From Cordylochernes scorpioides (Eukaryota; Arthropoda; Arachnida; Pseudoscorpiones; Chernetidae), in assembly GCA_030710605.1 (NCBI GenBank), contig CP092863.1, forward strand, positions 119,982,700 to 120,046,699: 64,000 bases of DNA. The letters run 5' to 3'. A program made the translations under genes and the position numbers. The notes below the pieces were generated by a model. It saw nothing but the letters and a program-made list of their open reading frames with translations. It was not told where the DNA came from and ran no database searches. Positions 1 to 64,000 of this stretch are shown piece by piece; positions within the stretch are counted from its first letter, which is position 1; every line of letters begins with the position of its first letter.

Positions 1-53
1 GGTGAGGTCTCTTTGGTCCTGTAGATGGTGTATTGTGGGAAGGTCTTTACACA
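1..53 (-). pseudogene. Non-LTR retrotransposon C-terminal fragment (left-arm copy)
   Basis: Same sequence as the start of 44692-44854, cut by the window edge. On the minus strand it reads the last part of a non-LTR ORF ending with a Cys/His tail of the ETSPDHLLEC type. Only a remnant is present. Confidence 0.6.
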
Positions 54-214
54 TTTCTATTTTAAATAATTATCAATATTTAAATTTGCACATCTCAATA
101 TTTACATATATTTTCAATAATACCCACTGCAATTATTGTTTCCCCACTGTATATTTTTTTTGCTCATTTAATTTTTTCTCTTATTTAACCATTGACTGAA
201 AGAATCAATAAAGA

Positions 215-600
215 ATTTTTTTAATTGTCAGAAAAAAAATTTTTCGTTTTTTTTTTTTCAACGTTTTGGTTGATCCGTTGTCATCCTTTTCAAGAAGGAA
301 AAATTGATCCAACAATGTTTACCTTAGTTTTTTATTGACATGAATGACAGCACGTCAGAAATAAAGAAAAAGGTTTTTAGTGAATAATTAAATATATACA
401 CTCATGGACAAAACTTAAGGAAGTTGAAAATCTTTGATGTATTTGACAGAGAATCTATGTACATTGAATAAAACGATAGCTTTTCGAGAAATTCCATATT
501 TACATATATAGCTCTTTCCCAGTTTATGTAACTTGTTTGCACAATAATAATAATTATGGAGACCCTATCGTATGTCAGGTTTATTTTTTTATTTATTTTT
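215..600. other. AT-rich spacer with a degenerate hairpin and MITE-D end
   Basis: Homopolymer-rich sequence. Around 225-300 there is a foldback-like segment whose minus strand has the CTTGAAAAGGATG...AACGTTG layout, resembling the degenerate hammerhead-like hairpins elsewhere in the window. One MITE-D terminus (ACACTCATGGACAAAACTTA) begins at about 399. No coding signal. Confidence 0.5.
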
Positions 601-604
601 TTGT

Positions 605-690
605 ATCCCTAGTACACGTGATGCAGGCAATGATAATCATGGTAGGTAGAAGTTGGCGATTGCTTTTACTGTAAGTCCATCTTAGCAACA
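605..690 (-). mobile_element. tRNA-derived SINE, 3' fragment
   Basis: 3' end of the window's SINE family, read on the minus strand: the terminal TACTAGGGAT motif, then the ATGATTATCAT palindrome. Right-arm counterpart is 44080-44150. Confidence 0.7.
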
Positions 691-777
691 AGTTGTATTT
701 GATATTTTAATGAATATAATAAACCCACGCGCGTAAACTTTATGTGGTAAATTTTACCTTTAGTACGTGTTACCATG

Positions 778-1097
778 TTTTTTTTTTTTTTTTTTTGCTT
801 ATCCCTAGTACACGTGGTACAGGCCATGATAATCATGGTGGGTAATTAGCGACTGCTTTTTACTGTAAGCGCACCACAAGTCTACACATGTGAAAGCAGT
901 TCGACTTTGCACTTACAAATGTGCCAGAGCCCCGTTTGGTTACTTGCACTCGCTGGTGGGGTTGGACTTTTGCAAGAATCGGGGGGCCATTGGAGCATTT
1001 TTTTTTTTTAACAGAAAAAAGTGTCCAATGCGGGGATCGAACCCGGGTCGTAGTGGTCGTAAACCAAACGGTTTTAACCAGCCTTCCACCGACCCCC
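778..1097 (-). mobile_element. Full-length tRNA-derived SINE
   Basis: Complete ~320-bp SINE on the minus strand, bounded by the 12-bp target duplication CGTGTTACCATG at 766-777 and 1098-1109. In sense: tRNA-like head with B box GGTTCGATCCC, a poly-T/A stretch, a conserved body, the CATGATTATCATGG palindrome, TACTAGGGATAAGC, then an A tail. Tail plus target duplication show insertion by target-primed reverse transcription with a LINE partner that I cannot identify. Ortholog in the right arm: 43658-43975. Confidence 0.85.
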
Positions 1098-1170
1098 CGT
1101 GTTACCATGTGAATAGTAACAGTAGGTCATCGAAACGTTGTGGTCAATAAAACCTTACCACTCTTTTTTT

Positions 1171-1424
1171 GCTTATCCCTAGTACAAGTGGTACAGGCCA
1201 TGATAATCATGGTAGGTAGAAGTTGGCGATTGCTTTTATTATAAGTACACCACATGTCTACACATGTTAAAATCAGTTCGACTTTACACTTTCAATTGTC
1301 CTAGAGCCCCGTTTAATTACTTGCACTCGCTGGTGAGGTTGGATTTTTGCAATAATTGGAGATTCGATCCTGGGTCGTAGCGGTCGAAAATCAACGGTTT
1401 AGACCATCCTTCCACCGATCCCCC
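1171..1424 (-). mobile_element. SINE copy with internal deletion
   Basis: Same family as 778-1097, with head and 3' tail present. The middle A-rich linker is deleted so that the conserved body abuts the B-box region. Right-arm counterpart is about 43335-43582. Confidence 0.75.
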
Positions 1425-1450
1425 AGGTTTATTTTTAAAATTTATAAATA

Positions 1451-1750
1451 CACCTATCCCCCGATTTACACGGTAGATACGTTCCTGAGAAAAATGTGTA
1501 AATCGAAAATTAAAAATTTATTCCGTAGATAAAACTTTAATTTTATGCGAAGAAATACAGACACAGTGTGCGTGTGCAGCAAGTCAGTACATAAGCTCGA
1601 GATTCCTCGTGAGATGTGTACACAGCGCATGTGTTCAATCACAGTAGCATTTAGTATAGTGCGATAAAAACAAAACAAAAAACTTATTTGGAAAACCGTG
1701 TAAAAGCGAAAACGTGTAAAACAAGTACCGTGTAAATCGGGGGATAGGTG
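1451..1750. mobile_element. MITE-C copy shared by both arms
   Basis: Terminal inverted repeats CACCTATCCCCCGATTTACA, flanked by TA. No coding capacity. Present at the equivalent place in the right arm (43006-43305), so it predates the duplication. TIR and TA duplication fit the Tc1/mariner superfamily; the helper transposase is not in the window. Confidence 0.85.
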
Positions 1751-1929
1751 TATTGAAATTGCAAAATTGCTATAACTTGACAGGCATTATGACGCTAGCG
1801 TAACCAAGTTATATCCCTAATATAAGGCAATAACATGCCATCCATATGGCGCAAAGGGAAACAAAAAACGCGAATGTTTCATTCACCCATCAATCAAATA
1901 TCCCTAATAGTTATGATGGTATCAATATA

Positions 1930-2318
1930 CAGTTAAACCTGTCTATAGCTCTCCCTCTAAATAGTGCCTCCCTCTCTATAGCGCCCAATCAGAGATCAGG
2001 TTGTGTTTGATATAGCTATCGAAAAAGGCATTCAAAGAATAACAATCAAGACTTGAAATATATCCGAATACTTCAAATTCTACGAAAAAAATGCAACAAG
2101 AACTTCTAAAAGTGCATGAAATTATTGAAAATTGGAAATTTTCAAATTTTATTATGCTACTTACACGAAGATTAATTACCTATTCAATATACCACCCGAT
2201 TTTGAATACGTAGTGCGATGTGATTTACGTTTAAAGTGACCTGTCTATAGCACCTCCTTTCTATAGCATCCTATTTTGGTGAATCCAAAGAAGGGGGCGC
2301 TATAGACAGGTTTAACTG
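1930..2318. mobile_element. MITE-A (pogo/Tigger-like TIRs), 389 bp
   Basis: Ends CAGTTAAACCTGTCTATAGC, flanked by TA (1928-1929, 2319-2320). CAGTTAAACCT-type ends with TA duplication are typical of pogo/Tigger elements. The right-arm ortholog (41978-42826) is 849 bp because it holds several extra ~74-bp internal units. Confidence 0.8.
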
Positions 2319-2427
2319 TAATTCAATTTCTACATTGACCTATATGCAAATAAGATTTTTTTTATATATATAAATGTGTTTTGAAAATAAAGCAATCCAT
2401 AAATAAAACTTTAATTAAAAATACATA

Positions 2428-2594
2428 TATTGGATCAAAATATCATTTATTTTACCAATATTTTAGTTAGCTGAACGCCAACCTTTATCAAGATATTACA
2501 ACATTAACACATTAAATATGTTATAATACCTTGATAAAGGTTGGCGTTCAGCTAACTGAAATATTGGTAAAATAAATGATATTTTGATCCAATA
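2428..2594. repeat. Foldback element, near-perfect hairpin
   Basis: Two ~65-bp inverted arms (the left begins TATTGGATCAAAATATCATT) separated by ~35 bp. The arm interior has the GTTCAGC...CTTGATAAAGGTTGG layout repeated elsewhere. In the right arm the same hairpin (41424-41864) is split by a MITE-C. Half-copy at 12045-12125. Confidence 0.8.
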
Positions 2595-2640
2595 TATGCC
2601 TTTTAAATTAAATATGAATGTGTGTGTTTTATTTTAAATA

Positions 2641-2913
2641 CACCTATCCCCCAATTTACACGGTTGATACGTTCCTGAGAAAAACGTGTATAAATCGAAA
2701 ATTAAAATTTTTTAAAAATTAGAAATACAGACACAGTGTGCAGCAAGTCAGCACATAAGCTCGGGATTCCTCGTGAGATGTGTATACAGCGCATGTGTTC
2801 AATCACAGTAGCATTTAATATAGTGCGATAAAAACAAAACAAAAACTTATTTGGAAAATCGTGTAAAAGCGAAAACGTGTAAAACAAGTACCGTGTAAAT
2901 CGGGGGATAGGTG
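2641..2913. mobile_element. MITE-C insertion unique to the left arm
   Basis: 273-bp MITE-C flanked by TA (2639-2640, 2914-2915). The right arm has the empty site with one TA at 41376-41377, which directly shows TA target duplication and an insertion after the duplication (or an allelic difference). Confidence 0.85.
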
Positions 2914-2924
2914 TATTAAGATGG

Positions 2925-3075
2925 AAAAAAATAAACTACATCAACCATTTTTTTTATTTAGTTTCCGAAGTTTCAGTGGCCTGTTGTCACTCTCAGTATG
3001 TCCTAAGGAAAGTGACAGGAAGTCACTGGAAAAGTCACTAAATAAAAAAAAATAGTTGATGTAGCGCCTATCTTT
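2925..3075. repeat. Foldback element
   Basis: Imperfect inverted arms beginning ACTACATCAACCATTTTTTT and ending with its complement. The loop contains GTGACAGGAAGTCACTGG. Right-arm counterpart is about 41220-41370. No ORF. Confidence 0.65.
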
Positions 3076-3785
3076 TTCTAAACAAACTTCCAATTAACAA
3101 ATTATCTTTAAAACTATTATTAGAGTATGATTACTATTTAAAAATTCCGGACCGAATTAATTAAGCAATAAACAAAATGTGGGTCATTCGGTCAAATATA
3201 AAAGTAGTCACAGAATTCTAATTTGTCGTCTGCCCGGGAGGTAATGGCGGGAAAAAACGGCGGGAAACCATTCAGGACAGCTGGAGCGATTGTGACCAAG
3301 CGACATAAGAAAGGAGTGGCCTCCTCTCAATATTTGTCTTCTGCTCCGAAATTACCTTGAGGGAGCTTACTACTAAACTCACATCATTATTTGAAATATT
3401 CACACCAACTTTTTTCATGTATGCCCAAAAAAATGTATGTAAATTCATACATACGTATGTATTTGAAAATAGAGAAATCCATAATTAAATATTTAAATAA
3501 TATTCAGTCATATTTTTGGATTTAAAAAATGTAGTTAGATACAAATATTTCATTTAGCTGAACGTCAACCTTTGTCATGGTACAACAACGTTTTATTTAT
3601 TTTATTTTTATCATTATTTTTTGTACTTTGACAAAGGTGCATTCAGCCAACTGATATATAGGTAAATAATACCCTCTATTCAATATATCTTCTTATTTAA
3701 AAAAATATATATATATTTAACGTTGTCCTCGCGGAAGCAAAAAGTTCCTTCATTAAATTTGCATATTATTTATATATTGAGGTAC
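3076..3785. other. Non-coding arm sequence with a degenerate hairpin
   Basis: Contains a GC-richer island with repeated GGCGGGAAA (about 3245-3275) and a degraded GCTGAACG...CAACCTTTGTCA hairpin at about 3550-3660. The counterpart at 40560-41220 is very similar. No supported gene. Confidence 0.5.
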
Positions 3786-3790
3786 AGTCT

Positions 3791-3836
3791 CCACCACTCT
3801 GACGAGGGCCAACAGTCCGAAACGCGTACGTGGTTA
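3791..3836 (+). ncRNA. Hammerhead ribozyme-like motif (type I, tiny stem III)
   Basis: CTGACGA core at 3799-3805, stem II GGGC (3806-3809) with GTCC (3815-3818), GAAA at 3819-3822, a two-pair stem III in ACGCGT, U3827-A3828 as the NUH site, and stem I ACCAC (3793-3797) with GTGGT (3830-3834). Cleavage would be after 3828. One stem I pair next to the core is mismatched. Type I hammerheads with minimal stem III are known from Penelope-like retroelements. Activity is inferred only. Confidence 0.65.
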
Positions 3837-4002
3837 GCTTTATTATGATGAAATAACCTAAATCAACGTTTAGTTTATTTTTATTCCAATAGATGGCGCT
3901 CTACCATCTAAAAATGTTCATGTGAGTGGTCAGGATATTCTTCTATTTTATTTTTAACATAACCACCTGACCATCACACACACAAACATACACATATATA
4001 TA

Positions 4003-4253
4003 CAGTTAAACCTGTCTATAGCGCCCCTTCTAAATAGCGCCTCCCTCTCTATAGCGCCCAATTTTAAATACGTAGTACGATGCGATTTACATTAAAAGTG
4101 ACCTGTCTATAGCACCCCCTCTCTATAGCGCCCAATTTTAAATACGTAGTACGATGCGATTTACGTTAAAAGTGACCTGTCTATAGCACTCCCTCTCTAT
4201 AGCACCCTATTTTGGTGAGTCCCAAGAGGGAGCGCTATAGACAGGTTTAACTG
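4003..4253. mobile_element. MITE-A copy with a duplicated internal unit
   Basis: CAGTTAAACCTG ends and TA flanks. Two copies of the ~74-bp segment ending ATTTTAAATACGTAGTACG, against one in the right-arm ortholog (40089-40265, 177 bp). Confidence 0.8.
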
Positions 4254-4345
4254 TATATATATAAATCAAAGAAAAGTCTTGATAGAGGCGTCTTGCCCCT
4301 AGAAATATTGGTTGAATAAAAAATTTAGATCCAATATATGCTTTA

Positions 4346-4376
<31 letters not shown>

Positions 4377-4496
4377 TTAGGCTCTATTGAGAAATATTAC
4401 CTTTGTGTGTAATTTAAAAAAATGATAAAAATAGTTTTGCGGAATACGTGGGTTGACTATATATTACCTACAATAACTCTTTCTACCAATTATATC

Positions 4497-5466
4497 TTGT
4501 GGAACTTTGCTCTCTCTAAAATACCTAGTTACAGAGCCAAATTGTCCTTTAGGGAGCGGTGTCTTCTTACTGGAGAGTTGCTAACTAATAAAAATGGTAA
4601 TTTTGACAATGAAAACTGTCCTTTATAGAGAGGTCTTCTCTAGCGTGAGTGTCCTTTCATGGAGTATGTTCTACTGTATTGTTGATGAAAACTGTTCTTT
4701 GTAGAGAGGTGTTCTCTAGCGTGAGTGTCCTTTCATGGAGTATGTTCTACTGTAGAGAGGTGTCCTTTAGCGTGAATATCCTCTCATGGAGTATGTTCTA
4801 CTGTAGAGAGGTGTCCTCTAGCGGGAGTGTCCTCTCATGGAGTATGTTCTACTGTAGAGAGGTGTCTTCTAGCGGGAGTGTCCTCTCATGGAGTATGTTC
4901 TACTGTAGAGAGGTGTCCTTTAGCGTGAGTATCCTCTCATGGAGTATGTTCTACTGTAGAGAGGTGTCCTTTAGCGTGAGTAACCTTTCATGGAGCATGT
5001 TCTACTGTAGAGAGGTGTCCTTTAGCGTGAGTGTCCTCTCATGGAGCATGTTCTACTGTAGAGAGGTGTCCTTTAGCGTGAGTATCCTCTCATGGAGTAT
5101 GTTCTACTGTAGAGAGGTGTCCTTTAGCGTGAGTAACCTTTCATGGAGCATGTTCTACTGTAGAGAGGTGTCCTTTAGCGTGAGTGTCCTCTCATGGAGC
5201 ATGTTCTACTGTAGAGAGGTGTCCTTTAGCGTGAGTATCCTCTCATGGAGTATGTTCTACTGTAGAGAGGTGTCCTTTAGCGTGAGTAACCTTTCATGGA
5301 GCATGTTCTACTGTAGAGAGGTGTCCTTTAGCGTGAGTGTCCTCTCATGGAGCATGTTCTACTGTAGAGAGGTGTCCTTTAGCGTGAGTGTCCTCTCATG
5401 GAGCATGTTCTACTGTAGAGAGGTGTCCTTTAGCGTGAGTGTTCTTTCATGGAGTATGTTCTACTG
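4497..5466 (-). mobile_element. MITE-B expanded by a 51-bp minisatellite
   Basis: Right end GTTCTACTG then TA at 5467; the left end is degraded near 4497. About 16 tandem 51-bp units lie at 4650-5466, with variants in a regular pattern (GTGTCC, GTATCC and GTAACC forms alternate), indicating multi-unit amplification. The right-arm ortholog (39669-39843) is the short form with one unit. 51 is a multiple of 3, so long open frames appear; these are not genes. Confidence 0.85.
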
Positions 5467-5500
5467 TATAAATGTGTGTGATTGGCTTTACAATAAAACA

Positions 5501-5600
5501 NNNNNNNNNNNNNNNNNNNNNNNNNNNNNNNNNNNNNNNNNNNNNNNNNNNNNNNNNNNNNNNNNNNNNNNNNNNNNNNNNNNNNNNNNNNNNNNNNNNN
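5501..5600. other. Assembly gap (100 N)
   Basis: A run of exactly 100 N, so probably of unknown true size. It replaces the left-arm counterpart of the foldback seen at 39318-39482, which may have defeated assembly. Confidence 0.98.
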
Positions 5601-5942
5601 ACTTTCAGTTCTACAATCAGGAAATGCTTTTTTTTCTTAATTTATTCACCCGATCCAAGTACAAATTCACTTTTATACTATTTTTCGCATATTTTAATGT
5701 TATTTTAAATAGTTGTGGTGGTTTGTACTGTTTTTATCGGATTTTTAAAAAAGAATGTTGATATTGATTGAAAATGATAATGGTAAAACATGTGACAGGT
5801 CCTTTTGTTTTAGTTCAATAGTAAAGCTTGAGATGAATTTAGCATGCAGTATAAAAATGAATATTTTGATCTGCTCATCATGAAGAGTGCAGTACAACCC
5901 TCTACCCACCATGATTACCAGGGCAGGATGCATGTTGATATA

Positions 5943-6130
5943 CACTCATGAACAAAACTTAAGGAAGTTGAAAGTATTTGATGTCGCCGATAGTCTGCTT
6001 TTTTTTAACTGTTCACACTTGATTATCTCGTGTGTCTTCAATAAAGGTCACTGTAATATCTTTCAGAGCTATTGTCTCAATCCTGATATACATGCTAAAA
6101 GGTACACAACTTAGGTTTTATCCATGAGTG
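5943..6130. mobile_element. MITE-D copy upstream of tRNA-Arg
   Basis: Ends ACACTCATGNACAAAACTTA and complement, about 190 bp, no ORF. Right-arm ortholog 38924-39113. A tRNA-Arg gene begins ~40 bp beyond its right end, as at the other tRNA-Arg copies. Confidence 0.75.
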
Positions 6131-6170
6131 TGTTTTTATATTTCATTATTTTATTGGGATAGAATACCAT

Positions 6171-6243
6171 GGGCCTGTGGCGCAACGGATAACGCGTCTG
6201 ACTACGGATCAGAAGATTCCAGGTTCGAATCTTGGCAGGCTCG
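6171..6243 (+). tRNA. tRNA-Arg (ACG), copy 1
   Basis: 73 nt, folding as a full cloverleaf: acceptor GGGCCTG with CAGGCTC, anticodon loop CTACGGA (anticodon ACG, read as ICG), T loop TTCGAAT, followed by a long T run (Pol III stop). The T stem has one C-to-T change relative to the other copies, still pairable as G-U. No intron. Confidence 0.9.
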
Positions 6244-6317
6244 TTTTTTTTTTTTTTTTTCTTCTTTCATTTTTATACGTTTAATCAATATTTAATTTTC
6301 ACTTCTAAATATTTACG

Positions 6318-6445
6318 CGCCTACCATATGTCTACACACGTGAAAAGCAGTTCGACTTTGCACTTACACTTGTACCAGAGTCCCGTTTGGTTACCTGTAC
6401 TCGCTGGCGAGGTTGGAATTTTGCAAGAATAGGAGGCCATTGAAG
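6318..6445 (-). mobile_element. SINE body fragment
   Basis: Body of the SINE family on the minus strand without the 3' palindrome or tRNA head. Ortholog about 38610-38750. Confidence 0.65.
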
Positions 6446-6719
6446 CATTTTTATAATAGTTGTGTAACCATTTTTTATATTGTTTCTACTGTACTTATAG
6501 AAAACAATAGACTTTTTAAAATAATGTGTTTAACTCTATAGATATGAAAACAATGGTCAACAACATCGTGAGTTGAAAGTAATGTGTGAAATTCTGTGTT
6601 GTAACGACTTTGTTTTTATATAGCATCATTTGGAACTCTATTTCCTCAGTAACACAAATAGTGGGAGAAGATGGATAACTTATTAGAACTGAAGCTTGGA
6701 AGTTTCACTCTAGTTGGGA

Positions 6720-7183
6720 GTGCTCGGTGGAAGGATAGGTCTAAACCCTTGGTTTTAAACCGCTACGACCCGTGATCGAATCCTGCATTGTGCACCTTTT
6801 TTTTCTTATTTAAAAAAATGCTCCATTGGCTCCTGATTATTGCAAAAGTCCAACCCCACCAGTGAGTGCAAGTAACCAAACAGGGCGCTGGCACACTTGT
6901 AAGTGCAGGAGGATTGGTTTAAACCGTTGGTTTTCGACTGCTACGAACCGTGATCGAATCCTGGATTGTGCACTTTTTTTTTTCCTTATTTAAAAAAAGA
7001 ATGCTCCATTGGCTCCTGATTATTGCAAAAGTCCAACCCCACCAGCGAGTGCAAGTAACCAAATGGGTCGCTGACACATTTATAATACAAAAGTCGAAAT
7101 GCTTTTCACATGTGTAGACATGTGGTGCACTTACAGTATAAGCAGTCGCTAACTGCCCACCTGTACCACGTGTACTAGGGATA
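6720..7183 (+). mobile_element. Two consecutive SINE copies
   Basis: The first copy (about 6720-6905) has a tRNA-like head and body but stops where the second head begins (about 6905). The second runs to TACTAGGGATA at 7183. The right arm keeps one related copy (about 38075-38345), so this is either duplication in the left arm or loss in the right. Confidence 0.75.
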
Positions 7184-7412
7184 ATAATTTTAAAAACTAG
7201 TTGAGCAAATTATAAACTCTGTATTTTTTTATTCAGACCTTTTGACACAGACTATCAGGCTTTTCAAGGGTAAAGAAAAAGAATAATGTGACAAAAGAGA
7301 ATATTTGTATTTAAATTCTATTAATAATTTATAAACGGGTTTAAATTGTAAAATATCAATAACTTATATCGACATCTATCAATGAAAATTATAAAAATAC
7401 TTCTCAAATATA

Positions 7413-7591
7413 CAGTTGAACCTGTCTATAGCGCCCCCTCTTGGGACTCACCAAAATAAGGTGCTATAGAGAGAGGGAGTGCTATAGACAGGTCACTTTT
7501 CATGTAAAATGTTTACATTTTAATATTTAAAATCAGGCGCTATAGAGAGGAAGGCGTTATTTAGAGGGGCCGCTATAGACAGGTTTAACTG
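7413..7591. mobile_element. MITE-A copy, 179 bp
   Basis: CAGTTGAACCTGTCTATAGC ends with TA flanks. Short form with a single internal unit. Ortholog 37654-37831. Confidence 0.8.
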
Positions 7592-7779
7592 TATATAATT
7601 AAAAGCTATTTCTGCTTTCAGCTTATACTGCAATGAATAAATATTTATAGAGGGAGGATAGGTAAAAAAATTTACGATATATAGATTTTTTAAATAATAT
7701 GTTGAAAATACATGTAAAAATTGATGTGTGAAAATTTAATATTGATAATTATTAAAAGAAAATAATAATTTAAAAAAAA

Positions 7780-7852
7780 CGAGCCTGCCAGGATTCGAAC
7801 CTGGAATCTTCTGATCCGTAGTCAGACGCGTTATCCGTTGCGCCACAGGCCC
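7780..7852 (-). tRNA. tRNA-Arg (ACG), copy 2
   Basis: Canonical 73-nt cloverleaf as in copy 4. A T run follows the 3' end on the minus strand. A MITE-D terminus lies at about 7889, ~40 bp upstream of the gene. Ortholog in the right arm: 37389-37461. Confidence 0.92.
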
Positions 7853-8207
7853 ATATATTTCGATGTACAATAGTGAAAGATAAAAATACACTCATGGAGA
7901 CAAAACTTAAGGAAGTTGTTCTTTGTGCGTGCGTGTATATATGTATATATGTTTTATATGCTTTGCATATCTCCCACCAACAGTGAAAGACATCCAATCC
8001 AGAAGACACAGGTTCCGTTGAGATATATGTGTGTCTAGTTACTGGTTAAGAGAACGAGTAGTTTGTTTAATTAAACTTTCTCTCTCAGAAAAGGCTCCGT
8101 CAATTAGTTAAACAAATAATGGTTAAATATGTAGTAGGGGAAACTCTCTGTCTTGAGTAGTTAATTATTAACTAGTGTTTAAATGGATTTTTTTTAATTT
8201 AGTTATA

Positions 8208-9668
8208 CAGTGGAACAACCTCCGTGAGAGGGCACTCCTGCTAGCGGACACCTCTCTACAAAGGACAGTTTTTATTTGCAAAATTACCGTTTTTACTATT
8301 TTGCAACTCTCCGGTAAGAGGACAACTTCTCTAAAGTAGAACATACTCTATGAGAGGACACTCCCGCTAGAGAACACCTCTCTATAATAGAACATATTCC
8401 ATGAGAGGACACTCCCGCTAGAGGACACCTCTTTATAGTAGAACATATTCCATGAGAGGACACTCCCGCTAGAGGACACCTCTCTATAGTGGAACATAAT
8501 CCATTAGAAGACACTCCTGCTAGAAAACACCTCTCTACAGTAGAACATACTCCATGAGAGGACACTCCTGCTAGAGAACACCTTTCTACAGTAGAACATA
8601 CTCCATGAGAGGACACTCCCGCTAGAGAACACCTCTCTATAGTAGAACATACTACATGAGAGGACACTTACGCTAGAGGACACCTCTCTACAGTAGAACA
8701 TACTCCATGAGAGGACACTTACGCTAGAGGACACCTCTCTACAGTAGAACATACTCCATGAGAGGACACTTACGCTAGAGGACACCTCTCTACAGTAGAA
8801 CATACTCCATGAGAGGACACTCCCGCTAGAGGACACCTCTTTATAGTAGAACATATTCCATGAGAGGACACTCCCGCTAGAGGACACCTCTCTATAATGG
8901 AACATAATCCATTAGAAGACACTCCTGCTAGAAAACACCTATCTACAGTAGAACATACTCCATGAGAGGTCACTCCCGCTAGAGGACACCTCTCTACAGT
9001 AGAACATACTCCATGAGAGGACACTTACGCTAGAGGACACCTCTCTACAGTAGAACATACTCCATGAGAGGACACTTACGCTAGAGGACACCTCTCTACA
9101 GTAGAACATACTCCATGAGAGGTCACTCCCGCTAGAGGACACCTCTCTACAGTAGAACATACTCCATGAGAGGACACTTACGCTAGAGAACACCTCTCTA
9201 CAGTAGAACATACTCCATGAGAGGTCACTCCCGCTAGAGAACACCTCTCTACAGTAGAACATACTCCATGAGAGGACACTTACGCTAGAGGACACCTCTC
9301 TACAGTAGAACATACTCCATGAGAGGACACTTACGCTAGAGGACACCTCTCTACAGTAGAACATACTCCATGAGAGGACACTTACGCTAGAGGACACCTC
9401 TCTACAGTAGAACATACTCCATGAGAGGACACTTACGCTAGAGGACACCTCTCTACAGTAGAACATACTCCATGAGAGGACACTTACGCTAGAGGACACC
9501 TCTCTACAGTAGAACATACTCCATGAGAGGACACCTCTCTCTAAAGGACAGTTTTCATTTGCAAAATTACCATTTTTACTATTTATAAACTCTCCGGTAA
9601 GATAACATCTCTCCCTAAAGGACATTTTGGCTCTGCAATTAGGTGTCCTTTACAGGGAGGTTCTACTA
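8208..9668 (+). mobile_element. MITE-B greatly expanded by the 51-bp minisatellite
   Basis: Left end CAGTGGAACAACCTCCGTGA after TA (8206-8207), right end near GGTTCTACTA at 9668. Between them, about 23 units of 51 bp (8335-9530), bracketed by two copies of the AAAGGACAGTTT...CTCTCCGGTAAGA segment that normally occurs once, so the array arose within the MITE. Consecutive identical units suggest unequal exchange or slippage. Confidence 0.85.
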
Positions 9669-9669
9669 T

Positions 9670-9930
9670 ATATATATAGTTCGCTGCTTCCCCAATTGGC
9701 TGGTGAGTTCCACGCATATATGTGGTATATATGGAAATAAGTTAATACTCCTGTAGAAGGACAAATGCTCGAAAGTTCGGATAAATAAAACCTTACAATA
9801 TATCCTTCAACTCACGGTTTTGTTCTTTTTATATACTTGTGTTAATTGGACCACTCTTTTCGAATCCTTGTTTTTATTTCGTGAATACAGTTAATTATCA
9901 AAGTGATAGTACCTCCCAGCAGTTTCGCCA
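9670..9930. other. Spacer with degenerate hammerhead-like motif
   Basis: At about 9741-9775 the sequence CCTGTAGAAGGACAAATGCT then CGAAAGTTCGG follows the core-hairpin-GAAA layout of other foldbacks, without intact core bases. Nothing coding. Confidence 0.4.
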
Positions 9931-9956
9931 GTTTAATATAATTTCAACAAAAGACA

Positions 9957-11254
9957 ATAATTTCCAGGAATGAGACTGGATCACGTAAAATATTCAAAAT
10001 AATGAAATAATTTTATAAGGAGATTTTATAGATAAAACATTTATCAACACGTAGAAAAATAACTGATCCCACAGACAAAGGCGCTCACGTTTTTTCGAAT
10101 TTATAAGCTCGAGTATATCAGAACATTTTCTAACTTCAGTATGGACTGTATTGAAAAACAGCGAGTCTGCATAGAGTTTTGCTTTAAATTAGGGAAAACA
10201 GGTTCCGAATCATTTCAAATGTTGAAGCAGGCTTTTAAAGAAGATGCCCTATCACAATCGAGGACATTTTATTGGTTTGCACGATTTGAAGCTGGTCGAA
10301 CAAGCGTCAAGGATGATCTACACACTGGCAGAACTTTATCGATAAGAAACCCCGAAAATGCACTCAAAATGAAGTCATCGATCAAAGAAACCCCAAGAAT
10401 AACTATCAGAGAGCTATCAGAAGACTTGGATATCTCTTTTGGGACCTGCCAAATTATCATAAAGAATGATCTGCATCTTAAACGATCCCCGGCTAAATTT
10501 GTCCCACATTTCTAAACGAATGAGCAGTAAGAGCATTGCAAAGAAACGTGCAAAAACATGGTCGAAATGTTTAATTCTGATCCCCATTGGCTCAAAAATG
10601 TTATCACGGGAGATGAAACATTGGTGTACGGATATGAACCCGAGACTAAGAGGCAATCAAGCCAGTGGCTAGAGCCTGGAGAACCAAGATTCAAGAAAGC
10701 AAGGATGATCAAATCGAAGCTTAAGTGTCTTCTTATCACTTTCTTTGATGTAAAGGGATTGGTACCCTATGAATTCGTGCTTGAGGGTCGGACCATTAAT
10801 CAACATTACTATCTTGATGTATTGCGACGTTTAAGGGAGGCTGTGCGTCAGAAACGACCAGAAAAATGGCATCAGAAAAGTTGCCTCGTATCATGACAAC
10901 GCACGGTCACATACGGCCGTCACTGTACAACTCTATCTGGCTAAACACGGAATTGCTTTACTACCCCCCAGCCACCCTATTCTCCTGACCTTGCTCCCAA
11001 CGATTTTTTCCTTTACCCTAGAATTAAAAAAGTCTTAAAAGGACGTCGATTTGACTCAATACCTGAAATAAAGGAGAATACGAAGAGTATTTTGAAAAGC
11101 CTGAAAGATGAGGATTTTCAGAGGTGTTTTGATATCTGGAAAAAAGATGGAACAAGTGTATAGATAGTGACTGTCATTATTTTGAGAAATTTTATATAAA
11201 ACTTTATTATATATTTTTTATTTCTTTAAATATTCAGCATTCCTGGAAATTACT
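9957..11254 (+). mobile_element. Decayed mariner-family transposon
   Basis: Inverted TAATTTCCAGGAATG at 9957-9972 and 11239-11254 marks inner terminal repeats; the outer ends are not clear. Between them is a broken mariner transposase on the plus strand. Untranslated leader about 180 bp. Confidence 0.75.
10141..11163 (+). pseudogene. mariner transposase, frameshifted
   Basis: The first open segment (10141-10515, 124 aa) is the paired helix-turn-helix DNA-binding region; ATG at 10141 fits the family start. A second segment (10558-10896) carries the catalytic core start ITGDETLVYGY with the first Asp. Another frame holds HDNARSHTA with the second Asp, and a third frame the PDLAPND-type third-Asp region and C terminus to the stop at 11161-11163. 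At least three frame changes make it inactive. Role: cut-and-paste transposition at TA. Exact mariner subfamily not assigned. Confidence 0.85.
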
Positions 11255-11269
11255 GATCACACTATGTAT

Positions 11270-12035
11270 ATAAAATTCAACTCATTTTTCAGATTTATTT
11301 TTAATTTTATTTTTAAAAAACTACTAAATTCCTTTGAAACATTTTATTTATAAATTACCTCTGTTTGGCATAATGGCCAAACGGGGCTCTGGCACATTTG
11401 TAATAGCAAAAAACGAACTGTGCTTTATATATTTGTAGATATGTGATGCACTTACAATAAAAGCAGTCGCCAACTATCCACCATGATTATCATGGCCTTT
11501 ACCACGGGAACTAGGAGTACATTTTTTTAGTGTGTGTGTGTGTATTCTGTGAAATCCAATAATATTTTTAAAATAAACTATCTGACCACACTGGTAAGAT
11601 GCTACAAACAGCGCCACCGTATCAAATTTTACATTAAATGAACCAAAATAACAAAAGATTTTGAAGTTAAAGAAGAAAGATAAAAAGAACTGTAAAGAAT
11701 CTCCTGGAAATATGCAATTATCTCGAGCAGGTTTCCTGCTCCCTTTTGTCTTCTGCTGAGGAAAATATTTTGCTCTAAATATCGAAATGATGAAAGAAAT
11801 TTTTCGTTATTTTGGGATTCTCATTTTTTTTATTATTATTCGACAATAATATGACGTCAGAGAAGACCTACTATATTGTCCAATCAAAGACTGACACGGC
11901 CAATATGTTTATATCCATCCTGAGTTGCTTGGACAATGTCAACGACCTGTGCCCCACCTTTCCTTTTCCCGGGTGTACATTTTATTGACGCCATTTTAAA
12001 GTTACATATGGGCTTTATATTTCTTAGCTTGTATT
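11270..12035. other. SINE 3' part and unassigned AT-rich sequence
   Basis: About 11372-11515 is a SINE 3' section (plus strand). 11570-12000 contains no supported feature; a short frame at 11936-12136 has no recognisable domain. Confidence 0.5.
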
Positions 12036-12479
12036 ATTTAATTAAAAATACATATATTGGATCAAAATATCATTTATTTTACCAATATTTCAGTTGGCTG
12101 AACGCTAACCTTTATCAAGGTATTATTACATATTAATGTGTGCCAACAACAAACTCAGCGCCACATAACGTTAACAGAATTAATTTTTAACAAATATTTT
12201 GTTATATTAAATGGGGAGAAAAAAAATTGATATTTATATTATGGACAAAATATATTTTGTATTATAAAGAGATTTTTATAGACGTTGTTTCTTTATGGAT
12301 ATAAAAACTATTTTAATTTTAAAAAATTCTCAATTATTATTACTTTGGTTGATATCTGTATTCTGTATCATTTACATAATATGTTTGATTTGCATAATAC
12401 TCTATTATATTAGGGGAAGTTAAATATAAAACGTATGAACAAATACGTTATATAGAATGTGGTATGTAAATTGTCTATT

Positions 12480-12925
12480 TTACATATACCCACATAAACA
12501 AAACTTAAGGAAGTTGTACCTTTTACCATGTATATCGGGATTGAGACAATAACTCTGAAAGATATTACAGTGACTTTATTGAAGACACACGAGATAACCA
12601 ATATACACTCATGGACAAAACTTAAGGAAGTTGTACCTTTCAGCATGTATATCGGGATTGAGACAATAACTCTGAAAGATATTACAGTGACCTTTATTGA
12701 AGACACACGAGATAACCAATATACACTCATGGAGACAAAACTTAAGGAAGTTGTACCTTTTAGCATGTATATCGGGATTGAGACAATAACTCTGAAAGAT
12801 ATTACAGTGACTTTATTGAAGACATACGAGATAACCAAGTGTGAACAGCCTCTGTCTCCTTAAAAAATAATAATAATAGACGACCGTCTACATCAAAGAC
12901 TTTCCACTTAATTTTTGTCAATGAG
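12480..12925. mobile_element. MITE-D with tandem internal units
   Basis: MITE-D ends at both sides and about three tandem ~115-120-bp units containing GTATATCGGGATTGAGACAA. The apparent frames on both strands come from the repeat and are not genes. Confidence 0.75.
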
Positions 12926-12929
12926 TGTA

Positions 12930-13500
12930 TACGCTACTCTACCCTGGTATATACTGCAAACAATATTCGAAAAGTTTCTTCGAAATTTTACCTAACAAAG
13001 TTTATTCTCCAAAACGTCACCACAAAGTTGATAAAGATAAAACTGGAATTATGATAGCATAGAGAAATGACTATCATAGAATCATCATTTATCTATGTCC
13101 CTAGACATCTATCGATGTAATAGAAGCAAATCGGGGTTCCATCTCCTGGGACACAACCTCATCCACCAATAAAATAGACTTAGAATAAAATCATTCGCTT
13201 CTCTCCACCGCGGCGAATCCACGCGGGGCAAATTTAGGCCCTAGGACTAGTTTTTAGGCTTAGCAAGGCTATATCCCTAATGGCTACTTTCCTCCCATCT
13301 CGTTTGGCGATTATTTGTAGGGTCATCTTCTGACGATTTATTCGCCTCGATCCTCCAAAAGCAAATAACCATTCATAACACTGACAGTGTTAAATCAATT
13401 TTTTTATATATTTTTTTATTTTATTTATTCGTCTCTTATTTCTTATTTGAACATCACTTTTTCTATATCTGTATTGGTTTTCTATTTTATCTGGATGATA
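12930..13500. other. Unassigned AT-rich sequence
   Basis: No repeat family or ORF that I can support. There is a short CG-containing stretch near 13205-13235 (CACCGCGGCGAATCCACGCG). Confidence 0.4.
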
Positions 13501-13502
13501 TA

Positions 13503-13701
13503 CATTCATGGACAACACTTAAGGAAGTTGTTTATTTCATCATGTATATCGGGATTGAGACAATAACTCTGAAAGATATTACAGTGACCTTTATTGAAGA
13601 CACACGAGATAACCAAGTGGAAAAAACCTTTGTTTCCTTCAAAAAAATTACAAAAGGCGATATAAAAGACTTTTCACTTCCTTAAGTTTTGTCCATGAGT
13701 G
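13503..13701. mobile_element. MITE-D, single unit
   Basis: About 199 bp with ACATTCATGGACAACACTTA ends and a TA flank. This is the unexpanded form of the family. Confidence 0.75.
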
Positions 13702-13767
13702 TAAATATACTTGTGCAAATTAGTTATAAAAGTTTTTTTTTTTTTTTACTTATCCTTTTAGTCTAAA

Positions 13768-13995
13768 TTAGACAAGATCTTGGAGGTCGTGCTCGTAAAG
13801 AAGCTCAAGAACTCTTCTTGGTTCTCTGTACAGGGATCTTTTGTCCTTTCCAATGCAATTTAGTAAATGTTGGGGAGTGGCCTCTTCGGTTTTTCACCTA
13901 GTGCACATGGGGAAGCTTTTGGCTCCCTCTTTATAGACTAGGGGGCGCAGGTGACCAGATTTCCATCTGGCCAACTGTGTCGATTCCCTTCTGTA
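13768..13995 (-). pseudogene. Non-LTR retrotransposon ORF2 C-terminal fragment
   Basis: The minus strand reads a typical tail: LARWKSGHLRPLVYKEG, then FPMCTR, an in-frame TAG at 13898-13900, TPQHLLNC, a final hydrophobic segment and stop at 13768. It is the C-terminal Cys/His motif that follows RNase H in several non-LTR clades, close in pattern to 23621-24389. The rest of the element is absent. Confidence 0.75.
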
Positions 13996-14470
13996 AAAGT
14001 AAAAACGATTAATTGAGTTTTTTTTTTTTATTATAATCAAAATGCGACAAAAGTTACTTTTAATATATAGACTTAAGGAAGAGAGAGAGAGAGTTAACCA
14101 TTTTTTAGAAGTTTGCAGAAAAGTGTTTTAAGAGCGAAAGAGAAATGTTACTTATATTACAACGAGATAAATCACAAGCTTTCAAACCTCACAGGTGGAA
14201 CTCTGATGGACGGTTTTACATATGCGATATATAATTTGCATATATCTAAATGGAATTATTCCATTTTAGAAATATGCAAATGATATACACTAAAATAAAA
14301 TTGCCAAATATATATACTGGGTGTCCCAAAATAACGAAGCTACACATTTTTAGTCATAATTTTATTGAACAAATTTATAACAAATAAACAATGGATAACA
14401 ATTTTATGTATCAAATTATAAATTTATATACATCGTAATACTATGTATCTACAGGTAAACTCCGTATAAT

Positions 14471-14720
14471 AAGTATAATTGTATAACGAATCTAAAGTTT
14501 TACGAAGGAGCCTATTTTATTATACTTATGCAAGCTTTCGAACCTTTCGGTTCTTCCACAGGCGTGGCTAGTATGACTATACTAACCTATGACTATACTT
14601 AGGTTAGTATAGTCATACTAGCCACGCCTGTGGAAGAACCGAAAGGTTCGAAAGCTTGCATAAGTATAATAAAAGAGGCTCCTTCGTCGTAAAACTTTAG
14701 ATTCGTTATACAATTATACT
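14471..14720. repeat. Long foldback element nested in mariner
   Basis: A 250-bp near-perfect palindrome: left arm starts AAGTATAATTGTATAACGAA, right arm is its complement, with almost no loop around 14590. Each arm contains GAACCGAAAGGTTCGAAAGC (or its complement), the same hairpin-plus-GAAAGC pattern as other foldbacks. Confidence 0.85.
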
Positions 14721-14744
14721 ATGTATACTAACTAAACAATCTAT

Positions 14745-15746
14745 TCACCCGGTTTCAAAGTGGCTTTCTTTGGCGGCGATACACAGGTCCAAACGTGACT
14801 TGGTATTTTCGGCTATGGGCCGCAGGTCCTCCGATGACATTCGGTCCCATTCTCGGCGCAGCGATCGCTTCAGTGACTTCAAACCTTTGTGGCGTGTAGC
14901 ACAGGTTCTGGTCTGTAAACTGGACCACACGCTGTAATATATCGGGTTGAGATCGGGTGAGTAGGTCGGCCATTCCGTCGACGTGATGAAGTCCGGATAA
15001 ATGGACCCTGCACCAGTCCTGAGTCAATTTCGCCTTGTGAGCCGGCGTGGAGTCCTGTTGGAACGTTCAATCCACATCGCCGAAGAGCTGTTGAGTCCAC
15101 GGGAGTACGACGGTCTCAAAATCTCGCGGTGATAAACTTCTTGGTTGACTTTGACCACTGATCTACGAACACGATGGGTCTTGCCACTTGCGCAAATCCC
15201 GGCCCATACCTTAACCGACTGCGGATTTTGGCGGTGTTCGACGATGGCCGGCATGCCGGGAGCCTCAGTTGACCAGCTCCTGTCGTTTAGATGATTGTGC
15301 GCCTGCTCGAGGGTGAACAGCTTCTCGTCCGTGAAGAGGATGCGCTCCCATCACTGACCAGTAGCTCGATGCTTTAGTTGGCGACATCTCTCCAGCTGTA
15401 CGCACTTGTTCTCTTCCGTGAGGAGCTGAACTTTTTGGAGCTTGTACGTCTTGAGGTTGAGTTTCTTTTTCGCTATTCGATGCACCGACGACTTGATTAC
15501 GTCAGTCTCACGGGCGATTTTTCTCATGGACACCCTCGAATTTCGTTGAAGTCGCTTTTGGATTAACTTACGGTTGGCGATGAGCTTTCTTCCTCTTCCG
15601 GCACGGTCGCCTTCATGGCCAAGTTCATTGAAGCGATGGATGGACACGGTTTGTTGAGGCACTTTGAGCAGCCGTACAATTCTACTTTGACGTTTACCTT
15701 GACAGCTCAATAAATGCACTACGTTTGTTTGACATCCTAAAAACAC
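14745..15746 (-). pseudogene. IS630/Tc1/mariner transposase, frameshifted
   Basis: N-terminal segment (15351-15746, 131 aa) has two helix-turn-helix domains and an arginine-rich GRGRK linker. The next frames carry FTDEK (first Asp, about 15325), QQDSTPAH (second Asp, about 15050) and YSPDLNPI (third Asp), then a C terminus to the stop at 14745. The long spacing between second and third Asp suggests the DD37-41D group rather than DD34D mariners; exact spacing is uncertain across frameshifts. Not functional as read. Confidence 0.85.
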
Positions 15747-15889
15747 GACAAGTTAGCACAAAGTCGAAACTTAACGGTACATAAAATCATGGAGAATCCG
15801 ACAAAATATAAATTAATTCTTTGCGGTTCAATACTTTCATGTTAGGATAAATTAAATATTAAATATGTTATTTTGGGATACCCTGTATC

Positions 15890-16960
15890 TCATATATAAA
15901 ATCATCTTTCTCTTAACATATTCATTAGAGTCACACCTGAAGAAGAACCGTATAGTTTGAAAGCTCGTGCTTTAATACAAGAAACCTTTCTTATTCATTC
16001 TTAAAACACTTTTCGGTATATTTCTAAGGATATTGTCGCGGAGATAAATAAAACAAGGGCAAATTTGGGAATAATTAATTTATTATAAAGGTGGGTATTT
16101 AACCTTTTAGTTCTCCAATAAAATTATATACAAGAGGTATTTTTAGGGAGAGAGAGTCAGATAATCAAACAACTTATCTCCAAGTAAAGATAATAATAAT
16201 GAGCGTTGTCAGCCACAGAGGCATCCTGTTTTCCTTATTTGCCGATAAGATTCCGAGAACCCCTTACACCTGTCCCCCCGGAGTCCAGTGATGATTGACA
16301 GATGTCCCATGGAGCTTTCTATGGCTGTAGAGCTACTTGACAATATTATTAATTATATTTTTAAAATATGGCTTATTTTGGATTGTAATAAGATTATTTA
16401 TTAATCCGATATTTCGATGGACCAATCGTCTATCTTTTTCGAGGTATTTTGCTATCAAGCACATAGCAGGTCGCGTGCCCCAGGTGAGCCACCAGACGTC
16501 TTGCAAGCTTATTGGACGATAAACCATCTAATATTATTATTAATTAGTAAATTCAAATTTTTAACGTATTTTATTAACAAAAAATAAACATATGGCAATT
16601 TGTTATTTTACAGTTGTGAATAGCCATTTAATTTATATTTCTGTGGCAGCTAAGTGGGAACAAGATGATCCGTGTTGGAACCTCGGTGGAAGTCCAGGTC
16701 TGAGGACATCCTGGCCGTTGAAAACACCATTCACAGCGGACCATTAGGAAACCACCTTATAGGTAGGAATTATATATATGTTATAATACAATATAATGCG
16801 GCTTATGATTGTAGAACGAAGTTTGACAATTATACCGCGAAGGTTTCTTTTGAACGAAAAAATCGAAATTTATTTTAAAGAGAAATAACAATTATTTCTA
16901 ACCTTAGGGATGAAGTATGATGAGGATGAATTGTAAAGAGTAATGATAAACGGAAAAATA
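15890..16960. other. Unassigned region, possible LTR remnant
   Basis: At 15940-15975 there is another CTGAAGAAGAACC...TTTGAAAGCTCG hairpin-like motif. From about 16030 (TTGTCGCGGAGATAAATAAA) the sequence resembles an LTR start but no second copy is in the window. A direct repeat of ~50 bp is at 16782-16832 and 17081-17132, flanking the tRNA-like gene. Confidence 0.4.
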
Positions 16961-16965
16961 AAATG

Positions 16966-17036
16966 TCCAGGGATGGGAATCGAACCCACAGGGTTCCGCT
17001 TACCGGGCAGATGCCATGTACACTAGGCTACCCTGG
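16966..17036 (-). tRNA. tRNA-like gene, anticodon position GGT, non-standard
   Basis: 71 nt on the minus strand folds as a tRNA: acceptor CCAGGGT with ATCCCTGG, D stem GCC/GGC, anticodon stem TCTGC/GCGGA with loop CCGGTAA, T loop TTCGATT. Loop position 33 is C instead of the near-universal U, and there is no T run after it, so it is probably a tRNA pseudogene or SINE head rather than a working tRNA-Thr. It is flanked by short inverted ACGGAAAAATAA repeats. Confidence 0.6.
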
Positions 17037-17132
17037 ATATTATTTTTCCGTTCGTAAATATTATAAAGTATAAAGCAATTTATAATACAATATAATGCGG
17101 CTTATGATTGTAGAACGAAGTTTGAAAATTAT

Positions 17133-17662
17133 TTATTTAACCGCAAATCTGTTTTTATCCCTAAATATATAACACAGATAATATCTCTGTATGTCTCACA
17201 AAAATCATAAGAACTTGCAAATCTTATTACTTACTTGGTTAAAGGAAGTTTTCGGGAAAGCCCTTTCTCAGCAAACTAAACTTATAAACAAGGAAATAGA
17301 AAGGTATTATATACTCTCTATATGCTATGATATATAATCTTAAAGGAAGCTTTCGGACAAGCCCTTTTTCAGCTAAGTATAAACAAGGTAATGGAGAGAT
17401 ATAATAAGCGCTCTTTATTCTATGCTATATAATCTTAAGCTTTCGGGCAAGCCTTTTTCAGCTAACTAAACGTATAAACAAGGAAATAGAAAGATATTAT
17501 ATAATCTCTATATGCTATTCTATATATAAGCTCGATATGCTATATAATATCTCTAAATTGCCTTATTTATACGTTTTAGTTAGATGAAGAAGAGCTTGCC
17601 CGAAAGCTTCTTTTAATCAAGTAAATAATAAAAAAAAAAAGATTTGTATGTGTGTGCGGAGT
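17133..17662. repeat. Degenerate tandem/foldback region
   Basis: Three related units (about 17230-17480) share CTTTCGG.CAAGCCCTTTTTC and intervening TATAATCT; about 17560-17620 gives an inverted copy with GATGAAGAAGAGCTTGCCCG. It fits a decayed member of the hairpin-GAAAGC foldback class with tandem duplication. Confidence 0.55.
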
Positions 17663-17667
17663 CTTAT

Positions 17668-17852
17668 TGTTGTATCTTTTATACGGGTTCATTTACCTTT
17701 AGCTTTATATATATTTAATATAGTTACAGCCTTTATGTATATAGACAATTAATATACCGCCGTGCTAGAACAATTATATATTTATTATGCGGCGTTGTTT
17801 ACATACTGTGTTGCCAGATCTTTTGTAGCACAGTTTATAACTATATACAACA
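17668..17852 (-). repeat. 3' LTR of Gypsy element
   Basis: 185 bp, TGTTGTATATAG... to ...AAGATACAACA on the minus strand. Its first 52 bp are repeated exactly at 20922-20973. Confidence 0.88.
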
Positions 17853-17866
17853 TGTTCCCCTTTTAA

Positions 17867-20800
17867 TTAAAGTCCGGGGTCGAATCTTTTCGGAGGCTTT
17901 ACCACACGTCCACTTCTAGTGGTGTAGGCAGTGCCTCCTTCATTGTAGTTTCCTATGGGAGTTGAAGTGGAAGGGGCCAACTCTTCAGGACTGAGGTTCA
18001 GGCGGGGAAATTCTCCTGGTTCCCTTTGACCACTGGACTCCGATGATGTCGAGGGGGCTGGATCCAATTGGGGCGAAGACTGGCTGCTCCTTCTCTGTCC
18101 AACAGGATAACTTCTGGGCCGTAGGTGAACTCTGTTCCGTTTTAACATTCGGCCCTCGTTGTTCTGAATGATGTATGATCGAGGCTGGTTGGCTTCTCCA
18201 ATGATGGTAGCTGGTCTCCAGGCATTGCTAGTTTTGGCATTTACCTGTTCACCAGAACTCATTTTAGGAAGTATTTTGGCATTTCGGTCATAATATTCTT
18301 TCATCTTATATTGATTTTCCCTCTTCTGCTGTAGAATGTTTTCCGTGCTAATGAAAGCAGGTTTTAGCTTTGTGGTTTTCATTGGGATCAAGGTTCTCAA
18401 GTTTCTTCCCATTAGCATCTGAGCTGGGGACGGTAGATTATTTGACGGAGTTGTTCTCAGGGCTATTAAACACATATAAGGATCAGTGTTGTCTTGACGG
18501 CATTTCTTAAGTTGCTTCTTTACTGTTTGCACCATCCTCTCCACTAATCCGTTTGATTTTGGGTATCCTGGGCTAGAGGTTTTATGTTCTATGTCCCATT
18601 CATTTGTAAAATTAGTAAAGTCTTGTGATGTAAATGGTGGTCCATTATCAGTGATGATGATCTCTGGAATCCCATGTCTTGCGAAGGTAGATTTCAAAAC
18701 TGGTAGAATCTCTTTTGCTGAAGTTGATGCTACCTTGATGACTTCAGGAAAGCTGCTGTAGTAGTCTACTATTATTATGAATACAGATTGGTCTAGATAG
18801 AAGAAATCAATAGCTACTTTTTGCCAAGGGTAGTCTGCTATTTCGTGAGGTATAAGTGGTTCTTTCCTTTGCGAAGGTTGTGATTCTTGACAAATTCTAC
18901 ACTTATAAACCATCTCTTCTATTTCTCTATCCAGTCCCGGCCAATAAATAGCTTCATGTGCTCTGTTTTTACAAGCAGAGATCCCTTGATGAGACATGTG
19001 TAGTGTTTGCAAGATGCTTTCCCTTTGGACTTTAGGGATGACAAGTCTTTGTCCTCTACAAATCAGGTCTTTCCATATATATAGTTCTTCTTTACAATGC
19101 CAGTAGGGCTTAACAGCATAGTCCACACTTTTCTTATGAATAGGCCACCCATTCAGTATATGATCCCTTAATTTTATCATTTCTTCATCTGACTCCATAT
19201 CTCTGAGAATTTCCTGGTATCTTTTAGTGGTCACCTTCAGATTTAGAGTCATAATGGTGTTCTGGAGATCCAGATCTGAGGTGTCGATGGTTTCCTCTGA
19301 AATTGAATCTCTAGATAGAGTGTCTGCGGTGTGAATCACTTTTCCTGGTACATATTCTAAATTAAAATCATATCGCATCAATTTCAAGACCAGTCTTTCA
19401 AGTCTTGGAGATAATTCCTCTAGTGGCTTTTTTAGTATAGCCAACAAGGGTTTATGATCCGTCTGGGCTGTGAACTTTCTTCCATACAAATGATAGTTAA
19501 ATCTTTGGCATCCATACCAGAGAGCTAAGAGCTCCTTTTCAATCTGGGCATATTTTTTCTGAGTGTTATTCAAGGATGCGGATGCAAAAGCGATGGGTCT
19601 TCCCTCTTGCATCAAGACAGCCCCAAGCCCATGTTGACTAGCGTCCACTGAAAGTGTTACCTTCCGATGGGGGTCAAAGAGGCCAAGAACTGGAGGATTT
19701 GATACCAAATTTTTCAGCTCAATGAATTCTTTTTCTATAGCCTCATTCCATGTCCACAGGGTATTCTTTTTTAGGAGTTGTCTTAACAAGACAGTTTTAT
19801 CTGCCAGATTATGCATGAATTTAGCTAGATAGTTCACAGTTCCCAAAAATCTTTGAAGAGATGTCTTGTCCATTGGTCTTTTTATTTTTTGTATTGCTTC
19901 TAATTTAGATGGATCTGCAGAGATGCCATTCTTGGATATCTCATGTCCAATGAACTTAACTTTTTCTTGGGCCAGTTGCATTTTATTGAATTCAAACTTT
20001 AAATTATTTTTTCTAGCAATTTCCAAAACCGTAATCAGTCTACTATTGTGCTCCGTGAGGGAGTTTCCGTATATTATTATATCATCCATGTATACTTTTA
20101 CTCCTTCAATTCCTGTAAACATACTTTGCATTTTTTTATAGAAAACTTCTGGAGCGCTGCAAATACCAAAAGGTAACCGATGGAATCTGTAATACCCATA
20201 AGGTGTAGCCATTGTTAAAAGGCTAGATGACTTTTCGTCTAACTTGATTTGCCAAAAGGCTGACTTAGCATCAAGTACTGTATAGATGGGTGATTTTGTG
20301 ATATCAGCAATGATGCCTTCAGGGGCAGGAAGTTGACGATATTCCATTTTAATCCATGGATTTAGCTCTCTAGGGTCCATACAGATACGAACCTTTCCAT
20401 TTGGTTTCTTAATGATTACCATCGGGTGTGCCCACTCTGCTGGTTGGTCTACCTTTGAGATGATCTTTTGTTCCTCCATCGATTTTAGCTCCATCTCAAC
20501 TGGTTTTTTCAGTGCAAACGGAATTCGGCGAGCTAACTGAATTCTTGGATGTGCATTTTCTCTCAGGATCACAGAATGCTCTCCAGGGAGTGTTCCGATC
20601 TCATCAAAGACATCTCTGTAGGACTCTATTATCTTTGTAGGTGAAGCATCCATCTTTGTCCTAGTATGGTCCTGTTCCAACGACTCTACTTTTAATATCA
20701 GCTCTAATTTTTTACACGCTGCCAATCCCAAAATTGGTGGAGCTGGCAAATCCACGACTAGAAATTCAAGGATTTCAGATTTTTTCCCAGAGGTACATGA

Positions 20801-20973
20801 AGCCTTGCATTTGCCCCTTATTGGTACTTTTTCTCCTGTATATGAATAAACCGCAATCCCAGTTGGATATATGCAGGGTTTATTTTGCCAATTTTTAATG
20901 GTATCCAATGGCAGGATGTTCACATACTGTGTTGCCAGATCTTTTGTAGCACAGTTTATAACTATATACAACA
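17867..20973 (-). CDS. Gypsy pol polyprotein (RT-RNase H-integrase), N-terminally truncated
   Basis: Open frame of about 1035 codons without internal stop. In order: a linker after the protease (about residues 20-150), reverse transcriptase (about 180-370) with LPFGICSAPEVF and the YMDD box in VKVYMDDIIIYG, RNase H (about 430-560: VDASQHGLGA, TDHKPLL), an integrase zinc region (CRICQ), the integrase core with AIDFF, ITDNGPPF and the NGLVERMVQ glutamate, then a basic/serine-rich tail. The first 17 codons come from the 5' LTR stub and start at GTG rather than ATG, so a normal start is lacking. Protease is absent, so it is not autonomous as read. Confidence 0.9.
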
Positions 20974-20994
20974 CTTATGATTTTTTTTTTTTTT

Positions 20995-21290
20995 TTTTGT
21001 AATTTATAGAGTTAGAATCTATATTTCGTAAGCAGACGATAGAGTTAGAATCTATATTTCGTAAGCAGAAGATGGAGTAATCAAATCGCAGACGATAGAG
21101 TTAGAATCTATTTTTCCTTAGCAGAATATATATTAAAAAATCGCAGACGATAGAGTTAGAATCTATATTTCGTAAACAAAAGATAGATGTAAAAAAAATC
21201 GCAGAGACGTTAGTTAGAATCTATAATCCGTAAAAAGTTATAAAAAACAAATCGCAGACGATAGAGTTAGAATTATTTTAAGCAGAAGAT
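20995..21290. repeat. Tandem repeat, ~50-60 bp unit
   Basis: About six to seven imperfect copies of a unit containing ACGATAGAGTTAGAATCTAT, with variable spacers (TTTCGTAAGCAGA). It starts just beyond the Gypsy target duplication. No ORF. Confidence 0.75.
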
Positions 21291-21760
21291 GGCGCAATCC
21301 AAAATGGCGGATAGGCTGAGCTTGACGAGGTTAATAAATAGCCCACAGAATACCACATAATTAAAGTTGGGAGGGGGTAAAAAAATAAATTCAAACTGTG
21401 AATATCGATTTGTTTACATTGGAAGGATAGCTTAGGGTAAATATTGGCTCGCTCTGCCATCTAGGAGAGAAAAGATGAACTAAACTGTCACGTGACTAGA
21501 CATTTATTGGCTGTTGAGGTTTATTTTAACTTTTTTTTTTTTTTTTCATTTTAATAATTTTTTTTTCATATTCTCTTTACTCTATTTTAAATTGAATTTG
21601 AGAGAAATTTTGATTTTCTATTTAATTATAAATTTTTGTTGTTTTTTTTTTTAATAAAGACAAATTGTTTTTTTAATTAAACATATATATATATACTTTA
21701 TATGTAAATAAGGTATACTTATATTATAGCAAAGTAATAATATTAATAATAATAAAAACC
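21291..21760. other. Unassigned sequence with E-box and CCAAT-type motif
   Basis: GTCACGTGAC-type palindrome at about 21488, next to ATTGGCTG (reverse CCAAT) at about 21508. Otherwise A/T tracts. No coding evidence. Confidence 0.35.
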
Positions 21761-21764
21761 GTTG

Positions 21765-21955
21765 GTTTTTGACTGCTACGACCCGGGATCGAATCCCGAA
21801 TTTAGCACTTTTTTTTTCTAATTAAAAAAAAAATTGATACAATGATCCCGATTCTTACAAAAGTCCAACCCCACCAGCGAGTGCAAGTATCCAAACGGGG
21901 CTCTGGTACATTTGTAAATGCAACGTCGAACTGCTTTTCACATGTGTATATGTCG
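21765..21955 (+). mobile_element. SINE, 3'-truncated
   Basis: tRNA-like head with GGGATCGAATCCC B box, linker, and body up to CACATGTGTATATG. The 3' palindrome and tail are lost. A separate 3' fragment is at about 22660-22745. Confidence 0.7.
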
Positions 21956-21959
21956 AATC

Positions 21960-22660
21960 TTGCCGATTCTCCATTTGCTCTGTGATAGTTGTGACAGCTA
22001 AGATGCTGTCAACTGGAAGTTTGGGATTGGATTGGTGAATTTGCAGTCGTGATGGCAGGAGTGAGGACACAGGATAGGTTGGTCAAGGGAACCGACAGAC
22101 AGAGAGCATGGAGGAGAGTGAGCTTACGCCCCGCGATTTACGCTGGATCAGAAGACACGTCTAGCAAGGATGAGACTCGGAAACACTACTGAGGCTTCCC
22201 AGTCGGGTGGTGTCACGTGACCTCTATTGGGATTCTGATTGGTCATTCATTACATCATGGAAGATGAAGAATCGCCTTGATTGGTCCAAACGACTGGGAA
22301 GCCATCTTTGATAGTTATAGCAAAAAATGTGAGGATAGAGCATTGACCCAAATAAAGTTGTTTTTAGCGAATTCAACTCCAGGGTCCTTTGTCTTGGAGA
22401 TTTCTGGAATAAAAGTGTCGTTGACCTAGCGCTAATAATGCGAGATGGGAATCTTTCCTATTAACTTTAGGCCTAACTGAAATTGTTTATGAATATCTAT
22501 AATCGTATTATCTCCTTGTTTTTCTCTGTCTGTCTGACATACAGACCCTATTTTATTTGGCTCTTAGCAGTACATCATGTCATACAGTAAGTTGGTACAG
22601 GGTACAAGGTGGTTGGACATAGGCAGGGACATGGTAGAATGACTGGGGTTTTATATTATC
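21960..22660. promoter_or_regulatory. CCAAT/E-box-rich region, possible promoter or LTR
   Basis: About 22195-22300 holds CCCAGTCGG, the palindrome GTCACGTGAC (about 22211), ATTGGTC and GATTGGTCC (reverse CCAAT boxes), then ACTGGGAAGCC, a partial inverted copy of the earlier GGCTTCCCAGT. The cluster resembles a Pol II promoter or LTR U3, but no downstream gene was recognised. Confidence 0.4.
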
Positions 22661-22938
22661 AGATATACATGTGGTACATTTACTGTAAAAGCAGTCTCTA
22701 ACTACCCACCATGATTATCATGGCCTGTACCACGTGTACTTAAGGTAAATTTGAAAAAAGATGGTTCTTGAGTGTATGCAGACGCAAGTAAAAGTGTCGT
22801 CAAGTGTAGACTGCCCTCTATAAGTAACCTTCAAAATCAATTATCAAGAAATATATTCTAAAGAAAGGTAATTGTCAAACCTAATTTTTAAATATAGGTA
22901 GTAAAATTAAGTACCAAGTTATCTAACAGGAACGTATA

Positions 22939-23373
22939 CACTCATGGACAGCATTTAAGGAAGTGGAAAGTCTTTGATGTCGCCGGTCGTCCATTTTTTT
23001 TTTTCAAGGAGACAGAGACTTTTCACATTTGGCTATATCGTGTATATTCAATAAAGGTCACTGTAATATCTTTCAGAGTTATTGTCTCAATCCCGATATA
23101 CATGCTAAAAGGTACAACTTCCTTAAGTTTTGTCCATGAGTGTATATTCGTTATCTCGTGTGTCTTCAATAAAGGTCACTGTAATATTTTTCAGAGTTAT
23201 TGTCTCTATCCCGATATACATGCTAAAAGGTACAACTTCCTTAAGTTTTGTCCATGAGTGTATATTGGTTATCTCGTGTGTCTTCAATAAAGGTCACTGT
23301 AATATATTTCAGAGTTATTGTCTCAATCCCGATATACATGGTAAAAAGGTACACAACGTAAGTTTTGTCCATG
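22939..23373. mobile_element. MITE-D with tandem units, upstream of tRNA-Arg
   Basis: Starts CACTCATGGACAGCATTTAA after TA. A single full unit runs to about 23150, then two further half-units of ~115-120 bp, each ending CCATGAGTGTATA. tRNA-Arg copy 3 begins 45 bp beyond. Confidence 0.78.
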
Positions 23374-23417
23374 AGTATAGTTTAATATTTCACTATTGTA
23401 TTGGGGTAGTACACCAT

Positions 23418-23490
23418 GGACCTGTGGCGCAACGGATAACGCGTCTGACTACGGATCAGAAGATTCCAGGTTCGAATCCTGGCAGGCTCG
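23418..23490 (+). tRNA. tRNA-Arg (ACG), copy 3
   Basis: Same as the other copies except acceptor GGACCTG, giving an A-C mismatch at position 3-70. The T run follows. Probably a weakened or non-functional copy; anticodon and arms are otherwise intact. Confidence 0.85.
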
Positions 23491-23539
23491 TCTTTTTTTT
23501 TTTTTTTATAATATTTAATATTTAATTTTCACATCTCAA

Positions 23540-23620
23540 TATTTACGCGCCTGCTTTTACTGTAGGTACACCACATGTCTACATATGTAGAAATCGTTCA
23601 ACATCTTCATTTACAAGTGT
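23540..23620 (-). mobile_element. SINE split by a non-LTR insertion
   Basis: SINE body (minus) from about 23550 to ATTTACAAGTGT at 23609-23620, resuming after 24401. The interruption is the non-LTR tail at 23621-24389. Confidence 0.7.
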
Positions 23621-24389
23621 CCGAATCCCAGCCAACAGCTCAGTCACAGTGCAATGGCTTCCAGCTCACGTTGGAATTCCTGGTAATGAGCTGGCAGACT
23701 CTCTGGCAAAGTCTGGAGCTCTTGGCCTACCTGAAGCCAGGGAATCTACAACCCAACTAGACGAAAGAGAACTCCTCCGTACCATCAAAACCCAATGCCT
23801 GCAGGAATGGAAATCTAATGCTGCACATAACTGGTACAGAGCAGGAGGGACAAGCACCGGTACTGTCCTCCCAAGAAAACAACAGTCTTTGATTTCCAGA
23901 CTTAAGTCTGGTCATCTACGTACAATGACTTTCGAGAATGGTTGCAAGGTTTTCCCACTATGTACTAAGTGCAATTCTCAGCCTGCAACCCCAAAACACA
24001 TTATTGACTGTATTGACTAATCCATTGATGAGCTCTACTCATTCCCAGCAGACACCATCAACCAGCTCTACAAGCTTGATACCCTAATATGATTGAGTGG
24101 AGATAAGAAAGAAGAAGATTTACAAGCACTGGTTCTGTCCTCCAATGAGAATAACAGTCTTTGATTTCCAGACTTAAGTCTGATCATCTACGGACAATGA
24201 CTTTCCAGAATGGTTGCAGGGTTTTCCCACTATGTACTAAGTGACAGCCTGCAACCCCAAACCACTTTATTGACTGTATTGACTCATCCATTGATGAGCT
24301 CTACTCATTCCCAGCAGACACCATCTAAATCTCTACAAGCTTGATACCGTAATATGATTGAGTGGAGATACGAAAGAAGGAAGAAGAAG
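23621..24389 (+). mobile_element. 5'-truncated non-LTR retrotransposon, tandem pair
   Basis: Flanked by the 12-bp target duplication ATTTACAAGTGT (23609-23620, 24390-24401) inside a SINE. It holds two 5'-truncated copies: 23621-~24117 and a shorter one from about 24121. Each ends with GAAAGAAGAAG-type tails and shares CTTTGATTTCCAGACTTAAG. ATTTACAAG recurs at the internal junction, suggesting repeated use of one target or template jumping. Confidence 0.8.
23649..24020 (+). pseudogene. Non-LTR ORF2 tail: RNase H end plus Cys/His motif
   Basis: Open segment of 124 codons. LPAHVGIPGNELADSLAKSG is the RNase H C-terminal signature; then a LKSGHLR segment and a CTKC...PKHIIDC zinc-binding tail, then TAA-type termination. 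RNase H followed by this tail points to the I/Jockey-like non-LTR groups. It lacks endonuclease and RT, so it is a dead 5'-truncated copy. Confidence 0.8.
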
Positions 24390-24597
24390 ATTTACAAGTG
24401 TGCCAGAGCCCTGTTTGGTCTATGTTTGTAGTTTAAGTTTGATACATGAGTGTATATATATAGAGAAGATGAAATTAAGAATATAATAATGACATACTAT
24501 AGTAGAGACATTTAAAGTCGGAGGTTTATCTTGCTTTTTTTTAATTCTCTCTACGTGTCAAAATTGTGAATATGTTCCATAAAATAATCCCTTGAAT

Positions 24598-24815
24598 CAA
24601 TATTAAAATAAAAACATAAAGCCTTCAGGGAAAAGTTTCTTTTAAAAATATTTTTTATTTAAAAAATATCTCGAACTTTCGAGCATGATTAATCATGTAA
24701 AGCATTTTCTCCCGTAGAAGGGCTTACTTGCCCGAAAGCTCGAGATATTTTTTTAAATAAAAAATATTTTTTAAAGAAACTTTTTCCTGAAGGCTTTATG
24801 TTTTTATTTTAATTG
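24598..24815. repeat. Foldback element
   Basis: Inverted arms (left AATAAAAACATAAAGCCTTC, right the complement) of about 85 bp. The centre is GAGCATGATTAATCATG...GTAGAAGGGCTTACTTGCCC then GAAAGCTCGAG, again the hairpin-GAAA layout. No ORF. Confidence 0.8.
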
Positions 24816-24871
24816 TGAATATGTAAATTTTCTAATCACACACACACACACACAACACATACACAACACAC

Positions 24872-24885
24872 GCTTGTTCGGCGGT

Positions 24886-24925
<40 letters not shown>

Positions 24926-24970
24926 GGCCCCTGCGCAAGGATGACACGCAAAATCGTGAAGCGTTCCATA
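24872..24970 (+). ncRNA. U6 spliceosomal snRNA copy (likely pseudogene)
   Basis: About 99 nt matching U6: 5' stem-loop GCTTGTTCGGCGGTACATAT, the ACAGAGA box in GATACAGAGAAGATTAGC, the AGC triad, and the 3' internal stem-loop region through GAAGCGTTCCATA. It is bracketed on both sides by CACACA/ACACAACAC microsatellite, with no TATA box or Pol III T run, and differs from the animal consensus at a few places (CAAAATCG for CAAATTCG). Probably a retrocopy landed in an AC repeat. Confidence 0.88.
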
Positions 24971-25057
24971 CACAACACACACACAACACACACATCATCG
25001 AACTCACCATTTATGACCTTGGGAAAATTTGAAGAAAAGAAGTTTTTGATGAAGAAG

Positions 25058-25560
25058 TGATATAAACCGTCGATTCTCAATAACTACAGGCACGGGATCA
25101 AATACCACATTGGACAATTTTTTTTTCTAAAGAGAAAAATTACTTCAATGGCCATCGATTCATGAAAAAGTCCAACCCCACCAGTGAGTACAAGTAACCA
25201 AACAGGGACTATGACACATTTGTAAGTACACAAGTAAGCATGAACATTTCTTCTACGCATAAAAACAAATTTCTACTGTCCTTTCTGTGATGAAAAATAT
25301 TGGGAAGGCCTGGCTCATCAGTAGGAACCCTTACTTTTCATCGTAGAAAGGATTAGTATTAATTGTAAAAGAAAGTTTTACATGCTTAATGGTTTTATTA
25401 CTTGTGTATAGATGGCTTTTTATTGTAAGTGTAAAAGATGAACTGTTTTCTACATATGTAGACATGTGGTATACTTACAGTAAAAAACAGTCGCTAATAC
25501 TACCTACCATGATTTATCATGGCTGCCTATACTACGTGTACTCTTGGAATAATGATAATA
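25058..25560 (+). mobile_element. Decayed SINE copies
   Basis: About 25058-25230 has a degraded tRNA-like head and body; about 25430-25555 resumes with body, palindrome and TACTCTTGG end. Between them (25265-25330) lies a member of the CTACTGTCC...GGCCTGGCTCATCAGT family. Confidence 0.6.
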
Positions 25561-25599
25561 ATAAGAAGAATAAAGGATTCTATGGCTCTTTTTCCATGA

Positions 25600-26230
25600 G
25601 GATATCATGGGATTTTGGAACAGCGAACCTTTAAATTGTTACTTCTCCAATGCTGTCATCCAAGACAATTTGGTCCATTATCTATTCCATTGCCCAGAAT
25701 GAAGAATGAACTAGTTGTTTGTGAACTTAACGATTTGATTTCCAATAAAAAAATCATATTTAAAGTTCGATTAATTTTGTAAATACATTCTAAACTTTCT
25801 ACAAAATCTGGATCTCTAATGTTTTCATGCGTTGAATAATGTAAATAACTTATGTAAATAAACTTTTCTCCTTGTTTGGCGCAAGTATCCCTTGCGGGAT
25901 ATAGCGCTTTGGAAATAAAATAATTGTAATTGTAAAATTGCCCATTCCTACAGGAAAAGAAACTGGAAATTCACGAAATTTCGGGGCTAACTCACTATAA
26001 TGAACAACATGTATATAAAATCTTCACTACTCTCCTGCTGGATAAAACATTTGTTTATAAATATTTTAAAAATTTTCAAGGCGATTGATAAAATGAGAGA
26101 AGAAGTGCTCAACTCCACAGACTGATTGCTCCCCCTCCCCTCTAAATTCCTTCTCACTCATGTACATATATAACCTTTTAGGGGAATCCCCTTGTAAGAC
26201 AATAGTGTCTTAATAAAGGTTTTTGTTGTT
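25600..26230 (+). mobile_element. Remnants of non-LTR 3' ends
   Basis: About 25625-25720 translates to a Cys/His-like VIQDNLVHYLFHCPE tail. About 25870-25935 has CAAGTATCCCTTGCGGGATA followed by AATAAAATAATTGTAATTGT, a usual non-LTR 3' end. A third 3' end at 26185-26240 (AAGACAATAGTGTCTTAATA then TTGTTG repeats) is of the I-like type; a related end is at 51555-51595. Confidence 0.55.
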
Positions 26231-26239
26231 GTTGTTGTT

Positions 26240-26855
26240 ATAATAATAAGAATAAAAAGTACTTCATACTAGCCATACCAAGTAAAAAATGATATCAATA
26301 CTGTAAAAAGTAATACCTTTTGAAATCCATAAACAGCAACTATCAAAAAACATATCTTTATTCAATAAAAAATGATCTTAATAATTGGGAAAAGAGAAAT
26401 ATGCAGCCTAGAAACAAAAAAATAATTAAAAGTTCCAGTAAAAATTTGAACAATGGAATAAAGGAAAATCGAAGAATTTTACTCAGTGATGTTTTTTTCT
26501 TCTTCTGATTTCTTTCTTTTAATGGAACCTCGTTTCCTGAATTAGGGCAGACGATTGTTTAAATTAATTTTTAATTAGAATTACTTCTCGGCTTCTACCG
26601 TCTTTTTTTTTTTTTCTCTCGTCTGCTTCCTGCGTGTTTGGACTTCTTTTTTTTTATTATTATTATATAAATTCTTTTCTCTTGTTGCTTTTGTCGCAAT
26701 TTCGTTTGTACTTTTACAGTAGTCTTTTCTTTGTATGAATTCTTCACCCCTCCCTCCACTTATATTACACAGCGTTAAAAAATTAGTGTGTATTGGGAAG
26801 TGGTGTGAATTTTTGTCGAATTATCTATTTATTGGTGTGAATTTTTTTATATGAA
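26240..26855. other. Unassigned AT-rich sequence
   Basis: Poly-purine and poly-T tracts; a 62-codon frame at 26320-26508 is lysine/asparagine-rich low complexity with no domain. I see nothing else. Confidence 0.4.
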
Positions 26856-26859
26856 GTCG

Positions 26860-26935
26860 GTGGATGAGTGGTTAAAATCCTCGATTTCCGACAGCCATGA
26901 ACCGGGATCGAATCCCGCTTTGGACTTTTTTTTTT
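26860..26935 (+). mobile_element. SINE head only, best tRNA-like version
   Basis: GTCGGTGGATGAGTGGTTAA (A-box-like) and CCGGGATCGAATCCCGC (B box and T stem) are well preserved here. The pattern fits a Ser/Leu-type tRNA source. Followed by a T run and no SINE body. Confidence 0.6.
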
Positions 26936-27840
26936 CTGTAAAGAACCTGTTCATATTATCCATTGTAAATAACATAAGCTAGGTTGTTCTCTTTTTGAGC
27001 GGTACCTAATTGAGTTATTTTAGAACTGGCATTTTTTATTTAAACCCTATTTATTTTTTTATATATATAATCACACACACACAAAAGCCTTTATTAAGAC
27101 ACACAGGTTTTACAGAGGATTCTCCTTGGGGTTACAAGTTTATATATGTGATGAGGTATCCTGTCGACTCTCGCTATAGCTGTGGTAACCGAGGGTCAAA
27201 CCAGTAGTAACCGAGAGGGACAGTCAGGGCGTGGAGAGTTTTCCAGTACCTCTCTGCACCTTGTAGGACCTTTAACAGTTCTCACAGAGTACAGGCAGTC
27301 GTGGTCGAGGCAGAGTGGAAAGCTTGGGAATGTCCACACACAAAAAACGAAGAGACACAGTTGTAGTAGGAAAGTTCCGTGAACAGATAGGAGTCGAGCT
27401 AAGAGCAAGATGGAGACAGAAAAAGTTCTTACTGTTTTACATGGTCGATGAGGTGGACCTGGCTGCAACCAACAAGGGCTCACGCCGACGGTGAAGTGAC
27501 TGTGTAAGTTGGGTTAAAAACGAGGTTTTATATACCATTCCCGAGGGGGGGGGGGGGGAGACATGTGAGAATTTGAACTTTGAACGTCTGCGGCATTCTG
27601 CACCCTTTGACCTTGATGGCAACGACTCGCCAAATTCTCTTTAGGGTTGTTGGATTTCTCTCTCGATTTTAGACGTTTTTGAACTTCTCAATCTTGCTTT
27701 AACTCAGCTCTTAATCTATTACATAGTTTTATTTATTTATCCTCAGTTTGTACAAAGTACATTACATATGGTGATGCAATGACACATGTCAATCATGCGT
27801 ATAATTATTTATAGATGTGTCTCTATATACAACATGACAA
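26936..27840. other. Unassigned region
   Basis: Mixed-composition sequence with CG dinucleotides at 27150-27620, a run of 14 G at about 27547-27560, and short frames without domains. It could be LTR or promoter DNA. No second copy in the window. Confidence 0.35.
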
Positions 27841-28169
27841 TCTATATATATATAAATGAATGTATGTGTGTGTGTGTCTGTCTGTCCTTTATGCCTGACT
27901 AAACCACTCATTGGAACGCCATGAAACTTTGGGAAGTTATTTAGTATAGTACTGGGAAGGTTTTTAGCAAATAAAATTTTTGAAATAATTTTTCGCTTTA
28001 AAATAATCAAGATAGTGTGTGTGTGTTACAATTTTTTTTTTTTGACAATTAAAAATATTTATTGTCATCTTAGACAATATTACAATTTCCAATCAAAGAG
28101 AGAGAAGAAATATATTACATATAGGAAAGAGAGAAAGAAAGAAAAATATATACATATATGACACATATA

Positions 28170-31100
28170 TTACATGATGGTAATTGGAGATGGAGGAAAG
28201 AAACCTCGGCGCTGGAGGGTCCTGGACCAGGCGATGAGCGGGTCCTCCACCGCTTCTCCGAGCCCAACCTGGACAAAGTAGCGATAGATTCGCAACTTTG
28301 CCGACGTCAGGATGGAAAGGGCGTCGTCCTCAAGGCCGGACCCGCCGAAGATCCAAGCCTGCAGGTCAGGGGGCCGCCCTATGATGTTGAAGGCCTCTCT
28401 AATGAGAGGCCTGATGGAGGGACAGCACCAGTAACGGTGGCTAAGGAGCGGTCGATGGACCCGCAGGCAGGAAAGGAGGGGCCTACCGAGGCAGGATGGG
28501 CCGGATGGGGCAGGGCGTGGAGGGCCAACTTGAGGGCCGCGTCGGCCTCGTGGCCCGAGTAGGCGCAGCGCCGCAGCGAGGCCCAGTCGATCCTGGATGG
28601 TGGATTGATGGTGGGCGTCCATCTCGCCAGGAATCTGGAGATGGGCGTGGCGGCGAGGCGCGGACGATCCAGGGCCCGTCGGGCTGAGCGGGTCGTGAGG
28701 CCGTTGAGGAACGGCGTAGCCGTCCCTCGCAGCACCACGGCCGTAGCTAAGGAGCTAGATGAGGGCGTAGACTCCGCCCCGAAGCCCACGGCGTTCTCGG
28801 AGGTCAGCCTCCGACAGAAGGCGCCCAGGGCCGCGGCGTCAGCCAGGGCCGAGCGCGTAGGGCGGGCGATGAGGTGTTCCTCCACGATAAGGTCCCGGAC
28901 TCGGGCTCCGCGCCAGCGGGCGGGGGCCAGGAGGTCGGGAGGGCGAAGGAACCGGCAGCCGCCGATGATGGGGAGGTCCAGCAGCTGAGCTGTGGGGACC
29001 GCCCGGTGATTGAGGCCCAGGATGTTGGAGGCCTCCTCCCACAGCTTCAGCAACCGGAGACGGCGGGGCTGGAGACGGGTGCCGTCCGGTGGAGGGTGGA
29101 TCCAGGCCTCACCGCTGTTGCCGCCGACCAGCCAGCTGAAGGCATTTCTGCCCCCGCGGTGCGCGACCTGCACCCCCTTGAGGCAGGCGAGCTGGAGCTG
29201 GGTCGCGAGGTCGAGAAGGCCGAGGCCTCCAATGGCAACTGGCCTCGCCATGACATTGGCGGGAAGCCACGCCGTGTGGTCTTGTCCCCAGACGAACCTC
29301 GCCAGTCGGGCCTGCAGCTTGGCGATGGTCGGGGTGATGGAAGGTATCCATGCAGGTGGTGCTGGATGACAGACCCCACCAGCGTGTTCGCCGCTCTTGC
29401 TCGCCCGACGAGGGAGAGGCCGCGGGTGAAGGGCGTCCATTTGCGGCATGCAGTCTCCAGGAGGCCAGGAGATGCTGTTCCCGGTGGATGACGGTGCTCC
29501 TGGGGGCGATGTCGAGCCCGAGGACCCTGATGGAGGTGGTCGACCAGGAGGCGCCGAGAGGGGAGTCGCCGCGGTTGCGCTAGGCGCCGCACCAGAGGCC
29601 AGCGCTCTTCCGGAGGTTCACGCCGATTCCGGAGGCCTGCCTGTAATCTTCGAAAACGGTCGCCACCCGCTCGAAGTCTCCGTCGCGATGGAATAGGAGG
29701 ACGATGTCGTCGGCGTAGGCGATGACATTGCCCACGCCGAGGGTCAACTCCAGGCGACGTAGCAGCGGCCCCGTGGCGATGCTGAAGAGTGCGGCGCTTA
29801 CGGCGCAACCCTGCCTGAGGCCGTTGAGAAGGGGGAAGGCTGTTGTATGAAAGCCTCCGACCCGGATGGTGGCGTCCGCCCCGGCGTAGAGGATGTTAAT
29901 CCAGGCCATGAAGGCCGGCGGGAGGCGGAGGGATGTTAGCAGGGACTCTAGGAAGCCGCGGTCCAATGAGTCAAAGGCGGACTCTAGGTCGACGCCCATG
30001 ACGGCCAGCGGCGAGCCCAGGGCGGTGGCCTCCTCGATGGCGTCCGTCACCATGGCGATGTTCCATGACGGGGACCTCCCGGGGACGGCGTAGGTCTGGC
30101 ATTCCGGCACAAGGGTCCGCAGGTGGGGCTTGAGGCGCCGGTGAAGGATGGCGGCCAGGACCCTGTAGTCGGCCGAGGGCAGCGCGACGGGCCTGTAGCC
30201 ATCAAGGCCGCGACCTCCGCGGGCCTTGGGCACGAGGCAGATGGAGCTGCGCCGCGTCGACCGAGGCAGGGCACCGCGGAGCCGTGATGCTGCGAACACC
30301 CGGGCCAGAGCTTCCGCGAAGAAGTCCTCGCTGAAGGCGACGAGGAGCTCGCACGGCAAGCCATCCCAGCCGGGGGCCTTTCCGCGAGGGAGGTGCTCGA
30401 TAGCGTTGGCGATCTCGCTGGGGCTGATGTCCGGCCGGTGAAGCGGGTCCTCCTCACTCAGCTCGCGGGTGGTGGTGGGCGCGCTGCTGGCGATGAAGGC
30501 AGCTCCCGCAGCTGGATCGCTGGTGGGACGGGCGAAGCGGGGCTGGAAGGTCGCGAATGCCCTCCGCCGAAGCTCGGGGCCCTCGATGATGTTATCCTGC
30601 TCGTCCCTGATGACGCTGACCGGGCGTCGGAGGCGGATGGCGCGTGCTAGGTCCGGCAGCGATGGGTAGTCGGGCCCGGATGGAGGAGGCCTCGAGCTGC
30701 GCCGCGATGTAACGTCTCGCCCTGTAGACGTAGCTGTCGTTGGCAGCGTGGCGTGGGTCGTGCAGGGATCTGGCCTCCGCCAGCAGCCCCGCCTTGATGG
30801 AGGTCCACCTATCCCAGAAGGTCCCGTCGTCGTCATCGTGCGCTGTGTCTTCCTCCAACTCCCGGATGTAGCCAGCCAGATGTTCGAGAGCAAGGCCCGA
30901 GCGGAGCATCGCGGCCAAGCGAGGCTGGGTGGGAGAGGAGACGGCGGTGGTGGGCGGGCCCACCTGGAGCAGCACGAGGCGGTGGTCCGAGAGGTGGTAG
31001 TGGCTGGTCGCGTAGGTGGACACGCGATCCAGGACTCCAGCAGGGACGAGGATCCGGTCCAGGCGGTTGGATTCGACTTGGTCGCCGTGCATGGAGACTC

Positions 31101-31635
31101 TGGTGGGCAGGTGGGCGGCGTCGAACTGGGTGGCCACGTCGACCAGCGCGACCAGGTCCAGAAGAGCGGCGAGGGCATCCGATGATGAGGGGCCCCGATC
31201 CCTGATATTAAAGTCGCCGATGATCCAGCAGGCCCCCTCCTCTTCCTGTGCCGCTGTCGCCGCCAGGAGCTCCAGTTGTTGGTTTCTCTCCCGGGGTTCA
31301 TGCGCCAGATGAACGGCGATGGCCGTCATTTCCTCGCCGTGGACATCTATTGTTGCCAAGGCGATGTGGCCCGGCCACAGGATACGCTGTTGTAGCACGG
31401 CTACGCCTGGTCCGAAGACGCAGGCGAGTCCGGATCCCGAGATGGCTACGGGATGGGCCAACACAACAGCGCCGTAGCCGAGGCAGAGGTCTTGGCCGCT
31501 GCCCAGATGAAATGCGTTTGTCTCCTGGACAAACGCGATGTCCACGTGATGTTGCCTGAGTAAATGACAAAGGGCAAGGCTCCTCCCCCGAGTGGCGAGC
31601 CCTCGCGCGTTGATGGTGGCGACGCGGTAACTCAT
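28170..31635 (-). pseudogene. Non-LTR ORF2 (APE endonuclease-RT-Cys/His), frameshifted
   Basis: ATG at 31635, within the ATGA overlap with ORF1. 31635-~30690: apurinic-like endonuclease with INARGL, FVQET, IIGDFN, and the SDHRLVL catalytic His motif. ~30690-29580: reverse transcriptase with GKAPGWDGLPCELL, YRPVALPSADYRVL, LNGLRQGCAVSAALF and the YADD box in VIAYADDIVLLF. 29449-~28400 and 28622-28170: thumb and C-terminal region with a Cys/His motif ending HRYWCC. At least two frameshifts and no RNase H domain seen; this fits an R1-like plan. Confidence 0.85.
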
Positions 31636-33148
31636 TGGGGCCGTCCTTCACGCAGCACCTTCCTGGTCTTCTGGAGGGTTTTGCGGATGGTGGAGTTGGA
31701 GTCTGGGCACAAGGCCTTGATGGTTTCGTGCAATTTTTCGAGGGCGGTGAACTGTTCCTTTGTTAGCGTGGGCGCTCGCCTCTTCATGGTGGTCTCAGAG
31801 GTGAGGAGCTTCTGAGCCTCTTCGCAGTTCAGGACGGGCAGCTTGTCCCAGTCGATGGAAGGGTTGGGGGACTTCCCAAGGTGCTCCAGCATCTGTTCGA
31901 GTGCGGCCTTTCCCCGGGCAGGCGTGGCGGGAGGTGAGGACAGCTTTTTCACCGACATCTCGTTGTCGAGCGGAGGGATGCGAGGCTCGGGGGACCGCAG
32001 GGCAGCCAGGGGAGCAGGGTCGGCAGCAGGGGCGGGGTGGGTGAGATCCATCTGTTCGGCAGGCTGGTGTGCCGAGGGGATCGCCTGAGCCTCGGCCGAA
32101 GTCTTCGCCAGTTGGACAGGGGACGCCGGTGTTGCGGGCGCAGGTGCCGGCTTCCTTGGTCGCTGAGGAGGAGGGAGGGGGGGGGGGGCCTTGCGTCGGT
32201 GGGAGACGCTGCTTGCCTGGGGCTGCCGTTCCCTTGCCTGGCGAGCGCTGGGCAGTTGGCTCTGCGGTGGCCCTGTTTACCGCATTTGGAACACTTGATT
32301 CCAAAAGAGAGGAAGGCCGACAGGGTGTCTCCCTTGGAGTGGATGGTCAGACGGGTGGGCAGCGTCTCCAGCCTTACGCCCTCGCGGAGCAGGATGAACG
32401 CTTTCCGGCGGCCGTCGGTGAAGGTGAACTCGCCCATTTTGACCAGGATGGGGGCGATGGAGGTGACCTTCCCAAATTGGCCCAGGGCGGTCGTGATGGT
32501 GCTGTCCTCAACAAAGCCAGGCAGGTTGGCCACGACTATGCGCTCCGCCCTTTTGCGGAAGGGGAAGACCCTGAGGGACGTACCCTCGATTTCCAGGCCG
32601 TCCGCGACCAGACGGTTCGCAAGTTCCTTGTCCGCAAGACCCACGATGAAGTGGCCGTTCATTCGATGGAACTGCGTGATGCTCTTTGGCCCCCCGAGTA
32701 GCGTGCTCATGGCCTTGAGGTAGGAGTAGTCCGGGATGTCTGGGCACAGCTCCACGAAGACGTAGTTCTCATGGTTGGTAGTGGCCTACCTCGCCCTGGC
32801 GTCGGCGATGTTGGCGCGCGTCGCCTTGATTTCCTGGGGCGGCATTGACCTCGGCCCTGTTGTCCGCTTCTGCTGCTGGGGGCCGCGTTTCTCAGCAGGC
32901 CTGCTTGCCTGCTTTGTGCCGTGCTCAGGTGTTGAAGAGAGGCGCCTTTTCTTGCTCTTCACAACGGTGTAGGCGTCGTTGGCGTCGACCTCCGCCATCT
33001 CGCTGTCGGCCCAGTTGAGCGAGGCCGGGTCGGCTAAATTCTCGCTGGAAGAAGCAGCAGTCGGCGGCGCCGTGACGTCACCCCGCGCGGCAGCCAGCGT
33101 TCCATGCACCTCGCGCGCCGGCGGGCTTGCATGTGTTCGATATTCCAT
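31632..33148 (-). pseudogene. Non-LTR ORF1 (gag-like), frameshifted
   Basis: Three open segments in different frames. 33148-32786: basic, disordered N terminus. 32755-~32180: RRM-like/gag region with IVVANLPGFVEDSTITTALG, then one CCHC knuckle CSKCGKQGHRRANC. 32051-31632: C-terminal domain ending EGRPQ. One frame change lies next to a run of G at about 32177-32188. Its stop overlaps the ORF2 start as ATGA (31632-31635), the termination-reinitiation arrangement used by many non-LTR elements. Role: RNA-binding particle protein. Confidence 0.8.
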
Positions 33149-33447
33149 AGAAAATTCTAGAGAAGAATTCTCTATGATTCCTTTTTTCGGCGATAACTCC
33201 TCGCCTGGTTAAGATCCAGTGCTGGGCCTTTCAGGCACTTGTTCAGCGGATCGAGAGGGTTCTTCTGGTACCAAACTCGTGATGGTAAGCGCCTTTTACA
33301 CACACTCCAGAGGCGAAAATGGCGGAGCCCGCAAAAGCGTGGCCGCACGCTCGAGTGTGTGTGTGTGTGTGTGTCTGTCTGTCTGTCCTTTATGCCTGAC
33401 CAAACCACTCATTGGAACGCCATGAAACTTTGGGAAGTTATTTAGTA

Positions 33448-34198
33448 CTAGACGAATGGCCCGGGCAACGCCCGGGGTTTACCCGAGTGCGAATATATTC
33501 TAAAAACGTTGACTTGGGTGGTCGCTATTAACAGGGTGGTCTGTATAGACAGGTGGATGTATCACACAGCTGATAACAGGGTTGTCTAGAGTGGTCGCTA
33601 TAGACAGGGTGGTCTGTATAGACAGGTTTATGAGAGAGGCACAAACTTACAGGTTGTTGACGCCGCAACTCTATGTTATATGATAAGGAAAACGGAATAA
33701 GGAATACACTACGCAACTTTATTTCTAGTATTTCAAGTTTAAGAATAATTGAAATTCAATGAGTTTACACTTCAAAAAATTCTCCAGTATGTATCTATCT
33801 TTTTACAACGAATGAAGACATTAATACGCGAGAGAGAGTGTTTTTTGTTGCATCATGCTGTGACTCACACGACGACCCAAGGTCAACAGGGGTGGAGCAG
33901 CAAGCTTTAGCCTATCACCGTCTGGCGGCGCTGCTTGCGAGTTATATCTACAATTCTGCAAATAACTCTAAGGATATTCAAGATATTCAAGAAATTATTT
34001 TTCGAAAACCTTTCCGGGGATATACCTAATAATATCCCAGAATTTCATGGCGATTGGATGTATGGTTTTTGAATAACAGGGTTGTCTAGAGGGGGGCAGG
34101 GAGGACACGTGTTCCCTTGCAGCCAATGAGCGCGCATTCTATCCGTGAGCTTCAGACAAACAGACAAACAGACAGAATAAGGCAAATATATAAGTAGA
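33448..34198 (-). mobile_element. Complete second Helitron, 751 bp, nested
   Basis: Reverse orientation. Its 3' end (CTAG, plus-strand 33448-33451, with hairpin CCCGGGCAACGCCCGGG) is at the left and its 5' TC is complementary to 34197-34198. It sits exactly between A and T of host sequence TTTAGTA|TAGTACTGGG; the uninterrupted host is visible at 27951-27966. Non-autonomous. A related 3' end is at about 49590-49633. Confidence 0.88.
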
Positions 34199-34612
34199 TA
34201 GTACTGGGAAGGTTTCTAGCAAATAAAATTTTTGAAATAACTTTTCGCTTTAAAATAATCAAGATAAATATTCTAATTTATCTGTTATAATTCAACAATC
34301 TGCTCAAAATATTATCATGATGATACGATGATTTTGTAATGTAGAAAATTAGGAAAGACAAAATTCAGGATGACACGGCAATTTATTTGAGACAAGAATA
34401 ATGATACAATTCCAAGGCAAGATACTATTCCTTTTACTTCCAATTACCGAGGGAACCAATTAATATTGATATTATTCAACTTATCGAGTATTTTTCAAGG
34501 GACCGGGAAAAAATGTTCACTTTATCGAGAGATTCGTTAGACAAACCTTTACTCGGGTAAAAGCGAGTCGTTAGACAAACCTTTACTCGGCGAAGCCGGG
34601 TACGTCCGCTAG

Positions 34613-35640
34613 TCTTGTTATAAGTATTATACAATATAGGGTTGTTGGTTTAAATTACCATATATATGTCATAATTTGTATATAATTAAATGCAACCCCG
34701 ACCCACTATGTATGTACCATGTATGATTTTCAAAGATTTAATAAAAGAATAAGGTAACTGGAGGAAAGAAAGTAACAAAAGACATAGGAAGACGTCGCAG
34801 TTAACCTTCTGACCCCAGGTCCCTGCGAGCTAAGTTTAAACCGACACTTCCTGGAAAAACAGGACGTATCTAATGACCAGAAGTTATAAATGTTAAAGCT
34901 AACATTCAATACTTCCTGACAAAGCAGGACGTATTTTGATAACCGCGGAAGTAAATCGAGTCGAACAAATAAGACACTTCCTGACCCAGGCCGGGCGTAA
35001 CTAACACCAAAGGAAGCCGCCGGCCCATCAGAAGACAGCACCTTAAGTAGGTCAACCAATAGGAAAAGAGCATGTGACATCTCTCGACCAATCAAAAGAC
35101 AACACCTCAAGTAGGTCAACCAATAGGAAAGGATCATGTGACATCTCTCGACCAATCAGAGAGAAACTGAGGCTTGGTGTTAAATCGGAAAGCAAGAATG
35201 AGTAGTTACGCTTGAGCTCTCATAGGAACAACACCTACAGGGTTCACTGGCTCCCGCCGAGTTCGGACAGTGCTCCTTCGCTTCCAACAAGGTAACATCT
35301 ACTCTAGAGATATCTCTCTCCGCTCATTTCATCATCGCCATGTGATCAACTAATTAATAAGTCAAATCGCTCAACTCTTCTCAAGCTTTCTTCCCTCCAA
35401 CACAGTTGCCTCTTATTTTCCAACTCAATCACGTGTCCTGATTATTCCTAACTGTATGCTGCAACTTCCACTCAAACGACTGCGCTTCAACCAAATCTCA
35501 CCATTCGCATCCAACAACAAGAAACCCCGCAACGATATTGCCACAGAACGGTTTAAGTCGACAGGATTCTACAACAGTGTAATACATCAAATATTATAGT
35601 GTAATAACAATTGCATCATCATATTACACAGAGTCGACAG
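34613..35640 (+). promoter_or_regulatory. CCAAT-rich promoter- or LTR-like region
   Basis: About 35030-35160 has a ~65-bp tandem duplication, each unit with GTCAACCAATAGGAAA and CATGTGACATCTCTCGACCA (CCAAT boxes and an E box). Upstream, ACTTCCTG followed by CAGGACGTA occurs repeatedly (34850-35000), a short inverted ETS-like pair. Repeated factor sites before a transcribed-looking leader fit an LTR U3 or a host promoter. I could not find LTR ends. Confidence 0.45.
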
Positions 35641-35672
35641 GATAAAGATTATGGAACTTAATCAGGATAAAG

Positions 35673-36143
35673 ATGGAAATTAGCCCAGGCGCCAGCAAAA
35701 CAAAAGGCAATGACAAACCAAGAGAGAAGAAACTGGCAACGAACGGAAAGAAACTGACAACGAAGAAGCGGACAAGAAGAGAGGCGACCAGACGCCTTCT
35801 AGCGGCCATCATATGGCAGATGACCGTGGCCATCCGACGTGTCAACGCCCCACAAAGTGAGACGGAATTCCGGAGCGCCATTCCCCGGGGAGGACGACGG
35901 ACACAACCCCCACCAACCCCAGGCGAGTGTCACCAAGGCCGGACACCGACCACCGAGGATTCAACCACCGCCATGCCGTACACAGTCCCCGAAACCAATC
36001 CGCGCGATCCGGGACAGCCCCAACGATCCCAAAATGATCTTCCAGTACCGGACTTCACTTCAATTTCGCGGACGGTGCGAGCAGTCCCGAGCCAAGCCAA
36101 CCATCCCAAACCAAGACGTCCCAAAGGAGACCTGTTGAACTGA
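35673..36143 (+). CDS. Hypothetical basic protein, 156 aa
   Basis: Open frame beginning MEISPGASKTKG, strongly Lys/Arg-rich in the first 50 residues (EKKLATNGKKLTTKKRTRRE), then Pro/Arg-rich and disordered. No domain recognised. ATG at 35673; an overlapping alternative frame at 35839-36138 is weaker. Its place after the CCAAT-rich region would suit a gag N terminus or an exon, but the region is cut by the gap at 36401. Confidence 0.3.
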   Translation: MEISPGASKTKGNDKPREKKLATNGKKLTTKKRTRREATRRLLAAIIWQMTVAIRRVNAPQSETEFRSAIPRGGRRTQPPPTPGECHQGRTPTTEDSTTAMPYTVPETNPRDPGQPQRSQNDLPVPDFTSISRTVRAVPSQANHPKPRRPKGDLLN

Positions 36144-36400
36144 GGTAGGCACCCACCCTATGGCGTCAAGGAATTGACTTTGAACTTTTACCTAGCTACC
36201 TACCCCTTTTAACCATATCTAACCTTTGTACTCAATGAATGCACGCACGGGCTAGGCCAAACCTGTCCGAAAGGACTTGCACTACAATCAAATTTGTCAC
36301 ACAGGACAACCCTTGCCTGCATTCATTGACCCCACTACCATGTTTATCACTCAACCAATTACCAGTACTATATGCTCTCAAAAATAAGCCACAACGGCTT

Positions 36401-36500
36401 NNNNNNNNNNNNNNNNNNNNNNNNNNNNNNNNNNNNNNNNNNNNNNNNNNNNNNNNNNNNNNNNNNNNNNNNNNNNNNNNNNNNNNNNNNNNNNNNNNNN
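36401..36500. other. Assembly gap (100 N)
   Basis: A run of 100 N between the CCAAT-rich/basic-ORF region and the truncated 51-bp array of the right inverted arm. Order and orientation across it are not proven by the sequence. Confidence 0.98.
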
Positions 36501-37033
36501 GTAGAGAAGTGTCCTCTAGCGGGAGTGTCTTCTCATGGAATATGTTCTACTGTAGAGAGGTGTCCTCTAGAGGGAGTGTCCTCTCATGGAGTATGTTCTA
36601 CTGTAGAGAGGTGTCCTCTAGCGGGAGTGTCCTCTCATGGAGTATGTTCTACTGTAGAGAGGTGTCCTCTAGCGGAAGTGTCCTCTCATGGAGGATGTTC
36701 TACTGTAGAGAGGTGTCCTCTAGCGGGTGTATCCTCTCATGTGGTATGTTCTACTCTAGAGAGGTGTCCTCTAGCGGAAGTGTCCTCTCATGGATTATGT
36801 TCTACTGTAGAGAGGTGTCCTCTAGCGGGTGTATCCTCTCATGTGATATGTTCTACTCTAGAGAGGTGTTCTCTAGTGGGAGTGTCCTCTCATGGAGTAT
36901 GTTCTACTGTAGAAGGTATCCTCTTACCGGAGAGTTGCAAAATAGTAAAAACGGTAATTTTGCAAATAAAAACTGTCCTTTGTAGAGAGGTGTCCGCTAG
37001 CAGGAGTGCCCTTTTACGGAGGTTGTTCCACTG
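36501..37033 (-). mobile_element. MITE-B with 51-bp array, truncated by gap
   Basis: About eight 51-bp units (36501-36915), then the unique MITE-B end to CTG/TA at 37033. Ortholog of 8208-9668 in the other arm. Units differ more from each other than in the left arm. Confidence 0.8.
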
Positions 37034-37388
37034 TATAACTAAATAAAAAAATCCATTTAAACACTAGTTAATAATTAACTACTCAAGACAGAGAGTTTCC
37101 CCTACTACATATTTAACCATTATTTGTTTAACTAATTGACGGAGCCTTTTCTGAGAGAGAAAGTTTAATTAAACAAACTACTCGTTCTCTTAACCAGTAA
37201 CTAGACACACATATATCTCAACGGAACCTGTGTCTTCTGGATTGAATGTCTTTCACTGTTGGTGGGAGATATGCAAAACATATAAAACATATATACATAT
37301 ATACACGCACACAAAAAGTACAGCTTTCTTAAGTTTTCTCTATGAGTGTATTTTAATATTTCACTGTTGTATTGGGAGAGGATACTAT

Positions 37389-37461
37389 GGGCCTGTGGCG
37401 CAACGGATAACGCGTCTGACTACGGATCAGAAGATTCCAGGTTCGAATCCTGGCAGGCTCG
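37389..37461 (+). tRNA. tRNA-Arg (ACG), copy 4
   Basis: Canonical 73-nt cloverleaf, anticodon ACG, T run after. A degraded MITE-D end (CTATGAGTGTA) lies ~40 bp upstream. Confidence 0.92.
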
Positions 37462-37653
37462 TTTTTTTTTTAAATTATTATTTTATTTTAATAATTATCA
37501 ATATTAAATTTTCACACCTCGATATTTACATGTATTTTCAACATGTTATTTTTAAAATCTATATATCGTAAAGTTTATGTCCTACCCTCCCTCTAAATCA
37601 ATTTTTATTCATTGCAGTATAAGCTGAAAGCAGAAATAGCTTTTAATTATATA

Positions 37654-37831
37654 CAGTTAAACCTGTCTATAGCTCCCCCCTCTAAATAACGCCTTTCTCT
37701 CTATAGCGCCCGATTTTAAATATTAAAATGTAAACATTTTACATTAAAAGTGACATGTCTATAGCATCCCCTCTCTATAGCACCTTATTTTGATGAGTCC
37801 CAAGAGGAGGCGCTATAAACAAGCTCAACTG
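37654..37831. mobile_element. MITE-A copy
   Basis: Ends CAGTTAAACCTGTCTATAGC; ortholog of 7413-7591. Single internal unit. Confidence 0.78.
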
Positions 37832-38074
37832 TATTTTTGAGAAGTATTTTTATAATTTTCATTGATAGATGGCGATATAAGTTATTGATATTTTACAATT
37901 TAAACCCGTTTATAAATTATTAATAGAATTTAAATACAAATATTCTCTTTTATCACATTATTCTTTTTCTTTACCCTTGAAAAGCCTGATAGTTGGTGTC
38001 AAAAGGTCTGAATAAAAAATACAAAGTTTATAATTTGCTCAACTAGTTAAAAAAAAATATTATTATCCCTAGTA

Positions 38075-38345
38075 CACGTGATACAGGTGGGCAGTTAGCG
38101 ACTGCTTATACTGTAAGTGCACCACATGTCTACACATGTGAAAAGCATTTCGACTTTTGCATTTATAAATGTGTCAGAGACCCATTTGGTTACTTGCACT
38201 CACTGGTGGGGTTGGACTTTTGTAAGAATCAGGAGCCATTGGGGAATTTTTTTAAATAAGGAAAAAAAGTGCACAATCCAGGATTCGATCACGGGTCGTA
38301 GCGGTCGAAAACCAATGGTTTAGACCAATCCCTACACCAACTCCA
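38075..38345 (-). mobile_element. SINE copy, right arm
   Basis: Minus-strand SINE from TACACGTGATACAGG to the tRNA-like head (ACGGGTCGTAGCGGTCG). Corresponds to the SINE pair at 6720-7183. Confidence 0.75.
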
Positions 38346-38811
38346 GTGAAACTTCCAAGCTACAGTTTTAATAAGTTATCCATCTTCTCTCACTATTTGT
38401 GTTACTGAGGAAATAGAGTTCCAAATGATGTTATAAAAAAACAAAGTTGTTACAACACAGAATTTCACACATTACTTTCAACTCACGATGTTGTTGTTTA
38501 CCATTGTTTTCATCTCTATAGAGTTAAACCCATTATTTTAAAAAGTCTATTGTTTTCTATAAGTACAGTAGAAACAATATAAAAAATGGTTACACAACTA
38601 TTATAAAAATGCTTCAATGGCCTCCTATTCTTGCAAAATTCCAACCTCGCCAGCGAGTACAGGTAACCAAACGGGACTCTGGTACAAGTGTAAGTGCAAA
38701 GTCGAACTGCTTTTCACGTGTGTAGACATATGGTAGGCGCGTAAATATTTAGAAGTGAAAATTAAATATTGATTAAACGTACAAAAATGAAAGAAGAAGA
38801 AAAAAAAAAAA

Positions 38812-38884
38812 CGAGCCTGCCAGGATTCGAACCTGGAATCTTCTGATCCGTAGTCAGACGCGTTATCCGTTGCGCCACAGGCCC
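38812..38884 (-). tRNA. tRNA-Arg (ACG), copy 5
   Basis: Canonical 73 nt on the minus strand; T run after the 3' end; MITE-D (38924-39113) begins 40 bp upstream. Ortholog of copy 1. Confidence 0.92.
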
Positions 38885-38923
38885 ATGGTATCCTATCCCA
38901 ATAAAATAATGAAATATAAAAAC

Positions 38924-39113
38924 ACACTCATGGATAAAACCTAAGTTGTGTACCTTTTAGCATGTATATCAGGATTGAGACAATAGCTCTGAAAGATATT
39001 ACAGTGACCTTTATTGAAGACACACGAGATAATCAAGTGTGAACAGTTAAAAAAAAAGCAGACTATCGGCGACATCAAATACTTTCAACTTCCTTAAGTT
39101 TTGTTCATGAGTG
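38924..39113. mobile_element. MITE-D copy, right arm
   Basis: Single-unit MITE-D with ACACTCATGGATAAAACCTA and CCTTAAGTTTTGTTCATGAG ends; ortholog of 5943-6130. Confidence 0.75.
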
Positions 39114-39317
39114 TATATCAACATGCATCCTGCCCTGGTAATCATGGTGGGTAGAGGGTTGTACTGCACTTTTCATGATGAGTAGATCAAAATATAGTTC
39201 CTTATACTACATACTAAATTCATCTCAAGCCTTTCTTTTGAACTGAAACAAAAGGACCTGTCACATGTTTTACTATTTTCAATCAATTTAAACATTCTTT
39301 AGAAAAGAAAAAAAGGC

Positions 39318-39482
39318 TCATCGTTCAACTGAAAGTTGCTGATGGCTTGCGTCATCTATCGGAATAAATATCAACTATTCGTTGATTTTTAATTATTCCA
39401 GAATTGGCCAAAAAATCAACGAATAGTTGATATTTATTCCGATAGATGGCGCAAGCCATCAGCAACTTTTAGTTGCACGATA
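39318..39482. repeat. Foldback element
   Basis: Inverted arms GTTGCTGATGGCTTGCGTCA and complement, with ATCAACTATTCGTTGATTTT in the centre. The same family occurs at 61505-61690, 61915-62035, 62420-62605, 62815-62930 and as a half at 47970-48020. The left-arm copy is lost in the gap at 5501. Confidence 0.8.
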
Positions 39483-39668
39483 AGGAGATGCCTTTTTTTT
39501 CTTAATTATGCAACTTATCCAAGTATAATATCACATTTGTACTATTTTTCTCACATTAAACATTCTTGTTGAAAAAAAACGATAAAAACAAAACGAACCA
39601 TCACAACTATTTAAAATGACATTTTAAAAATATATTTTATTGTAAAGCTAATTACACACACAGCTATA

Positions 39669-39843
39669 CAGTAGAACCTCCATGAGAGGACACTCCCGCT
39701 AGAGATCACCTCTCTATAAAGGACAGTTTTCATTGTCAAAATTACCATTTTTATTAGTTAGCAACTCTCCAGTTAGAGGACACCGCTCCCTAAAGGACAA
39801 TTTGGCTCTGTAACTAGGTATTTTAGAGAGAGCAAAGTTCTAC
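39669..39843 (+). mobile_element. MITE-B, unexpanded
   Basis: About 175 bp: CAGTAGAACCTCCATGAGAG to GCAAAGTTCTAC. One 51-bp-type unit only. It is the ortholog of the 16-unit array at 4497-5466. Confidence 0.82.
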
Positions 39844-40088
39844 AAGATATAATTGGTAGGAAGAGATATTGTAGGTAATATATAGTCAACCCACGTATTC
39901 CGCAAAACTATTTTTCATCATTTTTTTTAAATTACACACAAGGGTAATATTTCTCGATAAGGCCTAAATATATATAAATAAATATATAAATAAATATAAA
40001 GCATACATTGGATCTAAATTTATTATTCAACCCATATTTCTAGGGGCAAGACGCCTCTATCAAGACTTTTCTTTGATTTATATATATA

Positions 40089-40265
40089 CAGTTAAACCTG
40101 TCTATAGCGCTCCCTCTTGGAACTCACCAAAATAGGGTGCTATAGAGAGGGGGTGCTATAGACAGGTCACTTTTAATGTAAATCGCATCGTACTACGTAT
40201 TTAAAATCGGGCGCTATAGAGAGGGAGGCGCTTTTTAGAGGGAGCGTTATAGACAGGTTTAACTG
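40089..40265. mobile_element. MITE-A copy, right arm
   Basis: 177 bp with CAGTTAAACCTGTCTATAGC ends; one internal unit where the left arm (4003-4253) has two. Confidence 0.8.
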
Positions 40266-40459
40266 TATATATATATATGAGTAGGTTTGTGTGTGTGAAA
40301 AAGTAACATTAAAATGAAAAAAAGGGTCAGGTGGTTATGTTAAAAATAAAATAGAAGAATATCCTGACCACTCACATGAACATTTTTAGATGGTAGAGCG
40401 CCATCTAGTGGAATAAAAATAAACTAAACGTTGATTTAGGTTATTTCATCATAATAAAG

Positions 40460-40506
40460 CTAACCACGTACGCGTTTCGGACTGTTGGCCCTCGTCAGCG
40501 CTGTGG
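40460..40506 (-). ncRNA. Hammerhead-like motif, right-arm copy
   Basis: Minus strand: CTGACGA (complement of 40492-40498), stem II GGGC/GTCC, GAAA (40475-40478), ACGCGT then A, and CGTGGT. The 5' stem I strand is ACAGCG instead of ACCACT, giving a weaker stem. Ortholog of 3791-3836. Confidence 0.55.
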
Positions 40507-41454
40507 AGGCTGTACCTCAATATATAAATAATATGCAAATTTAATGAAATAACCTTTTGCGTCCGCGAGGAAAACTAAAATATATACGTTTTTAAAATAA
40601 TAAGATATATTGTATAGAGAGGGTATTATTTACCTATATATCAGTTAGTTGAATGCACCATTGTAAAAGTACAAAAAATAATGATAAAAAATAAATAAAA
40701 CTTTGTTGTACCATGACAAAGGTTGACGTTCAGCCAAATGAAATATTGGTATCTAGTTACATTTTTTTAAATCCAAAAATATGACTGAATATTATTTAAT
40801 TATGGATTTCTCTATTTTCAAATATATACGTATGTATGAATTTACATACAATTTTTTTTGGGCATACATAATAAAAGTTGGTGTGAATATTTCAAATAAT
40901 GATGTGAGTTTAGTAGTAAGCTCCCTCAAGGTAATTTCGGAGCAGAAGACAAATATTGAGAGGAGGCCACTCCTTTCTTATGTCGCTTGGTCACAATCGC
41001 TCCAGCTGTCCTGAATGGTTTCCCGCCGTTTTTTCCCGCCATTACCTCCCGGGCAGACGACAAATTAGAATTCTGTGACTACTTTTATATTTGACCGAAT
41101 GACCCACATTTTGTTTATTGCTTAATTAATTCGGCCCGGAAATATTAAAATAGTAATCACACACCCTAATTATAGTTTTAAAGATAATTTGTTAATTGGA
41201 AGTTTGTTTAGAAAAAGATAGGCGCTACATCAACTATTTTATTTTTATTTTGTGACTTTTCCAGTGACTTTCTGTCACTTTCCTTAGGACATACTGAGAG
41301 TGACAACGAGTTACTGAAACGTTTGGAATTAAATAAAAAAAATTGGTTGATGTAGTTTATCTTTTTCCATCTTAATATTTAAAATAAAACACACACATTT
41401 ATATTTAATTAAAAATACATATATTGGATCAAAATATCATTTATTTTACCAATA

Positions 41455-41734
41455 CACCTATCCCCCCATTTACACGGTACTTGTTTTACACGTTTTCGCT
41501 TTTACACGGTTTTCCAAATAAGTTTTTGTTTTGTTTTGTTTTTATCGCACTATACTAAATGCTACTGTGATTGAACACATGCGCTGTGTACACATCTCAC
41601 GAGGAATCCCGAGCTTATGTGCTGACTTGCTGCACACGCACACTGTGTCTGTATTTCTAATTTAAAAAAAAATAATTTTCGATTTACACGTTTTTCTCAG
41701 GAACGTATCTACCGTGTAAATCGGGGGATAGGTG
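41455..41734. mobile_element. MITE-C insertion unique to the right arm
   Basis: 280-bp MITE-C with TA at 41453-41454 and 41735-41736, inserted into one arm of the foldback element. The left arm has the empty site at TA 2459-2460. Confidence 0.87.
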
Positions 41735-41977
41735 TATTTCAGTTGCCTGAACGCCAACCTTTATCAAGGTATTATAACATATTTAATGTGTTAATGTTGT
41801 AATATCTTGATAAAGGTTGGCATTCAACCAACTGAAATATTGGTAAAATAAATGATATTTTGATCCAATATATGTCTTTTTAATTAAAGATTTATTTATG
41901 GATTGCTCTATTTTCAAAACACATTTATATTTTTAAAAATTCTTATTTGCATATAGGTCAATGTAGGAATTGAATTA

Positions 41978-42826
41978 CAGTTAAACCTGTCAATAACGCC
42001 CCTTCTTGGGACTCACCAAAATAGGATGCTATAGAAAGGGAGGTGCTATAGAGAGGAGGTGCTATAGACAGGTCACTTTTAATGTAAATAGCATCGTACT
42101 ACGTATTTAAAATCGGGCGCTATAGAGAGGGGGTGCTATAGACAGGTCACTTTTAACGTAAATCGCATCGTACTACGTATTTAAAATCGGGCGCTTTAGA
42201 GAGGGGGTGCTATAGACAGGTCACTTTTAATGTAAATCGCATCGTACTACGTATTTAAAATCGGGCGCTATAGAGAGGGGGTGCTATAGACAGGTCACTT
42301 TTAACGTAAATCGCATCGTACTACGTATTTAAAATCGGGCGCTTTAGAGAGGGGGTGCTATAGACAGGTCACTTTTAATGTAAATCGCATCGTACTACGT
42401 ATTTAAAATCGGGCGCTATAGAGAGGGGGTGCTATAGACAGGTCACTTTTAACGTAAATCACATCGTACTACGTATTTAAAATCGGGCGCTATAGAGAGG
42501 GGGTGCTATAGACAGGTCACTTTTAACGTAAATCACATCGTACTACGTATTTAAAATCGGGCGCTATATTGAATAGGTAATTAATCTTCGTGTAAGTAGC
42601 ATAGTAATATTAGAAAAATTTCCTATTTTCAGTAATTTCATGCACTTTTAGAAGTTCATGTTGAATTTTTTCGTAGAATTAGAAGTATTTGAAAATATTT
42701 CAAGTCTTGATTGTCATTCTTTGAATGCCTTTTTCGATAGCAATATCAAACACAACCTGATCTCTGATCGGCCGCTATAGAGAGGGAGGCACTATTTAGA
42801 GGGGACGCTATAGACAGGTTTAACTG
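41978..42826. mobile_element. MITE-A expanded by ~74-bp units
   Basis: 849 bp. About seven ~74-bp units containing CACTTTTAACGTAAATCGCA and GGGCGCTATAGAGAGGGGGT alternate between CTATAG and CTTTAG, and AACG and AATG, variants with two-unit periodicity. Left-arm ortholog (1930-2318) has one unit. Confidence 0.83.
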
Positions 42827-43005
42827 TATATTGATACCATTATAACTATTAGGGATATTTGATTGATGGGTGAATGAAACATTCGCGTTTTTTGTTTCCC
42901 TTTGCGCCATATGGATGGCATGTTATTGCCTTATATTAAGGATATAACTTGGTTACGCTAGCGTCATAATGCCTGTCAAGTTATAGCAATTTTGCAATTT
43001 CAATA

Positions 43006-43305
43006 CACCTATCCCCCGATTTACACGGTACTTGTTTTACACGTTTTCGCTTTTACACGGTTTTCCAAATAAGTTTTTGTTTTGTTTTGTTTTTATCGCA
43101 CTATACTAAATGCTACTGATTGAACACATGCGCTGTTACACATCTCACGAGGAATCCCGAGCTTATGTGCTGACTTGCTGCACACGCACACTGTGTCTGT
43201 ATTTCTTCGCATAAAATTAAAGTTTTATCTACGGAATAAATTTTTAATTTTCGATTTACACATTTTTCTCAGGAACGTATCTACCGTGTAAATCGGGGGA
43301 AGGTG
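43006..43305. mobile_element. MITE-C copy, right arm
   Basis: Ortholog of 1451-1750 with the same TA flanks; a 1-bp deletion in the right TIR (GGGGGAAGGTG). Confidence 0.83.
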
Positions 43306-43334
43306 TATTTATAAATTTTAAAAATAAACCTGGG

Positions 43335-43582
43335 GGGTCAGTGGAAGGATGGTCTAAACCGTTGGTTTTCGACCGCTACGTCCCGGGATCGAATCTCCAA
43401 TTATTGCAAAAATCCAACCTCACCAGCGAGTGCAAGTAATTAAACGGGGCTCTAGCACATTTGAAAGTGTAAAGTCGAACTGATTTTAACATGTGTAGAC
43501 ATGTGGTGTACTTATAGTAAAAGCAATCGCCAACTTCTACCTACCATGATTATCATGGCCTGTACCACTTGTACTAGGGATA
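43335..43582 (+). mobile_element. SINE with internal deletion, right arm
   Basis: Ortholog of 1171-1424, same linker deletion. Confidence 0.75.
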
Positions 43583-43657
43583 AGCAAAAAAAGAGTGGTA
43601 AGGTTTTATTGCCACAACGTTTCGATGACCTACTGTTACTATTCACATGGTAACACG

Positions 43658-43975
43658 GGAGGTCGGTGGAAGGCTGGTTAAACCGTTTGGTTTACGACCA
43701 CTACGACCCGGGTTCGATCCCCGCATTGGACACTTTTTTCTGTTTAAAAAAAAAAAATGCTCCAATGGCCCCCCGATTCTTGCAAAAGTCCAACCCCACC
43801 AGCGAGTGCAAGTAACCAAACGGGGCTCTGGCACATTTGTAAGTGCAAAGTCGAACTGCTTTCACATGTGTAGACTTGTGGTGCGCTTACAGTAAAAAGC
43901 AGTCGCTAACTACCCACCATGATTATCATGGCCTGTACCACGTGTACTAGGGATAAGCAAAAAAAAAAAAAAAAA
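43658..43975 (+). mobile_element. Full-length SINE, reference copy
   Basis: 318 bp flanked by CATGGTAACACG at 43646-43657 and 43976-43987. Head about 43658-43735, with B box GGTTCGATCC at 43711-43720. Body with CCAACCCCACCAGCGAGTGC and TGTAAGTGCAAAGTCGAACT, palindrome CATGATTATCATGG, GTACTAGGGATAAGC, poly-A. Confidence 0.9.
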
Positions 43976-44691
43976 CATGGTAACACGTACTAAAGGTAAA
44001 ATTTACCACATAAAGTTTACGCGTGTGTTTATTATATTCAATAAAATATCAAATACAACTTGTTGCTAAGATGGACTTACAGTAAAAGCAATCGCCAACT
44101 TCTACCTACCATGATTATCATTGCCTGCATCACGTGTACTAGGGATACAAAAATAATAATAATAAACCTGACATACGATAGGGTCTCCATAATTATTATT
44201 ATTGTGCAAACAAGTTACATAAACTGGGAAAGAGCTATATATGTAAATATGGAATTTCTCGAAAAGCTATCGTTTTATTCAATGTACATAGATTCTCTGT
44301 CAAATACATCAAAGATTTTCAACTTCCTTAAGTTTTGTCCATGAGTGTATATATTTAATTATTCACTAAACCTTTTTCTTTATTTCTGACGTGCTGTCAT
44401 TCATGTCAATAAAAAACTAAGGTAAACATTGTTGGATCAATTTTTCCTTCTTGAAAAGGATGACAACGGATCAACCAAAACGTTGGAAAAAAAAAACGAA
44501 AATTTTTTTTTCTGACAATTAAAAAAATTATTTATTGATTCTTTCAGTCAATGGTTAAATAAGAGAAAAAATTAAATGAGCAAAAAAAATATACAGTGGG
44601 GAAACAATAATTGCAGTGGGTATTATTGAAAATATATGTAAACATTGAGATGTGCAAATTTAAATATTGATAATTATTTAAAATAGAAATG

Positions 44692-44854
44692 TGTAAAGAC
44701 CTTCCCACAATACACCATCTACAGGACCAAAGAGACCTCACCAGACCACCTCTTGGAATGTATGGGAACCTCAAGACAGGACCTATATTCCAACCCTACC
44801 AAGATTATAAATTTAATCCATGAATTGAGTCTCCATGACATTGTATATTTATAA
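44692..44854 (+). pseudogene. Non-LTR ORF2 tail fragment
   Basis: Plus-strand frame ending ETSPDHLLECMG...INLIHELSLHDIVYL and TAA at 44852-44854: the C-terminal part of the Cys/His motif with a hydrophobic tail, as in 13768-13995. Followed by an AATAAATAAATAAATA tail. Confidence 0.65.
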
Positions 44855-44902
44855 AATGGGATAATATAAATAAATAAATAAATAAAAATAGAAAAAAAAA
44901 GA

Positions 44903-44975
44903 CGAGCCTGCCAGGATTCGAACCTGGAATCTTCTGATCCGTAGTCAGACGCGTTATCCGTTGCGCCACAGGCCC
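44903..44975 (-). tRNA. tRNA-Arg (ACG), copy 6
   Basis: Canonical 73-nt cloverleaf on the minus strand; MITE-D (45011-45234) starts 36 bp upstream. Lies just outside the visible part of the inverted repeat. Confidence 0.92.
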
Positions 44976-45010
44976 ATGGTATCCTGTCCCAATAATAAAA
45001 TATTAATATA

Positions 45011-45234
45011 CACTCATGGACAAAAGGAAGTTGTACCTTTTACCATTTATATCGGGATTCAGACAATGACTCTGAAAAATATTTGATATACATTAACCTT
45101 TATTGAAGACACACGAGATAGCCTAGTTTAAAAAAATTGAATCTTTCTCCTTCAAAAAAAAAAAAAAAAAAAAAAAAAACAGACGACCGATGACATCATA
45201 AACTTTCCACTTCCTTAAATATTGTCCATGAGTG
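45011..45234. mobile_element. MITE-D copy
   Basis: CACTCATGGACAAAAGGAAG to CCATGAGTG with TA flanks, single unit with an A run in the centre. Confidence 0.75.
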
Positions 45235-45279
45235 TATATTTACAGTTATATATATACCATTTCTTAACACACAGCAATA

Positions 45280-46130
45280 ACGCGCCATCTATACATATAA
45301 AATGAAAGGATTTAAAGGCACGAATTTTTCTTTTATACATAATACCAACTTCTACTGCCCTTACTGCGATGAAAAATAGAAAAATATATCGGGAGGGCTT
45401 GGCTCATCAGTGGTGAACCCTCCCAGTGGTTTCGCCAATTTAATCTACCAGACAGCTTCTATGAGCTCTAATACTGTATTGGACGATTCTGCTTATATAC
45501 GTACCACTGAAGGATGGAATCTCAGAAATGGTTTTCAAGAAATCTATGGAAATAAGCTTATAGGACAGTAGAATTACATTTAAATATTTGCATCGAGCAA
45601 TGCTCTTCCGCAAACAATAAAGACAAGGCCAGTTAGACATAAAATTAACACAAAGCAATAACACGCCATCTATACATAAAAAATGAAAGGAATTTAAAAG
45701 CGCGAATGTTTCTTTTATACATAATACAAACTTCTACTTCTACTGCCCTTACTGCGATACCATTTCTTCAGTGAAGGAGAGACCCTTCTACCTGAGTGAG
45801 GGTCTTTTTGAACCCTCTTCAGTTTTCCAGGCTGAGGAAATACTTGTAAATGCACATATTGACAGGTACTAGAATGTACAAGACATCATCCAGGCTTCGC
45901 CCGAAAACCTAACCAGTATCAAAGTTTTACGTTGTCGAGGTTTTCTAAAACGCATTATCGAGGTATTCAAAACTATGTCAATATATAGTTATTTGAAATT
46001 TGAATTATTTTTTATGCGTACGATTATTTTTAAAAATAAATCAATTTTCTACTATCCTTACTGCAATGATAAAATAATGTGAGGGCCTGGCTCATCAGTG
46101 GTGAACCCTTCCAGCGGTTTCGCCAGTTTT
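45280..46130. repeat. Dispersed repeat with CTGATGA-hairpin motif
   Basis: Three copies of a segment with CTACTGCCCTTACTGCGATG, GGGAGGGCTTGGCTCATCAG, TGGTGAACCCTCCCAGTGG and TTTCGCCA (about 45345-45445, 45735-45830 diverged, 46050-46130). On the minus strand this reads GGCGAAACC...CTGATGAGCC, a permuted hammerhead-like arrangement (CTGGC/GCCAG as stem II). Further copies at 25265-25330 and 50250-50360. Confidence 0.5.
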
Positions 46131-46286
46131 CTTATAACGGATGGCACGTTAATGCATCATATTAATAAGATTTGAGTTAAAAAAAAGCGGCTATATAATG
46201 GATGCTAGAGACTACAGATGGTTTTACTTTCGGTTCATAGAAATCACAGGAAAAAATTACGTTATATAATACCCCATATATATATA

Positions 46287-46462
46287 CAGTTAAACCTGTC
46301 TATAGCGCCTCCCTCTTGGGACTCACCAAAATAGGGTGCTATAGAGAGGGGGTGTTATAGACAGGTCACTTTTAATGTAAAATGTTTACATTTTAATGTT
46401 TAAAATCGGGTGCTATAGAGAAGAAAGTGCTATTTAGAGGGCGCTATAGAGAGGTTTAACTG
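46287..46462. mobile_element. MITE-A copy
   Basis: 176 bp, CAGTTAAACCTGTCTATAGC ends with TA flanks. Confidence 0.8.
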
Positions 46463-46497
46463 TATATATATAAACCAAATATTTATATTCATTACAT

Positions 46498-46682
46498 AAA
46501 AATATGAAAATTCGAAACTATTATAGACCCTTATGATTCTTTTAAAATTAAACAATTTTCTCTACTGCCTTTACTGCATTAATGGGTGGACCTTAATTTT
46601 TCAATGCATTAGGGACAGTATAAATTGTTTAATTTTTAAAAAGAATCATACGCGTCTATAATAGTTTCGAATTTTCATAACA
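46498..46682. repeat. Foldback element
   Basis: Arms ATATGAAAATTCGAAACTAT and complement around CTACTGCCTTTACTGCATTA. A related copy at about 49855-50275 is interrupted by another foldback. Confidence 0.7.
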
Positions 46683-47160
46683 AATGACACGATAATGCAT
46701 CATAACAAAGATATAAATAAAATGAAATATTATTTCTATATAAATATACCTATTGAATATAAAAAACCAATACAAAAAATAAATAAAACACACAATAAAG
46801 ATATAAAGAAAGCAAAAGATACATTATCTAAAACAACAATAATATGTCAGATGAAATAAATAGCAGAAGATCAAACCAAATGCGCGCCATGTTGACATAC
46901 GACAAGAATCACGGCAGACGTCTGCTTAATATTTCGTCCACGCTCTCGGCTGTCAATTAAAGGAAGGCCATACGATACTTCAACCCGTAGTGACAATCCT
47001 GGCGCTTTTTTATGGTAGTTATTAGGATGGCGTAAAAAAAGAATATTTGTCAAGAAAAATTTTTAAGAGCTAAAAGTTGTTAAATTTCATTACACGTGGG
47101 AACACCAACGCATATAAAATATGTTTTTATAAAAGATTTTTTTTTATCCCAATATAATAT
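46683..47160. other. Unassigned AT-rich sequence
   Basis: No feature supported; contains short unique CG-bearing sequence at 46880-47010. Confidence 0.35.
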
Positions 47161-47164
47161 ATAT

Positions 47165-47346
47165 ACAGTAGAATCTCCCTGTAAAGAACAACACCTAATT
47201 GCAAAGCCAAAGTGTCCTTTAGGGAGAGGTGTCCTCTTACCAGAGATTTACTAAATTGTAAAAAATTGTAATTTTGTCAAAATGAAAACTGTCCTTTGTA
47301 GAGAGGTGTCCGCTAGCGTAGAGTCCACTAAAGGGCGGTTTTACTG
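47165..47346 (-). mobile_element. MITE-B, ancestral-length copy
   Basis: 182 bp with TA flanks (47163-47164, 47347-47348): CAGTAGAATCTCCCTGTAAA to GGCGGTTTTACTG. It contains one GTGTCCTCTTACC and one GTAGAGAGGTGTCCGCTAGC segment and no 51-bp array, showing the form from which the arrays grew. Confidence 0.82.
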
Positions 47347-47348
47347 TA

Positions 47349-47770
47349 TATATAGAATGTATTATTAAAAAGACAAATTTTTATATTTAAAATGTTTAAA
47401 ACACTTTTTCCATAAAAACCAAAAATACTATCCAATACACACACTCATTATAGATAAAAGTTTTTTAAAAATCTATGTCACTTTGTGTATAACACTTTTA
47501 AAAAATGATAATATAAGTATAAAGTGTATTATACGTGTAGACGTATAAATCGTGTATAAATGGAATTGTTTTTATATATATAGTTAAACTGTTTCAAAAC
47601 TATAAGACAAGTTTTTTAAAATATAGAAAAATAATTAACAAAATCCTTCAAAGTTTTTTTTAGAATTTCTTTTTATATTCATTCGAATATACTAATATAT
47701 AACTTTTTATTAACAAGATAAATTATGAAAAAATAGTACAAATGTGATATTAGACATCATATCGCCACGC
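47349..47770. other. Unassigned AT-rich sequence
   Basis: Very AT-rich; nothing supported. Confidence 0.4.
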
Positions 47771-47774
47771 TGTA

Positions 47775-47935
47775 AGATTCAAAGGAAAAACAGGGTAACG
47801 TGGTAAGATTCTTTAATAGAACACGACGAGATTTCAGGCAGGTATAAGACCTGAAGAAGGGCAGTTGCTGCCTGAAAGCTCGTCGTGTTCTATTAAAGAA
47901 TCTTACCACGTTACCCTGTTTTTCCTTTAAATGTG
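47775..47935. repeat. Foldback element with hammerhead-like centre
   Basis: Arms GGAAAAACAGGGTAACGTGG and complement (~65 bp each). The centre has CTGAAGA (CTGANGA core), a hairpin AGGGCAGTTGCTGCCT, then GAAAGCTCG. No convincing stem III/NUH site, so probably a degenerate ribozyme. Confidence 0.7.
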
Positions 47936-47939
47936 ATAT

Positions 47940-48900
47940 TGTACTAGGATAAGTTGAATAAATTTTGAAAAAGGCATCTTGCCATCAGCAACTTTCAGTT
48001 GCACGATAAGGAGATGCCTTTTTAACAAGATAAATTGTGTTAAATACTGTAAAGTGTAAAATAACCTGTAATTTTTAATAAGATGTAAAGTTATAGCGAA
48101 CTCTATATAAATTAAGGATTTTATATACCATTCATTTGGTAATATTTACTTATAAATTTTTTTGGTATATTTGCATATTACACTTTGATATCTCCATATC
48201 AGTGATATATTAGAGAAATTGGTGTAAATAAGTTCCAATATAAAACATATAAATGTTAAAGATAATGAACAATAAGAACGTGAAAATGTCAATATAAACT
48301 TAAATACATATTTCCAAAAGATATTACTTACATTAAACATGGCTTCCACAACTAGTTATTTATTAAAAAGATCAACAAAATTAAGTTAAACATTTAACAG
48401 TTATAAAAAGTTTAAATAGCTGCAAAAGATTTTTCTGCGCGCACAAAAGATGACATTCTAAAAAAGATAAACAAACGCTGCTATTGTTCTCAAACAAAAG
48501 TTAATTCAAACTTATGCAAATTTTGTGACAGACGATATGATCAAAATTAATTATAAATTATCACTTTTTTAAAAGATCAACACACACACACACACACATT
48601 GAAATTGTTATCTAAAATATATAATTATACAAATATATATATATGTGAAATATAGAGATATCATATATTTTCCTTATTATATCCTTATATTATCCTTATT
48701 ACATATTTGCATATGAGTATGCTAGCATGCAAATATGATAGAGACTCAGATAACTACTGATAAGTTTTATTAAGCACAATATTGATATTAACCATAAGAG
48801 TTTAGCCTGCCATCTATAATTTAAAAATATATATATATCATTAGACCGAGTCTCTGATAAGAGACCACCACCAAGAGAGACCAGTTCAGGACAGGGAGTT
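47940..48900. other. AT-rich sequence, half foldback and microsatellites
   Basis: About 47970-48020 is half of the GCAACTTTCAGTTGCACGAT foldback family. An AC repeat is at 48583-48598. No gene. Confidence 0.4.
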
Positions 48901-48904
48901 GGTA

Positions 48905-49125
48905 GACGAGTGTAGTATAAACCGTCGTTTTGCCCGTGATCCCGCATTAAACACTCTGAATAATAATAATAAAAAAATACTTGAATGGGTCCGATTCAGT
49001 GAGTATGCAAGTAACCAAACGGGACTCTGGCACCTTGTAAGTAAAATTCGAACTGCTTTCTACATGTGTAGACATGTGGTGTACATACAATTACTAACCA
49101 TGTTATCATAGCATGTTGTTGTTGT
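48905..49125 (+). mobile_element. Degraded SINE
   Basis: Head with CCCGTGATCCCGCATT, body GTAACCAAACGGGACTCTGG and ACATGTGTAGACATGTGGTG. The 3' end is eroded. Confidence 0.65.
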
Positions 49126-49144
49126 TGCTTATTCCTCAAGTTGT

Positions 49145-49296
49145 TTAAACGATCTCTATTAGGTTCCATTGTCTCAGCTTTTCTATTATAGTCCTGGGGT
49201 TTTCCCAGAAGTCTTTTTTGGAGGATTTGATACAATTCAATAGATGTTCAGGACTGGCTGGTTGGGAATCGCATTTAGCTAACTGGTCAGCCATCT
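49145..49296 (-). pseudogene. Non-LTR ORF2 tail with internal deletion
   Basis: The minus strand reads MADQLAKCDSQPASPEHLLN then CI, a tail and stop at 49145. The RNase H end (ADQLAK) is fused directly to the Cys/His tail, so a middle piece is deleted. Confidence 0.7.
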
Positions 49297-49413
49297 CGTA
49301 TCATGGCCTGTACCACAAGTATATTAATATATATAGTCACGACCGTCTGTCGTTACCTCTGTCACGGATAATATACAGTTATCATCGTCATGCGTTCTTA
49401 ATTCTGTCACCGT

Positions 49414-49484
49414 TTGCTTTTGGTTCAGTGGTAGAATGCTCGCCTGCCACGCGGGCGCCCCGGGTTCGATTCCCGGCCGATGCA
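49414..49484 (+). tRNA. tRNA-Gly (GCC) with broken acceptor stem
   Basis: 71 nt with intact D arm (GTTCAGTGGTAGAATGC), anticodon arm (CTGCCAC, anticodon GCC) and T arm (GGGTTCGATTCCC), followed by a T run. The 3' acceptor strand CCGATGC is canonical but the 5' strand is TTGCTTT and cannot pair, so it is likely a pseudogene. Confidence 0.8.
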
Positions 49485-49589
49485 TTTTTATTTTTTTTTA
49501 CAATTTTTAAAACTCATTTATATATTATACAAGAATGACATCCACGGCGCCAATTTATAATTGTAACGAATAGTATTTGAATAAAAACA

Positions 49590-49633
49590 TTTAATCGGGT
49601 AAAACACGGGCGTTGCCCGGGTCATTCGGCCAG
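49590..49633 (+). mobile_element. Helitron 3' end fragment
   Basis: CGGGCGTTGCCCGGG hairpin then TCATTCGGCCAG and T, closely matching the end of the Helitron at 33448-34198, but CTAG is mutated to CCAG. The 5' end is not identified; the degenerate tRNA-Gly ~110 bp upstream might lie inside it. Confidence 0.7.
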
Positions 49634-49999
49634 TATATTATATAGGGATAATAATAAAAAGTATTTTAAGACTATGATCTTTCATGGTTGCTCAATTAAA
49701 TTCTATCGCTAAAAGTAAAATCCTCCGCAATACATATAACAACAACAACAACAACAACAAAAAGTTGTATTAAGGACACTCGTCCCATGCAGGATTCTCT
49801 CTCAGATTAGTAAACAGAAGTAAACATTATGATGCATTAGCGCGCCATCTGTTATCAAAATTAGAAACTATTATAGACGCGTATGATTCTTTTTTAAAAT
49901 ATAACAATTTCTACTGCCCTTAACCCATTAATTTTCCCATTGCAGTAAAGGTAATAGAAATTGTTTAATTTTTTAAAAGAATCATACAGGTCTATAAAC

Positions 50000-50205
50000 A
50001 CAAGGTAATAAGACCAAATCCAATAAATAAATAGTGTGTGACGTTTCGTTAGCAGCGTTTTTACCATCTTCAGACAAAAGTACTGTCAGTAGTATAAATA
50101 AAGTAGTCAGTACTTTTGTCTGAAGATGGTAACAATGCTGTTACCGAAACGTCGCACACTATTTATTTATTTGGATTTGGTCTTATTACCTTGTGTTTAT
50201 AATCT
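50000..50205. repeat. Foldback nested in another foldback
   Basis: Arms AACACAAGGTAATAAGACCA and complement. Two centres with GTCTGAAGATGGTAAC...GTTACCGAAACGTCG, a CTGAAGA-hairpin-GAAAC arrangement. It interrupts the foldback at about 49855-50275. Confidence 0.78.
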
Positions 50206-50599
50206 ATAATCCAAATTGTGCCTTATATACGCGTCTATAATAGTTTCGAATTTTCAGAAATAAACATTAAACTGGCAAAACCGCTGGGGGGTTTACTACT
50301 GATGAGCCAGGCCCTCCCATTAATTTATTACTGCAGTAAGGTGTCAGTAGATAATCGTTTCATTTTTAAAAATAATCATACGCATTTTATAAAAAGTTTG
50401 AATTTCTCATAAGTAAACAGAACGCAGTTAACACAAAGCAATAACGCGCCATCTATACATATAAAATGGAAGGATTTAAAAGCATGAATGTTTCTTTTAT
50501 ACATAATACAAACTTCTACTGTCCTTACTGCGATGAAAAATATATTGGGAGGGCTTATCCACAGAAAGTGGAGATTAACATCGACCTTTCTTCAAGTTT

Positions 50600-50790
50600 T
50601 GTATATTTACAATACATATAAACAAAAAACTTTTCCGAATTGCACCAAATGTCAGGATTCTCCAGCGAGCCCAGCGGGCATTGCCGAACAGACATCTACA
50701 CCGACCCAGCTGTGGTCATTGAGACGATAAAGAGGCCTTCAGGATCTGGTCTAGACTTGAAGTCCAGACCTGGGACAAGAGAAAAAAAAA
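50600..50790 (+). pseudogene. Small non-LTR tail fragment
   Basis: A plus-strand frame reads CTKCQDSPASPAG, like the other Cys/His tails, then diverges. A later part (AGACTTGAAGTCCAGACCTG) is an inverted short repeat. Confidence 0.45.
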
Positions 50791-50934
50791 TTGATTATTA
50801 ATAGAATTAAAATATATTCTTTTGTCACATTATTCTTTTGAAAAAGCCTATAGTGGGTGTCGAAAGGTCTGAATAAATAAAAATACAAAAGTTTATAATT
50901 TGCTCAACTAGTTTTTTAAAAATATCATTATCCT

Positions 50935-51235
50935 TAATACACACAAGTGGTACAGGCCATGATAATCATGATGGATAGAAGTTGGCGACTGCTTTTACTG
51001 TAAGTACACCACATGTATACACATGTGAAAAGTAGTTCGACTTTGCACTTACAAATATGTCAGAGCCCCGTTTGGTTACTTGCACTCGCTGGTGGGGTTG
51101 AACTTTTGCAAGAATCGGGGGCCATTGGCGCATTTTTTTTTTTTTTTTAATAAAAAAAAAGTGCCCAATGCAGGATTCGATCACGGGTCGTAGCGGTCGA
51201 AAACCAAGGGTTTAGACCAATCCTTGCACCAACTC
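50935..51235 (-). mobile_element. SINE copy, near full length
   Basis: Minus-strand copy from the 3' palindrome (CATGATAATCATG, about 50957) through body and linker to the head (ATCACGGGTCGTAGCGGTCG). Confidence 0.78.
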
Positions 51236-51239
51236 CAGT

Positions 51240-51597
51240 GAAACTTCCAAGCTACAGTTCTATTTATTGATCCATTACATATAAATCCTCATTTACTCTC
51301 CTGTAGAAGAGTTTGTGAGAAATACCCGGAAGCTAGAGAAGAATATGTAAATAAAGCTAGAAACTTATCCTTGAAGGTCTTTTTGTTTATTATTTATAAC
51401 AGCATTTCCATCTATATTTTGGTCATAGATTTGGCCTATCCACTTTGTCAGCTAAACACCTCTTTGGTGAATTGTGAAAATTCACATTGTAAATAATATT
51501 GCTAATTATTGGTACTATTACTGTTGTTTATACCCTCTTCTACTCTGAGAATCTGTTATAAGACCAAAAGGTCTTAATAAAGTTTTCGTTGTGTTTG
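51240..51597. other. Non-LTR 3' end-like and unassigned sequence
   Basis: About 51295-51345 carries CTCCTGTAGAAGAG...CCGGAAGC (degenerate hairpin motif). About 51555-51595 is AAGACCAAAAGGTCTTAATA with TTCGTTGTG, an I-like non-LTR 3' end. Confidence 0.45.
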
Positions 51598-52261
51598 GTT
51601 ATCTCGTGTGTCTTCAATAAAGGTCACTGTAATATCTTTCAGAGTTATTGTCTCAATCCCGATATACATGGTAAAAGGTACAACTTCCTTAAGTTTTGTC
51701 CATGAGTGTATATTGGTTATCTCGTGTGTCTTCAATAAAAATTAGTGTAATATCTTTCAGAGTTATTGTCTGAATCCCGATATACATGCTAAAAGGTACA
51801 ACTTCCTTAAGTTTTGTCCATGATTGTATATTGGTTATCTCGTATGTCTTCAATAAAAATTAGTGTAATATCTTTCAGAGTTATTGTCTGAATCCCGATA
51901 TACATGCTAAAAGGTACAACTTCCTTAAGTTTTGTCCATGATTGTATATTGGTTATCTCGTATGTCTTCAATAAAAATTAGTGTAATATCTTTCAGAGTT
52001 ATTGTCTGAATCCCGATATACATGCTAAAAGGTACAACTTCCTTAAGTTTTGTCCATGATTGTATATTGGTTATCTCGTATGTCTTCAATAAAAATTAGT
52101 GTAATATCTTTCAGAGTTATTGTCTGAATCCCGATATACATGCTAAAAGGTACAACTTCCTTAAGTTTTGTCCATGATTGTATATTGGTTATCTCGTATG
52201 TCTTCAATAAAAATTAGTGTAATATCTTTCAGAGTTATTGTCTGAATCCCGATATACATGC
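51598..52261. repeat. MITE-D-derived tandem array (left part)
   Basis: About five to six ~115-120-bp units, each with ACTTCCTTAAGTTTTGTCCA and TTATTGTCTGAATCCCGATA. Adjacent units are nearly identical, so amplification is recent. It is interrupted at 52262 by the BEL element and continues at 57709. Confidence 0.82.
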
Positions 52262-52595
52262 TGTTGGATCCTATAGTTAATAATTTCCTTAAATTCAATT
52301 TTATATATGAAAATTAAGCCAAGATATTCTAAATTCAATTGTACAATATAAATCTTTAATATGTAAATTTTAAAGCAATCAACATGTATGCAAATTTACA
52401 GTTTGGTTAATTAATTAATAGGTTTTTTGTTTTCTCTCTCTCTCTACCACTAGTATCAAAATCTAAGTAAAATTCATGTATTCAAAATCATGTGGTAGCT
52501 ACTTATAACTCTAAAACCCAAAGAAAATAAAACAATTCAAGACAAGTGGCAAAGTGCTTCTTAGTATCTTTTACTGAACATTCATGCCACGAACA
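52262..52595 (+). repeat. 5' LTR of BEL-type element
   Basis: 334 bp, TGTTGGATCC to CACGAACA; contains a CT-rich tract and AATAAAACAATTC as a possible polyadenylation signal. Confidence 0.9.
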
Positions 52596-52674
52596 TTATG
52601 GTCCCTCATCGAGCCGGATACTTTAAAAAATTAAGGTAAGCCATTTGAAAACTTAAAATTCTTAAAATAAAGTC

Positions 52675-55600
52675 ATGCCCAAATCTGAAGTTAAAATTCG
52701 GCACAAATTCAACTTTATTATTCAGGAAATAAAGGATCTGGAATCAAAGAATAAAGCTATTGTAGAATCCAAAAACATACATAGATTAAAGCTATTCCAA
52801 CAAAAAGTTAATGAAAGTGAAATTAGCCTAAATCAAGTTATCAACACATTATTAGAATCAGAGTTAGATGATAAACAATATGACGATTATTCAAAAGCCA
52901 AAGAGGATATTTTTAATATGTTGGTGTCTATTGAGGAAGCTTTATCTTTGATTGAAACCAAAGAAAATATTCATAGTGATAAACAACTGCCCGAATCCAA
53001 TGTTAATTTACCTAAGATAAATTTACCCATTTTCAATGGTGATTCAGCCAATTGGCTTAGTTTTAGAGAAATATTTAACTCCACCATTAATTCAAATCAA
53101 ACACTAACGGAAATACAAAAATTTCAATATCTAAATGCATCTGTTAAGGGTCCTGCGGAAAAGTTGATTCGGGGTTTTCCCATTTCTGACAAAAACTACC
53201 AGCAAGCATGGGATACCTTATGCCATAGATTTAATAACAGAAGAGAATTGGCTTTTTCACAAATCAACAAAATATTCTCCATAAGGCCATTAAAATCTAT
53301 TTCGGCTGGTTCTCTCTATGAAATCCTTGATGTTTGCAATGAAGGCATTAGAAATCTCTCAGTGCTAGGACTTGAGAAAAACACATTAACAGATCTAATC
53401 CTGATCAATTTTTTTGAAAAAAGAATCGGTGAAGCCCTCAGGAAAGAATGGGAATTAACCCTTCAAAATGAAGAATATCCAACATTTGAAAACTTTGTGA
53501 ATTTTTTAGAAAAACATGCTAGAAGCCTGCAAGGTATGAGAATTCCTTTGTTCCAGGAACAAAAAACCTCTAGCAAAAATATGATGGCTCATGGCCTTTA
53601 TGTCAACAAAGGTCAAAATTGTATTTTATGTCATCAAATTCATAAACTAAATGACTGCCAGAGATTCATAAATCTTCCCTTGCCTAAAAAATGGGAATTA
53701 GTTAAAAAACATAAACTTTGTCAAAATTGCCTTAGAGCAAATCATGAGATATCCAAATGTCTCATCACATCAAGATGTAAAAACTGCAAGCAGAACCATC
53801 ATACTCTTCTGCATGAATACAACTCTGAACCATCCATTCCACAACCAACAACCTCTCAAGAGATGTTGATTTCAACAAATACCATCTGTAATGCGATGCC
53901 TTTGGAAACGGAAACAAATATTCTACTGTCAACAGCCCTTATTAAAGTCAAGGCGAAGGATGGCTCATTTGTGCTATGTAGAGCATTAGTGGACAATGGG
54001 TCCCAAATAAGCCTAATTTCAGAACAATGTTGCCACAAGTTGGGACTTGAAAAAAGGAAAAATTCTTATACACTAAAAGGTGTAGGTGACATTGTTGTCA
54101 ACAGGACAACATCGCAGGTTGAAATAGATTTCACCCCACATCATAATGATCAATTATTTTCTGCCAGAGCATTTGTGGTTGGGAGGGTAACTGCAGACCT
54201 TCCAAACTTCCAAATTCAGTCAGCAGACTTTCCTCATTTAGAAAATTTGCTCTTGGCAGACCCAGAATTCTATGTCACCAAGCCCATAGACCTAATTTTG
54301 GGTGCAGATACCTTTGTAGAAATAATTCTAGGTCATAAAACAGATTTAAAACCCCGTCCTATAGCACTTAATACCAAGTTAGGTTGGCTTGTTTCTGGGA
54401 GAATCCATTCAACTATTAAGTCGAATACTTCGGTAATCAATCACTGTACCACTGAACTTGATTCCAGCATAAGAAAATTCTGGGAACTTGAAGATGTCCC
54501 AATTTCTAAGGCCCAGTTGGGTATAAAGAATGCCCCATCTCCAAGTCTACAAGAGTCCATTCAGAACTCTCCAAGTCTAAAGGAGTTCACTCAGAACTTT
54601 CCAAGTCTGCCGGGGTCCATTCAGACCTCTCCAAGTCTACCAGACTCTGTTCAAGGGTCACCGTCTCTAACTTTGAGCCTACAGAGCTCCAAACACAACT
54701 CTCCAACCCCCTTACAAGTATCAGTTCACAGCCTGAAAGAGGCCATGTCCCCTTTGGTCGAAATGCCATCAAGCCCTGGGTGCTCCAAGCAGATTCCAAT
54801 TCCTATAGAAGAAGACTCTATAGAGAGCCAGAACCGAGTTGATAATCTGCCATCCTACCCGATGAGCCCAGAGCAGAGTTACACTCTCTCATCGGCTTCT
54901 GTTGAAGATTTCAAGGCCCAAAGTGGGCCCAAGTCCCCTACATCTCCCACCAGAGGTTCAGAGAGTTGCCGATGTTCTGGGGATTATACAGAGCCACAGA
55001 TGTCTCAGAACTCCAATTTTTCATGCTCCTCTATAGAAGAATCTGAAGATAATTCAAGTAAATCTGAAGAAAATCTAAGTAGATCCGAAGATAATTCAAG
55101 TAAATCTGAAGAAATTCCAAGTAAATCTAAAAAGTCACGTATCTCTAAGTTAACTCCACAAATTACTTCTAAACAAAACCAATTACTTCCTTCTGAATCA
55201 AGTCAACCATCCACTCCAGAACAACCTCTCGCTTCTCAGTCAAGTGAACCACTCTCATCTAAGAAAGAAACTTCGATTATTCCTAAGATAAAGCCACCAC
55301 CCTATTATAGGCGAAAACGTCAACTTCCTGCTGAGAAAACTTCATGGGATGAACCAATTGAATCAGATATAAAGTCAAATTGGAATAAATTCCAAACTCA
55401 ACTATCGTGCCTAAAGGAAATCAAAATACCAAGATACCTGAACAGTTCATCTTCTGAAATAGAAGAATTACAACTACATGGATTTTGTGATGCATCCCTT
55501 AATGCTTATTCAGCAGTTTTTTACTTGAAAACTAAATTCAAAATTCAAAAGATCAAAATCAATCTGATAACCTCAAAAACTAAGGTTGCACCATTAAAGA

Positions 55601-57252
55601 CCATTACAATTCCAAGACTTGAACTAAGTGCAGCATTGCTTTTGGCTCAACTGAATCAAGTCATTCTTGAATCATTTCCTTTTCAACCTGACAAAACCTT
55701 TTTATGGACTGATTCACAAATCTGCATAGATTGGATAAGATCAGATGCCAGCAGATGGAAAGCCTTTGTTTCGAACAGAGTGTCGTCAATTCAAAATTTG
55801 ACTCAAATCACTGATTGGTTCCATGTATCCAGTCAAGATAATCCAGCTGATTGCGCATCAAGAGGAATCATGCCTCAAGACTTGGTCAATCATAGAATTT
55901 GGTGGCGGGGTCCTATTTGGCTTCAAGAAAATAATGTTCGATATATTCCTTCTTCACCAACCCAAGTAAATCTCAATATCATTCAAGAAGAAGTCGGTGA
56001 GGGTCAAGTGTTGGATCAAACAACCTTAATTCAAAATTCAGAAACTATGTTAAATCTAGAATTCATTGTAAGGTATTCCACAATGACCAAATTGATCCGA
56101 ATCACAGCTTGGTGTTGGAGATTCTACTACAATTGCCTCTTCTTTGATCCAATTCGTCAGAAAGGACCTTTGACAACAAGAGAATTAACAAAGGCAATTC
56201 AAGTCTTAGTCAAATCAATTCAGCAAGTTGAATTCTGCACGGAAATAAAATTACTGAAGTCAAACAAGCAACTACCTCTGTCCAACAAGCTAACTTCTCT
56301 AAATCCCTTCTTAGACACTCAAGGACTTCTAAGAGTTGGAGGTAGACTCAAGTATTCCTATTTAAATGAAAATCAAAAATTCCCTCTCTTACAACCAAAA
56401 TCCCCACGCCAGGAATCACTTATCAAAAATCTCTTAACTGATAATGCCGACATTCCTGAGACTATTGATGAGAATCAAGAAGATTCTTCAATTTTAGAAA
56501 CCACTTTTGTCATTGAAGACGAAGAGTCTAACAAAGATATCGGAACTCCAAAGATTGAAATCTCCGAAGTTTCGGTTATTGATAAATCGGAAGGCAAATA
56601 TTCGAAAGAACCAGTGGTCAGTGTAGAAGCTCTGGATAAGAAAGAACTGTGCCATGATGACTCAGCTCACCTCAATGTAGTTGAAGCTGATCTTAATCGA
56701 CCTAAAGAGGCTACCAGTGGCATAATCAATGTTTATACAGAAGCTAATGAATCGTCAAGCAAACAGAAAGTTGTACCTGTTGAAATTGTGGATACATCAA
56801 CAAAGGATTATCTACAGAGCGGTGAAAAGGCTAAATTATCCCGCTGGAAACCCATCGATTCTCTATGCTTGGAAGACGTCAAGGAATCTGAAGACGACGA
56901 TGAAAATTACAGTTCATCGGCATATATAGAATGGCCAGAAATCTTGAAGAGAGAAGTCTTAAGACCCGTAGCTTTAGAAAAGGCAGTCAATCTGGAAGAT
57001 TTTGAGAAGGCGGCAGAAAGTCGACAACTCTCCAAAGAACATTTAGAGGAATCGACCGAACAAGGCTCATGCATAAAAGCTGAATCAAAAACTTGGGAAG
57101 ATCCTATTGAATCCGACTTAGCAGCCGCAGAGTCTGATAATCCAGCAGTTCCCGAAAGAGAACTGGCCAACGAATCTGAAAATCTCATCCAAGATTCACC
57201 TCAATCGGATACTCAAAGATGGAAGCTGATTCCATTACCTTTCAAACAATGA
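52675..57252 (+). CDS. BEL/Pao polyprotein: gag, protease, RNase H; no RT or integrase core
   Basis: Uninterrupted 1525-codon ORF with ATG at 52675. Residues ~1-115: coiled-coil-like gag N terminus. ~115-290: BEL gag core (LPIFNGDSANWLSFREIFN). ~318-385: CCHC-like knuckles (CILCHQ, CQNCLRANHEISKC, CKNCKQNHHTLLH). ~425-580: aspartic protease with LVDNGSQISLIS, then LGADTF and GWLVSGR. ~615-905: Ser/Pro/Glu-rich repetitive segment where reverse transcriptase should be. ~925-1110: RNase H (HGFCDASLNAYSAVF, SKTKVAPLKT, WTDSQICIDW, NPADCASRG, WWRGPIWL). ~1220-1260: start of the integrase zinc region (LLRVGGRL). ~1265-1525: acidic low-complexity tail in place of the integrase core. RT and integrase would have to come from another element. 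Confidence 0.9.
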   Translation: MPKSEVKIRHKFNFIIQEIKDLESKNKAIVESKNIHRLKLFQQKVNESEISLNQVINTLLESELDDKQYDDYSKAKEDIFNMLVSIEEALSLIETKENIHSDKQLPESNVNLPKINLPIFNGDSANWLSFREIFNSTINSNQTLTEIQKFQYLNASVKGPAEKLIRGFPISDKNYQQAWDTLCHRFNNRRELAFSQINKIFSIRPLKSISAGSLYEILDVCNEGIRNLSVLGLEKNTLTDLILINFFEKRIGEALRKEWELTLQNEEYPTFENFVNFLEKHARSLQGMRIPLFQEQKTSSKNMMAHGLYVNKGQNCILCHQIHKLNDCQRFINLPLPKKWELVKKHKLCQNCLRANHEISKCLITSRCKNCKQNHHTLLHEYNSEPSIPQPTTSQEMLISTNTICNAMPLETETNILLSTALIKVKAKDGSFVLCRALVDNGSQISLISEQCCHKLGLEKRKNSYTLKGVGDIVVNRTTSQVEIDFTPHHNDQLFSARAFVVGRVTADLPNFQIQSADFPHLENLLLADPEFYVTKPIDLILGADTFVEIILGHKTDLKPRPIALNTKLGWLVSGRIHSTIKSNTSVINHCTTELDSSIRKFWELEDVPISKAQLGIKNAPSPSLQESIQNSPSLKEFTQNFPSLPGSIQTSPSLPDSVQGSPSLTLSLQSSKHNSPTPLQVSVHSLKEAMSPLVEMPSSPGCSKQIPIPIEEDSIESQNRVDNLPSYPMSPEQSYTLSSASVEDFKAQSGPKSPTSPTRGSESCRCSGDYTEPQMSQNSNFSCSSIEESEDNSSKSEENLSRSEDNSSKSEEIPSKSKKSRISKLTPQITSKQNQLLPSESSQPSTPEQPLASQSSEPLSSKKETSIIPKIKPPPYYRRKRQLPAEKTSWDEPIESDIKSNWNKFQTQLSCLKEIKIPRYLNSSSSEIEELQLHGFCDASLNAYSAVFYLKTKFKIQKIKINLITSKTKVAPLKTITIPRLELSAALLLAQLNQVILESFPFQPDKTFLWTDSQICIDWIRSDASRWKAFVSNRVSSIQNLTQITDWFHVSSQDNPADCASRGIMPQDLVNHRIWWRGPIWLQENNVRYIPSSPTQVNLNIIQEEVGEGQVLDQTTLIQNSETMLNLEFIVRYSTMTKLIRITAWCWRFYYNCLFFDPIRQKGPLTTRELTKAIQVLVKSIQQVEFCTEIKLLKSNKQLPLSNKLTSLNPFLDTQGLLRVGGRLKYSYLNENQKFPLLQPKSPRQESLIKNLLTDNADIPETIDENQEDSSILETTFVIEDEESNKDIGTPKIEISEVSVIDKSEGKYSKEPVVSVEALDKKELCHDDSAHLNVVEADLNRPKEATSGIINVYTEANESSSKQKVVPVEIVDTSTKDYLQSGEKAKLSRWKPIDSLCLEDVKESEDDDENYSSSAYIEWPEILKREVLRPVALEKAVNLEDFEKAAESRQLSKEHLEESTEQGSCIKAESKTWEDPIESDLAAAESDNPAVPERELANESENLIQDSPQSDTQRWKLIPLPFKQ

Positions 57253-57374
57253 GAATTGTAATCTTAGCTACATAGTCGGAATCAATTAGTCCAGCATCTA
57301 TACTATTGGAACTCTTTTTTTATTTTTATTTATTTTTTTTATTTTCTGGTCATCTCTTCCCAGCCGGGGGAGTA

Positions 57375-57708
57375 TGTTGGATCCTATAGTTAATAATTTC
57401 CTTAAATTCAATTTTATATATGAAAATTAAGCCAATATATTCTAAATTCAATTGTACAATATAAATCTTTAATATGTAAATTTTAAAGCAATCAACATGT
57501 ATGCAAATTTACAGTTTGGTTAATTAATTAATAGCTTTTTTGTTTTCTCTCTCTCTCTACCACTAGTATCAAAATCTAAGTAAAATTCATGTATTCAAAA
57601 TCATGTGGTAGCTACTTATAACTCTAAAACCCAAAGAAAATAAAACAATTCAAGACAAGTGGCAAAGTGCTTCTTAGTATCTTTTACTGAACATTCATGC
57701 CACGAACA
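57375..57708 (+). repeat. 3' LTR of BEL-type element
   Basis: 334 bp, near identical to the 5' LTR; differences at the AAGATATT/AATATATT site and one G/C near the T run. Confidence 0.9.
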
Positions 57709-58110
57709 CATGCTAAAAGGTACAACTTCCTTAAGTTTTGTCCATGATTGTATATTGGTTATCTCGTATGTCTTCAATAAAAATTAGTGTAATATCTTTC
57801 AGAGTTATTGTCTGAATCCCGATATACATGCTAAAAGGTACAACTTCCTTAAGTTTTGTCCATGAGTGTATATTGGTTATCTCGTATGTCTTCAATAAAG
57901 GTCACTGTAATATCTTTCAGAGTTATTGTCTCAATCCCGATATACATGCTGAAAGGTACAACTTCCTTAAGTTTTGTCTCCATGAGTGTATATTGGTTAT
58001 CTCGTGTGTCTTCAATAAAGGTCACTGTAATATCTTTCAGAGTTATTGTCTCAATCCCGATATACATGCTAAAAGGTACAACTTCCTTAAGTTTTGTCCA
58101 TGAGTGTATA
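57709..58110. repeat. MITE-D-derived tandem array (right part)
   Basis: Continuation of 51598-52261 after the BEL insertion: three to four units, the last ending CCATGAGTGTATA at about 58110. Confidence 0.82.
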
Positions 58111-58269
58111 TGTAAAATAGACAATTTACATACCATTCTATAAATTTCTGACAACCGGGTTGACATAAACGATGCCCCTCTAAATGTCCTGTAGATAACT
58201 GTGGAAGCATTTTGCTGTAGTTGATTGTGAAGATTTCATTGGAACCTTTGTGGATCTCATGGAATAAAG

Positions 58270-58322
58270 TCCGCGCTATACTGACGAGTGCCATTAGCCC
58301 GAAACCGTGGTCTATAGGTGGA
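58270..58322 (+). ncRNA. Hammerhead ribozyme motif (best in window)
   Basis: Type I layout. Stem I CTATA (58276-58280) pairs with TATAG (58313-58317). Core CTGACGA at 58281-58287. Stem II GTGC/GCCC with loop CATTA (one mismatch). GAAA at 58301-58304. Stem III ACC/GGT with a two-nucleotide loop. Cleavage site GTC with C58312 as H17. All invariant core bases are present. Same general type as hammerheads of Penelope-like elements; no Penelope RT is visible nearby. Self-cleavage is predicted, not shown. Confidence 0.72.
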
Positions 58323-58451
58323 TACTTCTCAGTTTACCAAATCTGTATTGTGGCTTTGTCACCGACCCGAAGCCGATAGTTTGCTGCGACGTTCAATAGA
58401 TGGCATCTAGCTTTGACGTCTATTTTGATGAGATATAGAGAGAGAGATTCA

Positions 58452-58914
58452 GGTGATCGCAGGTGGTTGCTCTAAACCGAACGTCACCCCGATCGGTACC
58501 TAGGTCGTCTGCGGACAATTTGATGCCCCTGTATTTCCTCAAACAGGTTGAGTGTGAGACGCGCGACGGCAACAACGCTCCAGTTGCTGTCTAGCACGCC
58601 CCGGGAAGGTCTGATCGCGGACCTCACGAGGGAGCCCGCTATTCGCACCGCGAAATAACGGGGGCACGGCAGTATCGTTGCAATCTATAGGCGGGATTCT
58701 GACTTAGAGGCGTTCAGTCGTAATCCCTCGGATGGTAGCCATTGGCCGTTCGACCAAGCGCACGTACCAAATGTCCGTACCTGCGGTTCCTCTCGTACTG
58801 AGCAGGAATACTACGGCCCGCATCAGTAGGGTAACCTTTCACACGATGGTCTAAACCCAGCTCACGTTACCTGTTGGTGGGTGAACAATCCAACGCTTGG
58901 CGAATTCTGCTTCG

Positions 58915-58948
<34 letters not shown>

Positions 58949-59124
58949 GAGCGACGTCGCTATGAACGCTTGGCCGCCACAAGCCAGTTATCCCTTTGGT
59001 AATTTTTCTGACACCTCTTGCTACAAACCCCGAATATCAAAAGGATCGATAGGCCACGCGGTCCGTCTTCGTACTGAAAATCAAGATCAAGCCAGCTTTT
59101 GCCCTTTCACTCCACGCGAGATTG
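58452..59124 (-). rRNA. 28S rRNA 3' segment (probably a pseudogene)
   Basis: Minus strand reads the last ~670 nt of 28S: GTGTCAGAAAAATTACC, AGGGATAACTGGCTTGTGGC, GCGACGTCGCTCTTTGATCC (sarcin-ricin side region), GAAGCAGAATTCGCCAAGCG, CAGTACGAGAGGAACCGCAG, ATTACGACTGAACGCCTCTA. Some normally invariant positions differ (ACCAAAGGGATAAC for ACCACAGGGATAAC; a short deletion after GAAAGGTT), so it is likely non-functional. Upstream 28S is absent: the segment begins at a non-LTR element. Confidence 0.88.
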
Positions 59125-60255
59125 AGATTGAAACTGATATATTACAATGTACATATAAGATTATATAAGGTTAAATACAGAATAAATATAATTATGAATA
59201 AATAAGATTATATAATGATAAAAATATGAATAAATAGATAAAAATAATTGATAAATATACATATATATAAATATATATACAAGGTCTTCATTGGTGGCGC
59301 CCACCGCGGGAAAGACTCCGCCACCGATGGACTGCGAGAGTTCTCTCCCAAAGAGTGGGCAGGTCGAGGTGATGGCTGGCATTACCCAACTCAAGACCAA
59401 AATGGTACTTGTAGATGGTAGCCTTCGCGACACTTGTGATATTTATTGCCTCGGGATGGAGGCCGACGCCGAAGAGCCAGGCCCGCAGATCCAGGGGCAC
59501 TTCGCAGGAGGCGAACACCTCCCGGAGCAGGGGTCGCACGGCTCTGCAACTCCAATATCTGTGGGTCAGCGACCTGTCGCTGGACCCACAGGCGGCACAG
59601 TTGGCACGCCTCGAGGCAGGATGGTCAGGATGGGGTAGGGCGTGGAGGGCCAGCCGTAGGGCGACATCTGCGTCGTGCCCCGAGAAGCAGTTCCGACGCA
59701 GGTCGGCCCAGGGGATGGAGCAGGCACATCCACGGTGGGGGTCCACCGGGCAGCCAGCTCTGCAGTAGGATGCGCCTGGAGCCGTGCCGAGTCCAGTGCC
59801 CGGCGGGCCCTCTGGCTGGTTAGACGGGTGATGGGGGTCGCCGATCCCCGCAGGACGATGGTCTCCGACTCGTACTCCGCATGATAACTGGAGCTGGCGT
59901 TTTCCCGCAGGAGACGTTGGCAGAAGAACCCCAGATTCTGAGCGTCCAGGAGCGTGGCCCACGTTGAGCGCGCTAGTGCAGGGGCGCCATCGGAGAAGTC
60001 CCCGACAGTCGTCTGTAGCCAGCGCTCGGGAGCCAGCAGGTCTGGCGGCCGCAGGAACCTGTTGTCGCCTCGAAGACGCAGGGACCTCAGGCTGGCGGGA
60101 TGAAGAACCCGGTGGTCAAGTTCGAAGACGCTGGACGCAGCCTCCCACAGGCTCAGCAGTCTCCTCCTCCTAGGCGAGATCCAGACGTCAGGAGCCGGCG
60201 GTGACAGCCACGCCCGGCTAAGGACCAGCCAAGAGTAGCCGTTGGCGGCGCCGCG
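59125..60255 (-). mobile_element. 5'-truncated non-LTR element joined to 28S
   Basis: GC-rich C-terminal coding part (about 60255-59288) plus an AT-rich ~160-nt 3' UTR ending directly at the 28S sequence ATCTCGCGTGGAG on the same sense strand. This is the arrangement expected for insertion into a 28S gene, at a position well downstream of the classical R1/R2 sites. No poly-A at the junction. Confidence 0.75.
59288..59962 (-). pseudogene. Non-LTR ORF2 C-terminal region
   Basis: Frame of 224 codons ending in the Cys/His region: CGSSDRSLTHRYWSCRAVRP, then LREVF, LRAWLFGV and a tail to TGA-type stop at 59288. Related to the C terminus of the element at 28170-31635 (HRYWCC...IREAF). Upstream frames to ~60255 continue the homology with frameshifts. 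No RT domain remains. Confidence 0.75.
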
Positions 60256-60330
60256 AAGAGAGAGAGAAAATGGTTTTACGGGCTACTAACCAAAGTGTAT
60301 GGTTTTTGAGACTAAAATTTTCAAAAAGTT

Positions 60331-60370
60331 GTTCCTGGGTGGCCTCGAACCACCAACCTTTCGGTTAACA
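60331..60370 (-). tRNA. tRNA-Asn (GTT) 3' half
   Basis: 40 nt on the minus strand: GTTAACCGAAAGGTTGGTGG, TTCGAGGCCACCC, AGGAAC: anticodon GTT, variable region, T arm and 3' acceptor strand. The 5' half is missing. A fragment only. Confidence 0.7.
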
Positions 60371-60950
60371 AAATTTTGATGGTATTGGAGATTTTTATCT
60401 TTATATAGATAAATATTCACAGAATTATTCATAGAAAAAAAAGTGTCAAAACAAACATAAAAAAATCAATCGAGTAATCAACACAATATGCTATTAGGAA
60501 CTGTAAAAAGAAGAAGAAGAAAGTGCTAAAATAATAATAAAAGAACGGCTGGGGTGTGATAGAGAACTCTGAAAGCTAATCTAAAGCTTTGTAAGCGCAG
60601 CCGGGGCGCAGAAGAAGAAAAAAAAAGTAAGCAAGTAGAGACTGAGAAAGACGCCTGGATGCACGTCGCCATGGCAACGGCGACATATCAGGGGAACAAG
60701 CTGGACAGCCCATTGGACAGAGACAAAGCCTTCGTTCCACTTTATAATCTCCCTTATCTCTGTGACAGGTCACGTGACCACAAGTCATTCTCTATTGCCT
60801 TTTACTTTACACCTTGTCTTGTCAAATGATTCCATCACTTTTATCTTTCTTACACTTTCTGAGTTTCGACACAATAATTCCTTCATATATTTATATATAT
60901 TAAATATATGCATATAAGCTGTAAAAGCAGAATATCATCTATAATATTGT
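60371..60950. promoter_or_regulatory. Region with RFX X-box-like and E-box palindromes
   Basis: GTCGCCATGGCAAC at 60665-60678 matches an RFX X-box; GTCACGTGAC at 60769-60778 is a full E-box palindrome. The cluster could be a promoter, but no transcript or gene is evident beside it. Confidence 0.4.
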
Positions 60951-61250
60951 CACGGTAGTGATTACGAGTATTACAAACGTTTAAATAAAAATAAATTTAT
61001 TGATTAGAATGTAAACTATATTTTTAATTTTACAAGTAATAATATACAAGCATGGTAAGGGGTAATGACTATGCAAATATTTATGATGATAAACTGACAA
61101 CAGAGTATTCAAAATAATTATTCTGTGGAAATTTATAAAATAATAAATAAAACGGCTTCCAAGGGGATAACTCATCACCGGAACCGTTTTATTTATTATT
61201 CTATATATTGAAGAAGATTCTACTTTTCCAAAGTAACAATAGGAGTGGTG
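60951..61250. other. Unassigned AT-rich sequence
   Basis: Begins TATTGTCACGGTAGTGATTA, comparable with TATTGTCGCGGAGATAAATA at 16030, perhaps LTR-derived. An inverted pair AAACGGCTTCC/GGAACCGTTT lies at 61150-61190. Confidence 0.35.
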
Positions 61251-61850
61251 ACATCTTCTAATTATGCAAATAAATGTTGCATAGTTAACCCATTATGTAA
61301 ATAAATGTTACATAGTTTTTTCACCATTATGCAAATAAATGTTACATAGTTTTCACCCATTATGCAAAAAAATATTACATAGTTTTCACCCATTATGCAA
61401 ATAAATGTTACATAGTTCACCCATTATGCAAATAAATGTTACATATGAAAAAATAGTTCAAATGTGAAATTGTACTTGGATCAGGTAGATAAATCAAGAA
61501 AAAGGCCTCTCCTGATTGTATAACTGAAAGTTGCTGATGGCTGGCGCCATCTATCGGAATGAATATCAACTATTCGTTTATTTTTAATTATTACAGTATT
61601 GGCCAAATACCCATTCTTGATCAATTAATAAAAGCTAACCGATAAAAGGCGCCAGCCATCAGCAACTTTCAGTTGCACGATAAGGAGATGTCTTTTTCTT
61701 AATTTATCCACCTGATCCCAGTACAGTTTCACATTTGTACTATTTTTCACATTGTTTAGCATTCTCACGCAATTCTGGCCTTAAATACTTGTTTAATGAT
61801 TTTTCAGGATGCCTGAATGACCAGTTTTTTGGTCGTTGAGGTACAGCTTG

Positions 61851-61895
61851 CACCACGCTGACTTGGACCAACAGCCCGAAACGCGTACGTGGCTA
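61851..61895 (+). ncRNA. Hammerhead-like motif, core mutated
   Basis: Stem I ACCACG (61852-61857) with CGTGG (61888-61892), GAAA at 61878-61881, ACGCGT A. The core reads CTGACTT instead of CTGANGA, so catalysis is not expected. Confidence 0.6.
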
Positions 61896-62740
61896 GCTTT
61901 TATTGATTAATCAAGAATGGGTATTTGGAAAATACTGGAATAATTAAAAATCGACGAATAGTTGATATTTATTCCGATAGATGGCACCAGTAATCAGCAA
62001 CTTTCAGTTGCACGATAAGGAGATGCCTTTTTCTTAAATTGTTACATAGTTCACCCATTATGCAAATAAATGTTACATATTTCACCCATTATACAAATAA
62101 ATGTTACATAGTTTACCCATTGTGCAAATAAATATTACACAGTTAACCCATTATGCAAATAAATGTTACATAGTTCACCCATTATGCAAATAAATGTTAC
62201 ATAGTTCACCCATTATGCAAATAAATTTTACATAGTTCACCCATTATACAAATAAATGCCACATAGTTCACCCATTATGCAAATAGATGTTACATAGTTC
62301 ACCCATTATGCAAATAAATGTCAAAAAGTTCAACTATTAGGTAAATAAATGTTACATATGAAAAATAATACAAATGTGAAATTGTACTGGGATAAGGTGG
62401 ATAAATTAAGAAAAAGGCGTCTCCTTATCGTGCAACTGAAAGTTGCTGATGGCTGGCGCCATCTATCGGAATAAATATCAGCTATTCTTTGATTTTTAAT
62501 TATTCCAGTATTGGCCAAATACGCATTCTTGATCAATTGAGAAAAGCTAACCGACAGATGGCGACAGCCATCAGAAACTTTCATTTGCACGATAAGGAGA
62601 TGCCTTTTTCTTAATTTATCCACCTTATCCCAGTAAATTTCCCATTTGTACTATTTTTTCACTTTGTTTTGCGTTCTCACACACTTCTGGTCTTCAGGAT
62701 GCCTGAATGACCAGTTTTTTGGTCGTTGAGGTACAGCTTG

Positions 62741-62785
62741 CACCACGCTGACGAGGGCCAACAGCCCGAAACGCGTATGTAGTTA
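62741..62785 (+). ncRNA. Hammerhead-like motif, stem I mutated
   Basis: Intact core CTGACGA (62748-62754), stem II GGGC/GCCC and GAAA (62768-62771), but the 3' stem I strand is TGTAGT instead of CGTGGT, giving a weak stem I. Confidence 0.62.
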
Positions 62786-63135
62786 GCTTTTATCGATTGA
62801 TCAAGAATGGGTATTTGGCCAATACCGGAATAAATAAAAATCAACAAATAGTTGATATTTATTCCGATAGATGGCGCCAGTAATCAGCAACTTTCAGTTG
62901 CACGATAAGGAGATGCCTTTTTCTTAAAATGTTACATAGTTCACCCATTATGCAAATAAATTTTACATAGTTCACCCATTATGCAAATAAATTTTACATA
63001 GTTCACCATTATGCAAATAAATGTTACATAGTTAACCATTATGCAAATAAATGTTACACACTTCACCCATTATGTAAATAAATGTTACATAGTTCACCCA
63101 TTATGCAAATAAATATTGCACAGTTAACCCAATGC

Positions 63136-63780
63136 CATCTACCGGTATGAATCTCAACTAAACGTAATTAAATGTTCTATTTCTTCATAATTTCGGACAA
63201 ATTTGACTTAGCTTCTTTACTTTCCTTTGTATTGTAACTTTACTGTGGGGGTTGTTATTATATAATATTAAATTCTCCGAAATAATTTCATGAAATAATT
63301 GCGTAAACACATAATGTATAAAAATTACGACTAAAATACAATGGAAAAAAGTTTAAACAAAAGTAAATAACAAAGTAAATGTAATAATTAAATTCACAGA
63401 AAATCTAATTATGAGAAACCCACACACAATTATCATCCTTTTATTTCAAAATGTGTTACTAAGAGAAAAAGTCAAATTGTTTAAAATTAATTCACAGAAC
63501 GACTTACGCTGTGGTGTATTAAAGTCGTTTGGAAAATTTCTAAGAAAAATAAGTGTTAGAAGGCAGCGCCCTTCTTTTTAAGAAACATTCAACAGACTTG
63601 AGAGTCTGCTTGGAGAAAACAATTAAAAAACATGGCGGCATTGTTTTCATGAAAACTTTTGATTGATTACTTATAAATTAAGCTCAAATTTAATTAGGCG
63701 AGGGATTTAAAACAAAGGGGAACAACTTGTTTAACATTTTATATAAAGAAAGGGTGGTACTTATCTTCAAAATACATGAA
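63136..63780. other. Unassigned AT-rich sequence
   Basis: No ORF or known repeat. 63570-63640 has a moderately CG-bearing stretch. Nothing supported. Confidence 0.4.
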
Positions 63781-63784
63781 GTCA

Positions 63785-64000
63785 TGATAATCATGGTGGG
63801 ACGGTGGTCTTATTAAAGCTTTGTGTGTGTGTGATAATCATGGTGGGCTAGTGGTCTTATTAAAACTTTGTGTGTGTGTGATAATCATGGTGGGCTAGTG
63901 GTCTTATTAAAGCTTTGTGTGTGAGTGATAATCATGGTGGGACGGTGGTCTTATTAAAACTTTGTGTGTGAGTGATAATCATGGTGGGACGGTGGTCTTA
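63785..64000. repeat. Tandem repeat, ~47-bp unit, running off the window
   Basis: Units start at 63785, 63833, 63880, 63927 and 63974 with GATAATCATGGTGGG, then a GGTCTTATTAAA segment and a GTGTGT tract. GATAATCATGG is shared with the SINE 3' palindrome, so the unit may derive from a SINE end. Variants GGACGG and GGCTAG differ between units. Confidence 0.85.

What the first reader, a model, noticed from the sequence alone, without database searches (positions are those of the whole stretch)
52675..57252. BEL/Pao element with an intact ORF that has lost RT and integrase and gained two new segments
The ORF is 1525 codons without a stop. Gag, zinc knuckles, protease and RNase H are in order, but the RT position holds ~290 residues of Ser/Pro/Glu-rich repeats and the integrase core is replaced by ~260 acidic residues. 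Both novel segments touch a PIESD motif (WDEPIESD, EDPIESD). LTRs are almost identical and the target duplication is perfect, so this structure was recently mobile while encoding gag, protease and RNase H but no polymerase. A protein-coding yet polymerase-less retroelement family that uses another element's RT/integrase is unusual.
Basis: partly seen in the sequence, partly recalled or inferred. Interest (0 to 1): 0.85.

Follow-up and report, generated by a model that had tools for sequence, protein, structure and literature searches.

The report
Polymerase-less retrotransposon family in a pseudoscorpion
A jumping gene in a pseudoscorpion genome has swapped its copying enzyme (reverse transcriptase) and its integrase for long, probably unstructured stretches, yet exists in many copies beside a close relative that still has both enzymes, so it most likely spreads by borrowing them.

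Summary
Observation confirmed. An LTR element (52262-57708; 334-bp LTRs, 2 mismatches; target duplication CATGC; exact empty site in neighbouring 118-bp repeats) holds a 1525-codon ORF: BEL/Pao gag, zinc knuckles, protease and RNase H region, with an S/P-rich segment (SP) in place of RT and an acidic segment (AC) in place of integrase. Protein matches name the species Cordylochernes scorpioides. Twenty other retrieved proteins on 15 scaffold lengths combine this gag/protease (partial in five) with SP, RNase H and AC. P0024 and P0027 keep RT and integrase; P0024 differs from the window copy at 5% of gag/protease residues. SP and AC also occur apart (SP with integrase, RT with AC). A second BEL family (gag 23-26% identical) lacks RT and carries AC at up to 81%. 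SP and AC matched no named species but this one; their source is unknown. Replacements are conservative in gag and protease, not detectably in RNase H, SP or AC. Best reading: a coding BEL/Pao parasite mobilised in trans. Shared LTRs, Ka/Ks, expression and mobilisation are untested, because the whole-genome search did not complete and other copies are gene models. WDEPIESD is native, so the PIESD link is partly wrong.

The parts
52257..52261 (.). target site duplication CATGC, left copy
   Evidence: the joined flanks match neighbouring 118-bp units exactly
52262..52595 (+). 5' LTR, 334 bp, TG...CA
   Evidence: 99.4% to the 3' LTR
52599..52619 (+). putative primer binding site (TGGTCCCTCATCGAGCCGGAT); likeness to the 3' end of tRNA-Tyr is recalled, not tested
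   Evidence: sequence; the 8 tRNA genes in the window are Arg (6), Thr and Gly
52675..57252 (+). single ORF, 1525 codons, gag-protease-SP-RNase H-AC
53032..53460 (+). DUF1759 gag domain (residues 120-262)
   Evidence: E 4.8e-29
53620..53829 (+). Cys/His zinc-knuckle region (residues about 316-385)
   Evidence: motif positions; motif type recalled
53977..54111 (+). aspartic protease core (LVDNGSQ at residue 438)
   Evidence: (weak, below cut-off)
54535..55335 (+). SP segment (residues 621-887), Ser/Pro/Glu-rich, replaces the RT; holds 30-bp and 21-bp tandem repeats
55336..56094 (+). RNase H region (Peptidase_A17), motifs HGFCDAS, IPRLELS, LWTDSQ, NPADCAS kept (catalytic role recalled)
56095..56391 (+). 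arm before the integrase, kept from the autonomous element up to FPLL
56392..57216 (+). AC segment (residues 1240-1514), net charge -37, stands where P0024 has residues about 1483-1763 (integrase)
57217..57252 (+). remnant C-terminus RWKLIPLPFKQ and stop; seems to join two KLI-bearing stretches of the autonomous C-terminus (inference)
   Evidence: P0033 keeps the DUF5641 region at this point
57366..57374 (+). short purine-rich tract before the 3' LTR
57375..57708 (+). 3' LTR, 334 bp
57709..57713 (.). target site duplication CATGC, right copy
51595..58111 (+). 118-bp tandem array split by the insertion (51595-52261 and from 57709 on)

Best explanation
It is a protein-coding, non-autonomous derivative of a resident BEL/Pao retrotransposon of Cordylochernes scorpioides. 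It makes its own gag, protease and RNase H-region polyprotein, and most likely borrows reverse transcriptase and integrase from the autonomous sister element, in particles built of near-identical gag. SP and AC probably entered by template switching during reverse transcription. They persist as in-frame, probably disordered filler that keeps the single ORF open, and are reshuffled between elements by further template switching. Shown: anatomy, clean insertion, multicopy state (protein level), co-resident RT+IN relatives, SP and AC found both apart and together. Inferred: trans-mobilisation, co-packaging, template switching, filler role.
For: Multicopy: 20 of 198 proteins, besides P0001, hold family-A gag/protease (covered under 60% in five), SP sequence (shortened in P0015), RNase H and AC, on 15 scaffold lengths. 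Partner: P0024 and P0027 carry RT, integrase zinc domain and DUF5641; P0024 differs from P0001 at 31 of 606 residues in gag/protease and 11 of 340 in the RNase H stretch. Joins: SP lies between KNA and KTSWDEPIESD, AC between FPLL and RWKLI. Module mixing: P0020 and the first copy in P0008 have SP with integrase kept; P0026 has RT with the start of AC; P0033 has AC with DUF5641 kept. SP length varies in steps of the 10-residue repeat: 251, 271, 291 or 301 residues in 11 of 11 type I rows of other proteins without the P0009-type insert. Recent: 2 of 334 LTR differences and an exact empty site. Replacements among copies are conservative in gag+zinc+protease (0-2 of 2000 neutral draws reach the value) and neutral-like in SP (1033-1076 of 2000).
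Against: No DNA of any other copy could be had, so shared LTR, PBS and packaging signals are untested. The other copies are NCBI gene models, many fused with neighbours or spliced by the predictor, so their single-chain anatomy may be partly artefact; indels in proteins are in frame by construction. RNase H (444-666 of 2000) and AC (198-381 of 2000) show no detectable conservative bias, nor do the zinc stretch (4 replacements) and the arm; RNase H against P0024 is, if anything, less conservative than expected. Mean pairwise divergence of gag (3.8%) is as high as that of AC (2.9-3.9%). Trees do not separate RT-less from RT-bearing copies, so selection on gag may have acted in autonomous elements. 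No expression data.
Confidence: 0.8

Rival explanations
1. Transducing retroelement: SP and/or AC are pieces of host coding sequence taken up as mRNA, as in maize Bs1 or acute transforming retroviruses (recalled), and may still act in the cell or in the particle.
For: AC is shared by two distant BEL families (77-81% in the better matches). P0196 and P0198 carry C-terminal parts of AC and run about 140-150 residues past the P0001 join, almost identical to each other there apart from gaps, so AC may once have been part of a longer sequence. Open frame far beyond chance.
Against: No independent host gene was seen in three protein searches, which were limited by length window and listing. P0196 and P0198 are probably fused gene models, with no Pfam match in that part. 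Replacements in SP and AC are not distinguishable from neutral. The AC model has no confident structure.
Confidence: 0.3
2. Interfering element: the RT-less polyprotein co-assembles with that of the autonomous element and lowers its transposition, so copies are kept by the host, not by their own spread.
For: Gag/protease is near-identical to the autonomous one and its replacements are conservative. Retrieved RT-less copies outnumber RT-bearing ones (20 against 6 with at least 66% of the RT), though the query favoured the former.
Against: The one copy readable as DNA bears clean retrotransposition marks and the others lie on many scaffolds, which fits spread of the element itself; no functional data.
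Confidence: 0.1
3. Decayed remnants or assembly artefact: isolated losses of RT and integrase with no family.
For: Only a single copy could be read as DNA here.
Against: The same joins recur: AC left join in 43 of 198 proteins, SP right join in 31 of 198 (up to 4 edits allowed, P0001 counted); inserted sequence is shared, not merely deleted.
Confidence: 0.02

Closest known systems
BEL/Pao autonomous elements (P0024 and P0027 in the same species; P0041 from an unnamed source)
   Same: gag DUF1759, zinc knuckles, protease, RNase H region, order, short target duplication
   Different: P0001 lacks RT, integrase domains and DUF5641; SP and AC stand in their place
TR-GAG and other plant non-autonomous LTR elements that keep gag (features recalled; only the listing and abstract starts were seen)
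   Same: LTRs, coding gag, no RT/integrase, presumed trans-mobilisation
   Different: animal BEL/Pao backbone; keeps protease and RNase H region in one ORF; carries two added coding segments
Maize Bs1 (Elrouby and Bureau 2010 not held; one passage in PMC7264820 was seen)
   Same: LTR element with foreign coding sequence; its loss of pol is recalled
   Different: no host source gene identified here; many copies, RT-bearing partner, several module combinations
CM-gag of Culex pipiens (only its title was seen, in the reference list of PMC3286476)
   Same: arthropod element with a gag gene only, reiterated in the genome
   Different: added segments and superfamily of CM-gag not checked
LARD/TRIM elements and the 38 Culex elements with tandem repeats (passages of PMC3286476)
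   Same: non-autonomous, intact LTR signals, internal tandem repeats
   Different: those lack coding potential; this keeps a 1525-codon ORF

Membership tests
BEL/Pao (autonomous definition) | DUF1759-type gag, zinc knuckles, aspartic protease | tested here: met
   (gag strong; protease below cut-off, but that stretch is 96% identical to P0024); zinc motifs
BEL/Pao (autonomous definition) | Pao RNase H region | tested here: met
   Peptidase_A17 E 4.4e-36, first 31 profile positions missing
BEL/Pao (autonomous definition) | reverse transcriptase | tested here: not met
BEL/Pao (autonomous definition) | integrase zinc domain, core and DUF5641 | tested here: not met
BEL/Pao-derived non-autonomous element | LTRs, target duplication, purine tract, PBS-like site | tested here: met
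   PBS assignment to a tRNA not tested
BEL/Pao-derived non-autonomous element | multicopy with an autonomous relative in the genome | tested here: met
   (protein level)
BEL/Pao-derived non-autonomous element | LTRs shared with the autonomous partner | not testable with these tools
   The genome search unanswered in all 11 tries
Gene-transducing retroelement (Bs1-like) | inserted sequence matches an independent host gene | tested here: inconclusive
   searches showed none; P0196/P0198 are only a candidate longer form
TR-GAG-like | gag only, no protease or RNase H (definition recalled) | tested here: not met

The most novel reading that the evidence does not exclude
A split, multi-component retroelement community: RT+IN+, RT-IN+ (SP with integrase), RT+IN- (RT with AC) and RT-IN- forms of one BEL/Pao element live together, share gag, and complement each other in mixed particles, while swapping two non-polymerase modules, one of which (AC) has also passed to a second, distant BEL family.
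Probability: 0.15. Interest if true: 0.85.

Novelty: new variant of a known kind. Interest (0 to 1): 0.62.

Why it matters
RT-less but coding LTR elements are known from plants. Here one is well formed in an animal BEL/Pao lineage, and its presumed helper, intermediate module combinations and a segment shared by two distant families are all seen in one species. This makes trans-mobilisation, module exchange by template switching and the fate of added coding segments testable in one genome. It also warns annotators: gene models named CCT6A and TRAF4 in this species contain stretches of this element.

Tried and rejected
Single-copy accident and assembly collapse: rejected by recurring joins. PIESD as a shared sign of both novel segments: rejected for the first, because WDEPIESD is in P0024. 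A viral source: scans of viral contigs with P0001 and P0196 gave no relative. The P0198 search of solved structures gave one match at E 0.78, and Pfam gave nothing for the extension in P0196 and one weak match (E 0.21) in P0198; I take these as chance. Structure models of AC (mean pLDDT 35.2, 10 sequences) and of P0198 (34.3, 2 sequences) were too poor for a fold search, so none was run; low confidence fits disorder, but the alignments are shallow. Conservative-replacement test of AC between families A and B: 32 to 202 of 400 simulations reach the observed value, and 20 to 69 of 400 gave no stop, so no clear sign of selection. In the same call gag/protease against P0024 was reached by 2 to 8 of 400 and RNase H against P0024 by 317 to 333 of 400. 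Trees of gag/protease and RNase H do not separate RT-less from RT-bearing copies. Dropped rows: one search was given 32 copies and kept those with at least 90% coverage and identity (14 for gag+zinc+protease, 11 SP, 25 RNase H, 29 arm, 26 AC); replacements needing more than one base change were left out (12 of 90, 12 of 44, 1 of 37, 1 of 14 and 16 of 82). A first run with a looser filter also put gag and protease above expectation and SP and AC near it; its 76 RNase H replacements were probably inflated by divergent copies such as P0018 (78% there). One search dropped copies under 95% coverage or 85% identity. Two figures in my notebook (47 and 120 residues, entry 2) are replaced by 37 and 102. 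Papers: listings (one search found none); abstract and section list of PMC3726574; passages of PMC7264820 and PMC3286476. No paper on this element was seen in these searches; the library lacks most subscription journals.
Full report
What is there. The window ORF 52675-57252 reads 1525 codons without a stop. It lies between LTRs at 52262-52595 and 57375-57708, each 334 bp, TG...CA, with 2 differences. The element sits inside a 118-bp tandem array, with CATGC repeated on both sides. The joined flanks match array units without a mismatch at 5 places in the window and with 1-2 mismatches at 5 more. This is a clean and recent retrotransposon insertion. A short purine-rich tract precedes the 3' LTR and a PBS-like site follows the 5' LTR; the tRNA-Tyr likeness is recalled, not tested.

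Protein anatomy. Pfam gives DUF1759 gag (E 4.8e-29), aspartic protease matches below cut-off, and Peptidase_A17 (E 4.4e-36), the Pao region which I take, from general knowledge, to be RNase H; no RT, integrase or DUF5641. Four RNase H motifs and the protease LVDNGSQ remain; their catalytic role is recalled. Comparison with P0024 fixes the joins: SP, residues 621-887, stands where P0024 has residues about 785-1138 (RT), and AC, residues 1240-1514, where P0024 has about 1483-1763 (integrase). WDEPIESD is present in P0024 and so belongs to the parent. SP is 24% Ser and 13% Pro with two tandem repeats; AC has net charge -37; both fall on the disordered side of a charge-hydropathy rule, while gag, protease and RNase H fall on the folded side. 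AlphaFold gives AC a mean pLDDT of 35.2 on a shallow alignment.

Whose genome. The 39 best rows (P0002-P0040, 76-98% identity over the aligned part) are all named Cordylochernes scorpioides (lineage). The species rests on these matches; the window itself is unnamed.

A family. One search listed the best 120 of 295 hits (7983 scored candidates), one search listed 107 hits (6464 candidates) and one search listed 15 (7990 candidates). With P0001 and overlaps removed this gives 198 proteins. Of these, 80 match at least one of ten tested segments above 60% identity. Twenty besides P0001 join family-A gag/protease, SP sequence, RNase H and AC in one chain, on 15 distinct scaffold lengths; gag/protease is covered under 60% in five (P0016, P0019, P0021, P0022, P0023) and SP is shortened in P0015. 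With up to 4 edits allowed, the AC left join is found in 43 of 198 and the SP right join in 31 of 198, against 4 of 198 for the integrase left join and 3 of 198 for the RT right join. The queries contained SP or AC, so these numbers favour RT-less copies. Clusters at 90% identity hide further copies (P0013 stands for 12 sequences, P0006 for 7, P0012 for 6).

Autonomous partner. P0024 and P0027 carry integrase zinc domain, DUF5641, the Pao region, gag and an RT match. RVT_1 is under its curated cut-off in both, rve reaches only E 0.0039 in P0024 and is not listed for P0027, and the gag domain of P0027 is cut short, probably by the gene model. P0001 and P0024 differ at 31 of 606 residues in gag/protease and 11 of 340 in the RNase H stretch. 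Six of 198 proteins carry at least 66% of the family-A RT: P0024, P0026, P0027, P0035, P0034 and P0008 (its second copy).

Modules. Two left joins of SP exist: type I (as P0001) and type II, which keeps 37 residues of the start of the replaced RT region and only the last part of SP; both share the right join. Of the 27 SP rows from other proteins, 13 are type I and 14 type II. Eleven of the 13 type I rows measure 251, 271, 291 or 301 residues, steps of the 10-residue repeat; the other two, P0009 and P0019, carry 102 residues in place of about 19. P0020 and the first copy in P0008 have SP but keep the integrase; P0026 keeps RT but runs into AC; P0033 has AC followed by the kept DUF5641 region. 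The P0001 end RWKLIPLPFKQ then looks like a further deletion between two KLI stretches (inference). Separate and joint occurrence of SP and AC is what recombination between co-packaged genomes would give; fused or spliced gene models could mimic some cases, so each needs DNA.

Second family. P0099-type proteins have DUF1759 and DUF5641 but no RT or Pao RNase H (P0099 scanned; the others from the precomputed domains). In four of them the gag segment is 23-26% identical to P0001. Thirteen proteins with at least 70% of this gag/protease and the B-specific segment lie on 12 scaffold lengths; 12 of the 13 hit AC, 7 of 13 at 77-80% over 73% of its length, and P0106, outside that set, at 81% over 86%. 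Thus AC sits in two distant BEL families. P0138 has the family-B gag and a third, unrelated Lys/Glu-rich stretch before the integrase domains.

Origin of the segments. None of the 120 proteins from another or an unnamed source matched SP or AC at E 1e-6. In one search the matches outside C. scorpioides covered at most 13% of the query. All 15 hits were C. scorpioides. P0196 and P0198 share C-terminal parts of AC and continue 154 and 138 residues further, almost identical to each other apart from gaps, with no convincing domain match there. They are the best lead to a longer source but are probably fused gene models. The searches were bound by length windows, so a short or very long host gene could have been missed.

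Selection. Only proteins of other copies were available. Using window codons for the neutral expectation, replacements in gag+zinc+protease are conservative (mean BLOSUM62 0.41 against -0.25 to -0.37; 0-2 of 2000 draws reach it; gag alone 1-7, protease alone 9-40). SP equals expectation (-0.47 against -0.46). RNase H (444-666 of 2000), the arm (333-391), AC (198-381) and the zinc stretch (only 4 replacements) are not distinguishable from it. Gag against the unnamed-source relative P0041 gives 0 of 400, a control that the test has power at long divergence. So the gag/protease frame looks selected; for the rest there is no evidence either way. Against a simple reading, gag is no less divergent among copies (3.8%) than AC (2.9-3.9%), while zinc, protease, RNase H and most of SP lie at 1.2-1.7% (SP end 3.2%). 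Because RT-less and RT-bearing copies mix in the trees, part of the gag signal may stem from autonomous ancestors.

Mechanism. The most likely course: the RT-less RNA is translated to a gag-protease-RNase H polyprotein; particles also take up the autonomous polyprotein through near-identical gag; that RT and integrase copy and insert the RT-less RNA. Particle mixing, use in trans and template switching are inferred. Changes in SP repeat number fit slippage during reverse transcription.

Verdict. It is a new variant of a known kind: coding, RT-less LTR elements have precedents in plants (TR-GAG listing; Bs1 passage) and a gag-only element in Culex (reference title). New to me are the BEL/Pao setting with kept protease and RNase H region, the module series, and one segment shared by two distant families. 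None of the paper searches showed a report of this element.

Noticed in passing
window 5939-6322, 7714-7909, 22933-23534, 37313-37529, 38735-39117, 44856-45252: Dispersed repeat in which the 118-bp unit and/or its flank adjoins a tRNA-Arg(ACG) gene; six such tRNA genes in 64 kb suggest a tRNA-carrying mobile repeat.
   Followed up: partly
window 58426-58992 (-): Fragments of large-subunit rRNA just downstream of the split 118-bp array.
   Followed up: no
window 17867-20974 (-): Long ORF with RT, RNase H and integrase domains, probably of a gypsy-type element.
   Followed up: no
window 28170-32755 (-): LINE-like set of ORFs with zinc knuckle, endonuclease and RT.
   Followed up: no
window 24870-24975 (+): U6 snRNA match over the full model.
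   Followed up: no
P0138 (retrieved protein, no window place): Family-B BEL gag with a third, unrelated Lys/Glu-rich segment in place of RT and RNase H, integrase zinc domain kept; hints that such replacement is recurrent in this genome.
   Followed up: partly
P0011, P0037 (retrieved proteins): Gene models named CCT6A and TRAF4 contain stretches of this retroelement, probably annotation fusions.
   Followed up: no
window 4649-5761 (+) and 8939-9625 (-): Two ORFs with a weak match to DUF7418 below its cut-off.
   Followed up: no
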